Origin: Muricea muricata
Taxonomy: Eukaryota; Cnidaria; Anthozoa; Malacalcyonacea; Plexauridae
NCBI GenBank assembly: GCA_963855995.1
Contig: OY979716.1
Span: forward strand, 45,040,213 to 45,104,212
Length of the DNA stretch: 64,000 nucleotides
Reading direction: 5' to 3'
Within the stretch, counting starts at the first letter, position 1; the number at the start of each line of letters is the position of its first letter. The translations under genes and the position numbers were made by a program. Shown here piece by piece: positions 1 through 64,000 of the stretch. The notes under the pieces were generated by a model. That model had not been told where the DNA came from. It did no database searches and was given only the letters and a program-made list of their open reading frames with translations.

Positions 1-7
1 GACGGGC

Positions 8-360
8 TTGGCACTCCTAAAATTTTGGGCCAGCATACTATGTTGTACACGTTTACATGACAATATTCAAGGGTGCAGTGCCAAAGTTTTTGGTTCGCGG
101 GCCAAAATTTAGGAGTGCTGTGCCAAAAACTCTTGTCATGTAAACAGGCCTATATATGGGCTCTACTATAAGCCCGTTTACACAGCAATAATTTTTGGCA
201 TGGCACTCCAAAATCTTAATACATGGACCCATTTTTTTTGGACACGGCACTCCTGACTTTTTTGTGTAAATGGAAGGCAGGCCTAAATTTATAGGTCCAC
301 GTGCCCGAAATTTTAAGCGGGCCGAGACGGCCAAAATAGGTGGTCTTAGCTCGTCAAACA
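8..360. repeat. Degenerate inverted repeats
   Basis: Several copies of a motif containing GGCACTCCTAAAATTTTGGG occur in both orientations (about 8-30, 100-125, 205-230, 255-270, 290-320). An inner inverted pair, GTTTACATGACAA at about 50 and TTGTCATGTAAAC at about 134, could form a hairpin. No coding sequence is credible here; the short open frame on the minus strand runs through the repeat units. This looks like decayed foldback or MITE material, but no clean ends or target duplication were found. Confidence 0.5.
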
Positions 361-523
361 AACGGTACCATGCCTAAATTTTTGCTTTGTCAGCAAATCG
401 CCTTTTCTATTGTGAGAAAGATAGTGGCGGGAGAATTTGGCAGGTGCGAATAATTAATTGGTGCGAATCACCAAGCTATAATATTACTGGAGAACCTGCT
501 CGTAGATAAAAAGCATAGATATA

Positions 524-646
524 CAGGGTTGCCAGATCACTGCATTTTTTAGGCCAAATCGTCATTAGTGTAGTCAAGTAAACAAAGAAAAACAAAGAGC
601 GTTGTTGAAGATTTGGCCTCAAAAATGCAGTGATCTGGCAACCCTG
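524..646. mobile_element. hAT-type MITE with 8-bp target duplication
   Basis: A 123-bp near-palindrome begins CAGGGTTGCCAGATCACTGC and ends with its reverse complement. The two arms pair over about 37 bp around a short centre. The same 8 bases, TAGATATA, lie directly outside both ends (516-523 and 647-654). An 8-bp duplication with CAGGG-type termini is the hallmark of the hAT superfamily. There is no coding capacity, so this is a non-autonomous copy. Confidence 0.85.
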
Positions 647-712
647 TAGATATAGTAGATAGCGCACCGAGCATTTGGGCTGAAGCGGGAAGTAGGCCAT
701 ATTTTAGGATGG

Positions 713-752
713 TGGCCATGTTGAATGGCCCCACTTGAGGAGTGAAGACTAT
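713..752 (+). repeat. 40-bp repeat, inverted partner at 17587-17625
   Basis: The 40 bases starting GGCCATGTTGAATGGC and ending with GAGTGAAGACTATA reappear almost exactly on the other strand at 17587-17625, directly outside the 3' end of the THAP transposon. Similarity stops at the edges of this block. Its function is unknown; it may be the end of a dispersed repeat. Confidence 0.6.
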
Positions 753-754
753 AG

Positions 755-1785
755 ATTTTTACTACAAAACTAGAAGTTACCATCGCAAGGAAAGTGCAGT
801 TGTACCACCCATGCAGCTATGCCTTGACTATACCAATTTATTAACATCATTTTACACACTGTATGAATGAATTTATTTTGTTTAAAATATTTGAAATTAC
901 AATATGCTATAAATTAATTACTATATACTATAAAGTGCACTTTGAATTACATTTGTGCACTGTTATCGATTCTTGGTGCCAATAATAATTTTAACCTACC
1001 ATTTAACAAGTCAATGGAAGTCATACCAAACTTCAAGAAGGAAATATGTCTTTCAAGGTGATACACACCTTCTTTCTTGCAATATTATTTCCAGGTAATT
1101 TAAATAATGATAGTAGTCAACAATATGATTTTTTGTCCAATATTGTAGATTTTCCAAATTTATTTAGCATGTATGTACCATCGATTAACTAGTTAGCATG
1201 TAGTATCAATATCTTGTTACGGTACTGTATATGTATGGTTATCATCTTGGCATACAAATTTGTCCCAGATGTGCATGTTGAAGTTTGAAAATAAGTATGG
1301 TAATTTAACAATACTTTGCTTGGCATATTTCATCCAATTGCATGCATTATGATGAACCCAAGATCCATCCATTTGGTGGATTTGAAACAGGCAATGTTAG
1401 GTACAGGAATTTAATAGTACATGGATAACACATTCTATACATTGCATATGATGTACTATTCCATACAATCTTGAAAATCAGCATTTTTCTTTCAATGGAA
1501 TACATTTCTGTTGAGAATTTCCATCCTATTTTTACATATAGTGTAACAATCCAGATTATAGTATGACTGAAATTACCATTTGATTTTATTCAGCAGTTTG
1601 ATATCTTTTATGTTTTATTCAGCAGTTTTGCAACATATTGCACCTTTCAGATCAATTTGGATTGCAAAGAAATAATTGATAATATTTAATTAGAAACATA
1701 AATAAATGAAATGGGGGGTGGGGGTACAAAAAAAACTTACCATTTTCTTGACTTGCAAATCATTATTTTTATCCATACAGTGATA
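755..1785. other. AT-rich stretch, nothing recognised
   Basis: No protein motif, RNA gene or clear repeat structure was seen. Open frames are short and rich in lysine, asparagine and isoleucine, as expected by chance in AT-rich DNA. It ends at the target duplication of the hAT element. Confidence 0.4.
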
Positions 1786-4153
1786 ACAATGAGCAGTGGC
1801 GTAACGCACGTTAGGTTGGGTTTGGTCAATAACTAAGGGCCCCCCCACCAAATTTAGATTAATACGGTTATACATTAATTACAATAAATAAGCATTGACA
1901 ATTACCACTGTGACTGTGGGAATTGGCAACTGACATTCTATTTTATCTAGACATTTTAATTTACTTTAAAGTTATTCTTATTTGTTATAACATGAAGTTC
2001 TGAACCTTCTGCATAAAGAACTCAAAACAAAATGCTTTCCATTGTGCCCGGAAAGCGAAAGTACAAATCTGGGGCGCAGAAGAGAGCCGAAAAAAAGAGA
2101 AAAACGGAGAGTTTGTTATCAAACACAAGTTGCATATCAACATTTTTTCAAAAGGAAGATAATGGCGACAATAATGAAGACCCCACGTCTAATAGCATTG
2201 CTGAAATGGAAGATGATTCCTTTTGTGACAACGCCGAAAAATATTTGGTAAATTCCTCTATTTGCCTTGAATCCAGTTATAGTGTTACTGATAACAAGGA
2301 CGAAAACTTCACTCCTTCAGAAGTTTGTTCTGCCTCGGAAGCAATGTCGACCGATAAAAAGAAGGATCTGGTGTTTGATACGACAAGAAAATTTCCAACT
2401 GACCGTGGTCATTTTACGGAAAACATAACAGATCGTGATTTGAAAACACTGATTATGCAGCATGAGTCATGTAGACTGTTAGGTCCCTTCGAATATGTAG
2501 ATGATAAGGGGAATGCGATAGTAAATTTCAGTGCCAGATACTACAGTAAGTATATTGATAATATGTCAGTACAAAGACTTTGGTTATGCTATTCAATGGT
2601 AATGCAGAAACCTTATTGCAAAGTTTGTTGGTTGTTTGCTGATCGTTCATCACCAAATTATGGAAATCATAGAGGATGGATAAATGGTGTATCTGGTAGC
2701 TTACATAATATGCTTGACAAAATAAACAGGCACGAAACTTCCAACATGCATATTCAGGCAACTGCAGTCTATATGAGATGGAAATCTGGCAAGACTGTGG
2801 ATAAAGATGATGAGAAAGAAATCAGAAACAATGCTCTCTTCTGGGTTAAAGTTCTGGACTGAATTATAACCATCATTTTGACTCTTGCCACGCTAACTTT
2901 GGCATTTAGAGGTCACGACGAGCACCTTCATGATGGTATTTGTGAAGGTGGAACTTTCTTGGTATGGTATGTATGATGGCTCAGTACGACGAGATTCTTG
3001 CAAAAGTTATATCACTTCCCGCTCGTGCAACAAAGTATCTTAGTCCAAAAATTCAAAACGAGTTAATAGAACTTCTAGCAAGAACAGTCGCAGTTTCTTT
3101 GGTTCACAAGATCAATGCTTCACCATTTTGGGCTCTTATTTTAGATTCTACTAGCGATATAACTAGAACTGATCAATTAAGCGTTATAATACGGCGGGTC
3201 CAGATCGATGGCGACAAGTGAGGTATTGAAAAAAACTCTTTGGGTTTTGTAGAACTAGATGATGCATCGGCTACAGGAATAGTATCAACAACAAAGGCAT
3301 TTCTACAAAGTCTTAGCATTAACTTTTCAAAAATACGTGGTCAAGGGTATGACGGCGCAAGCGTGATGAGTGGTATTCACGCGAGCGTGCAAACGTTAAT
3401 TAAAAGCATAGTTACTGCCCCAGTTCCTTTCGTCCATTGCGGCAGCCATAATTTGAATCTGGTAATCAACGATGCTGTCAATTCAGTTGTAGAAAACGAG
3501 AATTTCTTTGGGCTATTAAGGGAACTATTTACCTTTTTCGCATTTTCGTTAAACAGATGAAGAGAACTCGGTTTTGAAGCTGAAAAAAAATCTCTTGCGC
3601 TAAAAAAATTGTGTACAACGCGATGGAGTTTGCGCATTGATGCTGTACGAGCTGTTCGTGACAGGTATCCACATATCATGAGAGTATTAACACGGTTGTC
3701 TTTAACATCAACTAATAAAGCAGAAAGGGAAGATGCAAAAACATTGAAAAACAAAATAGATAAACTAGAATTTGTTATATTTATCGTTATGTGAGAGAGA
3801 GTTTTGCGAGCAATCAACAACGCTTCAAGAGAGTTGCAGTCGCAAAAGATTGATCTGTCCGTTGCATCCAGGCTTTTAAATTGTGCATTGTCGGAACTCG
3901 TTATCTTAAGAAGTTCTTGGAACTCAGTTCTTTTAACTGCGACAGCATTAGCCCAGTCCTGGAGTTCATCTGTAACGTTTGAGAACAAGAGGAATCGTAA
4001 AACAAAACGTTTTTTGATGAGCTTTGCACTGATCAAAGATTAACTGATCCTGAAGAGGCTTTCAAAGTCAACGTATTTTATCAAACAGTTGACAATGCCA
4101 TTATGCAACTCAAACAACGATTTAAAGGTCAGAAAATGGTTACCAATCGGAAC

Positions 4154-5824
4154 AATTTAAGTTAAAGCCCCCCCTCCTATGCATAGGGTGGCATATATTT
4201 AAATGGTCATTTGAGTATACGCCCCCCTTTATAATATGAAATAACAAAGTTAAAAACGTCAAAAATATCGCAAATTTGTTTAAACTTCTTTTATATATTT
4301 GTTGGTTCCAAAAGGAACCGTCTTTTAATCTTTTTTTGGTCTTTAAATTCTTTATCTGTTAACCCGATATTGCAGCGCAATTTCATTTAAAATTTCATTG
4401 AATTTGTCTGCCCCCGCTCGCTCTGGCCACATGAACTCGTCCAGATAACCAGGGAGCATATGTCTTCAAACGCCTTTCATTGACTTTATTTTGGTCTTGC
4501 ATCGGTTCCAATAGGATTCAATGTTCTGGGTATGAACGCCTGTCACAGGATCTACAAAATGCAGCGTATGGTTTACCGTGTGGTGTTCAAGGCCAGCGAT
4601 GTTTCCCACACGATTGTATGCAGCCCACTGGTTGGAATACACGATCGAGCCAGGCAGAATATGGCGCTGTATAATTGGCAGGAGCGTTTCGGCGATCCAC
4701 GATGTGCATAAAACCAAGAGCGGGGTTGCTTGTGCAGTCTGCCATCCCAAACACCCAAATCGCGCTTTGAGAAGCTCTCCCTCTGATAATTTGGCTTGTG
4801 CGCGAAGAGAGACTCGACGATTTGAACAATGCGGCCAGGTCCGCCAAGTTGCACCGAATTACGGATTAATGCGGTGCTGCAAACTTCATGCAAAAAGTTG
4901 TAAAAATCAACTGGCATTGTGGCCGAGACGGCTAGTTGCGCTGTAGCACTTACGATTGAAGTCTCAAGTGCCCACAAGTAAATACAATGAAGCAATTTAC
5001 TCATGGCCAATTTCGACTTCTCGAAGAACGAGCCGTCTCGGGCAGAAACAGTTGTTTTACAACCTTTGCGCTTGCAGCGCCACACAAATCCATCTGTCAC
5101 ATTAGACTTTGCCCCGAAACGCATATCGCTGTCGCATTTTCTACAGGTCTTCTGACTTGCAATGAGACCACGCTGTTGTAGCCAAACCATCCTCATTTCT
5201 TGATCCTCACCAAAGATGACTTCTTGAAGTTCGCCGTGAAGAGACATGCTTTCTTTCGCTTGTGTTGTCACATCGGAGATATACTGGCAGTATGGTTAAC
5301 TAGCATTTTGAGGTCTTTTTATAATGAACTTTCATGATGACTCATCGACCAAATATGAGGTTGTTTTGATCAACACAGTATCAAGACAGCACAGCTAAAG
5401 CGCATATTATTGGCTATGCGTGTTACAGACGCAAGTCGTTTGTAATAAAATTACTCGCTAATTTGAATTTGTTTACAAAAACGTTACCGCTTTAATCCAT
5501 CATGACAATAAAAACTTCACCACTTTAATCCATCAAGAATAAAGGCAATACAAAAAGTTACCACTGTTAATCCGGCCTTTAAAACAACACACGAAAGGTG
5601 CGAAAACAAGCCTGTTAAAACAATGTGCAATACTAAAATTTGTTATTTTATATATAAAGTATCTCCTTCCAAGTTTCGTTAAATATGAGTATATGCAATT
5701 TCAAAACAAATAGGAACGAGAATGCGGAAATTAACGCTTGTTTAAAGGGGGGCGTATATTCAAACGCGAAATTTTGTTATTTAAATATACGCCACCCAAT
5801 GCATAGGGGGCTTTAACTTAAATT
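4154..5824 (-). mobile_element. Merlin/IS1595-like transposon nested in the hAT gene
   Basis: The terminal inverted repeats read AATTTAAGTTAAAGCCCCC inward from each side. They continue with TATGCAT, GGGTGGC and ATATTTAAAT, and the motif TATACGCCCCCC repeats further inside both arms (near 4215 and 5755). The element encodes one transposase on the minus strand. The exact target duplication is unclear because the ends are themselves palindromic: TTAA, or an 8-9-bp AATTTAAG-like sequence as in Merlin elements, both fit. It sits inside the hAT transposase gene, so it is younger than that element. Confidence 0.8.
4466..5271 (-). pseudogene. Merlin/IS1595-type (ISXO2-like) transposase
   Basis: The protein starts at 5271. 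A four-cysteine zinc ribbon (CRKCDSDMRF, then WRCKRKGCKTTVS) occupies about residues 42-80. It is followed by the IS1595/ISXO2 catalytic fold: QLGGPGRIVQIVESLF near residue 145, then in another frame SIVYSNQWAAYN, and VHTQNIESYWNRCKTK near the end. A frameshift near 4740-4780 breaks the gene. Family members normally have Asp in both the IDE and YSDQWAAY motifs. Here the first reads IVE and the second SNQ, so both catalytic aspartates are gone; only the last Glu remains. It cannot be active. Confidence 0.82.
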
Positions 5825-6969
5825 GATCCCACCAATCTATTCAGTTGCCTTCATCCGTACAATATGTCTAACTTAAAGTCGCCTCAGCTTGAAACTGCGG
5901 CTGAAGCAATTGTAGAAGAATATCCAATTGATTTTACAGAAGAACTTGTGTCTGAATTTCGATCTTTTGTCAACGAATTCAGAAAGGAAATCGCAGAGCG
6001 ACAATCTGTTATAGATGTAATTCGTTTAATGCTTGAAAGCCGTGTCAGTTCCTCGTTCTCTCAAGTCTATAATTTCTCATCCTATTTGCAACCATTCCTG
6101 TTACCGTAGCAACAGCAAAACGCTCTTTCTCTAAACTGAAGCTGATAAAGACATATCTCAGGTCTCAAATGTCCCAAGAAAGGCTTGCAGGTTTGGCACT
6201 CCTTTCCATCGAAAATAAAGAAGCGAAAGTTGTTGACAAGAAAGAACTGATCCACCAATTTGCCAATGCTAGTGCGAGAAGGAAAGAACAAATTGGTGTC
6301 TAAGACTCTTAACTAAGAGTAAAAATTGAACTTGTTGACATTTTTACATTGTCCAGTTTCAGTAAAATAGGTTATAGAGTGTACTAGACTAAGATTTTTA
6401 ACTAAGATTAAGAATTGAACTTGTTGACATTTTGACATTGCCCAGTTTTAGTAAAAATAGGTTATATAGTGTATTTTATTACTGTATGTAAATATAGGTG
6501 GGATTTGAAATCTCAAAATGCTGACTCCTACTCCTAGTCTCCTTCTGGAGCTAGTAAATGACGTTAAACCTTTTCGGTTTAAGTACTTGCTTTTAAATAC
6601 AAAACGAGCTAAATTAGCAGATATTAAGAATGTAAGTAATATAAATTTTCTTCATCCAAAAGCACATGTTTCAACTATGAAATGATTAACTAAATACAGA
6701 TTGCGAGCGAAACAAGTAATACACAAAAAATTTCAGGCTTCAATTCACAAATTGATCTCCAGATAAGGCATAACAACAGGGCCCCAGACACCAAATATGC
6801 CTAAGGGCCTCGTCCTCCTCCGTTACGCCACTGACAATGAGTAAAGTAGTTATTATTTTATAAATTAAATTATATCTTAAAAGGTATATAGCCGATTACA
6901 TACAAGATTATGACTGGGATCCACATATTGGACCCCTCTATTGTTGAAACTCAATAGTTTTCTGTTCTA

Positions 6970-7510
6970 AATGCACAGGTAGTAAGCTAACTGATCTAGC
7001 CTGTTTTCATCTTCAAGCCTATATTGTAAGTTAGCTGATGACTTCAAGGATGATAATTGTTCATATGTCATTGGTTCAATGACACAGGATGCAAGTGATT
7101 TTACTCAGCTAATAGCAACATAGGAAACTCCAGCAGTTTTTTCAGCTGTTGTGTTTCTAGCAAAAGTGCTAAAGTCATGTTAACCATGAATTTACGGTCA
7201 TGTGCTGGTCTTTGCAATGGAGCCACTGGAAAAGTTGTTGATATAATCTATCAGAATAACCATCAACCACCTGATTCACCTATTGCAGTAATGGTAGAAT
7301 TTGAGAACTACAGAGGTCCAGCATTTATTGAAAGCAAACCGTTGTGCATTCCAATATGTCCAATCACTGTCTCATAGCAGACAGAAATAGGCATCAATGA
7401 GAGGCAACAGTTACCTCTTAGACTTCCCTGGGCTCTAACAATACACAAGAGCCAGGGACTAACACTTGCAAAAGCATGGATTGATATTGGCAAATCTGAA
7501 ATAACAGGCT
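6970..7510 (+). pseudogene. Pif1-type helicase remnant (Helitron-like), C-terminal part inverted
   Basis: On the plus strand (about 7150-7510) it reads VMLTMNL, GLCNGATGKVVDIIY and LPWALTIHKSQGLTLAKAW, the C-terminal motor region of Pif1-family helicases such as those encoded by Helitrons. An in-frame stop lies near 7376. The continuation (KTAGVSYVAIS, then SCVIEPMTYEQLSSLK and the LEDENRLDQLA tail) is present on the minus strand at 7148-6970, directly to the left. The two pieces join almost without loss once one is flipped. No Rep domain or Helitron ends were seen. Confidence 0.75.
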
Positions 7511-8880
7511 GCAAATTGACTGTGTCGATTATATTGTAAGAAAACATGCTCGAACAGCCTGAAACACTAACAACTTTTGGCAAGTTATCTATAGACAAAA
7601 ACTCAACACCCTGTTCTAACACAATTAAGCCTTTATTCAGTGCTTTTAAGTACACTTGGTCACCTTGTGATAAAACATTATCAAACATTGTTGTCGACTA
7701 ATCGATCAGTGGGTTATTTTGGGCTGTAATAACTGCCGCTATACTCATAAGAGCGCTCTGCTTTCCCTTGGTGTGAACGCTAAAACGTTCATCACCTTGG
7801 TGCATAGTAGCACAAAGAATAACGCCATATTTACCTGATTTTTATATCTTCCAAAAAGTTTTGTAAATTCTCGCTTGACCCATCGGCCTTCACAGGAGAC
7901 CACATGGAATGAAATGCGTGAGCATTAACAAACGAAATTTGTTCGATTCCCAACCCCTTGTTTTCACAAACGTAGCTAAATTTGTCCCCTCGGAAATACG
8001 ACATCTTAGACAGACGGACAAAAATCGAGATTTTGACTATGCATAGATCAGGGCAAAAGACTGGCTCAAGTGGGCTCTGGGAAAACCAACTCGCTGGCGC
8101 TCGGCAGCAATAAGACATTTTCCATGTTAAAACATCTGTTTCTTCTCTTGGACTGAAAATTTTTTTTACGATAAGCATATACAACATGAATGTTTTAAAA
8201 GGTAAATTACAAGCTTTTCAGTCCAGAATCGCCGGGATAACTGAAGTTTTGCGTGACAACGGGAGTGTGACGCAGTGTCAAATATGTCAAATATGTGGCA
8301 ATGATATTAGGTGAGTCGAAGACGCAAAGGCCTCATGAAACCTCAGGCATCAATGCGCAGAGACAAAAACAACAACTATTTAGGTAAAAATACCAGTTGA
8401 TTCAAACTAAACAAGAAAAAGCCTACAACGGCAAATAATATGTTGCCTATGGCAAGCAAGTTTTACCGTTACAGTTCACTTGCATAGCCATAAGATAATC
8501 TGCATTTAAGGACTGCCACTGAAAGATTGTCTTCAACATAATTCCCTAAACATGTTAATTGCCTGGAAACATTACTGTAAATGGACAAGTCAATGCCCTG
8601 TGCCAGCTCTATGGCTGAGAAAATGTTAAAAAAATAATTGGAAATCTTTAGGGCTCTTGTACCCCTAACAGGATACTGCAAATATTTTTATGGCAGGAAC
8701 TGGGGCAATAGAATTCTGTTCAATCAAGTACATATTAAAGACATTTTCTTCGGGATGTTTATGTAGTTAATGGTCTAATGTAAAGTACAGTTGGATGTTT
8801 CCTAGAATAAAGAAATGCCTGTATTTTAAGATTTTAAAATGTTGGATAAGGTGTGTAAATATTAGTAGTTAAATTAGAGC
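7511..8880. other. No confident gene
   Basis: A minus-strand frame at 7688-7510 (MFDNVLSQGDQVYL and further) may be a scrap of another mobile-element protein, but I could not assign it. The minus frame 8187-7831 is cysteine-rich but has no recognised domain. The remainder is AT-rich with no visible structure. Confidence 0.3.
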
Positions 8881-8889
8881 TGCAAAATA

Positions 8890-9295
8890 AATTTATTTCT
8901 GTATGGGGCGCCATTTGTAAAAAATATTTATGTCGAAAATGTGTAGATTTTTTCATTATTTACCTAAATAATTCATTATTTACAAAAAATGCTTTACTGT
9001 TTGTTAAATAATCCATAGATTATTTGAAAATAATCCACACATTTACAAACAACCTTGGAAACATTTCATTATTTGTAAATAAGACAAGGATTGTTCGCAA
9101 ATAATGCTTCGCTGTTTTATATGATAAATGGATTATTTAATAAATAATCCATTACTTATTTAAATAATAAATAGACCAAATAAATTATATGACAAATAAT
9201 CCATTTCACTTATTTATGATAAATGGATTATTTAGCAAATAATCGATTATTTGTTTAAATAATAAATGGCTTATTTAGAGCGAAACGAATTATAT
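8890..9295. repeat. AT-rich repeat built on AATAATCCATTATT units
   Basis: About 400 bp made of repeated and inverted variants of AATAATCCATTA and ATAAATGGATTATTT. Copies lie in both orientations at irregular spacing, so many overlapping hairpins are possible. No ends or duplication were identified. This may be a decayed foldback element or an AT-rich minisatellite. Confidence 0.55.
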
Positions 9296-9299
9296 AATA

Positions 9300-10055
9300 A
9301 TATATAATTTTTTTCACCCTGAACCACATGCCGCCCGCCAAATGTAAAAAAATATGACGACCAGCCAAGCCGGTAGTTGTGCAGCCGAAACAAAATGCCG
9401 GGGGGAGTAAACCAAAGCAAAAATAGCGGGAATTTCTTTCCCGCATCGATCTTCTTTGTTTGTCGAACACATTGTCATCAGTCCTCGAACGCCAAACCTC
9501 AGATATGAATAATCATAGACAATCAAAAGAATGGACTGAAAACGCAAGCTAAAAGCGTCAATGTTGCTGATGCGACATCCGTAATACGGCCTGATATGCT
9601 ATACTTTGGAACCCTGTAACTTCACTTTAAATATACTTCAGGACTTTCTATTTACCTATTTTAAACAAGAACGGCAATGTCTATGGAACTATTGACTTTT
9701 AAAATTCTTTATGGATATAACAAAGCTAAAACCCAACGATCCTTCGGACCAATCCTTCAACGGTTTCAAGCAATCCTGAACCGAGACAGACGGAAGCATC
9801 TCGGCCATCGAGTTTCTTGTCATTCGAACAGGTACTCCCACATTTACTGGTAAAAAAATAGTCAAAATATTTATTTAGGAACAATTGGAAAGGTATTTAG
9901 TGGCAGAAATACAAAGTAAAAGTAGATAACTTCAACATTTGAGCTAATACCATTTTTCATTAAAAATTAAATCTTCATGTCTTCATGGCTATGAGTTAGC
10001 TTTCACAGCACTAGCCATATATAAATTGTACAACTAAAATAAAATAAAATACCAA
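9300..10055. other. Nothing recognised
   Basis: Mixed-composition sequence without a credible open frame, RNA gene or repeat boundary. Confidence 0.3.
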
Positions 10056-10069
10056 AATTAATTTGAATA

Positions 10070-10250
10070 TGAAGGCCAGGCTAGCCTTCTTTAACCAGGC
10101 TAGCCATGACCTTGCCTCATATAGTTTTGATATATTTTTAAAATGCATTCATATGGAAAGCTGTCCAGCCTGGCATGGCATGATCTTGCCTGAACATAGC
10201 GACATGCATCAAGTCGACCAGCCCAGCTTAACCAGCCTGGCAATGATATG
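10070..10250. repeat. CCAGGCTAGCC-type interspersed repeats
   Basis: The motif family GGCCAGGCTAGCC, CCAGGCTAGCCATGA, CCAGCCTGGCATGGCATGA and CCAGCCTGGCAATGA recurs with 40-70 bp spacing. The open frame through it only reflects the repeat. About 800 bp of AT-rich sequence without visible features follows up to the foldback at 11058. Confidence 0.45.
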
Positions 10251-11057
10251 ACTACACATACTTATGTTTCTTGTGTTAACTTTACAGTGGAAAATAAGCA
10301 AAACAATTCCACCCATCGTCACTGTAATTCAATATTTCTATGAATAAATTTTACCGAATGTAAACATTTACACAAGAAAATTAATTGCACTATTTTAGCT
10401 GAGCAAGTGCCTGGCTTACATTAATGCAAATACAATATTAACAGCCTCAGCCTTAGGCCCTAGCTGACTCAAACTTAGTCCTTGTATGAATGTTTACAGT
10501 ATAAACAATAAAACTGCAGTATTGAGTACTGCAGGTTACGTCAGATGTCAACGATTCAGCTTAACTTCTCTATAGTTTTATTTTAGAAATTCGCTGCTAT
10601 AAGTAAGAGGTCTTTAACACGTCATCTAAACACATTTTCCAGCCTAAACGTAAAAAATGTTAAATTTACAATTATTTCATATGCACTTTACACCTTGACT
10701 TTACACTATCGGATTATGCTGCCTCTAAGTCCATTTTACGACCAAAAAACGTGAGCAGTTGTCTAGTTACTGCAGTAAGTTGATATTTTGTACTAAAAAC
10801 TGGATTACTTTCTGTAACGTGTCGAGTACAGTGTTGTATTGACATCCCGTTTGGTCTGATATTCTGCTGTCAAAGTGGATCGTAATCACTCGTGAAAGTA
10901 TCAAATTATTTACCTGCCATTTAATTTCTTTCAACAATAAAATGTTCTTTATTCTTCACTGAATGGTGTTTCTTTTGGAAAAACTAAATTTGTCTTGATT
11001 TCATTTCGTACAACGCAAGTTAAAAGCAAAAACATAAAAAATGTCAATTTTCTAATA

Positions 11058-11194
11058 TAACAATAGAGTTGACATTCGCGAGCATAAATATGTTTTTGGC
11101 CTGACTCAGAATCATTTTAGCCCGAGTGTAGCGAGGGTTAAAATGAGCTCTGAGGAGGGCCAAAAACATATTTAAGCCCGCGAATGTCAACTCT
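11058..11194. mobile_element. Foldback (palindromic) element
   Basis: The left arm (AATAGAGTTGACATTCGCG, then CATAAATATGTTTTTGGCC and ATTTTAGCCC) is matched by the right arm read backward (CGCGAATGTCAACTCTATT at its outer end). A dozen bases around GAGTGTAGCGAG form the loop. It abuts the left end of the THAP transposon, whose right inner end carries related TTAGCCCGC and GCTCGC motifs. It may therefore be an outer part of that transposon's end or a MITE derived from it. Confidence 0.6.
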
Positions 11195-11412
11195 ATTACT
11201 ATTATAATAACTTTAAAGGTCTTTTAACGTTTAACTTTTACTATGTTTTTCAAAAAACCAACTACACTTAAAGTGCCTATGACATGAAATTTTTTATTCA
11301 CTTAAGGAATATGATATATAGTTTACAGTAGTCTTGTTTTGTCTTGATGATATGAGCAAAAATATCTCACTATTTTGTGCGAATTTTGTCGCGCGCGGCC
11401 ATGTTTTCGTTG

Positions 11413-11420
11413 TGACGTCA
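11413..11420 (+). promoter_or_regulatory. CRE-like palindrome TGACGTCA in left inverted repeat
   Basis: TGACGTCA, the consensus cAMP-response/ATF site, lies about 50 bp before the THAP start codon. It sits inside the inverted repeat, so the same site occurs in front of the other gene at 17295-17302. Binding is inferred, not shown. Confidence 0.4.
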
Positions 11421-11470
11421 TAACTGGGAATCAAATTTCACTTCACACGTGTGTTATAGTTATAAACAGC

Positions 11471-14400
11471 ATGTCTTCGCGAAAGAAAGGCGCTTCGGCA
11501 AAGTCTGGTGGGTTTTATTGTGTTGCTGGTGGCCCAAATCAGCAAAGCTGCAAGAATTCAACCTCAACTGAAGGGATATCGATGCATGCATTCCCCTCAG
11601 ATAAAGAAACGAGGAAAAAATGGGTAGATTTTGTTCGGCGACACCGTCCGCATTTCCAGCCTACTCGATATTCTGCCCTTTGTTCAATTCATTTTGAAGC
11701 GCAATGTTTTAATTGAATGTTCAATTTGGCCGACCTCGAAGGTGAGTCTGGATCAAGTTCATTCGCTAAATCAAAGAGACGGCTAGAGAAAGGTTCCATA
11801 CCAACTATACATGCCACAAACGAACCCGAGCAAAAGGAATCAGTTTCTGAATGCAGTCACAGACAAGTAAGGGCTTTCAACTTTTACACAGTATTTATAA
11901 ATTTTAGTTTAAGACTAAAGTAACTGTTCTCGCCTTGTGTGCGCGTTTACATATTTTCCGCTATTTTAAATATTTTCCGGCATAATTCTGAATAATGTTT
12001 CTCTCAAATTTAACATCATAGACGATGCGTGAAATCCGAAGCAAAATGGCACCATCGGCATCGGAGACGACAAAAGTCGCTGCTATTGTTGGTGAAACTG
12101 AAAAACAGGCAACAAGCGAAGACCTTGAAGAAACTACCGATATGCCTGAGGAGACAATCGAAATAGCAACTGTGGCGACTGAAACCGAAGCAAGTAAAGA
12201 GAGTGCAATTTGCAATTCGTGCGTGACGTTGAAGGCAAAGGTTGTTGCACTGCAAAAGAAGTGTTGGCGTTTGCGTCAGAGGGCAGTCGGGCCCTCGGTG
12301 GGATGAAAACCTGCTTCGGTTATGTCTGAAGAACCTTCAGAAGATAGCAGCAGTCATGACAAAAGTGAACACAGCAGCAAAGTCAGGACTGATGACAGCC
12401 CACCATCACAGACATCTTTTGATCCCAAGGCAGAAACATCGGAGTCAAGTGAATTCCTATCACAAAGTGAAGATGAGGAACATGAAAGCCGCAATGAGAT
12501 AAGGTTAGTATCCTTAGCTGATAAAATAACAGCACATAGGACCTCGAGTGGAACATACATTACTGTGTGAGTCGTGAGTTTATTACTTTATTATCAATAA
12601 TATATATTAATAATGCACACACCAGTGAGAGGTTTCACCCAGAAAGGGGCAGGTATGCCTACTTTAACAGCTAAATTTGGAGAATTGGCAAAAAGTTACA
12701 TTCCAAAATGTCATATCCTGTTGGTATGTCCAATACTGCTAAAAGGGCAAACAACTGGCTTTTAAACTATATATAGACTTCCAGTGTTGTGTTTTCATAG
12801 ATGGGATCCAGTATCGTCCTCGTCTAAAGTAGAACCAAAGTTCATTGTGTTCTATTCCAACCTTCTGGCATTGTTCTCTATGTTCTGCTTCACTTGCAAA
12901 GCAGATAAACCCCAGGTCAATATGAAGAAAAATGGTACAACTGTGTTTGTTCAGCAGGAATGCTTGCATTGTCACAATTCATTCAAGTGGAGTTCCCAGC
13001 CCCTCATTCTCACAAAATTCCCTGCTGGTAATATCCTTCTTAGCTTTGCCATTCTTGTTTTGGGTGCATCAATAAGTAAAGTTTTGTTGGTTTTCAAACA
13101 CCTGGGTTTGTCTGTGTATAGCATCAGGACATTCTTTCGACATCAGTCAGATCTGCTACTACCAAGTATTGCTTGTTATTGGGAATCATACCAACAGGCC
13201 CTCTTTAACAAGTGGAAAGAAAGTGACAACATTTGGAGTGGCGATGGCCGATTCAATTCCATGGGTCATAGTGCCAAGTATTGTGCATATACTTTCATGA
13301 ATTGTACAGCACTCAAGATTGGGCACTTTGAGCTATTGCAAGTAAGTAGAAAATTATAGATTAAAGATTGCTAACTTTCAGCTAGTATATTGTGGAATTT
13401 GTGCAAATTCCATTTTTGAGCAAAGGATAGGAATTCTCAGAGTGAATGTAATACATTGCGAGAAATTGCATAACATTGCCAGATTTATGCTGAAATCAGG
13501 CATTATAGTGGTCAGGGACATTCAGAGGGTGACAAAAGTGGTAATTTGCTTTGGGCCAGAGGCTAAAGGCCCCTCAAAAAATAATAAAGCAATAAAATAA
13601 AAAGAAAATCGAGTGAAGTATGTCCATAGAGGAAGGGCTCTTCAGACGATTTTTGCCCTGGGCTCCCTAATTTCTCTGAATGCACCTGAAAGTGGTTTCA
13701 CTTATGTAATGCAAATTTATAGGGTTTGATAATTGATTCCTCTCAGGCAAATGAAACAGAAGGCAGCAGTACCAAAATGGAACTTGAAGGTTGCAAGCGT
13801 GGTTTTGGTTTTCTAGTTGCAGCTGGTCAGCGTATCACAACCTTTGTTTCTGATCGTCACCGTGGGATTGCTAGGTGGTTCGCTGAATTTCATAAATCTG
13901 TGAAACATTACTTTGATCTCTAGCATGTTGACCGGTCAAATACAAAGAAACTGTTAAAAGCAAGCAAAGAAAAGGATTGTGAACGCATATCAAAGTGGAT
14001 CAAAGCAATAAGTAGGCACATGTATTGGTGTGCAGTGTCAACAAAGGAGGGATTTGGTGACATGATTGTTGCAAAATGGAAATCCCTTATAAGGCACATT
14101 TCAAACAAACACACTGATCATGATGACCCCTTATTCAAAAACTGTGCACATGGAGAAATAAGTAAGAAGAAGTATATCAAAGTTGGTATGTCTTTAATAA
14201 AATGTATTGGCCAAAATTATTCGTGTGCATGGTTTCATAATTTATGATAATTTGATAAAAAAGTAATATTTTTGTTCGATGTTCCCACCTTTTTAGGAAC
14301 AAAGGCTTATGATAAATTAAAGCTGATTCTCTTAAAGAAGTCTTTGGTTAATGACATACGTCGACTCTCCCCACATGAGCAAACCAGCTGTTTGGAAGGG

Positions 14401-15650
14401 TTTCACTCGACATTGAACCAGTGGCATCCGAAAATGTTATGCTTTTCGTGGATGGGAACTTACTGCAGGTAATTATCATCCAATAATCAATACCCAGGGT
14501 TCACATTTTTATCAAGTGAAAACCTTGATAGAACCTGGTCATATGATTTGATAAAAAAGTAGGTACAACTACAGTACCACTTCAAAACTTGTATTTATGT
14601 AACAATATTTGCAAACCTACTAGGTTTATTCAGATCATGTAACACCTTCCATCAACTCACTGCTAAATTCCTCTGATATTGTATGAGCAGGAGAGGTGTT
14701 ATAATGAAGCTTGTTTATGAAGGACTCTTCAGAAAAATATGTCAAAAAAATTTACAAGTAAATGTCACCTCATGTTATTATAATAACCAATTCTAAGTGA
14801 AGAGGTACTTTGCTGCGCAGCGGCACTTTTATGTGTGAGATTGGTGTCAGGTGTTAAGGCAACTAAAATATTTCAAAAGCATTGCCAGTATTGATGTTTG
14901 GAAAACTTTTTGTTTTGACAGGCATATCTTGGCATGCTTGAAAAGAAAAGAAGAATTTTCAATGAAAATGTCAGGAGAGAGACGATGAAAAGAATAGATG
15001 GACAGAAATTAAAGTCTCTTACCCAAAACATAAGTTGGGAGACGAGGTGGTCAGAGAAGTGGCAGTGCCTGCAACATATAGTGAGTACAAAATGCTATGC
15101 TTAATCCAAGAACCAAATTGAGATTCAACTTGACCATGCTTTAAATCATGACTTGTATGATATGAAATGTACTCTAAAGACAGTGTAAAGAAAATAATTT
15201 ACTTTACAGTATTTACAAAGTGAAATTTTACATTAAATTTTCAGATTATGCATCTGCTATTAGGGATGTACTCTTCTGTACATCACTAGCTGAATTGAGA
15301 AAAACAAAACAGAAATATGAAAAGAAATGCCCAGGTCCAATGAATCAGATTTTCCCTGATAAAATGCCGAAGTCAGATGCAGTTGCTCAGTATGAAAAAC
15401 GGAAAAGCCTTCAAACTGAACTTGAACCTCTAGGTAAGGTTGAAAACAATTAATTAAGCAATATCAATTTATAGTGCAACCATTAAATACAAAAGTTTGC
15501 AGGTGAAGTTCAGGATGTGTTACAGAAGGAGAAAGAGAAAGAAAAGAACACACAAGATAAAGGGAAAAGAAAGGCACCCACATGTCGAACATGTGGCAAA
15601 AACCCATGAAAGGGCATCCTAAAGGGAGATGTGCAAGTGATGCAAATGAA
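11471..15650 (+). pseudogene. THAP-domain DDE transposase, spliced, decayed
   Basis: The start at 11471 opens a THAP zinc-finger domain (FYCVAGGP, MHAFPSDKETRKKWVDFVRR, CSIHFEAQCF). Later exons give a coiled/basic segment (CNSCVTLKAKVVALQKK, 12220-12280). The catalytic domain follows: PQVNM then CLHCHNSFKWSSQP, GNILLSFAIL, TFFRHQ and GDGRFNSMGHSAK (12780-13341); FVSDRHRGIARW (13840); CLEGFHSTLNQW (14400); and a C-terminal CRTCGK motif (15585). Likely exon ends with consensus GT/AG are 11866/12022, 13341/13723, 14185/14297, 14468/14932, 15080/15245 and 15433/15503. Breaks: TGA at 11714, TAG at 13921 where the family has Trp before His (YxDxWH), and a shifted frame near 15600. It would bind the element ends through THAP and excise and insert the DNA. 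Confidence 0.8.
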
Positions 15651-16437
15651 TGATTATCTTGAGTTTTGTTAAATCAATTACACAATTATAGATGAACATA
15701 TAAACATTTTATTATCAAGCCCTCTTGCTATGCCCTAGCCTGGGACTTAACATTAATTTTATATGTAAATAATTCAGTTATCTCCTAAAAAACATTTGTT
15801 GAAGCAAAAAAGTTGTTTGAATCAAATGCAAAGTATCAATATGTAATAAAACGGTAGTTGAATTGAAATCAAGGTCGTACAAAAATTATCAACTTTGCAT
15901 TCAGCTCGAATGATCGCTCTTACCTCAACATTACATACTAAGTTCAATTATTATATACTAAGCGTCAAGGTTCAATTAATCTTCCTTGTTGGTCAAAAGT
16001 GTATGAAATTATAGTGAAGAAATTTAACGGTTACCCTAGTATTGCATTGGAGCAGTGGATAGTACTTTATGCACCACAAATAACAAGTCGACGAAGCTAA
16101 GGTTTTGTTTTCTATTAAAAAGTGTAATTGAATGTACATTTTATGGTATTTTTCTTCTTCTTTGACACTTATTAAATAATAAAATACTTATTGACTGTGT
16201 CCCTCAGGAAACAGTATGCTTAGGTTTAGCCTAGGGAAACATTGGCAGTCAAGGGTCCACAAAACATACTGTTTGCCTCAGGCACAAACAATAAATACCT
16301 TAAATAGTTTAATACCTAATCCAAGTTATACTATTTTTCTATTTAGCCCCCAACTAAAAATTATTAAAAGTGATTACTGTCATCACATTTCTAATATGGT
16401 GAATATTTTTATTGTTCTTCTGAGCGTTTAAATCCTC

Positions 16438-17280
16438 TTAGGTCACTGTGGAAAATGTAGTCCTAATGCTGTCACAAATACAGGCTGACAGTGGACGAGC
16501 ATTTTCCCAGCCTATATGGCCACACAACCAGCTAATTAGCCATCTATACGCCACAGCACGACAAAATCTGAAATGAAAATGTTTCAAGTAGTAGTACCCT
16601 GAACTTTTGAAAAGAAAAAACGTGTTCAAGATAAAAATATGCTGTATTGTATAAAGAGAACACTTACTCGTTTTCACTGCTCTGGGATTTCCCTCGACGT
16701 TTATACTTTTTGCCGTCTTTACCTCGCAATAAAGGCCCAACGTTTAACAAAACTGCTTTGTGGGTCAGTGGATCATATTCATTATGCTCCCGAATACACT
16801 TCACTTCAAGCCCTTCAAAAGCGAGCTTCGCCAACACAGGTGAAAGTTCTTTACAACACCGAAATTCACGTGCCCCAACCAAATTTTCGGTGCGACAGTT
16901 GCCACATTTACACCTGTAATAAAAAACACAAAGATTTGTTGAAGCGAAGCTGGTTTCTTCAGAGTTCATTTCAATTAAAAAAGCTTCATACCATGAGTTG
17001 ACATTCACAATCCCATCGTAACGTTTCTCGAGTTCCTCACGTGCAATTCTGTCTTCATCTTCGTAAGAATCATCGCTTGAACTGCCATCATCAGAAGCTT
17101 CTGGGTCATTCTCATAAGGTTCGACGGAATTAAAATTGTATTCAAAATGAGATTCATCTTCTGATTCTTCGCCAGATGCCGATTTGGAAGCTTTCTCTCA
17201 TGATAAAAATATCGACTAAACGTTCGAATTTCTGCTTTTTCGCTAATAGAAATCATACAAGTTCTAATTTGTAAACAATG
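16438..17280 (-). CDS. P2X7 C-terminal 'ballast'-like zinc protein, three exons
   Basis: Exon 1 (about 17200-16992) encodes an acidic, serine-rich stretch (EESEDESHFEYNF, DDGSSSDDSYEDED). Exon 2 (16913-16668) begins exactly at the zinc motif: the codons joined across the intron give WCKCGNC, then CCKELSPV and CIREHNEYD. Exon 3 (16567-16438) gives FCRAVAYRWLISWL and RPLSACICDSIRTTFS, then stop. Intron borders are GTATGA...TTACAG and GTAAGTG...TTTCAG, and the phases fit. This Cys pattern followed by AYRxxxxW and CxxxxIRxxFP is the P2X7 cytoplasmic ballast fold, found in invertebrates without the channel. The first-exon frame is open only after a TGA near 17200, so the start is uncertain and the gene may be damaged. 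It has no transmembrane segments. Confidence 0.75.
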
Positions 17281-17294
17281 GATGTTCCCAGTTA

Positions 17295-17302
17295 TGACGT
17301 CA
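17295..17302 (-). promoter_or_regulatory. CRE-like palindrome TGACGTCA in right inverted repeat
   Basis: Mirror copy of the site at 11413-11420, just upstream of the minus-strand gene. Having it in both repeats would give both genes the same promoter input. Confidence 0.4.
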
Positions 17303-17586
17303 CAGCTCGTACCCAGGCCTACATTATATTTTCGCATCAATATCATCAAAAATCACTACTTTTAGATGCTTTTTCGAAGGGAAAGAAAAATCGGATTGAA
17401 TTGATTTTTCGAATTTGTAACAATTAGCTGTCTTACTTTCATATTATCAGATAAAAAATTTCATGTCATGGGCACTTTAAATGGCTTCCGACTATTTATA
17501 CATTGGCTATCACGTCAGCAGGCTAAAATGTATTTTAGCCCGCAAAATATGTCACAATGCTCGCTAAAGTTATTATAATAGTAATT

Positions 17587-17625
17587 TATAGTCTTCACTC
17601 CTCAAGTGAGGCCATTCAACATGGC
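17587..17625 (-). repeat. Inverted partner of the 713-752 repeat
   Basis: Reverse-complement match to 713-752, differing by one short indel. It begins at the right end of the THAP transposon and may reflect an insertion preference or an unrelated dispersed repeat. Confidence 0.6.
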
Positions 17626-19190
17626 TGCCGGTCGCAAAGCATGACTTACTTCCAACTTAAGTTTTTATTAGAGACTTGTATTAGCGTATGCTATTCAGTA
17701 TAAGTACATATCACTGATAAAAAGTGATGCCGAAAAAATGGCCAATTTGAGTCCTTGCTGATGCCATCTCCATGACAACTGGTCCACTATTCTCATGTGA
17801 ATTACCACTGACCAACCACGGTCCTAATGATTTCACAGACGCTTTCCCTCCCGAAAACAAGTATAAATTCTACTTTAAATTTTTTCAAAAAACAAATTTG
17901 CAGTTCAAGAAATGGGTCAATTTTGTCTGGTGTATGGATGCCATCGAAGAAAGACAAGAGAAAATGTTTCTTCTCACTGTGTTATAAAATTTATCTCCAC
18001 GAAAAATGCTAAAGTATTGGATACTGGAGGGAAATTTGTCATAAATATAAAGCCGCAAAACATGCATGTTTTACTATGTCTTATTTTAAAAATTTTTTCC
18101 CATAGTTTTATGCAGATACTTTAAACCAGTTTTACTGTAAGTTAATAGCTGTTGAACTGGGTGAAGTGCAGTTTGTATAGGGAATTGCACGGCACTACAA
18201 GAAATATTCAAAGTCGCTATAAAAGTAACACTGCACATCATGTATTACACAACTGTAAACTGCACCCATTTAATAGTCTGTCTCTTGTTGTAATTAAAGA
18301 TGTCATAATACAAATTCCCCTTATTCTCTGGTTGAATGTCTGCACCCATAGCATTACTGATTTCAAAGTGAATAATGGCAAGACATCCAGAAAACAAAAT
18401 AGGAAAGCAAAACATATAAGGATGCTTTAGCATGCATGCATGCATGCAATTTTGCCTATTGTAAACCAAAGTCTGCTAAAACCAATGAATTTTCCCCTTA
18501 GTAAAGTTGTTTGCCTACAAACTCACTGTCTGTAATTATCAGAATATGTAATACGAAATCTTTAAACCTAAAAAAATAATTATGAGTGTGCAAAGTTGGG
18601 GTGAGGGAAATCTAAAACCAAGTTTTCAGACCTTTTGGAATTTCAATTTTCTGATATAATTTCCTTGAGGGAATATGGAGCTTTTCAGCAAATACCCAAT
18701 GCAGTTTGCTGCTAATAGTACATGAAATGTTTGCCTTTATTATTGAATATTTTTTTATTCAGGTAGAAAAGAATAAGATAGAAGTATTGACAGGGGATGA
18801 ACAAAATGGCATGTCTCATGGCCCAGTGCAAATAATATTAACCAACCAAGACAATTTTAGTGATGAAACATCAAGTTTGTGAGGAGGTTATTAGTGTGTT
18901 AGAGAGACATCTGACAGACAATGGAGAAATGTTATTTATTTGTTTATTTGTTATATATGTAAGCATATGCATTCAAGCTTTATTAAAAATATGCAATAGT
19001 TAATAATTACTTTTGAATATGAATAATATATGTTTTAAATATATAAATATGAAAGTGTAATAAAATTCATGAACTGTAGTTTGCAACTTCTTTTTTAACC
19101 AAATTGGAGATGATCAATGGAACATGGATCTAAAAAGATAACGGAAGCTACAAGAAATTTTACACTCCAAGGGAAAAGTAATTACGCATG
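17626..19190. other. No confident gene; possible THAP first-exon scrap at 17912
   Basis: A frame starting at 17912 reads MGQFCLVYGCHRRKTRENV, which resembles the start of a THAP domain, but no continuation was found. A short TGCATGCA tandem lies at 18430-18450. The rest is AT-rich and featureless. Confidence 0.3.
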
Positions 19191-19595
19191 CATGCATGTG
19201 TATGGTGGCCTATCGTTGTCATTTAAAATTCGTGCAAAAATATACAATGACAAAAATAAATTTAAAATTAAACTAAAAAAAGAACTAAAACAAAATTAAA
19301 TTAAAAACAATAAGGAATTTAATTAAATTATAGTGCTAAAAAAATTGATATTTAAAAAAAAACTAAACTGAAAGTCATTTTGATTTAGAATAGAAATCAA
19401 AAGTAAAATGAAATTCATGCCAGCCTATCGTTGTCACAGTATGCCATGATGCTTTGCACGAAACACATGCGGTAGTACTTGACATTTCAATAATTATTTA
19501 TAGTCGCAACAACGAGTAACCAAGCATGGAGAAACTTCAAACAAACTATGAAAGAAAAATGACTTACGAAGGGCAAAAAGAAAGAAAGGTGTGTT

Positions 19596-20750
19596 TTGAA
19601 TTCAGGTGAACTTGTTGTACAACGACTTAGCTCAACTGTCTCTGGCAAAGCACAGAAACATTCAAGGGTAGGTCCACAAGAATTCGTATCCTTCCCATAT
19701 GAAGAAATGTCGATCAACAACATCAAGTCTGCATGCGAGAAACACTTTTGGTCTGTCACTGAGGGTGGATTAGTATGTGATGTTGTAGCTGGAGATCAAG
19801 GGCCGTCATGCAGAATGTTGGATCAGCTTCCCGATACGAAGGTCATCCATGTTCATTTTATTGAATGCGAACTTGAAACCATACAAGATACCTCTGGATC
19901 TCCTTCAAAACGTATTAAAAAAACACGGAATTTGTTTGGTGGTTCACCGTCCAAAGCAGACACGATGGACAAACTGAAAAAGCATTACCCGAAAAGCCTT
20001 TCGATATCCGAAATGCTGAAGTTGGGGAAAAAATGTATGACAACTGTAGAACTTTTCACATTTGACCTTCAGTCAATGTCACGGTCAAAACAATCCGAAT
20101 GAGTAGAATTTTCGATGTCAAAGAAACCGTTCGCTTCTGGAGGCTTTCGCAAGGCATGCAAGGCTACATCATTGCACCAACACAATTCGCAAACAAGACC
20201 TGGGTTATAAAGAAATACTTGCCTTCTACTTTGAAAACAATTGAAGATATGGAGCAAACGGCAGAGAGTCATACAAAAAAAGTAGTGCAAATGCACCATC
20301 TTGCTGCTAGTATGGCTGATAGTTTATCTGTTGCAGTAAAGAAAACCAAAAACCAAGAGCTATTCGGCGAATTCTTCTAGTACACGAAGATTTTCATGGG
20401 TAAAATGGATGATGAGTATATCACAGTGGAGGAATTTATAAATGGAGAGTTCGTTAAATATTTGAACAACACTGGTGAACTTTGCACTGAAGCAAACGAT
20501 GAAACTTAGTCAAAAGGCTGAGTGTCTTGCACACTTCTCCTTTGTCAAATCAGAGAAAAGGCTTATGCTCGTTGATATCCAAGGCAGCAGTGCCAATCTT
20601 TACAATCCTGAAGTTGCCTCTTTGGAATTAGCAGATGATGGTGAAATACTGTTTTGTGCAAGTAATCTTTCTAAAATAGCAATTGATACCTTTATTGGCT
20701 TTCATGTTTGCAACCAATACTGCAAATTGTTAGAGCTACAGAAACTGTGA
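19596..20750 (+). pseudogene. Alpha-kinase (MHCK/EF2K family) gene inside the transposon
   Basis: The first part (19596-20102) has no recognised domain. Then, across frameshifts, comes an alpha-kinase: PFASGGFRKACKAT (N-lobe glycine/alanine motif, near 20130), TWVIKKYL with the ATP-site lysine (20205), EEFINGEFVKYLNN (20430), AHFSFVKSEKRLMLVDIQG with the conserved VDIQG (20525-20585), and LYNPEV. The frame shifts near 20095-20130, a stop lies at 20378-20380 and another near 20506. Alpha-kinases phosphorylate Ser/Thr in helical targets. Either the element captured a host kinase or the family carries one regularly; a single copy cannot decide. The kinase lies convergent to the transposase. Confidence 0.75.
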
Positions 20751-20802
20751 ACACTAAGTTTCAAAATTCAGGATTAAGTGAATCAGCAAGATTTTCAAAT
20801 AA

Positions 20803-21562
20803 TGCATGAGTCAAATCCAAGTGTGCCCATCCCCCCCCCCTGAGCCACCCCGGGGCATTTGCTTGTCTAGTACGTCCCAGGGGTGGGGCATTTGAAATGA
20901 TGATTCTATTATTTTAGAACAAATAATAATACAAAACAACATAATCAAACCAGTTTCAAACAATATCAAAATATATGTTGATATGTTATGATATAAAAGA
21001 AGGTTCCAAATAATGTCCCTATTTATTGTTTGTAGTACTGGTAATTAGACTGTATTGAATGTTAAAATAACACGCTAGACAGTATTCAAACCCTAAATTC
21101 AAATTGTTTTCGAAATATGCGTAATATAAATTCTGTTTAGTAATAAATTCCCTGTATGTTTGCATGGTGATTTTCACGTTAAAACATAATTTTGTGGAAA
21201 CACCACGTAAGTTTATTATTATCATGTCATAAACTTACGTGGTGTTTCCACAAAATTATATTTTAATGAATTCTGTTTGTTTCATGCTTCGTATAAATCA
21301 TATATATTAATTCAATAGTCGTATATATGATTTATACGAAGCATAAAATGAACAGAATTATTACGCCTATTTAAAAAACAATTTGGATTTAGGGTTTCAG
21401 ATTTCAGGTGTCCCTGGCGAGGGGAATTTGCCGACTACTTTTTGCCCCACTGCGGGGCATTTTCACATGTATTTTATCCCCACCCCTGGGGATTAACCAC
21501 GTATTTTAAAAATTTGTCAAAAGCCCGGGGGAGGATGGGCACGCTTGGATTTGACTCATGCA
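20803..21562. mobile_element. MITE with TAA duplication (PIF/Harbinger-like), nested
   Basis: The ends are TGCATGAGTCAAATCCAAG and the exact inverse, followed inward by TGTGCCCATCC versus GGATGGGCACG and by CCCC/GGGG-rich arms. TAA flanks both ends (20800-20802, 21563-21565). A TWA duplication is typical of PIF/Harbinger. No transposase is present. Two consecutive long hairpins occupy the centre (about 21186-21360). Confidence 0.72.
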
Positions 21563-21599
21563 TAATGAAATTTGGACTGAACGGTATTGATTCTCAAGT

Positions 21600-22500
21600 T
21601 ACCAAGTTATATAAACACGGCCTATATTGTTAATTTGTTTTGCTGGTTTCTTTTTAGCTGATTGCATGGTGTATTTTAGTTATTTTAAAGGTACATTTAC
21701 TCTCCCCCATGGGAAATAATGAATTTACTATTGTTATAATTAATATCTCCCCCTTCTATTTTCCTGCAAAGTGAAGTGTGGACTTTCACTGAAAGACCTA
21801 GTTTTATAATTGTATTTCTACTTAAGTAAACATAACTGCCTGAAACATTGTTTTGAATTCTAATTTGATTGTATAATAGGGTTTGTTGCTCGATTGGAAC
21901 AAAGTAGTATTTTTCCCAGGTTGTTTCTTTACTTTCTTGACACAAATTTTGAATATATTTCTGTAATAGTCTGACTAGCTGAAATTAAGCACCAAACATA
22001 TTTGACAGCTGCATAAACAGCAATTCACAGTCAGGCAATCTTTATTGCACCCAAATCCTCCCTCCTTTTTTAACTTGCTTGGTCAAAGTTTTCTTGTCAA
22101 AAGGTTTTGCACAAAATTTAAAAGTATGCTTATGCATAAAATTATGACAGGAGACACAGGTAAATAGTGACAGCATATCAAGTCTTTACATGTACAATAA
22201 AACTTATGAATTTGCCAAACTTTAGATAGAATTTGAATGTCAAGTGTGTCCTGACCTATGCATTGTATTTATGTACAGCAGCTATGTATTTATCACTTAC
22301 TGGTCAGGTCACATTTAAATACATTGACACTAGTTGTAATTACATAACACTATTTACACATCCTGAATGGCAGCTAGACAAACTTGACTGTTTTAGACAA
22401 CAATAAATTATTCTTTGACTGAGGGGTAATCCTGAAAGATCAATCCTTGTGGATCAGTGTAACACTCAGAGAGTACCAATTCATAAAGAAAGAGATGCAG
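21600..22500. other. Transposon interior without recognised gene
   Basis: AT-rich spacer between the alpha-kinase remnant and the last transposase exon. No domain was recognised in any frame. Confidence 0.35.
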
Positions 22501-22504
22501 CAGT

Positions 22505-24446
22505 AATGAAATTTAAATTACTGAAATTTGTTCAGAAGCAGGCCTTTGAAAGTTTGTTTTAAGATAAACAAAAGCATCCGAACACTCTGATGGCTCAACC
22601 AATTCTGGATATGGGATAATTTGCAAACAGGCAGCTCTAAAATCAGGAGACAAGAAGTCATCATCCAGTTGAAGTACTCCTGATTGCTCTGCCACCTCCT
22701 GCAACTGCTGCTCAGTAATGTCAAAACCTAAGGAGAAAAAATAATATATGTACAGGTATCAAGTTATAGTGGAGATAAACAAGACACATAACAAATAACT
22801 AGTAGGGCATTAGATTGAGTAAAATAATAAATACAAAATATATAAATAATGCAATATATGCAATACTTTTACTTAATAAAATACAAAATTAAATCTGTTT
22901 ACTTAATTAATAAATATGTCAAACTGCTTAAATCAAGATAGTAATTTGGAATATTAAATGCTTGCAAATGGTGTTTAAACATACCACAATCTTCCAACTC
23001 ATAATTGTTAGGAAAACCATAAATGTGATTAGGAACACCAGCTTGAAGGTCAGTCTCCTTTTGCTCTCGAATTCTATGGCTGTTCCAAATTATGTCTTTA
23101 AACTTGTCCAACTCAGTCTGCATCATTGGAATAAATATGAAGGGAAGTAATGACCTGGAAAGGAAGTGTGCTTTCGTTAAATCATTCTCATGCATCAAAA
23201 CCACTTACAGAATACCAGAAACTTTACCGATCAGTTTCATCATGTGGGTTGTAATGAGATGATCTTTCAGTCTCCTTAGGTGCTCTTTGAAATATTTCTC
23301 CAACCTTTTGTGCAGTTCCCTCCACCATCTTTCGATTTAGTAATCACAAATTTAATTATGTGACTGGCAGGTTCAATTTAAAATAATTATGATTTTGAGG
23401 GTTGCACAGGATAGAGCTTTTTGTTATAGACTACCCGGATATATATTGACAGTTGTGCTTTTTTATTGGACATTGAGTTTCACTTTATATGCTTATTTGA
23501 GGTGAGATTTGGTAATAATTTTTCTTGGTTAAAATGTTAATGACTGTGTTTGTAATGTTTTGCATGTATTGCGCTGTACTTCCTGTATGAAGCCATTTAA
23601 TTTAATGCAATCTACAAGAGTAAAATGAATATTTTAACTTTAACGTCTGAGTGTTTAACACATTTAACTTTTTCCTATACCTAGGTAATTTAACACTTTA
23701 AATTTAAAATGCTCTTTAAAAGCTTACTTGATTTGACGTTGATGGACCATATATAATGGTATTAAAAGGATCATCAGTGCCAAGCATCTGGTGCAAGTAG
23801 GCATGCATTGTAGCCATGGTACCTGTTTCCGTTCCCTTTCATACAGATATTCTAAATACCATCTACCAATTTGTTGTGGATTCGAGTTGCTTACCCAAAC
23901 TTTAAGCCATAAAATCTTTCGACTTGCCGTGTCTATGCAACCATATATTGCTAGTGGAAATGTGCTGTTCTGGTAGCCCATTGATTTGTCATGTTCATCC
24001 AACGAATGAACAAAATTAGGCCCTCTGGTAGTATATTTTCCTTTTTTCTTTTGCCTACCATTTTCGACACCACCTCTTGTCTCCAAACCTTCCAGATCAA
24101 CTTCTTGCATGACTGCGTAAACTAAGTCACGGGGAACGTTAAGCTCATGTTCGTGTCGCAATTTCTTTTGCATCGCCCTGTAACCCAAGAGTTTACCAGG
24201 GCCATTAATCTCTTTAGCTACAGCCTCTCTCACTTGACCAACTGTTACATCGTTGTTTATGCAACTGATGTTGAAATATCGCATTCGACGGTCTAACGAG
24301 TTTAGACTCCGTGCATATTGAGGATAGTCGCGGTTTAAAAAATCCAGTATTTCGTTCCTTCTCAAATTTTCTTTCACGTAATTCTTCTCTAAATCATTTC
24401 TTAGAGACTGATCTTCCTTCCAATCCACATTCCTCAAGTACGCCAT
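22505..24446 (-). pseudogene. Integrase-fold (DDE, rve-like) transposase, spliced, decayed
   Basis: The start at 24446 (MAYLRNVDW) is preferred to the upstream ATG at 24485, which lies in the inverted repeat. The first exon has a helix-turn-helix-like N-terminus, GPGKLLGYRAMQKKL, the HSLDEHDKSMGY motif (first Asp) and YGCIDTASRKILWLKVWVSN. The frame then shifts into GTETG...GPSTSNQ. Later exons give ERWWRELHKRLEKYF (23240-23340, catalytic Glu), ELDKFKDIIWNSHRIREQK with GVPNHIYGFP (23150-22990), and GVLQLDDDFLSPDFR with EPSECSDAFVYL (22700-22520). Between YLYER and GTETG about ten residues that normally carry the second Asp seem deleted, so it is dead. IS3EU- or Ginger-like families are the best guess. 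Confidence 0.72.
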
Positions 24447-24739
24447 ATTACATGTGTTTCGCGCCAAATTCGTGCAAAGCATCATGGCATACTGTGACTA
24501 CGATAGGCTGGCATGAATTTCATTTTACTTTGATTTCTGTTCTAAATCAAAATGACTTTCAGTTTAGTTTTTTTTTAAATATCAATTTCTTTAGCACTAT
24601 AATTTAATTAAATTCCTAATTGTTTTTAATTTAATTTTGTTTTAGTTTTTTTAAATTTAATTTTAAATTTATTTTTGTCATTGTATATTTTTGCACGAAT
24701 TTTAAATGACAACGATAGGCCCCCATACATGTGCATGAA

Positions 24740-25240
24740 ACACACAAAATTGCCATGCGGGGTTTTATCAAGGCCAATGGGGATTGATAAAGCACAATAT
24801 ATACGATAATTTAGCAAAGATATTTTAGGCCCATCTATGAATCATGAAATAAGAGGAAAATGAGAATGAGATTCTGAAAGCAACCATTAAAAAGTTAAAC
24901 CAGCAATTGCATACCCACTCTTACATATTCACTCCAAGTATTAGTATGTATAAACTGTGCCAGTTTGATTGGATAGGAATGTTCCTACTTAGTTATGCAA
25001 CAAGTCAAAGTACATCTAACAGTAGTAAACACCCCAAAGTACATGTCGTCACAGTAATTGTACTCACCGATGTAACAGAATTGGCTGCGGGGGAAAGCAT
25101 CCAGGGTACACATGTCCACAACTTCACGAGGAAAACAATCGCAACGAAGAACCCCCTTAAAATATGACCGAGAATCCAAAAAGTAGAACTATTAGTTAAA
25201 CATTGAATATAGATAATAGCAGTAATTTAATGCCTTTAAA
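24740..25240. other. Nothing recognised
   Basis: Flanking sequence between the alpha-kinase transposon and the DIRS-like remnant. Only short open frames, none with known motifs. Confidence 0.3.
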
Positions 25241-25249
25241 TAATACCAT

Positions 25250-27450
25250 AGCTCTACACCAGTACATGTAGATCCAGATGCTTTGCATGGTCATCCTGAC
25301 CCATCATTTATTTTGAAACTCTGTACTAACTTCTGGTTCGGTGCTCCTTGTATGTTTAAATTTTCAAAAAACTGAAGTCTGTCATTGATAATCTAAATAT
25401 CGTTTCAAACAATTTAGCTAAGGAAGTCACCTTTGGACACGCAGCTGGTCCTTTTACCAATCCACCCTTTGCTAAATTACAGGTTTTGCCAATTGGTATC
25501 ATACCTAAAAAGCGTTCAGACAATTGCCCACGATTTCCATCTTTCCTTCCGTAGAACAGGACATTTAATCACTTCTTTTATTGGGAAGGATGATTTTTCA
25601 TTGCAGTACATTTACATTGACAATGCTATTGCTGCTTTAATCCATTTAGGCAGAGGCACTTATCCTGCCTAACTGACATCAAATCTCTCAAATCTCATCA
25701 ATTCTCTATCCATTCTCTATCCATTCTGACAATTGGGAGCTATTAGGAATGTACTGGAACAATTCATATTACTTTGGCAAACTGCTATTATTTGGTCTGC
25801 ACAGTGTGCCATATATTTTTAATCAACTGTCTACTTAACAAGTGTTTCATAAGCTATGTAGGGCACATCCTAGATGATTTTCTGATAATGGAGTCTTGGC
25901 CTCAACTAAGCTTCATTCTCAAGCATGCTAAACTAGTCTTTCCAGCATGCTACTAACATTCAACACATTAGGCATTCTGATTGCAGAGCATAAAACTGAG
26001 GGACCCAGTCTCACTATAGAATTTCTGGGCATTACCCTTCACTCACATAGGATGGAGGTTCGCCGCTCATTAGATAAATTGAACCATCTCTCTACTAAGT
26101 TAAATTATTGGCTTACAAGGAAGTTGGCTTCAAGAGCTCCAATCCTTAGTTGGAACACTAAATTTTGCATGCAAAGTAATCCCCCCACGTAGAGCTTTTC
26201 TACAAACCGCACCATCACATTCACCTAACTAATGGTTTTCGCAATGACATAAAGATGTGGTTAAAGTTACTTTTAAAAGATTGGAATGGCACAAGTTTGT
26301 TTCTTAACCTTCATTGTATACTCATGACTCTGGTTCCCTTGGTTTTGGGGGGATATTCCACAACCAGTGGTTTTAGGGTAAATGGCTGCCTCACCACGTA
26401 TCATGGATTTAGTGTGTGTGTGCTTTAACTTTCGAAACAATGAAGCATAATTTTTATTTTAAAGCCGTGCATGTGCCAGGTCATTCTAACAACATTGTCG
26501 ACTCCATTTCCTGTTTTGAGCAAACCTGATTTTGAAGGCTCGCACCACATGCAGATCAACAGGCACAACCTCTACCAGATTGGCTCTCTTATCTCCAGAC
26601 GACGACTTGCACCAGTATCAAATTTCTTCGTTAGCTTAAGGTATGATTAAAACATACAGCAGTGGCAAAAAAACAGTTTATGAACTATTACCACCAATTT
26701 TACAAGAGCGTGCCATTTCTGACAACTATGGAAGACATTCTAATCTATTTCACTGTTTTTCTTGCTGAGATGGGCAATGCTGATACTTTAAAGGTTTATC
26801 TAACTGCAGTCCGCTATATGCACTTAGTTATTGGCTATGACCTTCCCATTGCCAAATTTTAATGCTTGCACTATATTTTAAGAGGAATAAAACAAGTAAA
26901 AAGAATATCTACACTAACAAGTCTACCAATAACATTAGACCATCTCAAACTTTTCCACTGCATACTACATTCACGAGCATCCATGATTTGGGCTGCGATT
27001 TCCACAGCATTTTTTGGTTTTCTGCGGATTGGTGAAATGACATGCCCAGGTCCTTTCAGTTCTGCTACACATCTCAGCCAATCAGATGTAAGCTTTCATA
27101 AAACAAACGATAATGCGACATTTCTGAACCTCCAAAATAAAAACTTCAAAGACCGACCTGTTTCGATCCTCAACCACAACTACAAGCAGGACCATTGTTT
27201 TGCTACCTAAATGGTACCCTGTTTACTCGTAGTCAATTTACTAAGGAACTACTAGCACTGCTGGCACAAGCTGGTTATAACACTGCACACAATGCAGGCC
27301 ACAGCTTTGAAATAGGGACGGCTACCACAGCTGCATCTTGAGGTGTACCTCACTGGTTTATTTAAACATAGGCAGATGGTCTTCAGATCATTACCTTCGA
27401 TACATTCATGCACACGTCAATGTCCTGGCAGACGTTTAAAAATGATTAAT
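25250..27450 (+). pseudogene. DIRS-like tyrosine-recombinase retroelement remnant
   Basis: Pieces in all three frames assemble in order. GPFTNPPFAKLQVLPIG and HHLSFRRTGHLITS (25440-25570) are the RT start. IYIDNAIAALIHLGRG and the YILDDFLIM polymerase box follow (25615-25890), then HKTEGPSLTIEFLGI (25990). RNase-H-like debris and VHVPGHSNNIVDSI lie at 26320-26510. A tyrosine recombinase comes last: NADTLKVYLTAVRYMHLV (26780), FFGFLRIGEMTCPG (27010) and, near 27290, AGHSF...GTATTAAS, where the family has the His-x-x-Arg core. Stops and shifts are numerous. Such elements copy by RT and insert by recombinase. No terminal repeats were found. Confidence 0.78.
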
Positions 27451-27605
27451 AGCAATATGAGGTAAATTTTTTATTTGGGTCTGTGAGAGTGACACTCTAG
27501 AAACAGTTACAAACATGAGCATGACAGGTATCCATATATCAATGTAAAAATGTATTTTAAAAAATATGTAATAAAGAGTGAAGTGCTTGAGGCAATTGTT
27601 CTGGT

Positions 27606-28674
27606 ATGAGGCCACAATTTTACTATAGACCTCACATTTTCTTTATGAAATTTGGCATAATGTCAAGTCATATTTGCAAAATTGCTTTTATTCCTGCATA
27701 TGAGAGTATATATACTGGGACAGATCAGTGCTATAAGAATATTTCCCTGATCATTAGTTTCCAGCGTCCAGCTCAGAGTACATGTCCTGCAGTGCAGACT
27801 AGGACCCAGATTGTTCTAGCTGGCTCAGGATCTTCCCAATTGCAACATAAGAACATATCCAACATTGGAAGACAGAGGAAACATATTCCACATTTGCTTC
27901 GTCAACTGAAGTCAAATACACATCAACTTAAAGTTTTTATGTTAAATTTGAATAATTTACATGTGATTTTTTACTGGAAAGTAATCTTTCCATCCATAAC
28001 ATACTGCATTGTTGTTTGGGGAAACTGTAGTAAAACACATTTCAAAGCCTTAGGAAGGTTGCACACAAGAGCCACAGGTATAATCTACAGGTTGAATTGG
28101 GACATACCAAGCCAAGAAGTGATGCATAAAACCGGCTGGAAAACACTGAGCACATATAAGCAAAGAGTATTAAGCACCCTCCACAAATGTTGTTACGGTG
28201 AGGTACCAGACAACTCTGTAAGAATATAATTACAAAGAAATATATTAATTTAAGAGGATCAGAAAAGTTGGTTATTCCAAGAGCAGAAACGAACTTCCTG
28301 CATTAGTCAGTAACATTTAGGGGAAGCAGTATTGTGGAAGAAACTACCGACCAATCTTAAAAATGAGGAACGACATAATAATTTTAAAATGTTGATACGG
28401 CAACAAGATCTTGAGGCACTGGATTTTACCTCCTACACAAATAATAATGATCTGAACTATATTTATTTCTAAATTTTTCTAGTCATATTCTTATATATAT
28501 ATTCTTACTATTATTATTATTATTTACGATATTTAATTTATGTATAAACTATGTTTATTAACATAGCATATGTAAATAGATTTTACTATACTTGTAAACA
28601 CACGACCACATCAGCAATTTGCTGCTATTTTTCATATCATGTTTAAATAAATGTTTTTGAATTGAATTGAATTA
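27606..28674 (+). pseudogene. 3' fragment of a CR1/RTE-like LINE
   Basis: From about 27900 the frame gives FYWKVIFPSITYCIVVWGNC, ALGRLHTRATGIIYRLNWD and QEVMHKTGWKTLSTY, the segment that follows the RT palm in many non-LTR reverse transcriptases. More of this tail continues in other frames to about 28350. The element ends with TTGAATTGAATTGAATT (28657-28673), the kind of short tandem tail CR1-like elements leave. The catalytic part is missing (5' truncation). The open frame before 27880 is probably not part of the protein. Confidence 0.65.
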
Positions 28675-28929
28675 AATGATATAAATTCAGCAAGAAAGAT
28701 TTATTCACAAAGCTCTTTTGTTGAGAGTTGTTTTGGTGTTTCGCATGAAGGAATAGGTACACTATGCTCCACTTGTCGAAGAGCTTTGTACATTTACAGA
28801 ACCATTGGAAAAACGTCTTTTTATGTATGTTTTTAATATAGTTTTTAATAAAAAGCCAAGTGAATTTTAAATTATGTAAAAAAGTCAGTATCCAAATTGT
28901 TATCGTTTTATTGATATGCTAGTTAGCTG

Positions 28930-30264
28930 CATCAAATAAAAAAGTCAAAGCAGGAAGACCAAGGAAAACATCGCTAACAGTTCCAGTAGAACTTTGTCAG
29001 GTAACAATGGATGGGTACCAGAATACACATTCTGGTGTTTTACGTAGAGGGGTGAATGGCAATGTGCTGATGCCAGCAGGAATGTATCAGGATATTGCGA
29101 TGCAGTTCAATTATTTGTCTGAAAGTATGTACTATGTTGTACTTTATATTACATGCACAAAATGTAAGTGTTATAATGAATAATTACAAGGGGACAATGC
29201 TTTTCTTGCAGGATGTGATCTCAAAATAGAGATGGAAAAACTGAAGCAGAGCATACAGTATATGAAAAGTTTGTAATGGGAAATCAACCACCTATATACC
29301 AACCACATTAAATCAATAAATTTTGTTGTCAAGCAGGTGCTCCAAATGTATTTGAACACAACTTGCAAGCAGTTTCAGATGATCATCATTCCCAAAAGCA
29401 TAGGGACTCAACTGACTACAAACAGATGCATCATTTATACAATGTGCTACTGTCGCAGTCAAATGTGCAACGTTATGCAAGTGGATAATGCACTCTATCT
29501 GAATTCCAATAGAACAACTCAAGAAGGTATGAATACACAATATCGTATGGGACGTACATGCAGTCGTAAAACATCCAGCCAGCTGTCAAAAAGTCATGAG
29601 AAAAATCTCAAAATGTTTTTTCATCAAGCAATTCAAAATGAATGGGTTTTGGGTCTAATAGTTGATAACTTCACCAAAGTGCACACTTATCGAAGGCCTG
29701 CCACTTCTAGAATTTGCAATCCCCATAAGCGTGTGTATAATTGTTATAAAAGCATTTAAGCAATTGAGAGCAATAAATATTTCAAAGATTCATTGTCCTG
29801 ATGGTGTTAACATATCAACTTGTGTAGATATTATAACCTTTCCTGAGCAGTTAGAACTGTTAAGCAACAGCTACACCTCCAATTGGTTGACCACACTGTT
29901 CTTTGCACCGGATCTTTAAAGAGACATACTTGAAGAACATGGCTATAGTGATGAGTTTGGAGTTTGAATGAGAACAATGGAGGATTTGCATCTGATTGAC
30001 TTGGGCAAATTGCAGTTGAAATCAAAGGATGGTTTTTCCAAAGCATATGCTATAGTCATAGCATCAGGTTTAGCTGCTTATTTGACGAAATTTCTCACTA
30101 TTCAGCCTAGTGACTGGCCATGCCAATTTTACTGCAGGCAACTAATATATAAATCTTTTTTTTATTTAAACATATATATTTAATAGTATTTAAACATATT
30201 GTCTTTCTATAGAAAACGGAGAAACTTTTGGTGTTTGTGCCAAATTGGTACAGTCAAGTAAGTA
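28930..30264 (+). pseudogene. Unrecognised degenerate gene, probably from a mobile element
   Basis: The first exon-like piece reads AGRPRKTSLTVPVELCQ in pieces (28950-29110). The next (29200-29270) is a short coiled stretch. A third (29337-30140) contains DNFTKVHTYRRPATS, NHLQ-like debris, NWLTTLFFAPDL, MRTMEDLHLIDLGKLQLKS and SDWPCQFYCRQLIYK. A last piece (KTEKLLVFVPNWYSQ) ends at a GTAAGT donor near 30258. The frame changes many times. I do not recognise the family. It is cut off by LINE E at about 30340. Confidence 0.4.
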
Positions 30265-30339
30265 TCCTTCAAATCGATTTTGACTAAATAATCTCCCTTC
30301 ATTAACGGGTCTTTCAACATATGTATCCCCTCCATTTTG

Positions 30340-32113
30340 AAATGTTCGCAGGGTTGATATTGTGTTGGTATTGCTAGTCTTAATAGGAGACTGGACAGCT
30401 CTCAGACCAGCCTCGCCAGGAACGGAAGGGGCAACCTCATCCTGTGGATCCATAGCGGCCACCTTTACTCCCGTTCCTTTGACGACCGGCCCTTAGCTTT
30501 GCAAGTCTCACTATTTTTCTTAGATTGAGAAGAAGGAGGAGGCTGCGTATCCATGTCAGCCTCCTTAACAATACTATGTGCGTGTTTTTGTGAGGTGGAT
30601 CTCGACGCGGCAGCTTCCGAGGGAGCCAACTTGGCAGCCCTCGACGCGTTGATCTTTTCCCGGAGATCCACCTGCACTTGTTGTTTAGTAAGGGCAGAGA
30701 CAATGCGCTCTGACCCTTGAATTTTTATTTTGAGGTCAATCTTGACCAGATTTATTCTTATTTGAATTGTTAGTGCCATCCTGTTGTTGTTTAGCAGCTT
30801 TCTGGGCCCGCCGAGACTTTGGGCAGTCCTTGCCCGTATGCCCCACCTCCTGGCACACGAAACAAGTTGGTGGCTGCCCGCGGTAACGGAAGGACACCAA
30901 GAAGCCCCCGATGTTAATATTGGCAGGGATGGCTTTAGTTAAGACCATGGACACCCTACGGGTGCCGGAGCGAACGGACTCGAAGCCCTTCACTTTTAGA
31001 TGTTGTACTGAGATGACTCTCCCGTAGGGCGCCAAGGTCTCAAACAAAATACTATGTCATTTGGAGGGGTGCCTGATCTACAAAGACCGACTTCACCTCC
31101 TCATATGCGGGTAGAGGCTGTAGATGTATGCCTCTAAATGATATGCCATTTATGTCGGCAGCGTGGCCATCAGAGCTGCGACGAAATTCTACCCGGAATT
31201 TGTAGAAAGACAAGGCTTGCACAGCTGCAACCTTGCGCTTCCCAATAGCAGTGATAATTTCTTTTCTCAGCTGCGGTATTTTACTAGATTTTATTAGGTG
31301 TTGTGGAATGGTAACCACCGAAGTGGTCTGATTCCACCGCTGGAAATCCGCAGCTGAGAAGGTTACTGTTTTTACGGTGGTGTTGTTGTTAATCTGGCTG
31401 GTAGCCATGGTAGGTATAAGTTAAGATAAAGGGAATTAAAATAGAAATATATACAAAAATCCAGTTCAACACACACTTTCTCTAATCAAAAATAAATTGA
31501 AGAAATAAAACAAGAGAAAATAACTGGATAAACGAACAAATTCAAATTCCCAACAAAAACAAAACTTAACTTAACTAACCTACTATTAAAAGGCCTCTGT
31601 GCAATTGAGTACAATTGTCCCACAGACTAACTCATCCGGCCTTTTAATAGACTACAGACGCGCTCAAAACCTGAAGGTAAAAGATGGACCAAGAACCCCA
31701 ACAGGAAGCGTCAAAGAAGCCAGAAAAAAGTGATCCCTGACCTTTGAGTCACCTGACTCGACCGGCCCAACCACAGAAAAAACTAGTACCCTCTACCTAA
31801 AAATGTATTTACACTATGGTGCAGGTATGCGGGGGGTTGCCCTGCTAGTCAGGGACAACGGAAGAACCAGCAAACTGGTTAAAACAAGAAAAAGACGGGG
31901 ATTTGTCGCCAGTCGGACAAACTGAGGCTAACCCTCAGCCGGACTGAACAACGGAAGCAAACTACGAGGAACGGAAGGAGTATGGCGTTGTCTACACCAA
32001 GCACAATGAAGGGGGTGTAGCTCGTTGATTCCGGCACAGTCGTGTTATGAGAACCAATCTCAAGCATCGATCCACAACTGCCCGGTCGAAGACACGGAAC
32101 GCGAATCAAGTGA
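30340..32113 (-). mobile_element. LINE E: U1-targeted family, 5' part only
   Basis: The 5' end is at 32113, directly after a divergent U1 start (32130-32114). Its 5' untranslated region aligns with that of LINE D: the pair CCTACTATTAAAAGG / CCTTTTAATAG, the GAGGCTAACCCTC hairpin, and CCGGCACAGTCGTGTTA near the start. ORF1 pieces follow to about 30340; ORF2 and the 3' end are absent. LINE insertions normally keep the 3' end, so this copy probably lost it by later deletion. Confidence 0.75.
30460..31408 (-). pseudogene. LINE E ORF1 (CCHC RNA-binding protein), frameshifted
   Basis: The start at 31408 (MATSQINN) matches the MATS start of the other copies. Residues 1-118 carry the conserved FQRWNQTT and AYEEVKSVFVDQAP. 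A shift at about 31050 leads to ETLAPYGRVISVQHL and the zinc knuckle CFVCQEVGHTGKDC. Another shift near 30780 leads to a basic tail with MDTQPPP, matching the MDTQPSQ of LINE A. It would coat the element RNA. The upstream frame 5' of 31408 is untranslated. Confidence 0.75.
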
Positions 32114-32161
32114 TTCGCACCAGGAAGAATCCTTAATTCATTCCAGTTTACCCTTTTTATT
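32114..32161 (-). ncRNA. Divergent U1 snRNA start with TATA-like box (third U1 locus)
   Basis: Minus strand from 32130 reads ATTCTTCCTGGTGCGAA, a diverged version of ATACTTACCTGACGCGA, and then LINE E begins. AATAAAA lies at 32161-32155, 25-31 bp upstream, the same spacing as in the other U1 and the U2 gene here. Further upstream ACCACTTGCCATT resembles the other U1 promoter. The rest of this U1 gene is not in the window. Confidence 0.6.
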
Positions 32162-32191
32162 CAACCAAGACCAAGCAATGGCAAGTGGTGC

Positions 32192-32323
32192 GCAGAAATT
32201 CTACGCTCGAGTTACCCACATTAGGGGTAATCGCAGGAGTCAACCCAGTCTGTTAGTGCAATGAAAGGGCCTCATCCTGAGAGGACCTCCTAGTTGATCA
32301 AGGTGCCTCTCGCGTCAGGTAAG
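32192..32323 (-). ncRNA. U1 snRNA: U1 snRNA body (locus 1), cut at the Sm site
   Basis: From 32323 the minus strand reads CTTACCTGACGCGAG (the 5'-splice-site pairing end). Stem-loop I (GAGAGG paired with CCTCTC around TTGATCAACTAGG), the U1A loop CATTGCACTAAC, the single-stranded CTCCTGCGATTA, stem-loop III (TACCCCTAATGTGGGTA) and the Sm-type site GAATTTCTG follow. At about 32192 it stops and continues as the promoter of the next U1 copy, so stem-loop IV is lost. Its first 15 nt are the duplicated LINE target; the real 5' end is 18.6 kb away at 50933. It cannot give normal U1. Confidence 0.92.
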
Positions 32324-32710
32324 TTTATATTTTAAAGATGGCGATTCCGTCCCTACTGAGGGAACGTGCAATGGAATGCCATATTTCAGGGTGTGCACCC
32401 GCATGCAAACGACTGGGGAGTCGAGCCCCAACCCTGACTAAGTATGTGCACTGGCTATTGTTTTTGCAGTGACGCGGCACTGGCACATATTTCTGTTAAC
32501 ATCAATACAAAAGGACATATTGACGAACGGGACAGCAAACAGGACAGAAAACAACATAATCACAAACCAAACATAAAATGCGTGCCTAATTCGATTATGA
32601 TTACATGCCCCTACAATTAAAAAGCTAAAATTAGCTACCTATACTAAAACTCGTGGACGGAGTGACACGCTAAGGTCACACCGGGATTAAAAAGAGAATA
32701 AAAAGGACAC

Positions 32711-33375
32711 TCAGAAGGCAAAGACCAATTCCATACCCTCAAAGTGCCCTAAAGAACCACGGGCAAGCCACTCCCGCTCAAACGCGCAAATTTGAGCAGG
32801 AGACTTACACCGCTTACTAAGTAAACCCAATATAAATTTAGTTTTAGCAATAGCCTGACTAAAACATTTTGAAGCGATCAGCATCCTCTGACGGAAACGG
32901 AAGTCACAACAGGCAACCCAGATGGTGTGTTTCATGACTAGAAGCATGAAGATAATGATAGATGGGATTATCCGCCGACGAACCTCCGAAAAACCGAACA
33001 GCAACTCCTCCACAGTGAAACGACCAGCGATGGGGTTGATGTTATGTAATTGCTGGAACACCCATGCAACTAGGATTTGAGCTACTTGACCCTCAAAAAA
33101 GAGGTGTTCCAGCGTTTCGTCCCCTGCCTTGCAAAAGCAAAGGCTGTCCACATGCTGCATGTGGAAATGGTGGCCAAGCGAGCCCCAGTGTACAAAATGC
33201 TGTGGGCAACCTGCCAATTGAGATCTATTACCTTACGGTCCACATCGCAGATGTGCAGCTGACTCCAAGTTTGGGGCCAGTGCAACGGACCGTAAGTTGG
33301 CAGGAATTTGTCTACACAATGGGGCTGCTTGTAGCTGCGCGACCGTAATGCATCGTATGAGTTTCTGGAGGAGAG
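32711..33375 (-). pseudogene. LINE D ORF2, C-terminal remnant
   Basis: It begins after the deletion and matches LINE A ORF2 from PTYGPLHWPQTWSQLHICD to the end. It includes the zf-RVT-type cysteine motif (CFCKAGDETLEHLFFEG, with the last Cys changed to Gly) and the terminal RGSLGHFEGMELVFAF. A frame change lies near 33150-33217. No endonuclease or polymerase part remains. Confidence 0.8.
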
Positions 33376-34033
33376 CTGCTCAAGTGGAATAGGAGGAGGG
33401 TGCGGGAGGAGATTTCCGGGCCTGCCGCAACTTCAGACAGCCCCTGCCCGTATGCCCCACCTCCTGGCACACGAAACAGGTCGGTGGCTGCCCTCGGTAG
33501 CGGAAGGAGACCGAAAAACCACCTATATTTATATTGGCAGGGATGGGTTTCGTGATTACCATGGATACCCTATGCGTGCCGGATTTAACGGAAGGAAAAC
33601 CCTTCACCTTCAGATGTTGAATAGAAATGACCCGACCGTAGGGCACCAAAGTATTAAATAAATATTGATCCTGGATTTGTAGAGGAGCTTGATCTACAAA
33701 AACGGGCTTAACTTCCTCATACGCAGGAAGGGGGGCTAGTTGAATACCCCGAAAAGCAATGCCATTAACATCGGCAGCATGCCGATTCGATGAATAGCGG
33801 TACTCAATCCTATATCGAGTGGGGGACAAGGCTTGTACTGCAGCAACTTTGCGCTCCCCAATGGCATTAATCAGTTCTTTTCTCAACTGTGGGATCTTTG
33901 ATGTTTTTACTAGACGGGATGGAATATTTACAACCGAAGTGGTTTGATTCCATCTTTGAAAATCCACAGCTGAGAACTTAATAGTGTTGTTATTAGGGCT
34001 AGTATTATTTGTATTATTCTGGCTGGTAGCCAT
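33376..34033 (-). pseudogene. LINE D ORF1, N-terminal part
   Basis: The start MATSQNNT at 34033 is chosen because the same MATS start is conserved in A, B and E. It carries FQRWNQTTSVV, RKVAAVQAL, AYEEVKPVFVDQAP, YGRVISIQHLKVKGF and the CCHC knuckle CFVCQEVGHTGRGC. Soon after the knuckle the protein ends at the deletion joint. The ORF1 product binds element RNA. Confidence 0.8.
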
Positions 34034-34777
34034 GGTTCTTGTTATGATGGTGTAATGGAGGGAATTAAATAAAGGATATATACAAAATCCAGTACAACAC
34101 ACACTCTCTAATAAATAAATTAGAGACAAAAAACGAGAAAAAAATCACTGGATAAAACAGACAAAATTCCCAAAAGCAACAAAAACAAAACTTAATGCTT
34201 AAAAAGCTCTAAAAGAACCTACTATTAAAAGGTGCCTGTGCAATTGCGTACAATTGACCCACAGACAACTAAAAACCTTTTAATAGACTACCGATAGTAT
34301 TTACCTAATGTAAATACTATCAAAGACGCGCCCAAAACCTGAAGGTAAAAGATGACCAAGAACCCCAACAGGAAGCGTCAAAGAAACCAGAAAAAAGTGA
34401 TCCCTGACCTTTGAGTCCCCTTACTCGACCGGCCCAACCACTGAAAAACTAGTACCCTCTACCTAAATGTATTTACACTATGTGCAAAATGTGGAGGGAG
34501 TTGCCCTGCTAGTCAGGAACAACGGAAGAACCAGCGAACTGGTTAAAAAAGAAAAAGAAGGGGATTTGTTGCCAGTCGGACAAACTGAGGCTAACCCTCA
34601 GCCGGACTGAGCAACATAAGAAAACTACTAGAAGGTGTAAGCGTAATGGCGTGTTTATACCCAAGCACAATGGGGGGTATAACTAGTAGAATCCGGCACA
34701 GTCGTGTTAAGGGCTCCAATCCCTAGCATAGACGTCCACACCTGCCCGGTCAAAGACACTAACGCGAGTACAAGTGA

Positions 34778-34792
34778 CTCGCGTCAGGTAAG
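34778..34792 (-). repeat. U1 target copy between LINE D and unit A
   Basis: CTTACCTGACGCGAG on the minus strand, identical to the first bases of the locus-1 U1 body. It is the duplicated target recreated by insertion. Confidence 0.85.
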
Positions 34793-35096
34793 TTTTTATT
34801 GCAAGTCCTGCTCCCGACACCAAGAGGGTCGTGCAATGGTCGCAAGATGAAATGCAACTTAGAAGGCCCCCGTTCGCGAAACCGCACTTTTCCGTGAAGA
34901 AAAGCCCGCTACAGGTACCGAACCTCCCAGAGCACGAAACTAGTAGGCCGTGAAGCGCTACTAGCTAAAATCTCCAAAAGGAGAACAAAAAATACAACCC
35001 GCTGGGCGTACGATACAGGAGGAAAAAAACTGCTGGGCGAACCATACAGTAAAAGGTGCCTGCTGGGCTAACCATACAGACGAAAACTTAACCTAC
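34793..35096 (-). mobile_element. SINE-like unit (copy A) in the U1 target
   Basis: About 304 bp bracketed by two U1 target copies (CTTATCTGACGCGT upstream, CTTACCTGACGCGAG downstream). It begins TGTAGGTTAAGTTTTCG, has about three tandem copies of CTGTATGG-TTCGCCCAGCAGG, then several hairpins (CTAGTAG...CTACTAG; CTTTTCTTCACGGAAAAG). It ends ATTGCACGAC...GACTTGCAATAAAAA. No open frame. It recurs after LINE B and LINE C but not D, so it is an independent insertion and probably a non-autonomous passenger. Confidence 0.72.
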
Positions 35097-35553
35097 ACGC
35101 GTCAGATAAGTTTGTATTTTAAAGATGGCCATTCTGTCCCTGCTGAGAGAACGTGCAATGGAAGGCCATATTTCAGGGTGTGCACCCGCACGCAAACGAC
35201 TGGGGAGTCGAGCCCCAACCCTGACTAAATATGTGCACCGGCTATTTAGTTTCCTTTCGGCGACGCGGCACTGGCAACATATTTAGTGCTAACATTTAAG
35301 ACAAAAGGACATATTGACGAACAATCCTAACACATATATCAAAGAAATGGACATATTGACAATCCTAACATATAGATAAACGAACGGACATATTGACAAT
35401 CCTAAACATAGAAGTACAAGAGGGACATATTGACGAACATGTACAGGAACCCTTACCAATTAACAATTAATTAGAATAATCTAACTAATAATAAAAAGAA
35501 AGGACGATGCGACACGCTAAGGTCACATCGGGAATTTAATAAAAGGACGACAC

Positions 35554-38500
35554 TTAGAAGGAGAAGACAAGCTCCTGGCCCTCCAAGTGCCCCAAAGAAC
35601 CACGATCAAGCCACTCTCGCTCAAACGCGCGAATTTGAGCAGGGCTCTTGCACCGTTTAAATAATAAGTGTAAAATGAATTTCAATTTGGCTATAACCCT
35701 ATTTAAACATTCACTAATTATCGGCGTCTTCTGACGAAATCGGAAATCACAACGAGCAACCCAGATGGTGTGTTTGACGACCAACAGCATGTAAATAATG
35801 ATTGTTGGAATTGCTCGATGTCGTGCCTCCAAAAACCCAAACAATAGCTCCTCGACGGTAAACCGACCTGCGGTTGGATTGGTGGTATTTAAGTTAAAGT
35901 ATACCCATGCAACCAGGATGCGAGCCAGCTCGCATTCGAAGAACAGATGCTCGAGAGTCTCGTCGTCAGCACGACAAAAACAGAGACTCTCAATGTGGCG
36001 CATGCCGAAGCTATGCGCGAGACGAGCACCTGTGTATAGCACGCCGTGTGCTATCTGCCAGTTGAGATCGATCACTTTACGGTCAAGATCGCAAATGTGC
36101 AACTGACTCCAGGTTTGAGACCAGTGCAACTGACCATAAGTTGGCAGATATTTCTGGATGCAGTGAGGCTCTTTGCTGTTACGAGCCTGTAAAAGGGCAT
36201 ACACATTCCGTGAGAATATTTGTTCTAAGCCAAGAGGTACATCAGAAGACGCATTTAAACTGAGCACATCGCCATTTGCTACGCCACCACCCAAGGTCTG
36301 CCATACCTTATGGATGGTTTGGTAGAATGCAGGAAGTTGTTTCATCTGCTGGCGATAGTACTCAGATAATAGCGCATTGCGTGGCTGCATGTCAAAGGCC
36401 GACATGTAAAAGTGCGTGAAAAAGGCTTTCCATTTGCCCTCAGAAGGGGCAAAGAAGCGCTTCAGCCACTGCAATGCGAACGAGTCAGCCTTATCTTTGA
36501 AGTTTATAACCCCAAAACCACCTTGGGCTTTGGGAAGGCTGACCGTTTTACGTGCCACAAGATCTCGTTTGCCCGACCAAAAGAACTTCCAGACTGCCAT
36601 ATTAATGCGTTTTCCGGCCCAAAATGGCACCGGAAAAACGTGGCATAAATGCCAAACCTGGGACAATGCCAGGCTGTTGATGACGACTGTCTTTCCTTGG
36701 AAAGACAGTTGACGGCCTGCCCAAGCAGAAAGTCGCGATTCCAAGTTACTAACTGCCGGTTCCCATGTTGGCGTGCTGTAGTAGCCAACGCTGAAGGTCG
36801 CTCCGAGCAGGGGTAGTTGTTTTACCCACTGCAACCCATAAGGGGTGTCTTGGCGATCCTTCCACGAACCGGCCCACATTCCTTTCGACTTTCCGCGATT
36901 TAGCCGAGCACCTGAGGCACATTCGAATTTATTATAGACGTTGAACGTCTCCTCTATGGACTGATCGTTGGTCACGGCTACGGTCGTATAATCAGCGTAG
37001 CCGGAGCATTTGCGTGGGTCCATCGAGTGCGGGATGGTAACGCCGGTGATTCTTGGTGACTTACGAATACACTCGGCGAGCACCTCGATGGAGAGCACAT
37101 ACAAGAGAAGAGACAAAGGACATCCCTGTCGAACACCCCGCGAGGGGCGAAAGAAAGAAGATGTCCAGCCGTTGATGACGACGGCAGATTCAACGTCCGT
37201 GTAGAATAATTTGACCCAGTTCATAAAATCTGGGCCAAAGTTAAACGTTTCGAGTACTCGATGCAGGAAACCCCAATCAACTCGATCAAATGCCTTCTCT
37301 TGATCTAAAGAGAGAAGGGCCAGGGGGAGGTTTTCCCGTTCGACGTACTCGAGGAGATCTCTGATCGTAAAAAGATTCTCGCTAATGGACCTGCCACGTA
37401 CGCCACACGTTTGGTCAGGTCTAATAATGCTTCCCATGACACCGAGAAGTCGTCCAGATATAGCCCTAGTGGCGATCTTATAATCCACATTCAAGAGACT
37501 AATCGGACGCCAATTCTTGGTGTCCAGTTTATCGTTCTTCTTGTAAAGAACGATAATCAAACCTCGGCGCTGTGAGGTGGAGAGTTGGCCGGTCTCAAAC
37601 GCAGCGTTGAGAACCCGGACCAGATCGGCGCCAACGGTTTGCCACAATGTTTGATAGAATTCCATTGGGAAGCCATCCGAACCTGGGGTTTTACACTTAG
37701 GCATACCCTTGAGAGCTTCAAAACACTCATCAAGGGTAAGATTGCCTTCGCAGCCAGCTCTCTCGGCCGTACTCAGACGACAATGGAGTTGAGAGAGCAT
37801 TTCGTCTTGCGCAACAGGATCACAATCCTGTGTCGTAAACAGGTTCGAATAATACGAGCGCCACACACCCAGGATCTCGAATGGGTCGTGACGTACGAGT
37901 CCAGTTTCCGGATCGCATATAGAGTTCATCGTCTGTTGGGCTTTATGGTGTGTTTCTAAATTCAAGAAGAAGGAAGACGAAGTCTCTCCTTCTTCGGCCC
38001 ATTGGCAACGAGCGCGCACCTGTGCCCCTCGTGCCTCGTGCAGAGCGATGCCTTGCAATTCCTGCTGGACTTCGCATAATTTGCCAAATGCAGTTCGATC
38101 CCCCCGGTCGAACGATCTTTTTAACTGATGCATTTGGCGTGTGAGAGAGGTTTTCTTGCTGCGTTGGTCGGCAGCTTTCGAACGAGAATACGAACGAGTA
38201 ACCTCTCTCAAATAAAATTTACCCTGGTCCCACCAGTCCATAAGCGAGGCAAAATCCTCGTGATGTTCTAGGGACTGCCAATGGGACCAGAAAAAGCTCA
38301 CCAGGCTGACGTACTCGGGATCTTTCAGGAGGGATGTATTGAATTTCCACACTCCTGGGCCCGAGTCTATCTTTGGCAAAAGATGGAATTTCACCAAAAG
38401 ATACTGATGGTCTGTGAGGAATGACGGATGGTATTCGCATTCCTCAATCGAGTCAGCCATAACTGTTGGAGCCCACACCATGTCGATTCGCGACGCACGA

Positions 38501-39099
38501 TCACCCGATCCGTGCGTCCACGAATACGCTATGCGTCCTGGATGTAATTGACGCCATAGCGCGTAAGTTTGCGTGTATGACATGAGCGACTCCAATGCAG
38601 CGACACTCTCACGTTTGTGCGCAAAGCGATTAAGTTCGTGAGAGGGATCTCTCATTCGATCCACTTCTGGATGGAGAACGGAGTTAAAGTCGCCCCCGAT
38701 AAAGACGGGGCGCGATAGATCAATTAAGTCTGTTAGTGATGTAAAATAGCGATTACACTCCGGGTTCGTGTTCGGAGCGTATAGCGAGACAAAACTTAAT
38801 TGATTCTTTCCAAAGTCTATAAAGACTTGTATAAAGCGGCCATGTTCATCTTTGATAATCCTAGAGATCTTATAGGTATCTTTTACTAGTATGGCGACGC
38901 CTGCACTCTTTGATGTAAATGAAGAGGAGGCGACGCGATAGCCGCTGTTGGCTAACCACTTCCTGGCCGATTCGTGCGAAGGGGTGTGCGTCTCTTGTAG
39001 ACACACGACATCAGCCTTCATACACTTTAACCAGTCGACCAGGGCGGTTCGCTTAGTGTGGTCATTAAGACCGTTGATGTTGACTGAAATCAAATTCAT
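35554..39099 (-). CDS. LINE A ORF2: endonuclease-reverse transcriptase
   Basis: 1181 residues. An apurinic-type endonuclease fills residues 1-235 (NINGLND 8-13; LQETH 34-38; GGDFN 135-139; SRIDMVW 203-209; TDH 229-231). The reverse transcriptase follows, with KKNDKLDTKNWRPISLLN, SLDQEKAFDRVDW, SRGVRQGCPLS and the YADD box, here YADY at 701-704 (codon 36990-36988). A zinc motif of zf-RVT type (CFCRADDETLEHLFFEC) lies near residue 1040. The protein nicks the U1 target and primes cDNA there. The second catalytic Asp is replaced by Tyr, so this copy should not polymerise although the frame is fully open. The start overlaps the end of ORF1 in another frame. Confidence 0.92.
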   Translation of the reverse strand: MNLISVNINGLNDHTKRTALVDWLKCMKADVVCLQETHTPSHESARKWLANSGYRVASSSFTSKSAGVAILVKDTYKISRIIKDEHGRFIQVFIDFGKNQLSFVSLYAPNTNPECNRYFTSLTDLIDLSRPVFIGGDFNSVLHPEVDRMRDPSHELNRFAHKRESVAALESLMSYTQTYALWRQLHPGRIAYSWTHGSGDRASRIDMVWAPTVMADSIEECEYHPSFLTDHQYLLVKFHLLPKIDSGPGVWKFNTSLLKDPEYVSLVSFFWSHWQSLEHHEDFASLMDWWDQGKFYLREVTRSYSRSKAADQRSKKTSLTRQMHQLKRSFDRGDRTAFGKLCEVQQELQGIALHEARGAQVRARCQWAEEGETSSSFFLNLETHHKAQQTMNSICDPETGLVRHDPFEILGVWRSYYSNLFTTQDCDPVAQDEMLSQLHCRLSTAERAGCEGNLTLDECFEALKGMPKCKTPGSDGFPMEFYQTLWQTVGADLVRVLNAAFETGQLSTSQRRGLIIVLYKKNDKLDTKNWRPISLLNVDYKIATRAISGRLLGVMGSIIRPDQTCGVRGRSISENLFTIRDLLEYVERENLPLALLSLDQEKAFDRVDWGFLHRVLETFNFGPDFMNWVKLFYTDVESAVVINGWTSSFFRPSRGVRQGCPLSLLLYVLSIEVLAECIRKSPRITGVTIPHSMDPRKCSGYADYTTVAVTNDQSIEETFNVYNKFECASGARLNRGKSKGMWAGSWKDRQDTPYGLQWVKQLPLLGATFSVGYYSTPTWEPAVSNLESRLSAWAGRQLSFQGKTVVINSLALSQVWHLCHVFPVPFWAGKRINMAVWKFFWSGKRDLVARKTVSLPKAQGGFGVINFKDKADSFALQWLKRFFAPSEGKWKAFFTHFYMSAFDMQPRNALLSEYYRQQMKQLPAFYQTIHKVWQTLGGGVANGDVLSLNASSDVPLGLEQIFSRNVYALLQARNSKEPHCIQKYLPTYGQLHWSQTWSQLHICDLDRKVIDLNWQIAHGVLYTGARLAHSFGMRHIESLCFCRADDETLEHLFFECELARILVAWVYFNLNTTNPTAGRFTVEELLFGFLEARHRAIPTIIIYMLLVVKHTIWVARCDFRFRQKTPIISECLNRVIAKLKFILHLLFKRCKSPAQIRAFEREWLDRGSLGHLEGQELVFSF

Positions 39100-41674
39100 C
39101 GTTTGATTCCAGCGTTAAGGGGAGAAACTCCGGTGAGAGAGGGAGCTTGGGACTGGACAACTCCGTAAGGAGTGCCCGGTTAATTTCGTCGATGGTGGTG
39201 GGCTCGTGCGTAGATTCGATGGCGTAAACAGGTGCGCCACTCACCAATCGATCGAACAACCCCTGCGACGAAGCAGGGGAAGGTAAAAAATCAGTTGACG
39301 AGGCGACCGAGCCTGGCGGCGACTCGTCCCCATCAACTGAAGGTCTGTAAAAGACCGGCGTGTTTATACTCGCAGGAGAGGAGATTGGCGTTATCTCCCC
39401 CCCTGGCGGCGATATGGGGACCACTAACAGGTCGTAAATTAACGAGGGATCTGGGCCGATTTCACCAGGCTCCAAGATCCCTATCTCAACTCCGATTAGG
39501 GGAGGGGTACCTCGTAGGTCAGGCACGACTTCCGAGGCCCAAGATACCTCCCCTTCGTCTCGAACTTGTGTGAGGATATCTTCCTCCTCTTGCATTAGCA
39601 CCCCTAAGGGCGTGGCCATAGGGTCAAGCGTGACCTCTGCCTCTGGTCGTGCAACGTCTAATGTTGTCACGACCGGCGCTGTGGCTGGGATTGCCAGTGT
39701 CCTATCCAATGGGACTAATGACATATCCTCAGCTGATTGTTGTTCTTGTTGTTGTCGTTGAAGTGCTACATCTGATGTAGCACTTGGCGCCTCTAATGCG
39801 GGCAACGATGGTGTTTGCCCGAAGGAAGAAATTGGCGTTGTTTGCCAATACTCGATAGCAAGGGGGTCGATGACCGATGACCCCGAAAGACAATAGTCGA
39901 GTTCCTCATCTGGAGGAGTTTTGGAGTTGAGCCGGCGTCTCTTATTCTTGTGCAACACGGCGAGGGGAATATCGTCCCTGTCTATTTCTGCCTGTGTTGC
40001 AGTGACCTTAGCCCTACCCCCCGTCGGCTCTGTCCACGTCGATGTTGTGATCGTGGAGCTCGATCGAGAGGTAGTTGTTGATGTTGTTATTGTGGCTGGT
40101 GTTATTGCCTGCGAAGGGCCACTTCGACGCCTACGAACCCATAGTGTGGTTATCGTGCGCACAGCGGTGCGCACTGGGCCAGATTTCGCAGCAGCCTGTT
40201 GTTCGGCCTTGATGATACTGGCCGCGAAATCTGCCTCCGTGATTCCCTCTGACTCGCTAGCCGATTTTATGGGCATGTTGAATTGTGATCTTAATTGTTT
40301 CAATTGCTGAGTCAGAGGTGGTGAAGTCGAGTGAGACTGAACTCTCAATGGACTGTCAGCCTCACTCTTTAACTGGATGGGTTTGGTGACCCCATCCAGT
40401 TTGGTCTTCGGATCAGCGTGATCCGAAGATCTCTCATCATCCATTGACTGGACGGATGATGAGTCTCTGATTTCTCCCGGCTCTAATTCGTCGTCCGATG
40501 GTGGTGGAACGTTAAACATCTTGCGTAAAGTTGCAAGATGTTGAGCCGGGGGCGATGTTGTTATTTCAGAAGTCTCCTGTGAAGGCTGAGTATCCATCAA
40601 CTCAGCCACGGCTTTGGGGGATCGAGCGACCTCATCTTTAGAATTTACGTCACCAGTAGCACTCGATCGACCCTTTGACAATGACTGGCCTTTGGCACGG
40701 CCAGCCTTCGATTTGGTCGGGAGAGATTTTGAAGCAGGAGCCTGTTCTGCCTCCGAAGATTTTAACATGGTCTCCTGCTTTTTATTTAACTTATTTCTTA
40801 GATCTGTCTCCCCCAACGGAGACTTCTTTTTAATTTGTGTTGTCTGGACCGTGCGCTTGGCACCGTCCAGTTTTATTTTGAGGTCGTCGTGACCTAAGGC
40901 AGGCTTATTGTTGTTAATTGCCTTTTTAATGCTCTGTTTGGTGTTGTTTTGAGCTGTGTTTTTTCCCGTCGCTTTGGGGAGGTTTTGTTGTTGTTGTTGT
41001 TGTTCTTGTAATTTCCTCCCCTGTCTTGATTTTGGGCAGTCCTTGCTCGCATGTCCCACCTCTTGACATACGTAGCATTGCGTGGGCTGCCCACGGTAAT
41101 TAAACACGACGGGAAATCCCCCAATGTTGATAATGCGTGGGATGGCCTTGGTCACGACCATTGACACCCTACGCGTGCCAGATCGCACGGATGGAAAACC
41201 CTTAATTGTTAGGTGCTGGACGCCAATAACGCGTCCGTAGGGTGCCAATGCTTCATATAAATGTTTGTCCTGCATGTGAAAAGGAGCCTTCTCAACGAAG
41301 ACCGACTTGACCTCCTCATATGCAGGCAATGGCGTTAAATGCACGCCTCTAAAATTAATGCCGTTGATTTCGGCGGCGTGCTGGTCCGATGATCTTTTGA
41401 ATTGGATATTGTATTTGAAGGGAGACAAGGCCTGCACAGCAGAAACCTTGCGCTCCCCAACGGCATTGATGAGTTCTTTACGCAGCTGCGGAATTTTGCT
41501 GTCCTTAACTAGGCGCGATGGGATATGGACCACCGTAGTGGTTTGATTCCAACGCTGGAAATCCGCAGCTGTAAATTTAGTGTTAGTGCCAGCATTGATG
41601 TTGGTTTTGCTGGCATTTGCATATGTGTTGTTGTTATGCATATTTGCAGTATTGTTATTCAGGCTCGTAGCCAT
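39065..41674 (-). CDS. LINE A ORF1: CCHC RNA-binding protein
   Basis: 869 residues from MATSLNNN; this start is conserved in four copies, whereas the ATG at 41728 is not. The N-terminal conserved block (residues 34-190: FQRWNQTT, KIPQLRKELINAVG, AYEEVKSVFVEKAP, YGRVIGVQHL) precedes a single CCHC knuckle at 200-213. A long basic then acidic, low-complexity tail follows (polyglutamine near 225, MDTQPSQ, ELEPGEI repeated). It probably packages the RNA and brings ORF2 to the nucleus. The last 35 bp overlap ORF2, so ORF2 is likely translated by reinitiation or frameshifting. Confidence 0.9.
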   Translation of the reverse strand: MATSLNNNTANMHNNNTYANASKTNINAGTNTKFTAADFQRWNQTTTVVHIPSRLVKDSKIPQLRKELINAVGERKVSAVQALSPFKYNIQFKRSSDQHAAEINGINFRGVHLTPLPAYEEVKSVFVEKAPFHMQDKHLYEALAPYGRVIGVQHLTIKGFPSVRSGTRRVSMVVTKAIPRIINIGGFPVVFNYRGQPTQCYVCQEVGHASKDCPKSRQGRKLQEQQQQQQNLPKATGKNTAQNNTKQSIKKAINNNKPALGHDDLKIKLDGAKRTVQTTQIKKKSPLGETDLRNKLNKKQETMLKSSEAEQAPASKSLPTKSKAGRAKGQSLSKGRSSATGDVNSKDEVARSPKAVAELMDTQPSQETSEITTSPPAQHLATLRKMFNVPPPSDDELEPGEIRDSSSVQSMDDERSSDHADPKTKLDGVTKPIQLKSEADSPLRVQSHSTSPPLTQQLKQLRSQFNMPIKSASESEGITEADFAASIIKAEQQAAAKSGPVRTAVRTITTLWVRRRRSGPSQAITPATITTSTTTSRSSSTITTSTWTEPTGGRAKVTATQAEIDRDDIPLAVLHKNKRRRLNSKTPPDEELDYCLSGSSVIDPLAIEYWQTTPISSFGQTPSLPALEAPSATSDVALQRQQQEQQSAEDMSLVPLDRTLAIPATAPVVTTLDVARPEAEVTLDPMATPLGVLMQEEEDILTQVRDEGEVSWASEVVPDLRGTPPLIGVEIGILEPGEIGPDPSLIYDLLVVPISPPGGEITPISSPASINTPVFYRPSVDGDESPPGSVASSTDFLPSPASSQGLFDRLVSGAPVYAIESTHEPTTIDEINRALLTELSSPKLPLSPEFLPLTLESNDEFDFSQHQRS

Positions 41675-42460
41675 GGTAATTTTAAACGAACTATAAAATA
41701 TATACAATAAAAGACCGTAGAGTCGCACACGAAGGCTCTATTCCAAATAGAGTCCTTCAAAACAAACGAGGAAATGACTCTAGGTCTTCGCTAAACACAA
41801 TTGTCGCCTAAAACCTACCTACTATTAAGGGACGCTTACGCTGGCACGTACTCCAAACGCAAGATCTGATCTAAAATAATGTCCCTTAATAGAATACAGC
41901 AAGGATCGATACGATGACCCTTACTGTGACCACGAAGAGTACTTCAATCGTATGAAGCACTCCAAAGACGCGCTCAAAACCCGAAGTTAAAAGATGAGAA
42001 GTTTAAGAACCCCGACAATGAAGCGTCAAAGATGCCTGAAAAAGATCACCCGGTGGCCTTTGAGTCTCCTCGACTCAACGGGCCCAACCACGGAAGAACT
42101 ATAAACCACTACCTAAAACGTGTCCGCAATACGTTATGGTGCAAATAATTATGCAGGGAGGTGCCCAGTTAAGCCGGACACCGGAAGACAAGGTAGGCTA
42201 GCCCTACCCACTGATCTCCGAAGAGACCAGCAAAGAAAAGAAAGGGGATTTGCTGGCAGTCGTACCAACTGAGGCTAACCCTCAGCCCGACTGTCCCCAG
42301 CAGAAGTAAACTACAAGAAGTGTAAGATTGGAAATGTCCGCACCAAGCACCTAGGGGGCACGGCTAGTTGTGTTCCTTCTACCCGGAGTTAGGGTCACCA
42401 ATACCCAGCATCGACAGTCCTCAGGTAAAAGGACGAAGGCACTAACGCGAGTGCAAGTGA
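41675..42460 (-). promoter_or_regulatory. LINE A 5' untranslated region with conserved hairpins
   Basis: Contains the inverted pair CTATTAAGGGAC / GTCCCTTAATAG (41821-41893) and the GAGGCTAACCCTC hairpin near 42270. Both are kept in B; in D and E the first pair has changed on both sides to CTATTAAAAGG / CCTTTTAATAG. Such paired change points to a working RNA structure. No promoter motif was recognised; elements inside snRNA genes may use the host snRNA promoter. Confidence 0.55.
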
Positions 42461-42475
42461 CTCGCGTCAGGTAAG
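42461..42475 (-). repeat. U1 target copy between LINE A and unit B
   Basis: CTTACCTGACGCGAG on minus, identical to the other target copies of locus 1. Confidence 0.85.
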
Positions 42476-42778
42476 TTTTTATTGCAAGTCCTGCTCCCGA
42501 CACCAAGAGGGCCGTGCAATGGTCGCAGGATGAAATGCAACTTGGAAGGCCCCCGTTCGCGAAACCGCACTTTTCCGTGAAGAAAAGCCCGCTACAGGTA
42601 CCGCACCTCCCAGAGCACGAAACTAGTAGGCCGTGAAGCGCTACTAGCTAAAATCTCCAAAAGGAGAACAAAAAATACAACCTGCTGGGCGTACCATACA
42701 GGAGGAAAAAACTGCTGGGCGAACCATACTGTAAAAGGTGCCTGCTGGGCTAACCATACAGACGAAAACTTAACCTAA
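42476..42778 (-). mobile_element. SINE-like unit (copy B) in the U1 target
   Basis: About 303 bp, closely similar to unit A throughout, with a few substitutions such as CATACTG for CATACAG. It lies between target copies at 42779-42792 and 42461-42475. The 3'-terminal stem TCCTGC/GCAGGA around ATTGCAC is perfect in this copy. Confidence 0.72.
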
Positions 42779-43216
42779 ACGCGTCAGGTAAGTTTGTATT
42801 TGTAAAAACGACATGTCCGTCTCTACTGAGAGATCGTGCAATGGAATGTCGTATTTCAGGGTGTGCACCGGCACGCAAACTACCAGGGAGACGATCCCTG
42901 ACCCCGACTAAATGTGGACACCGGCTATTTAGATTCCTTTCGGCGACGCGGCGCTGGCCCACATTTAGCGCTAACATAAAGGACAAAAGGACATATTGAC
43001 GAACAATAGACAATCGCAATCCTAACACGTAAAAGAACAAACAGACATATTGACAATTCTAAACATAAAATACGAACGGGACATATTGACAATCCTAAAC
43101 ATATACGGGAACCCCTACCGATTAACAATTAATTAGAATTATCTAACTAATATGATAAAATAATGGATGATGTGACACGCTAAGGTCACATCGGGAATTA
43201 ATTAAAAGGACGACAC

Positions 43217-46200
43217 TTAGAAGGAGAATACAAGTTCCTCACCCTCCAAGTGCCCCAAAGAACCACGGGCAAGCCACTCTCGCTCAAACGCGCGTATTTG
43301 AGCAGGGCTCTTGCACCGTTTAAATAATAATTTTAAAATGAATTTTAATTTAGCTATAATTTTATTTAGACATTCGCTAATAATTGGCGTCTTCTGACGA
43401 AATCGGAAGTCACAACGAGCAACCCAGATGGTGTGTTTAACAACCAAAAGCATGTAAATAATGATTGTTGGAATTGCTCGACGTTGTGACTCCGAAAACC
43501 CAAACAGTAGCTCCTCAATGGTAAACCGACCAGCGGTTGGATTGATGGTAGATAGATTAAAGTATACCCATGCAACCAGGATGCGAGCCAGCTCGCATTC
43601 AAAGAACAGATGCTCGAGAGTCTCGTCGTCAGCACGACAGAAACAAAGACTCTCTATATGGCGCATGCCGAAGCTATGCGCGAGACGAGCACCTGTGTAA
43701 AGCACACCGTGTGCTATCTGCCAGTTGAGATCGATAACTTTACGGTCAAGATCGCAAATGTGCAACTGACTCCAGGTTTGAGACCAGTGCAACTGACCGT
43801 AAATTGGCAGATATTTCTGGATGCAGTGAGGCTCTTTGCTGTTACGAGCCTGCAAAAGGGCATACACATTCCGTGAGGAAACTTGGTTTAATTCTAAAGG
43901 AACATCAGAAGACGCATTTAAACTGAGCACATCGCCATTTGCTACGCCACCACCCAAGGTCCGCCATACCTTATGGATGGTTTGGTAGAATGAAGGAAGT
44001 TGTTTAATCTGCTGGCGATAGTGCTCAGATAATAGCGCATTGCGTGGCTGCATGTCAAATGCCGACATGTAAAAGTGCGTAAAGAAGGCTTTCCATTTGC
44101 CCTCAGACGGGGCAAAGAAGAGCTTCAGCCACTGCAATGCGAACGAGTCAGCCTTATCTTTGAAATTTATAACCCCAAAACCACCTCGGGCTTTGGGAAG
44201 GCTGACCGTTGTACGTGCCACAAGATCTCGTTTGCCCGACCAAAAGAACTTCCAGACCGCCATATTAATGCGTCTCCCGGCCCAAAATGGCACCGGAAAG
44301 ACGTGGCATAAATGCCAAACCTGGGACAAAGCCAGGCTATTGATGACGACTGTCTTTCCTTGGAAAGACAGTTGACGGCCTGCCCAAGCAGAAAGTCGCG
44401 TTTCCAAGCTATTCACTGCCGGTTCCCATGTTGGCGTGCTGTAATCGCCAACGCTGAAGGTCGCTCCGAGCAGGGGTAGTTGTTTCACCCACTGCAACCC
44501 ATAAGGGGTATCCTGGCGATCCTTCCACGAACCGGCCCACATTCCTTTCGACTTTCCGCGATTTAGTCGAGCACCTGAGGCACGTTCGAATTTATTATAG
44601 ACGTTGAACGTCTCCTCCATAGATTCGTCGGTAGTCACGGCTACGGTAGTAGGGAGCTTTAGATTTGACTACGGCTACGGCTACGACTACGGCTACGACT
44701 ACGAGACTTGATGGCGTGTGCAGAAGTCGTAGTCGTTCTCGTTTCTGTTCGAACTTTATTTACAAGAAAAACAAGCAACGAGAAATGAAGTTTCCGTAAA
44801 TTAATTTTTATATTGTCCATAACTCTCTCTACAAGGTTAGCTCTTTATGCGAAGAACAGTGTACGAACTAATTGCAAGTAAGTGTAGAATAAAAAAACAA
44901 ACAAGTAAGTGTTGAATAAAAAAACAAACCAGATAATATTTATAACGAGGTTGCAACTACAATTATATTTCAAAGTTTTAGGACTACTAGGACTATATAT
45001 TCAAGAATATATTGTTAAGAACATAAAAAATCACAAATCTATATATGACACATAAGTACAAAAATTGCTAGCTAGAATTTCGCGGTGTAGTTCGCTTATG
45101 TTTGTTTATGGTTTGTTCATATATCATGTATCCTTGATAGCTAATTAAGCAACAAAGTGCACCTCAAAATTTCCCGTTATAATTACGCTACTGCTTGAAA
45201 AAAGACTGCATAAACGCTAAGAATATGTCAAATATTTCTACAGATAATTTTTGAAGAAACGCAAACGTAAACTAACTTTCAATAGTATTTAAAAAGTCGT
45301 AGTGAGTACTATGAGATTTCTGCAAAATGTCGTACTCAGATGAGCGACGGCTACGACTTTTTCTCGTTAGTACGAGATGGCGTCAGCATATGGCGTGCAC
45401 TTGGCGCAAAAATGACTAATCTCATAGTCGTAGCCGTAGTCAAATCTAAAGCTCCCTAGTGTCGTCAGCGTAGCCGGAGCATTTGCATGGATCCATCGAG
45501 TGCGGGATGGTAACGCCGGTGATCCTTGGTGACTTGCAAATACACTCGGCGAGCACCTTGATGGAGAGCACATACAAAAGAGGAGACAATGGACACCCCT
45601 GTCGAACACCCCGCGAGGGGCGAAAGAAGGAAGATGTCCAGCCGTTGATGACGACGGCAGATTCAACGTCTGTATAGAATAGTTTGACCCAGTTCATAAA
45701 ATCTGGGCCAAAGTTAAACGTTTCGAGTACGCGATGCAGGAAACCCCAATCAACTCTATCAAATGCCTTCTCTTGATCTAAAGAGAGAAGGGCCAGGGGG
45801 AGGTTTTCCCGTTCGACGTACTCGAGAAGATCTCTGATCTTAAATAGATTCTCGCTTATGGACCTGCCACGTACGCCACACGTTTGGTCAGGTCCAATAA
45901 TGCTTCCCATGACACCAAGTAATCGTCCAGATATAGCCCTAGTGGCGATTTTATAATCCACATTCAAGAGACTAATCGGACGCCAATTCTTGGTGTCCAG
46001 TTTATCGTTCTTCTTATAAAGAACGATAATCAAACCCCTGCGCTGTGAGGTGGATAGTTGGCCGGTCTCAAAAGCAACGTTGAGAACGCGGACCAAGTCG
46101 GCGCCAAGGGTTTCCCACATTGTGTTGTAAAATTCCATTGGGAAGCCATCCGAACCTGGGGTTTTACCCTTAGGCATACCCTTGAGAGCCTCAAAACACT

Positions 46201-47572
46201 CATCAAGGGTAAGTTTGCCTTCGCAGCCAGCTCTCTCGGCCGTACTCAGACGGCGATGGAGTTGAGAGAGCATTTCGTCTTGCGCATCAGGATCGCAATC
46301 CTGTGCCGTAAACAGGTTCGAATAATACGAGCGCCACACACCCAGGATTTCAAATGGGTCGTGGCTTACGAGTCCAGTTTCCGGATCGCGTATAGAGTGC
46401 ATCGTCTGTTGGGCTTTATGATGTGTTTCTATATTCAAGAAGAAGGAAGACGAAGTCTCTCCTTCTTCGGCCCATTGGCAACGAGTGCGCACCTGTGCCC
46501 CTCGTGCCTCGTGCAGAGTGATGCCTCGCAATTCCTGCTGGACTTCGCATAATTTGCCAAATGCAGTTCGATCCCCCCGGTCGAACGATCTTTTTAACTG
46601 ATGCATTTGGCGTGTGAGAGAGGTTTTCTTGCTGCGTTGGTCGGCAGCTTTCGAACGAGAATACGAACGAGTAACCTCTCTCAAATAAAATTTACCCTGG
46701 TCCCACCAGTCCATAAGCGAGGCGAAATCCTCGTGATGTTCGAGGGACTGCCAATGGGACCAGAACGAGCTCACCAGGCTGACGTACTCGGTATCTTTCA
46801 GGAGGGATGTATTGAACTTCCACACTCCTGGGCTCGAGTCTATCTTTGGCAAAAGATGGAATTTTACCAAAAGATACTGATGGTCTGTGAGGAATGACGG
46901 ATGGTATTCGCATTCCTCAATCGAGTCAGTCATAACTGTTGGAGCCCACACCATGTCGATTCGCGACGCACGATCACCCGATCCGTGCGTCCTTGAATAT
47001 GCTATGCGTCCTGGATGTAATTGACGCCATAGCGCATAAGTTTGTGTGTATGACATGAGCGACTCCAATGCAGCGACACTCTCACGCTTGTGCGCAAAGC
47101 GATTAAGTTCGTGAGAGGGATCTCTCATTCGATCCACTTCTGGATGGAGAACAGAGTTAAAGTCGCCCCCGATAAAGACGGGGCGCGATAGATCAATTAA
47201 GTCTGTTAATGATGTAAAATAGCGATTACGCTCCGGGTTGGTGTTCGGAGCGTATAACGAGACAAAACTTAATTGATTCTCCCCAAAATCAACAAAAACT
47301 TGAATAAAGCGGCCATGATCGTCTTTAATGATCCTAGAGATCTTGTAGGTATCTTTTACTAATATGGCGACGCCTGCACTCTTTGATGTAAAGGAAGAGG
47401 AGGCGACGCGATAGCCGCTATTTGCGAACCACTTCCTGGCAGATTCATGGGAAGGGGTGTGCATCTCTTGTAGACACACGACATCGGCCTTCATGCATTT
47501 TAACCAATCTACCAGTGCGGTTCGCTTGACATGATCGTTAAGTCCGTTGATGTTGACTGAAATCAAATTCAT
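43217..47572 (-). pseudogene. LINE B ORF2: endonuclease-reverse transcriptase, split by MITE
   Basis: The start MNLISVN is at 47572; the upstream in-frame extension to 47809 lies in ORF1 and is not conserved. Part 1 (47572-45462) holds the endonuclease (LQEMHTP, with the LQETH Thr changed; GGDFN; SRIDMVW) and reverse transcriptase up to an intact CSGYADDT. Reading then runs into the insert and stops (REL). Part 2 (44648-43217) resumes with VAMTTDESMEE and runs to the normal end, including the CFCRADDETLEHLFFEC zinc motif. Removing the insert and one duplicated AGT would restore a continuous frame. Confidence 0.9.
44649..45461. mobile_element. 813-bp MITE with AGT duplication inside LINE B
   Basis: The ends are AGGGAGCTTTAGATTTGACT and the inverse, extending to about 31 bp (into ACGGCTACG). 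Tandem CTACGGCTACGACTACG steps follow on the left and a related GACGGCTACGAC on the right. Comparison with the uninterrupted LINE C site shows that AGT is present once there and on both sides here. The interior is AT-rich without coding capacity. A 3-bp duplication fits PIF/Harbinger or Zator; the family is not assigned. Confidence 0.85.
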
Positions 47573-50126
47573 TGTTTGATTCCAGTGATGGGGGTAAAAA
47601 CTCCGGTGAGAGAGGGAGCTCTGGACTGGACAATTCCGTAAGGATTGCCCGGTTAATTTCGTCGATGGTGGTGGGCTCGTGTGCAGATTCAATGGCGTTA
47701 ACAGGTGCGCCACACACCAATCGATCAAACAACCCCTGCGACGAAGCAGGGGAAGGCAAAAAATCAGTTGACGAGGTAACCGACCCTGGCGGCGACTCGT
47801 CCCCGTCAATTGAAGGTCTGTAAAAGACCGGCATATTTATGGTCACAGGAGAGGAGATCGGCGTCATCTCCCCCCCTGGCGGCGATATGGGGACCACTAA
47901 CGTGTCGTAAATCAATGAGGGATCTGTGCCGATTTCACCGGGCTCCAAGATCCCTATCTCAACTCCGATTAGGGGAGGGGTACCTCGCGGGTCAGACGCG
48001 ACCTCCGAGGCCCAAGATACCTCCCCTTCCTCTCGAACTTGTATGAGGATTTCTTCCTCCTCTTGCATTAGCACCCCTAAGGGCGTTGCCATGGGGTCGA
48101 GCGTGACCTCTGGCTCTGGTCGTGCAAGGTCTAATGTTGTCACGACCGGCGCTGTTGCTGGGATTGCCAGTGTCCCATCCAATGGGGCTAATGACATATC
48201 CTCAGCTGATTGGTGTTGTTGTTGCTGTTGTTGAAGTGCTACATCTGATGTAGCACTTGGCGCCTCTAATGCGGGCAACGATGGTGTTTGCCCGAAGGAA
48301 GAAATTGGCGTTGTTTGCCAATACTCGATAGCAAGGGGGTCGATAACCGATGACCCCGAAAGACAATAGTCGAGTTCTTCATCTGGAGGAGTTTTGGAGT
48401 TGAGTCGGCGTCTCTTATTTTTGTGCAACACGGCGAGGGGAATATCGTCCCTGTCTATTTCTGCCTGTGTTGCAGTGACCTTAGCTCTACCCCCCGTCGG
48501 CTCTGTCCACGTCGATGTTGTGATCGTGGAGCTCGATCGAGAGGTAGTTGTTGATGTTGTTATTGTGGCTGGTGTTGGTGCCTGAGAAAGGCCACTTCGA
48601 CGCCTACGAACCCGTAGCGTTGTTATCGTGCGCACGGCGGTGCGCACTGGGCCAGATTTCGCAGCAGCCTGTTGTTCAGCCTCGATGATACTGGCCGCGA
48701 AATCTGCCTCCGTGATTCCCTCTGACTCGCTAGCCGATTTTATGGGCATGTTGAATTGTGATCTTAATTGTTTCAATTGTTGAGTCAGAGGGGGTGAAGT
48801 CGAGTGAGACTGAACTCTCAATGGACTGTCAGCCTCACTCTTTAACTGGATGGATTTGGTGGCCCCATCCAGTTTGGTCTTCGGATCAGCGTGATCCGAA
48901 GATCTCTCATCATCCATTGACTGGACGGATGATGAGTCTCTGATTTCTCCCGGCTCTAATTCGTTGTCCGATGGTGGTGGAACGTTAAACATCTTGCGTA
49001 AAGTTGCAAGATGTTGAGCCGGGGGCGATGTTGTTATTACAGAAGTCTCCTGTGAAGGCTGAGTATCCATCAACTCAGCCACGGCTTTGGGGGATCGAGC
49101 GACCTCGTCTACAATCACGTCATCAGTAGCACTCGATCGACCCTTTGACAATGACTGGCCTTTGGCACGGCCAGTCTTCGATTTAGAAGCAGGAGCCTGT
49201 TCTGTCTCCGAAGATTTTAACATGGTCTCCTGCTTTTTATTTAATTTATTTCGTAGATCTTTCTCCCCCAACGGAGACTTCTTTTTATTTTGTGTAGTCT
49301 GGACCGTGCGCTTAGCCCCGTCCAGTTTTATTTTGAGGTCGTCGTGACCTAAGGCAGGCTTATTGTTGTTAATTGCCTTTTTAATGCTCTGTTTGGTGTT
49401 GTTTTGAGCTGTGTTTTTTCTCGTCGCTTTGGGGAGGTTTTGTTGTTGTTGTTGTTGTTCTTGTAATTTCCTCCCCTGTCTTGATTTTGGGCAGTCCTTG
49501 CTCGCATGTCCCACCTCTTGGCATCTGTAGCATTGCGTGGGCTGCCCACGGTAATTAAACACGACGGGAAATCCCCCAATGTTGATAATGCGTGGGATGG
49601 CCTTGGTCACGACCATTGACACCCTACGCGTGCCCGATCGCACGGATGGGAAACCCTTAATTGTTAGATGTTGGACGCCAATAACGCGTCCATAGGGTGC
49701 CAATGCTTCATATAAGTGTTTGTCCTGCATTTGAAGAAGAGCTTTCTCAACGAAAACGGACTTGACCTCTTCGTATGCAGGCAATAACGTTAGTTGCACG
49801 CCTCTAAATGCTATGCCGTGTATTTCGGCGGCCTGCCGGTCCGATGATCTTTTAAATTGCAAGTTATATTTAATGGGAGACAAGGCCTGCACAGCAGCGA
49901 CCTTGCGCTCCCCAACGGCATTTATCAATTCTTTACGTGGCTGCGGAATCTTGCTATTTCTGATTAAACGTGATGGAATGTGGACCACCGAAGTGGTCTG
50001 ATTCCAACGCTGAAAATCCGCAGCTGTGAACTTAATGTTAGTGCCAGCATTGATGTTGGTTTTGCTGGCATTTGCATAGGTGTTGTTATTATGCATATTA
50101 TGGTTTGTATTCAGGCTCGTAGCCAT
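47538..50126 (-). CDS. LINE B ORF1: CCHC RNA-binding protein
   Basis: 862 residues from MATSLNTN; the layout is the same as LINE A ORF1. The conserved block is followed by the knuckle CYRCQEVGHASKDC, a polyglutamine run and the long charged tail ending EFDFSQHQRT. It overlaps the start of ORF2 by 35 bp. Small differences from A (a missing LPTKS stretch near residue 320, shorter N-terminal Asn run) show that the two copies are separate insertions. No stop or shift was seen. Confidence 0.9.
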   Translation of the reverse strand: MATSLNTNHNMHNNNTYANASKTNINAGTNIKFTAADFQRWNQTTSVVHIPSRLIRNSKIPQPRKELINAVGERKVAAVQALSPIKYNLQFKRSSDRQAAEIHGIAFRGVQLTLLPAYEEVKSVFVEKALLQMQDKHLYEALAPYGRVIGVQHLTIKGFPSVRSGTRRVSMVVTKAIPRIINIGGFPVVFNYRGQPTQCYRCQEVGHASKDCPKSRQGRKLQEQQQQQQNLPKATRKNTAQNNTKQSIKKAINNNKPALGHDDLKIKLDGAKRTVQTTQNKKKSPLGEKDLRNKLNKKQETMLKSSETEQAPASKSKTGRAKGQSLSKGRSSATDDVIVDEVARSPKAVAELMDTQPSQETSVITTSPPAQHLATLRKMFNVPPPSDNELEPGEIRDSSSVQSMDDERSSDHADPKTKLDGATKSIQLKSEADSPLRVQSHSTSPPLTQQLKQLRSQFNMPIKSASESEGITEADFAASIIEAEQQAAAKSGPVRTAVRTITTLRVRRRRSGLSQAPTPATITTSTTTSRSSSTITTSTWTEPTGGRAKVTATQAEIDRDDIPLAVLHKNKRRRLNSKTPPDEELDYCLSGSSVIDPLAIEYWQTTPISSFGQTPSLPALEAPSATSDVALQQQQQQHQSAEDMSLAPLDGTLAIPATAPVVTTLDLARPEPEVTLDPMATPLGVLMQEEEEILIQVREEGEVSWASEVASDPRGTPPLIGVEIGILEPGEIGTDPSLIYDTLVVPISPPGGEMTPISSPVTINMPVFYRPSIDGDESPPGSVTSSTDFLPSPASSQGLFDRLVCGAPVNAIESAHEPTTIDEINRAILTELSSPELPLSPEFLPPSLESNNEFDFSQHQRT

Positions 50127-50915
50127 GGTGATTTTAAACGAATTACAATAATCAAATATATACAATAAAAGACCGTAGAGTCGCGCACGAAGGCTCTATT
50201 CCAAATAGAGTCCTTCAAAACAAACAAGGAAATGACTCTAGGTCTTCGCTAAACACAATTGTCGCCTAAAACCTACCTACTATTAAGAGACGCTTACGCT
50301 GGCACGTACTCCAAACGCAAGATCTGATCTAAAATAATGTCCCTTAATAGAATACAGCAAGGATCGAAATGATGACCCTTACTGTGACTACGAAGAGTAC
50401 TTCAATCGTATGAAGCACTCCAAAGACACGCTCAAAACCCGAAGTAAAAAGCGAGAAGTCCAAGAACCCCGACAATGAAGCATCAAAGATGCCTGAAAAA
50501 GATCACCCGGTGGCCTTTGAGTCTCCTCGACTCGACGGGCCCAACCACGGAAGAACTATAAACCACTACCTAAACGTGTCCACAATACTCTATGGTGTAG
50601 TAATTAAGCAGGGAAGTGCCCAGTTAAGCCGGACACCGGAAGACAAGGTAGGCTAGCCCTACCCACTGATCTCCGAAGAGACCAGCAAAGAAAAGAAAGG
50701 GGATTTGCTGGCAGTCGTACCAACTGAGGCTAACCCTCAGCCCGACTGTCCCCAGCGGAAGTAAACTACAAGAAGTGTAAGATTGGAAATGTCCACCCCA
50801 AGCACCTGGGGGGCACGGCTAGTTGGGTTCCTTCTACCCGGAGTTAGGGTCACCAATACCCAGCATCGACAGTCCTCAGGTAAAAGGACAAAGGCACTAA
50901 CGCGAGTGCAAGTGA
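50127..50915 (-). promoter_or_regulatory. LINE B 5' untranslated region
   Basis: Very similar to that of LINE A, with the hairpin pair CTATTAAGAGAC / GTCCCTTAATAG (one mismatch) and the GAGGCTAACCCTC hairpin. The first bases, TCACTTGCACTCGCGTTAG, are shared by A, B and, with changes, D and E, fixing the 5' end of full-length copies. It lies 18 nt behind the U1 start site. Confidence 0.6.
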
Positions 50916-50933
50916 CTCGCGTCAGGTAAGTAT
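50916..50933 (-). ncRNA. U1 snRNA: U1 snRNA 5' end (locus 1)
   Basis: ATACTTACCTGACGCGAG, the canonical AUACUUACCUG start of U1, is followed at once by LINE B. The remaining U1 sequence lies at 32323-32192 beyond three LINEs and two short units. It marks the original insertion point after about U1 nucleotide 18. Confidence 0.92.
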
Positions 50934-50958
50934 GAGTTGTTGAGCGCAGGCACTCACG

Positions 50959-51017
50959 TTTTATTCAGCCAACAAGAATGGAATTGGACGTGGTTCTGCC
51001 AGCACTCTAATTTGCAT
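50959..51017 (-). promoter_or_regulatory. U1 promoter: octamer and TATA-like box
   Basis: ATGCAAAT, the snRNA-enhancer octamer, is at 51017-51010 (77-84 bp upstream of the U1 start). AATAAAA is at 50965-50959 (26-32 bp upstream). The U2 gene in this window has ATGCAAAC and GATAAA at matching distances. Transcripts from here would now enter LINE B. A PSE in between is expected but I could not identify it. Confidence 0.65.
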
Positions 51018-51570
51018 GTTTCTCCTTGGTCGGGTAAGTGTGAGCATCGCTTGCCGTTCTCGCTTGCTGTAAAAAGAATAAGAGAAAAATATGTTAGAAG
51101 TGAGTCTCATTCACAATCAATGTTTGCAAATGACTAAATTACTAAGCTAGAGTAGTCTCTGACTCTAGAGTCTGTCCAAATTCTTCATTACTCATTTCTT
51201 TATAATAGAGTTTCTTTCTCGTTAAAATCATACGAGCTATTTCATTCTTAATGCTTTTATGCACGCTCTATCATGAAGTATTGCTGTCTACAGCGAGATC
51301 CCTAAGCCTTATGGGAAAGCAACGGAAATTTCAGCGGCACCCATAGCCCCCTTCCAAACGAAAACAAAAATATATATACACGCTATACGATATACGCTAT
51401 ACTATATACTATACAAGACATACATATGAATAAAGATCTATAATAAAATCAGTACTTCTTCTAAGTGCGTCGTAGTATCTGTTCTCAGTTTTGCAGCTCA
51501 TTTCACATAGTCCATCATTCGTCATTTTCGGCTATTTCATATTTCAAATTGTTGGTAAATGGTTGTGGGC
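51018..51570. other. Spacer between U2 and U1 genes
   Basis: AT-rich spacer with a short TATATACACGCTATACGATATACG stretch broken into CTATA repeats near 51365-51415. No gene was seen. Confidence 0.4.
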
Positions 51571-51726
51571 TGTTCTCGGTGGTAGTGAAATGACCGAGAC
51601 AACCCATGGCCAGGGCGAAGCAAGCTTCAGTAAGATAAGTCCCATGGCTGAGCTCCAAAAATCAGTTTCATATATGAGTTAGGCATTGCCTAACTTATCA
51701 GATATTACGCTGATAAGAACAGATCA
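51571..51726 (-). ncRNA. U2 snRNA: U2 snRNA, middle and 3' part
   Basis: From 51726 the minus strand reads ATCTGTTCTTATCAG and TAATATCTGATA (stem-loop II). A diverged IIb hairpin (AGTTAGGCAATGCCTAACT), the Sm site GATTTTTGGAGC, stem-loop III (GAAGCTTGCTTC core) and stem-loop IV (CTCGGTCATTTCACTACC, then ACCGAG) follow. The 5' parts are at 54109-54094 and 60104-60078, so this U2 gene is broken in two places. The spacing and structure otherwise look like a real U2. Confidence 0.9.
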
Positions 51727-54093
51727 TTACAAATTTATTCAAAAACAAACATTTACAATCTTATGCTATGAAGTATTTAGAATGAGTAACCTAAATACAT
51801 AGGGGTTTATAATACAACAAAATAAGATAAACTGAGGGAATATAGATAAAGAATTATATGGACTTGGAAAAAGGAGTTAAAGAAGTGGAAAAAAGAAAAA
51901 AGGAAAAGAATGCACCTAATGTTTTTACAATTAGGGCTTGAAGTTTAGGATGTTAGAGCGACTTTGTAGGCCATAAATTTTACAACGATTAAAAACTACA
52001 ATAGCTGTATCATTAAGGAACTGTTCAACATCAAGTACAAATTGTTTATATGAATCTACCGTAGAAAATACCAGATTCACATACTCTTCATCCAGTTCGA
52101 GTTTAATATAGTTCTCTACCTGCTCCTTAGTGTCAAATAGATCAGCATGGATCACTTTAGCTACTTTACAGACAAAAGATTTTAAATCTTTATCTCTCAA
52201 TTTAACACAGTTCAATAAATGTTCATCCACATCATAAGATTTAACTAATGATTCACACAATCTACATCGACCTTGAAGGTCCATCCAAATAGCTTTAACT
52301 GATGGATCAAGTAGACCACGATCATCCACCCGCAGGTCATCAGGAGTTTTCATTAATAAATTATCGTATGGATTGGCATCATGGTTAAGTGGATCAGGAA
52401 TGAGTTGGATATCATCATCTGTTGACTTTTCATCAACAACAAACTTGGGATCAGTAGGTACCATAGTAGGAAAATTAGGAGGTGACAGGGATTGATCATT
52501 TGAAGTGAAACCAACATAACCTTGGTTGAACTTTTTCTTTCCTTGTTTACTCTTCTTAGGTTTCTTGGTTTGCAAAGAGAAGTCCAGTTTAGGAGGTACA
52601 TATGGTTGGGGAAGAGGATATGAAGTGGGATAATCATCAGGAGAAGAGGACTCAACAGAGGCAGGAGAGATAGTGGAGGTATTGGTAGGGTTACCAGAGA
52701 CAACAATAGATGGTGAATTAAGCACTGCTGTATTCTCAGGTAAAGGTTGGGTAACAGCTTGGGTTTGAACAACAGGTAAGTTAGGTTGAGGGGACACTGG
52801 TGGGACAATAGGGGTGGCAGAATTAGAATTCCCATGACTGGATAATAAGGGTATGGGGTTATCACTAGGGTTGGTGGTAATAGGAGGTGTAGGGTCAATG
52901 GGGGGACTTAGATCTTGATGTAATATCAGGAGGGGATTTTATGTCTGATTGGGGTGAGGGAGAGGGGCCATCAGGAATGATGGGGGATATAGGGACAAGG
53001 GAAAGGGAATTAAGGGTTGATGTTGTATCAGGTGGGGTTTTTGTAACAGGTTTTGAATGGGTACTTGAATTATTAATACCAACTTTATGTGAATGAATAT
53101 GTTGTGGTTTTTGTTTGGTGGGGGAGGTGTAAACATCATGTCGATGAGGTCTAAACAAGGTAGTTGGGAAAAATGGGGATTGAGGGTGGGAATAACCACT
53201 GGGCTTTTGAGGGGTAAATGGACTGGAAGATGAATACCCAGAGTCATTATTTGTGGGATAAGGTGTCATGGGTGATGAGGCAAAAGATTTTAAGGAGTAG
53301 CAAGGAGAATTGAGATTTAATTGAGGGGTTGATTGGTTAGAGTCAATGACTTTCCACTCAATTTTCATGCATATCTTTTTATTGTTGAGCGAAGTAGACC
53401 ACACTGGATCACGAACATCAAACGTAGATAGAGACTGAATAACAGATTTGGGGAACACTGAGGTAACTGTTGTTGATTTACCTAAAACATCCCACTCAAT
53501 CCTGAAATTGACACTACCTTTATTAACGTTGAGGTGCCAAGTGGGAGATGAGTTTATTTCCAAACTTTCGATAATATGAATGGCTTGGTATGGTAGGGAA
53601 AAAAAGGACGATTTAATAAAGTCATTAGGGTTAGTAGAATTCAGTCGTGGAGAGTTCGGAGTAGGTAGAAGTCCGTAATTGGCCATAACATGAAGTATCC
53701 GTAATATAAACAATACACTGTTATATACGCAACAAAGTGAAACTTCCCAATATCTTCACAACACGTAGACCAAAATCGATGAAATAAATATCAGCAAATA
53801 GAGAATCGTAGAAGGAATCGAATGATATATAGACTGATCGATAAACTTGAATACTTTCCTTGTAAGACGCGAGGATATACCAAGGTCAGGAATTAAATAT
53901 AAGAACAACAACCGCGAACGTTACAAATCGAAACTTGTAAATATCTGTAGAACCACTGGACCAAATAAGATCAAATAACCACCAGTAGGTAGAATATCTT
54001 CTAAGGAACACGATGATATATAGAACGTCAAGAAAATGCAAAGGAAAACGCTTTAAATTGCAAAATATATCGCAGCCGAAAAATGACGTAATA
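51727..54093 (-). mobile_element. 2.4-kb insertion in U2 carrying an unknown ORF
   Basis: The insert begins after U2 GTAGTAT (branch-site recognition region) and ends before CTGTTCTTATCAG. Its 3' end has AATAAATTTGTAATG, an AATAAA signal a few bases before the junction. Any target duplication is 2 bp at most (AT). It encodes a protein in two overlapping frames, reading in the same direction as U2. With no RT of its own, it may be a passenger moved by a LINE, or a LINE ORF1 remnant. Confidence 0.65.
51931..53713 (-). pseudogene. Unknown protein in two frames, CHC-type finger at the C-terminus
   Basis: Part 1 (53713-52895; the likely start is the second Met, MANYGLLPTPNSPRL) has a folded-looking N-terminus with two similar segments: GSVNFRIEWDVLGKS and KKICMKIEWKVIDSN. 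A Ser/Pro/Thr-rich stretch follows. Part 2 (52797-51931, other frame) continues Pro/Ser-rich, then a basic KKPKKSKQGKKKFNQGY and a possible zinc finger CRLCESLVKSYDVDEHLLNC, and ends LNFKP. A frameshift or an unrecognised intron near 52800-52900 separates them. I do not recognise the family. The disordered, basic, one-finger layout resembles LINE ORF1 proteins, but that is only an analogy. Confidence 0.5.
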
Positions 54094-54109
54094 ATACTAC
54101 GCTTGATCT
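54094..54109 (-). ncRNA. U2 snRNA: U2 snRNA fragment between two insertions
   Basis: AGATCAAGCGTAGTAT, matching U2 AGATCAAGTGTAGTAT, the region that pairs with the intron branch site. It lies between LINE F and the 2.4-kb insertion. Confidence 0.85.
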
Positions 54110-54849
54110 GGTTTTGAGTTATGCGACGAAGGGCTTAATGACTCCGACGGTGCAATGGAGCCTGGACTCTGTGCTATCGCCGTACCCAAGGAGGCCGCTA
54201 CTCAGCGACGCAGACCTTCAGGGGGTATGATCCCCTCTCCTGTGCCATGATGACTACCATGAGTGGCCCGACATTTGGACGTGAAGCGTCCGCCTGCCGA
54301 CGGTCCCTAACCTATGATGGTGGATGGTTGAACAACATGATATCTGGCTAGGATGCGCCATCAGAGCAACCTCAATGGGTTCCGAGCACCGACAAAAATT
54401 GATAACCTGACGTGACCGCTACAGCACGAGGCTGCAGCGAGTAGACCCCCCACCCCCCGGGAGTGTGGCAGTACAACCACTTAAGGCGACCCCCACATCC
54501 GAAAGGCCGAGGCTCCAAGGCCAATAGGCTCAGCTACAAACACACGCTGAGACAGACATACACCTAAAAAAGAAGGCTAGTAAAGTAAGGCCTAAAATAC
54601 TCAGCTACAGACACCTGCTGAGACGGGACATTACAATCGAAATGAAAAGTGAAATGAACTGTAAAACAGAGCTGCCGGCCGGAACAGATACTGCACTCAG
54701 AAGAACAAGTCCGCTGCTCGTGAGGAAACCACGGATCACGCTGAAACCGAACCGAAGCTATGTACTAATGCATGCTAAAGAAAAAATAGACAAAACAATA
54801 GGACAGAACAAACAGAAAACATAGAACCTAAATATTAATTACTCTAATT

Positions 54850-57800
54850 AATACTAAAACATACAGGACAAAATGACAATGGACGGCACAGGACAATTGC
54901 TAGGCAAGCACCGGCAGTAGCAACCACTGAAGGCGACCCCCGGGCATGCCAAGCAGACAGGACGGCACAACATTAAGAAAAACCTGGAGAAAATGCAATG
55001 ATGTTGTCTGGCGTGACATGACCCAGAACACCACCAGCCAGCCATGACTCCACGAAGAGATCGCGAGGACAATGCCACTGCTGCACACGGAGGGCGAACC
55101 GCAACGACGACTTGACCAGCGACAAGATGGAAGTAAACACCACCAGCGAACCATTGAAACGGAAGGCATTCCGAGCAATCCACAGGCGGTGACGGATGAT
55201 ACCGAGAAAACATGGGAAGCCTGGTGGGATCTTGACCAACTTGTCGTACCCAAGAAGGATCTGCAACGGAGTCGGACGGGCCAGGCGAGGAACAACGCTG
55301 CGGACCAAGGACTGGTACCAGGCAATGAGGCGTTTGGCAACTGGACACTCGACGAGCAGATGGATCAGGCTCTCCACTTGACCACAGTGGCAGGACGGGT
55401 GAATACGGACACCAAACCGGATCAGGCAATCGGTGGTTGGAAGCACACCATGGGCGATGAGCCAGTTGGTATCTCAGACGGGACGAACAAAGGACCAGAG
55501 GTGGAGGTTGGACCAAACGCTGGACCACTCGACAGGCATGCCCCACAAACGGAACTTCGCCACGCAACGATGATCCTCACGAGCCAGACGTGAAAACTGC
55601 CGGTACGCGAAACGGACAGACAGGGACGCCAACGGGACCACGGAACCAGAGCCATCGACGACGATGTTGCATTCTCTAGGCGACGAGACAGACGAAACCA
55701 GGCTGACATAGCGGAACGGAAAAAAGGAGGAAGAAGATTCATCGCGGTCTGAGACGGGGCTGGAAGAAGAAGGATTTGCTGGAGAGAGCGTCCAGCAAAG
55801 GCCACTCGCAAAGCACACGAGAAAAAGAAAAAGCTAGGATGGTCCGGTGACTGACCCAGATGCCGAACCCAGATGACGTGAAACGCGTCAAGTTTAAGAT
55901 TGAGATCCACAACATTGAGGCCGCCAGAGGAGGAAGGTTGGGTAAGAGAAGAACGAGCAACGCGCTCGCGCTTCCCATTCCAAAGGAAAGAAAAGGCAGT
56001 AGAGTTAATGGCTGTTTTGACCGTGGAAGACATGGTCAAAAAAGAGGCGAGGTACCAAAAAATACTCAAACCCAGAGAATTGAGCACCAAAGCACGACCG
56101 TGGTAGGACAGGCGACGCTGACGCCAAATGTCCAAAGTCTGTTTGAGTTCCACCAAAGGAGCAGACCAGTTAGAATCGTCCAACTCGTTCATAAGTTTGG
56201 CCCCCATCATCGTAATGGAGTGTGAGAACCAATCCAAAGCAACAGGGAGAGATTGACAAGAAGCCCAAGTGCCAAGCAACAACCCACGAGATTTGGTCAC
56301 ATTGAGCTTCGCTCCCGACGCACGCTCATAGCGTTAGAAGAGGTTAAAGACAGCTGCCAGAGAGAAGTCTGACATCACAATAATAGAGGTGTCGTTGGCG
56401 TACTGACACAACTTAATACACCGACGACCAGGTAAAGAGAAGCCATCAATGTGTGGATCATTACGGATTGCAGAGGCAATGGTCTCAGCCATCAAGACAT
56501 ATAAAAGGGGGGAGAGAGGACAGCCTTGACAAACTCCCCGAGAAACAAAAAACGGATCAGACTTTTCCCCATTCACCAGAACGGAGGAGGAGATCTGTGT
56601 GTAAAAGAGACTGACCCATTTACAAAAAGACGAACCAAAGTTCATTCGTTGCAACACCCTCAGGAGAAAGCCCCAATCAACCCGATCAAAGGCTTTCTCC
56701 TGATCAAGAGACAAAACAGCCCCTCCCAGACCGCGATGATTGACATCGTTTACGAGATCCTGCAGCATACGTCGGTTAACCACAGGATCCCGGCCTCGAA
56801 CACCACAAGATTGATCGGGATGGACAACGGTAGGCAAGACAACCAGGAGACGATTAGCAATCGCCTTTGCCGCAATCTTATAGTCTGCACACAGGAGCGT
56901 GATAGGACGCCAATTCTTCATCTCCAGGTGATCACCACGCTTATAAAGAAGAGTAATCAACCCGGAACGCTGAGACGGAGAAAGACGACCAGAGGTATAG
57001 GAGTAATTGAGAACCTGGACGAGGTCCTCACCGAGCAACGGCCAGAAATGCTGATAAAACTCAGCAGAAAGACCGTCCACACCAGGAGACTTCCCACTAG
57101 CCATACCATCAACAGCAGCTTTGCATTCTTCCAAAGTGAGCTCTCCCTCACACAAAGCGCGCTCAGCTGCAGACAGGCATCGAGCAAGCTGGGACAGAAA
57201 AAAGTCCTGCTCCCCCACCACCAAGGGCTGGACCGTAAACAACAACACATAAAAAGAGACCCAAGCCCTAGCAATGAGAGCAACAGAACGAACAACAAGA
57301 CCGCCCAGAGTGCGAATAGCATAAAAAAGGCGTTCCTGGCCGCGCTTTCGCTCCAAGTTAAAAAAGTATGCGATCGAGGCCTCTCCCTCTTCCGCCCATT
57401 GCACCCCAGCCCGAAGGCAACAACCTCGAGCACGCTGGCGATGCAGTTCTTCCAGTTCGGACTTTGCTTAAGATAAAAGGCCGGCAACATCCTCCCCATT
57501 CTCCGACCGTCGGTTAAGAAAATAAAGGGTCTTTTCCAGAGACCGGACCTGCTTGCGATAAGTGGAAGCCCGCCTCTTGGAGAAAGACTTAATGAGACGC
57601 TGCAAGCACACCTTGCCAGCGTCCCACCAGGCAGTGAGAGAGAAAAATGACCGCTTCTCGGCCTGCCATGATTCCCAAAAACGAGTAATCATTAAAGTGA
57701 AGGAAGGGTCGCTCATATGAGAAGTATTCAACTTCCAAACACCAGGACCACGAGAACGACCCCCAGGTAAAGAAATAGACAATAGACATAGGTATATCCT

Positions 57801-58429
57801 TCCGCGTTAGGATGAAGGCGACGCCAAGCATCAAAAAGAGAAAACGTGGACATAAAAGTGGTCAACGTAGAAGACCAATTATATGTCCACGGAGAAGAAA
57901 TATTACACCCACGACGATCGAGATGGGGGTCTACAACAGTGTTAAAATCGCCACAGACAATAGACGGTAGATCTGGATCCAACACCGGATAGAGCGATTC
58001 AAAGAACAAGGCCCCCTCACGAGCCGTGTTCGGACCATAGACGTTACATAAGGAGAAGGTCTGATCAGCCACAGTAAATTGCCCGCAGACAAAACGCCCC
58101 TGCTGATCAGACAGGGAAGAAGTTAATACATGTTGGGACTTAAACACAATCGCAACACCACTGCTACGATTAGTCCCAGGAGACGAGATGCAGGAATAGG
58201 CAGAAGACAGTAATTTACTATCGATGGCCGAACGCAACCATCGAGAGAATTCCTTAGAGGAGGTGGAGTGGGTTTCCTGAAGACAGAGAAAATCCACCCC
58301 GCAACAATTGAGCCAAGAGAACAGAGTGTCTCGGCTATCAGAGGACTGCAGTCCTTGGCAATTTAAAGTAATAACCTCTACCGACTCTATGAATGTAAAA
58401 AATAGAGTAAAGGGACAAAAAATTAACAC
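54850..58429 (-). pseudogene. LINE F ORF2: endonuclease-reverse transcriptase, decayed
   Basis: The start is near 58429. The endonuclease is at 58390-57730 (ITLNCQGLQ, LQETHSTS, VCGDFNTVVDP); after a shift, PGVWKLNTSHMSDPSF (57750). The reverse transcriptase is at 57404-55422 (GKSPGVDGLSAEFYQ, WRPITLLCADYK, SLDQEKAFDRVDW, GVCQGCPLSPLLYV). The catalytic box reads YAND: its first Asp is Asn (codon 56396-56394). A stop at 56334-56336 and a shift near 55430 follow; the C-terminal zinc motif CHCGQVESLIHLLVEC is at about 55400. It is not functional. Confidence 0.85.
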
Positions 58430-59409
58430 TTAGGGGCCCTCGAAGGGGCAGACAGAGAAGGTGTCGTACGCTTGCGAATCCAAGGTGCGTTCCCAGAAGA
58501 AGACTGGGATGTATTACCCCTACTTTGAGTAGGTTTTGGAAGAGGAGTAGTCATTTTATCAGAGTCCGTCGTCAAGCTATGATCATATCCAATATCGGGG
58601 TCCGTGGGGGTATCCTTAATCAAAGTCAAAGTGGTATCATCATCATCATCGTCCGAAGGCAAGGGAACCATTGCAGCAACGTCCACTGCCAGAGCCTTGC
58701 TCTCATCCTGACATGGCTGCAAGCGATCTAAAGCCATCTGGATCTCCTTGCCATTCTTCTGTGCGTGGGAAAGCTCTGGATCCGAATCATCAGACCCAGT
58801 CCCAACACGCTCACGTTTGCCAAAGTAGGCGCCACCCACACGCTTAGCATCCTTCAGAATATCAGAGAAGTCAGAATCGCCAGATTCCGAGCTGGAATCA
58901 GAGAGATCTGGCATAGCAGGAGGGGCCCGATCTTGACCCCCATCAGCCACAGCGCAGCCTACGTCTTGATTATTAGGCACTAAACTGGGTTCAGTTGCCA
59001 CTTCGGGGCCGTTGGAGGTACCCGACCCTGCCCCCAAACCAACCACCTCAGCAAAGGTGGCCCGACCAGATAATACGCGGTCTAATACGTTAGCGACTAA
59101 CTCCTCGACGGCAGCACGCCACGCAGGAGAAGGAGGGGGTGCCTCATTTGCCGCAGCGTCAACGGCAGGAGGCTCATGAATATCATTTGCTAAAGGGCAC
59201 TTAGCTCGAGTGTGCCCCAATTGCCTACACCGAAAACAGGTAGGCACCTGACCAGGGTAAAAGACATTGCACCAGTGGTCAGCGATGCGAATGTTGGCCG
59301 GAATTGGTGTGGTAATCTCCATGAGGACATTACGTACCCCCATGTACACCCCCTGATAAGAGTTCATTTTTAGATTGATTACTTTGCCATAAGAGTCACA
59401 TTCACCCAC
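58423..59409 (-). pseudogene. LINE F ORF1: CCHC protein, N-terminus missing from frame
   Basis: 328 residues open from MGECDSYG, which corresponds to the middle of LINE A ORF1 (its APYGRVIG region), so the true start lies upstream in another frame. The knuckle CFRCRQLGHTRAKC is at residues 58-71. An Ala/Pro/Asp-rich tail with SDSSSESGDSDFSD and DDDDDDT runs to the end, overlapping the start of ORF2. Role as in other LINE ORF1 proteins. Confidence 0.75.
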
Positions 59410-60077
59410 TTCGACGTGCGACAGGGGTGAAATGTGACCTCCCGATTACGAAAAGCCAAACCCAGATGTTGCACTTCCTCAAGTGCTCGCGGAGAGTGGC
59501 AAGTAACCCGCACTTTCCGTGGAGATCTGTGCCCTGAAATCATCAATGATGTTTTTGATGGTTACAAATCGACGTCCGCAGTGCGATTGGCGAACGGAAT
59601 ACGCATGTTGCATGCAATAGTGAGTAAACAAAGGATAAATGTTTAAAACTAATACCGTGAAATACCTCCTCCCTTCCGATTGTCCCCTAACGGACCCCCG
59701 GGTTCAGGAACAGACCCTCAAAAAAACTAAATTAAACACCCGCTTGCACAGTCTTTATACTATCAACCAGAAGCACAAGGCTTGTGGTGCACACACAAGA
59801 AAAAAGGTAAAAAAGAAACACTCACTCCACACGCCCAGTGCGCGTGCGCAGAACACAAAAAGGAACGGGCCAAGGAGCCGGACCAACGGGACCAAGACTT
59901 CTTGACCACAGGCAACGGTGACCAGTACAGCAAACGGACTTCTGTTCACCAGGATCGGATGGTCTTCAAAAGCTTCTGCTTCCTGTACTCCACAAAACCA
60001 CAATCGAGAGCAGCACCAAGAGTCTTCTTAAAGAACTGTTCCAACGAGCAAATTTTTGTAAGAAATTCCACCAATCA
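59410..60077 (-). other. LINE F 5' region
   Basis: Holds the out-of-frame N-terminal part of ORF1 and the 5' untranslated region up to the U2 junction (AAGAT / TGATTGG). No further feature was recognised. Confidence 0.5.
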
Positions 60078-60104
60078 ATCTTAGCCAAAAGGCCGAGAAG
60101 CAAT
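60078..60104 (-). ncRNA. U2 snRNA: U2 snRNA 5' end
   Basis: The minus strand from 60104 starts ATTGCTTCTCGGCC and continues TTTTGGCTAAGAT. It matches the U2 start AUCGCUUCUCGGCCUUUUGG except for one base. LINE F follows directly. Confidence 0.93.
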
Positions 60105-60130
60105 ACCATGGCTGCCGTGTTGGGCAAGCC

Positions 60131-60183
60131 TTTATCGCGCTCGCTTTGGCGTGCGTGCACGCAGTGCTTTCGTGAGTTTGCAT
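60131..60183 (-). promoter_or_regulatory. U2 promoter: octamer variant and TATA-like box
   Basis: ATGCAAAC at 60183-60176 (72-79 bp upstream) and GATAAA at 60136-60131 (27-32 bp upstream) mirror the U1 promoter at 50959-51017. Confidence 0.55.
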
Positions 60184-60316
60184 CAGAGTTGCTCACGCAG
60201 CAGCACACCGTTTCGAGCATGCAGGTCACGTCATGCATATGGCGTGTGCGCCGTCGACGGCTTTCCCCCTCGTCATCACGCGCAAACTTTTCCGGCGTTG
60301 ATTCAACAACAGCACG

Positions 60317-60339
60317 ACTTACTTACTTACTTACTTACC

Positions 60340-60376
<37 letters not shown>
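60317..60376 (+). repeat. (TTAC)n microsatellite
   Basis: About 15 tandem ACTT/TTAC units with one CCTA interruption, between the U1 and U2 genes. Open frames through it are artefacts. Confidence 0.9.
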
Positions 60377-60536
60377 CATTAAAAGAGTACGAAGCAAAGC
60401 AGATAGTGCGAGACAGACACATAGTACTGTATACAGTAGTGTCACGCGATCCAAGATTCTATAATAGTCTCTGCTGTCTCGGTCTGTCTACCCTGGCGAC
60501 TATCTAAAATAAGCTATTATGATTAAGGTCAGATAG

Positions 60537-60700
60537 AAGGGGATGAGCGCAAACGCAGGTCCCCACTAGCAGAAATTCTACGCTCAAGCTACCCACATTA
60601 GGGGTAATCGCAGGAGTCAACCCAGTCTGTTAGTGCAATGAAAGGGCCTCATCCTGAGAAGACCTCCTAGTTGATCAAGGTGCCTCCTGCGTCAGGTAAG
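60537..60700 (-). ncRNA. U1 snRNA: U1 snRNA body, complete from nt 4 (locus 2)
   Basis: The minus strand from 60700 starts CTTACCTGACGCAGGAG. GCAGGAG pairs with CTCCTGC further on (long-range helix H). Stem-loop I has TTGATCAACTAGG; the stem-loop II loop is ATTGCACTAAC; stem-loop III is TACCCCTAATGTGGGTA; the Sm-type site is AATTTCTG; stem-loop IV is GTGGGGACCTGCG, TTTG, CGCTCATCCCC. Length and order match U1 (about 164 nt). The true first bases and promoter would lie beyond LINE C, outside the window. Helix H is better preserved here than in locus 1. Confidence 0.95.
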
Positions 60701-61020
60701 TTTGTATTGCAAGTCCTGCTCCCGACACCAAGAGGGTCGTGCAATGGTCGCAGGGTGAAATGCAACTTGGAAGGCCCCCGTTCGCGAAACCGCACTTTTC
60801 CGTGAAGAAAAGCCCGCTACAGGTAACGCACCTCCCAAAGCGCGAAACTAGTAGGCCGTGAAGCGTTACTAGCTAAAATCTCCAAAAGGAGAACAAAAAA
60901 TACAACCTGCTGTGCGTACCATACAGGAGGAAAAAACTGCTGGGCGAACCATACAGTATAAGGTGCCTGCTGGGCGAACCATACAGTATAAGGTGCCTGC
61001 TGGGCTAACCATAACCTAAA
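60701..61020 (-). mobile_element. SINE-like unit (copy C) in the U1 target
   Basis: About 320 bp, the same unit as at 34793 and 42476, between target copies 61033-61021 and 60700-60688. It has one more copy of the CTGTATGGTTCGCCCAGCAGG repeat than units A and B, and lacks a few head bases. The ATTGCAC heptamer is at 60745-60739. Confidence 0.72.
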
Positions 61021-61033
61021 CGCGTCAGGTAAG

Positions 61034-64000
61034 TTTGTATTTTAAAGATGGCCATTCCGTCCCTGCTGAGGGAACGTGCAATGGAAGGCCATATTTCAGG
61101 GTGTGCACCCGCACGCAAACGACTGGGGAGTCGAGCCCCAACCCTGACTAAATATGTGCACTGGCTATTTAGTTTCCTTTCGGCGACGCGGCACCGGCAA
61201 CATATTTAGCGCTAACATTTAAGACAAAAGGACATATTGACGAACGATCCTAACACATATATCAAAGAAATGGACATATTGACAATCCTAACATATAAAT
61301 AAACGAATGGACATATTGACAATCCTAAACATAAAAGGACAAGAGAGACATATTGACGAACATGTACGGGAACCCTTACCAATTAACAATTAATTAGAAT
61401 AATCTAACTAATAATAAAAAGAATGGACGATGCGACACGCTAAGGTCGCATCGGGAATTAATTAAAAGGACGACACTTAGAAGGAGAATACAAGTTCCTC
61501 ACCCTCCAAGTGCCCCAAAGAACCACGGGCAAGCCACTCTCGCTCAAACGCGCGAATTTGAGCAGGGCTCTTGCACCGTTTAAATAATAAGTTTAAAATG
61601 AATTTTAATTTAGCTATGACTTTATTGAGACATTCGCTAATTATCGGCGTCTTCTGACGAAATCGGAAGTCGCAACGAGCAACCCAGATGGTGTGTTTAA
61701 CAACCAGAAGCATGTAAATAATGATGGTTGGAATTGCTCGACGTCGCGACTCCGAAAACCCAAACAATAACTCCTCGACGGTAAACCGACCTGCGGTTGG
61801 ATTGATGGTATTTAAGTTGAAGTATACCCATGCAACCAAGGATGCAAGCCAGCTCGCATTCGAAAAACAGGTGCTCGAGAGTCTCGTCGTCAGCACGACA
61901 GAAACAAAGACTTTCGATGTGGCGCATGCCGAAGCTATGCACAAGACGAGCACCTGTGTATAGCACGCCGTGTGCTATCTGCCAGTTGAGATCGATAACT
62001 TTACGGTCAAGATCGCAAATATGCAACTGACTCCAGGTTTGAGACCAGTGCAACTGACCGTAAATTGGCAGATATTTCTGGATGCAGTGAGGCTCTTTGC
62101 TGTTACGAGCCTGCAAAAGGGCATACACATTCCGTGAGGAGATTTGATCTAACAAGAGAGGAACATCAGAAGACGCATTTAAACTGAGTACATCGCCATT
62201 TGCTACGCCGCCACCCAAGGTCCGCCATACCTTATGGATGGTTTGGTAGAAAGCAGGAAGTTGTTTCATCTGCTGACGATAGTACTCAGATAATAACGCA
62301 TTGCGTGGCTGCATGTCAAAGGCCGACATGTAAAAATGAGTGAAAAAGGCTTTCCATTTGCCCTCAGAAGGGGCAAAGAAGCGCTTCAGCCACTGCAATG
62401 CGAACGAGTCAGCCTTATCTTTGAAATTGATAACACCAAAACCACCTTGGGCCTTGGGAAGGCTGACCATTTTACGTGCCACAAGATCTCGTTTGCCCGA
62501 CCAAAAGAACTTCCAGACCGCCGTGTTGATGCGTTTTCCGGCCCAAAATGGCACCGGGAAAACGTGGCATAAATGCCAAACCTGGGACAATGCCAGGCTG
62601 TTGATGACGACTGTCTTTCCTTGGAAAGACAGTTGACGGCCTGCCCAAGCAGAAAGTCGCGATTCCAAGTTGCTAACTGCCGGTTCCCATGTTGGCGTGC
62701 TGTAATCACCAACGCTGAAGGTCGCTCCAAGCAGGGGTAGTTGTTTCACCCACTGCAACCCATAAGGGGTATCCTGGCGATCCTTCCACGAACCGGCCCA
62801 CATTCCTTTTGACTTTCCGCGATTTAGCCGGGCACCTGAGGCACGTTCGAATTTGTTGTAGACGTTGAACGTCTCCTCGATAGATTCGTCATTAGTCACG
62901 GCTACTGTAGTGTCGTCAGCGTAGCCGGAGCATTTGCATGGGTCCATCGAGTGCGGGATGGTAACGCCGGTGATTCTCGGTGACTTACGAATACACTCGG
63001 TGAGCACCTCGATGGAGAGCACATACAAGAGAGGAGACAAAGGACATCCCTGTCGAACACCCCGCGAGGGGCGAAAGAAAGAAGATGTCCAGCCGTTGAT
63101 GACGACGGCAGATTCAACGTCCGTGTAGAATAATTTGACCCAGTTCATAAAATCTGGGCCAAAGTTAAACATTTCGAGTACTCGATGCAGGAAACCCCAA
63201 TCAACTCGATCGAATGCCTTCTCTTGATCTAAAGAGAGAAGGGCCAGGGGGAGGTTTTCCCGTTCGACGTACTCGAGGAGATCTCTGATGGTAAATAGAT
63301 TCTCGCTAATGGACCTGCCACGTACGCCGCACGTTTGGTCAGGTCCAATAATGCTTCCCATGACACCGAGAAGTCGTCCAGATATAGCCCTGGTGGCGAT
63401 CTTATAATCCACATTCAAAAGACTAATCGGACGCCAATTCTTGGTGTCCAGTTTATCGTTCTTCTTGTAAAGAACGATAATCAAACCCCGGCGCTGTGAG
63501 GTGGAGAGTTGGCCGGCCTCAAACGCAGCGTTGAGAACCCGGACCAGATCGGCGCCGAGGGTTTGCCACAATGTGTGATAGAATTCCATTGGGAAGCCAT
63601 CCGAACCTGGGGTTTTACCCTTAGGCATACCCTTGAGAGCTTCAAAACACTCGTCAAGGGTAAGATTGCCTTCGCAGCCAGCTCTCTCGGCCGTACTCAG
63701 ACGACGATGGAGTTGAGAGAGCATTTCGTCTTGCGCAACAGGATCGCAATCCTGTGCCGTAAACAGGTTCGAATAATACGAGCGCCACACACCCAGGATC
63801 TCGAATGGGTCGTGACGAACGAGTCCAGTTTCCGGATCGCGTATAGAGTGCATCGTCTGTTGGGCTTTATGGTGTGTTTCTAAATTCAAGAAGAAGGAAG
63901 ACGAAGTCTCTGCTTCTTCGGCCCATTGGCAACGAGCGCGCACCTGTGCCCCTCGTGCCTCGTGCAGAGCGATGCCTCGCAATTCCTGCTGGACTTCGCA
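61034..64000 (-). mobile_element. LINE C: U1-targeted LINE, continues past the window
   Basis: The 3' end at 61034 is followed by the U1 target copy (CTTACCTGACGCG). The 3' region (61034-61476) has the GGACATATTGAC repeats and the AUUGCAC structure (61048-61092). The ORF2 part matches A and B closely. The 5' half lies outside. Confidence 0.88.
61477..64000 (-). pseudogene. LINE C ORF2, partial, one frameshift
   Basis: The open frame enters from the window edge and covers the reverse transcriptase with an intact YADDTTVAV box, SLDQEKAFDRVDW and the C-terminal zinc motif CFCRADDETLEHLFFEC. At 61837-61840 CCAAGG replaces the CCAGG of copies A and B, a single extra base, which shifts the frame after CELACIL. 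The last 120 residues then continue in another frame to the normal end (EGEELVFSF). Apart from that base the polymerase looks complete. Confidence 0.88.

Follow-up and report, generated by a model that had tools for sequence, protein, structure and literature searches.

Layout of the window

The window, a 64-kb stretch of DNA at C1:45.04-45.10 Mb of an assembly of 453 Mb in 74 contigs, holds U1 sequences interrupted by head-to-tail stacks of LINEs and short non-autonomous units. All of the U1 LINEs, units and U1 sequences lie on the minus strand and are described here in descending order. The longest stack begins with the upstream, promoter-side flank of a first U1 copy (U1-a; 50934-51020), which is a near-match to the flanks of unbroken U1 genes on contig C16 (...GAATAAAACGTGAGTGCCTGCGC...CTC/ATACTTACC), and with U1 nucleotides (nt) 1-18, the 5' copy of the target (ATACTTACCTGACGCGAG; 50916-50933). 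LINE B (42794-50915; delimited by ORFs, starts and repeats) has an open ORF1 (50126-47538) and a broken ORF2. It is succeeded by SINE-like unit 1 (42477-42779), flanked by U1 sites at 42793-42780 and 42476-42461, and then by LINE A (35112-42460), in which both ORF1 (41674-39065) and ORF2 (39099-35554) are open. Unit 2 (34794-35097), again between U1 sites, and LINE D (32325-34777), in which an internal deletion has left the N-terminal part of ORF1 (ORF 34144-33380) and the 3' end, complete the stack. U1 resumes at 32324 from ACTTACCTGACGCGAGAGGC onward; this U1-a body (32190-32326) is 3' truncated, contains the 3' target copy (32324-32309) and was recognized by Rfam RF00003 with 101.3 bits. 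A U1 site was present at every joint. This order and the common direction of the elements and U1 had been proposed in a first-pass annotation of the window, and both were borne out by the coordinates, the strand and the Rfam match to the U1 body. The head-to-tail stacks of LINEs and units inside U1 genes are therefore confirmed.

The same annotation had placed an identical 13-15 bases of U1 at every joint. The sharing held, but the length did not: the joint before LINEs is 16 nt (ACTTACCTGACGCGAG, with the first A ambiguous), that before units is 14 nt (ACTTACCTGACGCG), and the joint at 35111 differs by one C-to-T change. Each joint in the window corresponds to U1 nt 3-16/18. With up to one mismatch allowed, ATACTTACCTG was present at 10 places in the window, where 1.02 would be expected, and 0 of 100 shuffles reached 10; 7 of these matches were U1 joints and 3 lay elsewhere. 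Two further loci had been described as showing the same arrangement. At 60537-64000, the 3' part of LINE E (61035-64000; delimited by its ORFs and its genome locus, L035) runs past the window end and is followed by unit 3 (60702-61020), which precedes the U1-c gene (60538-60703; RF00003, 126.1 bits). The other locus (30793-32130; from sequence comparison) starts at 32130 with a decayed U1 start, ATTCTTCCTGGTGCGAA, behind an upstream flank that is still U1-like (TTGGTTGAATAAAA), and continues with a 5' fragment of LINE F from ~32113 down; Rfam found no U1 body there.

A U2 gene of the window is split as well (51560-60104, minus strand). Its 5' part (60104-60078) is followed by a second LINE lineage (~60077-54110, ends approximate), the U2 bases AGATCAAGCGTAGTAT, a second element (~54093-51725) and the U2 remainder from ATCTGTTC (51724) down. 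The two long ORFs of the second element (335 and 286 aa; 51931-53755, minus strand) gave no Pfam match. The other L1/Tx1-like LINE found in a U2 gene is on L002 (3400-3680, 5310-5340), a eukaryotic-looking contig that is assigned to a bacterial MAG (symbiont of Taylorina sp.; Taylorina is a bivalve), with its endonuclease part off the contig.

The U1 LINEs follow a plan of ~7.27 kb, with a 5' UTR, an ORF1 that combines two RRM-like folds with a CCHC knuckle, and an ORF2 with an APE endonuclease, a reverse transcriptase (RT) and a zinc-binding-like end. In LINE A, Pfam recognized PF00098 (CCHC) in ORF1 and PF03372 (APE endonuclease) and PF00078 (RT) in ORF2; PF13966 fell just below the cut-off at the weakly zinc-binding-like C-terminus of ORF2. 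The best PDB match of ORF2 was human L1 ORF2p (E = 2e-78, residues 3-868), with R2 reaching only 2e-17, and ORF2 is clearly an L1/Tx1-like protein with APE endonuclease and RT. The N-terminal 206 residues of ORF1 were predicted to form two RRM-like domains (pLDDT 76, pTM 0.50). This model matched the RRM pairs of HuC, HuR and Sxl with a Foldseek E of ~1e-7, at TM-scores of only ~0.3 over both domains, and Pfam detected no RRM in ORF1. ORF1 combines the CCHC knuckle with RRM-like folds that are predicted with moderate confidence.

Among 6240 candidates, 347 related ORF2 proteins were obtained. The named relatives in the best 120 were from Paramuricea clavata (57% and 41% identity), an octocoral, which also supplied the sole species-named relative of ORF1 (49%); a cnidarian host of the LINEs is therefore possible. 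An RT tree of 42 rows was built from 37 of the 120 listed relatives together with the window and MAG sequences. A clade of 11 (100/100) contained the U1 family and a separate clade of 6 (98/94) the window's U2 LINE, whereas L002 stood apart on a long branch. Three scans of viral contigs returned no relatives; genome contigs returned 6 loci, all on MAG contigs, of which only L002 was informative.

Genome-wide distribution and target site

The ORF2 search gave 42 matches. As 39 of the 4187 first-look candidates were scored and loci were taken from the best 30, old degraded copies elsewhere may be missed. Of these 30 loci, 28 end at the U1 site, running directly into U1 (10), into the next LINE (12) or into a unit (6). 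The remaining 2 (L009 and L027) lie outside U1 in satellite-like repeats, so the specificity is not absolute. A search for the LINE 3' end with a 28-nt pattern and up to 3 mismatches found 69 ends genome-wide, and 0 with the reversed pattern. As many as 61 were in C1:44.44-45.91 Mb or C16:6.10-6.52 Mb, two U1 regions that together cover 1.89 of 453 Mb and whose limits were drawn after the 3'-end matches had been seen. U1 followed after 21-22 nt at 20 of the 69. The 8 ends outside the two regions comprise L009, L027, two at C1:38.57 Mb in a stack whose joints are U1-type (L036), three at C1:56.8 Mb, one of them beside a U1-type joint and one with a unit ~350 nt behind it, and one at C1:41.93 Mb.

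The opposite ends gave a similar picture. When the flank was ignored in the search, 68 LINE 5' ends were found (reversed-pattern control, 2), and the U1 site, with at most 2 mismatches, was present at 64 of them; another 3 sit 55-59 nt behind the 3' pattern of another element, as judged from coordinates only, and the one on contig C3 looks like a chance match. A search for LINE 5' junctions gave 74 (reversed control, 0), of which 68 were inside the two U1 regions. The letter before ACTTACC is the T of a true U1 start in 42 of them and an A left by another element in the other 32. Separately, 97 U1 starts were matched (reversed-pattern control, 0), 73 unbroken and 24 directly preceded by an element end. 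In all, 73 unbroken U1 starts compare with 42 entered by a LINE. The 24 U1 bodies behind an element end are fewer than the 42 entered starts, and diverged bodies (U1-c, GACGCAGGAGG) escape the pattern. The units have 37 3' ends (reversed-pattern control, 0), 29 in C1:44.44-45.91 Mb and none on C16; in places their head-to-tail spacing is 317-318 bp, with runs of three at C1:45.56 and 45.65 Mb. The ORF2, 5'-end and 3'-end counts agree with the earlier claim of a U1-specific family and contradict, genome-wide, the view that most copies lie outside U1 genes. A genome-wide U1-specific LINE group is real, and nearly all of its copies are at one site of a multicopy gene, as in a target-specific LINE.

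Most U1 starts belong to a tandem array on C16 (~6.33-6.51 Mb), with steps mostly of 1634-1638 bp and, beyond ~6.479 Mb, of 1662-1681 bp. The 30 U1 loci that were fetched, out of 42 listed, all from C16, share a common upstream flank and an unbroken ATACTTACCTGACGCGAGAGGCACC. One LINE in this array (L067, L015) is preceded by ...CTCAT-ACTTACCTGACGCGAG and followed by ACTTACCTGACGCGAGAGGC. When this filled site was compared with unbroken U1 genes of the same array, ACTTACCTGACGCGAG was found on both sides, which is a 16-bp target duplication. The flanking U1 genes are 10,554 bp apart, that is 2 x 1634 + 7286, from which an element of ~7.27 kb plus the duplication is obtained. The 16-nt duplication would place the nicks at U1 nt 2/3 and 18/19, with the first A ambiguous. 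The cuts near U1 nt 3 and 18 that had been suggested from the window thus appear to fit the single clean insertion inspected, and the idea that each insertion restores its target agrees with the 16 bp copied at both ends.

Target-primed reverse transcription at one U1 site best accounts for these features in both the LINE family (~7.27 kb) and its non-autonomous partner of ~300 nt. In the order that we infer, a nick by the endonuclease in the template strand, at U1 nt 2/3, would leave ...CAGGTAAGT-3'OH, and this freed 3'OH would prime the synthesis of cDNA from the LINE RNA, starting at its 3' end. The second strand would be cut after U1 nt 18. As the comparison with unbroken U1 genes shows, the 16-bp stagger is copied at both ends; the full target is thereby recreated by each insertion, and stacks can grow. 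The large homogenised U1 array would presumably make the insertions tolerable.

A second site is used in the same U1 repeat. A sister family has an ORF2 74-75% identical to that of the U1 LINEs (5 matches). In the 3 of 5 copies inspected, it ends at ...TATAA-ACTTACCCAA, which is 124 bp away from the U1 start on the upstream side. The U1 site and the -124 site share ACTCATACTTACC. The second-site insertions are L070, L071 and L072, together with L048, a LINE with a D-type 3' end. LINE D has a near-identical 3' end and sits in the U1 site itself, so the 3' end does not dictate the choice of target. The two copies outside U1 were at ACTTGTCTTATACCTG within a (CTTATACCTGT)n minisatellite (L009) and at ACTATCGAAATG within a satellite-like repeat (L027). 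They represent different 3' subfamilies, yet both off-U1 copies (L068, L069) begin at element nt 58-59 (n = 2). This position would agree with an internal transcription start there, and equally with U1 sequence being required for completion of the first 57 nt.

The stacks might instead stem largely from unequal recombination among U1 repeats that had received one or a few insertions by chance, with no strong preference for the target. U1 does lie in a tandem array with near-uniform steps, and local duplication is present: the neighbours L029 and L030 are 100% identical and 7292 bp apart, and L011, L013 and L014 are 99.8-99.97% identical at ~14-kb steps. However, when 26 of the 30 loci were compared pairwise, 4 of the 5 stacked neighbour pairs were only 95.7-97.8% identical. 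A single stack intersperses units with subfamilies that differ in their 3' ends, and 42 LINEs have a U1 start of their own. U1-type joints occur both in the C16 array and at several places on C1, and the two off-target copies indicate that insertion also happens elsewhere. The suggestion that the arrays are duplications of one random insertion was contradicted by these comparisons, and an origin mainly by recombination is considered very improbable. U1-targeted insertion by L1/Tx1-like LINEs and their non-autonomous unit is the best explanation of the data, and we hold it with high confidence. As a separate observation, one LINE copy (L073, C1:45.516 Mb; 87% identical) has no 3' end of its own and is fused into the interior of a unit, as if by recombination.

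The 3' hairpin and the 5' junction

In the U1 LINEs, AUUGCAC occupies a one-sided loop that separates the outer stem from the inner hairpin, and ends 41 nt before the 3' end of the element. The example in LINE E is at 61048-61092 (minus strand), with homologous hairpins at 35125-35169, 42808-42852 and 32338-32382. The sister family, which was fetched as a test of the motif with no prediction written beforehand, has AUUGCAC ~42 nt from its end in a different stem. The motif is 37 nt from the end of the unit and 43 nt from the end of the U2 LINE of the window (at 54156, in a slice that includes 3 nt of U2), where it reads C[AUUGCACCGUC]G. The L002 element has AUUGUAC ~40 nt from its end. ATTGCAC was present in 62 of 69 LINE 3' ends and 35 of 37 unit ends, as found with search patterns that were built with the motif. 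By chance, AUUGCAC appeared in 6, 28, 43 and 45 of 3000 shuffles of a 100-nt end (0.2 to 1.5%), the ends being not fully independent.

The pairing was evaluated in an alignment of 10 chosen distinct sequences, with other distinct ends, including L009, left out. In this alignment 93.8% of the cells pair, AUUGCAC is kept in all 10 sequences and the C-G pair next to it in 9; L009, outside the alignment, is without the C. Changes on both sides affect 6 of the 16 pairs, a number reached by 4 of 500 shuffles, and the covariation score of 0.335 was larger than in all 500 shuffles and in the slid controls (<=0.086). Related sequences can exceed shuffles without any structure; the slid controls keep the relatedness. 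Further pair types showed no excess over shuffles in this alignment (235/500). Of the 8 distinct 3' ends among the 30 loci, only 2 showed the full hairpin clearly as the minimum-energy fold (the end shared by L008, L025 and L035, and that of L016), and it was also clear in LINE D, LINE E and the sister family; the commonest 3' end (9 of 30 loci) folds with a different inner part. The z-scores for folding were modest, at -0.7 to -2.4 for the LINEs, -1.5 and -1.6 for the units, -1.0 for the U2 LINE and +0.5 for L002.

U1A recognizes AUUGCAC specifically, makes contact with the closing C-G pair, and has this site both in U1 stem-loop 2 and in an internal loop of its own pre-mRNA, according to the sections of PMC2203988 available to us. 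In Drosophila, a single protein, SNF, serves both U1 and U2, and the U1 loop used with it is C[AUUGCACCUC]G (PMC5992148, accessible part). The loop of the U2 LINE, C[AUUGCACCGUC]G, resembles this Drosophila loop. The LINE 3' hairpin is a putative binding site of host U1A/SNF, and the LINEs of snRNA genes might form a guild that borrows this spliceosomal protein to reach snRNA loci or to be primed there. If true, this would explain why related lineages occur in U1, in the region upstream of U1 and in U2, and yet are confined to snRNA genes. We regard the guild reading as rather unlikely. Probably, the hairpin is only the RT's own recognition structure at the 3' end, and resembles the U1A site by coincidence. 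A common 3' tail is frequent among LINE/SINE pairs, homology between the LINE families means that they are not independent tests of the motif, and AUUGCAC in a single 100-nt end is not very rare in the shuffles. Moreover, the motif is not fixed: among the 3' ends, 7 of 69 from LINEs and 2 of 37 from units lack ATTGCAC, L009 no longer has the C of the closing pair, and the distant L002 has AUUGUAC. The folding z-scores are also modest. An accidental match is harder to reconcile with a loop that is kept throughout the alignment while the flanking pairs covary, with its recurrence in the sister family, in the unit and in a U2 LINE that belongs to another clade, with the contacts of U1A to AUUGCAC and a C-G closing pair, and with the likeness of the U2 LINE loop to the Drosophila U1 loop used with SNF.

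The 5' junction raises a comparable question. U1 nt 9-18 and the first 19 nt of the LINE can pair into a hairpin across the junction (50897-50925, minus strand; RNA folding), with -16.7, -17.4 and -15.1 kcal in three cases, for which 2, 1 and 10 of 2000 shuffles were as good; z was -4.6 and -2.9, and -3.5 in copy F. It is possible, although we lean against it, that the LINE is transcribed from the intact U1 promoter upstream and that its RNA begins with U1 nt 1-18 and folds into this hairpin. The 42 LINE 5' ends that keep the T of a U1 start would agree with such transcription, as would the energies and the decayed copy F, in which both arms differ and the pairing is kept. On the other hand, the arms of copy F could also reflect copying between the arms of a palindrome, the junction window ranked 2 of 139 in the 5' UTR control, where a distant window reached -16.1 kcal against -16.7, and the start of both off-target copies at nt 58-59 would fit an internal start there. 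The hairpin is suggestive only.

Two candidate features of the unit were rejected. Its 5' end resembles an inverted copy of U1 strikingly by eye, but 1191 and 1474 of 2000 shuffles pair as well; a tRNA-derived head was not supported, as ARAGORN found no tRNA. Separately, the 5' UTRs of LINE F (31605) and LINE D (34244), on the minus strand, carry AUUGUAC and AUUGCAC side by side, an arrangement reminiscent of the paired boxes in the U1A pre-mRNA.

Comparison with known systems

Target-specific APE LINEs are already known as a general kind. The U1 target, the division of one repeat between two sites and the U1A-like 3' hairpin appear to be new. No report of a U1 LINE was found in the open full-text literature, a scope that leaves Repbase and subscription papers outside, so that a database-only or unpublished record is possible. 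The available portions of PMC3706591 and PMC8869645 contain no mention of one, and the elements reported in snRNA genes by 2015 were only Keno, Utopia (U2), Dada-U1 and Dada-U6, as given in the accessible text of PMC4640811. With the present family, U1 joins the short list of LINE target genes, and two sister families divide one repeat unit. The 3' hairpin makes the homing of a LINE to a small gene family directly addressable by binding and mutation. The bottom strand of the target, CAGGTAAGT, is the consensus 5' splice site, which makes an endonuclease that tells U1 from genomic splice sites a good subject for studies of specificity and targeted insertion.

Among solved structures, human L1 ORF2p is the closest to the U1 LINE. 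L1 is not known to be gene-specific, and its ORF1p is not known to have a CCHC knuckle, in contrast to the U1 LINE. The internal-loop site of the U1A pre-mRNA (PMC2203988, available part) also places AUUGCAC between two helices, as in the LINE hairpin; that site is in a host mRNA, whereas the LINE motif belongs to a retrotransposon RNA, close to its 3' end. Dada-U1 likewise inserts in U1 genes, also in tandem, and has ATTGCAC/GTGCAAT near its transposon ends, with ATTGCAC in U1 itself, according to the accessible sections of PMC3706591. It is a DNA transposon with a DDE transposase that duplicates GCGAAT/GCGAAC, apparently at another position of U1, and the RT and APE endonuclease of the U1 LINE set the two apart. 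Utopia shares with the U1 LINE a multicopy snRNA gene target (U2), co-existing families and occasional tandem insertion (PMC4640811, in part), but Utopia and R2-type elements have a restriction-like endonuclease, and an assignment to them was rejected in view of the APE-type endonuclease of the U1 LINE. Keno has an APE-type (AP-like) endonuclease and a set site in a spliceosomal snRNA gene (PMC4640811, same portion). Its target is U2, whereas the U1 LINE enters U1 with a 16-bp duplication and stacking and belongs to an RT clade apart from that of the U2 LINE in the window; the U1 LINE is therefore not a Keno element.
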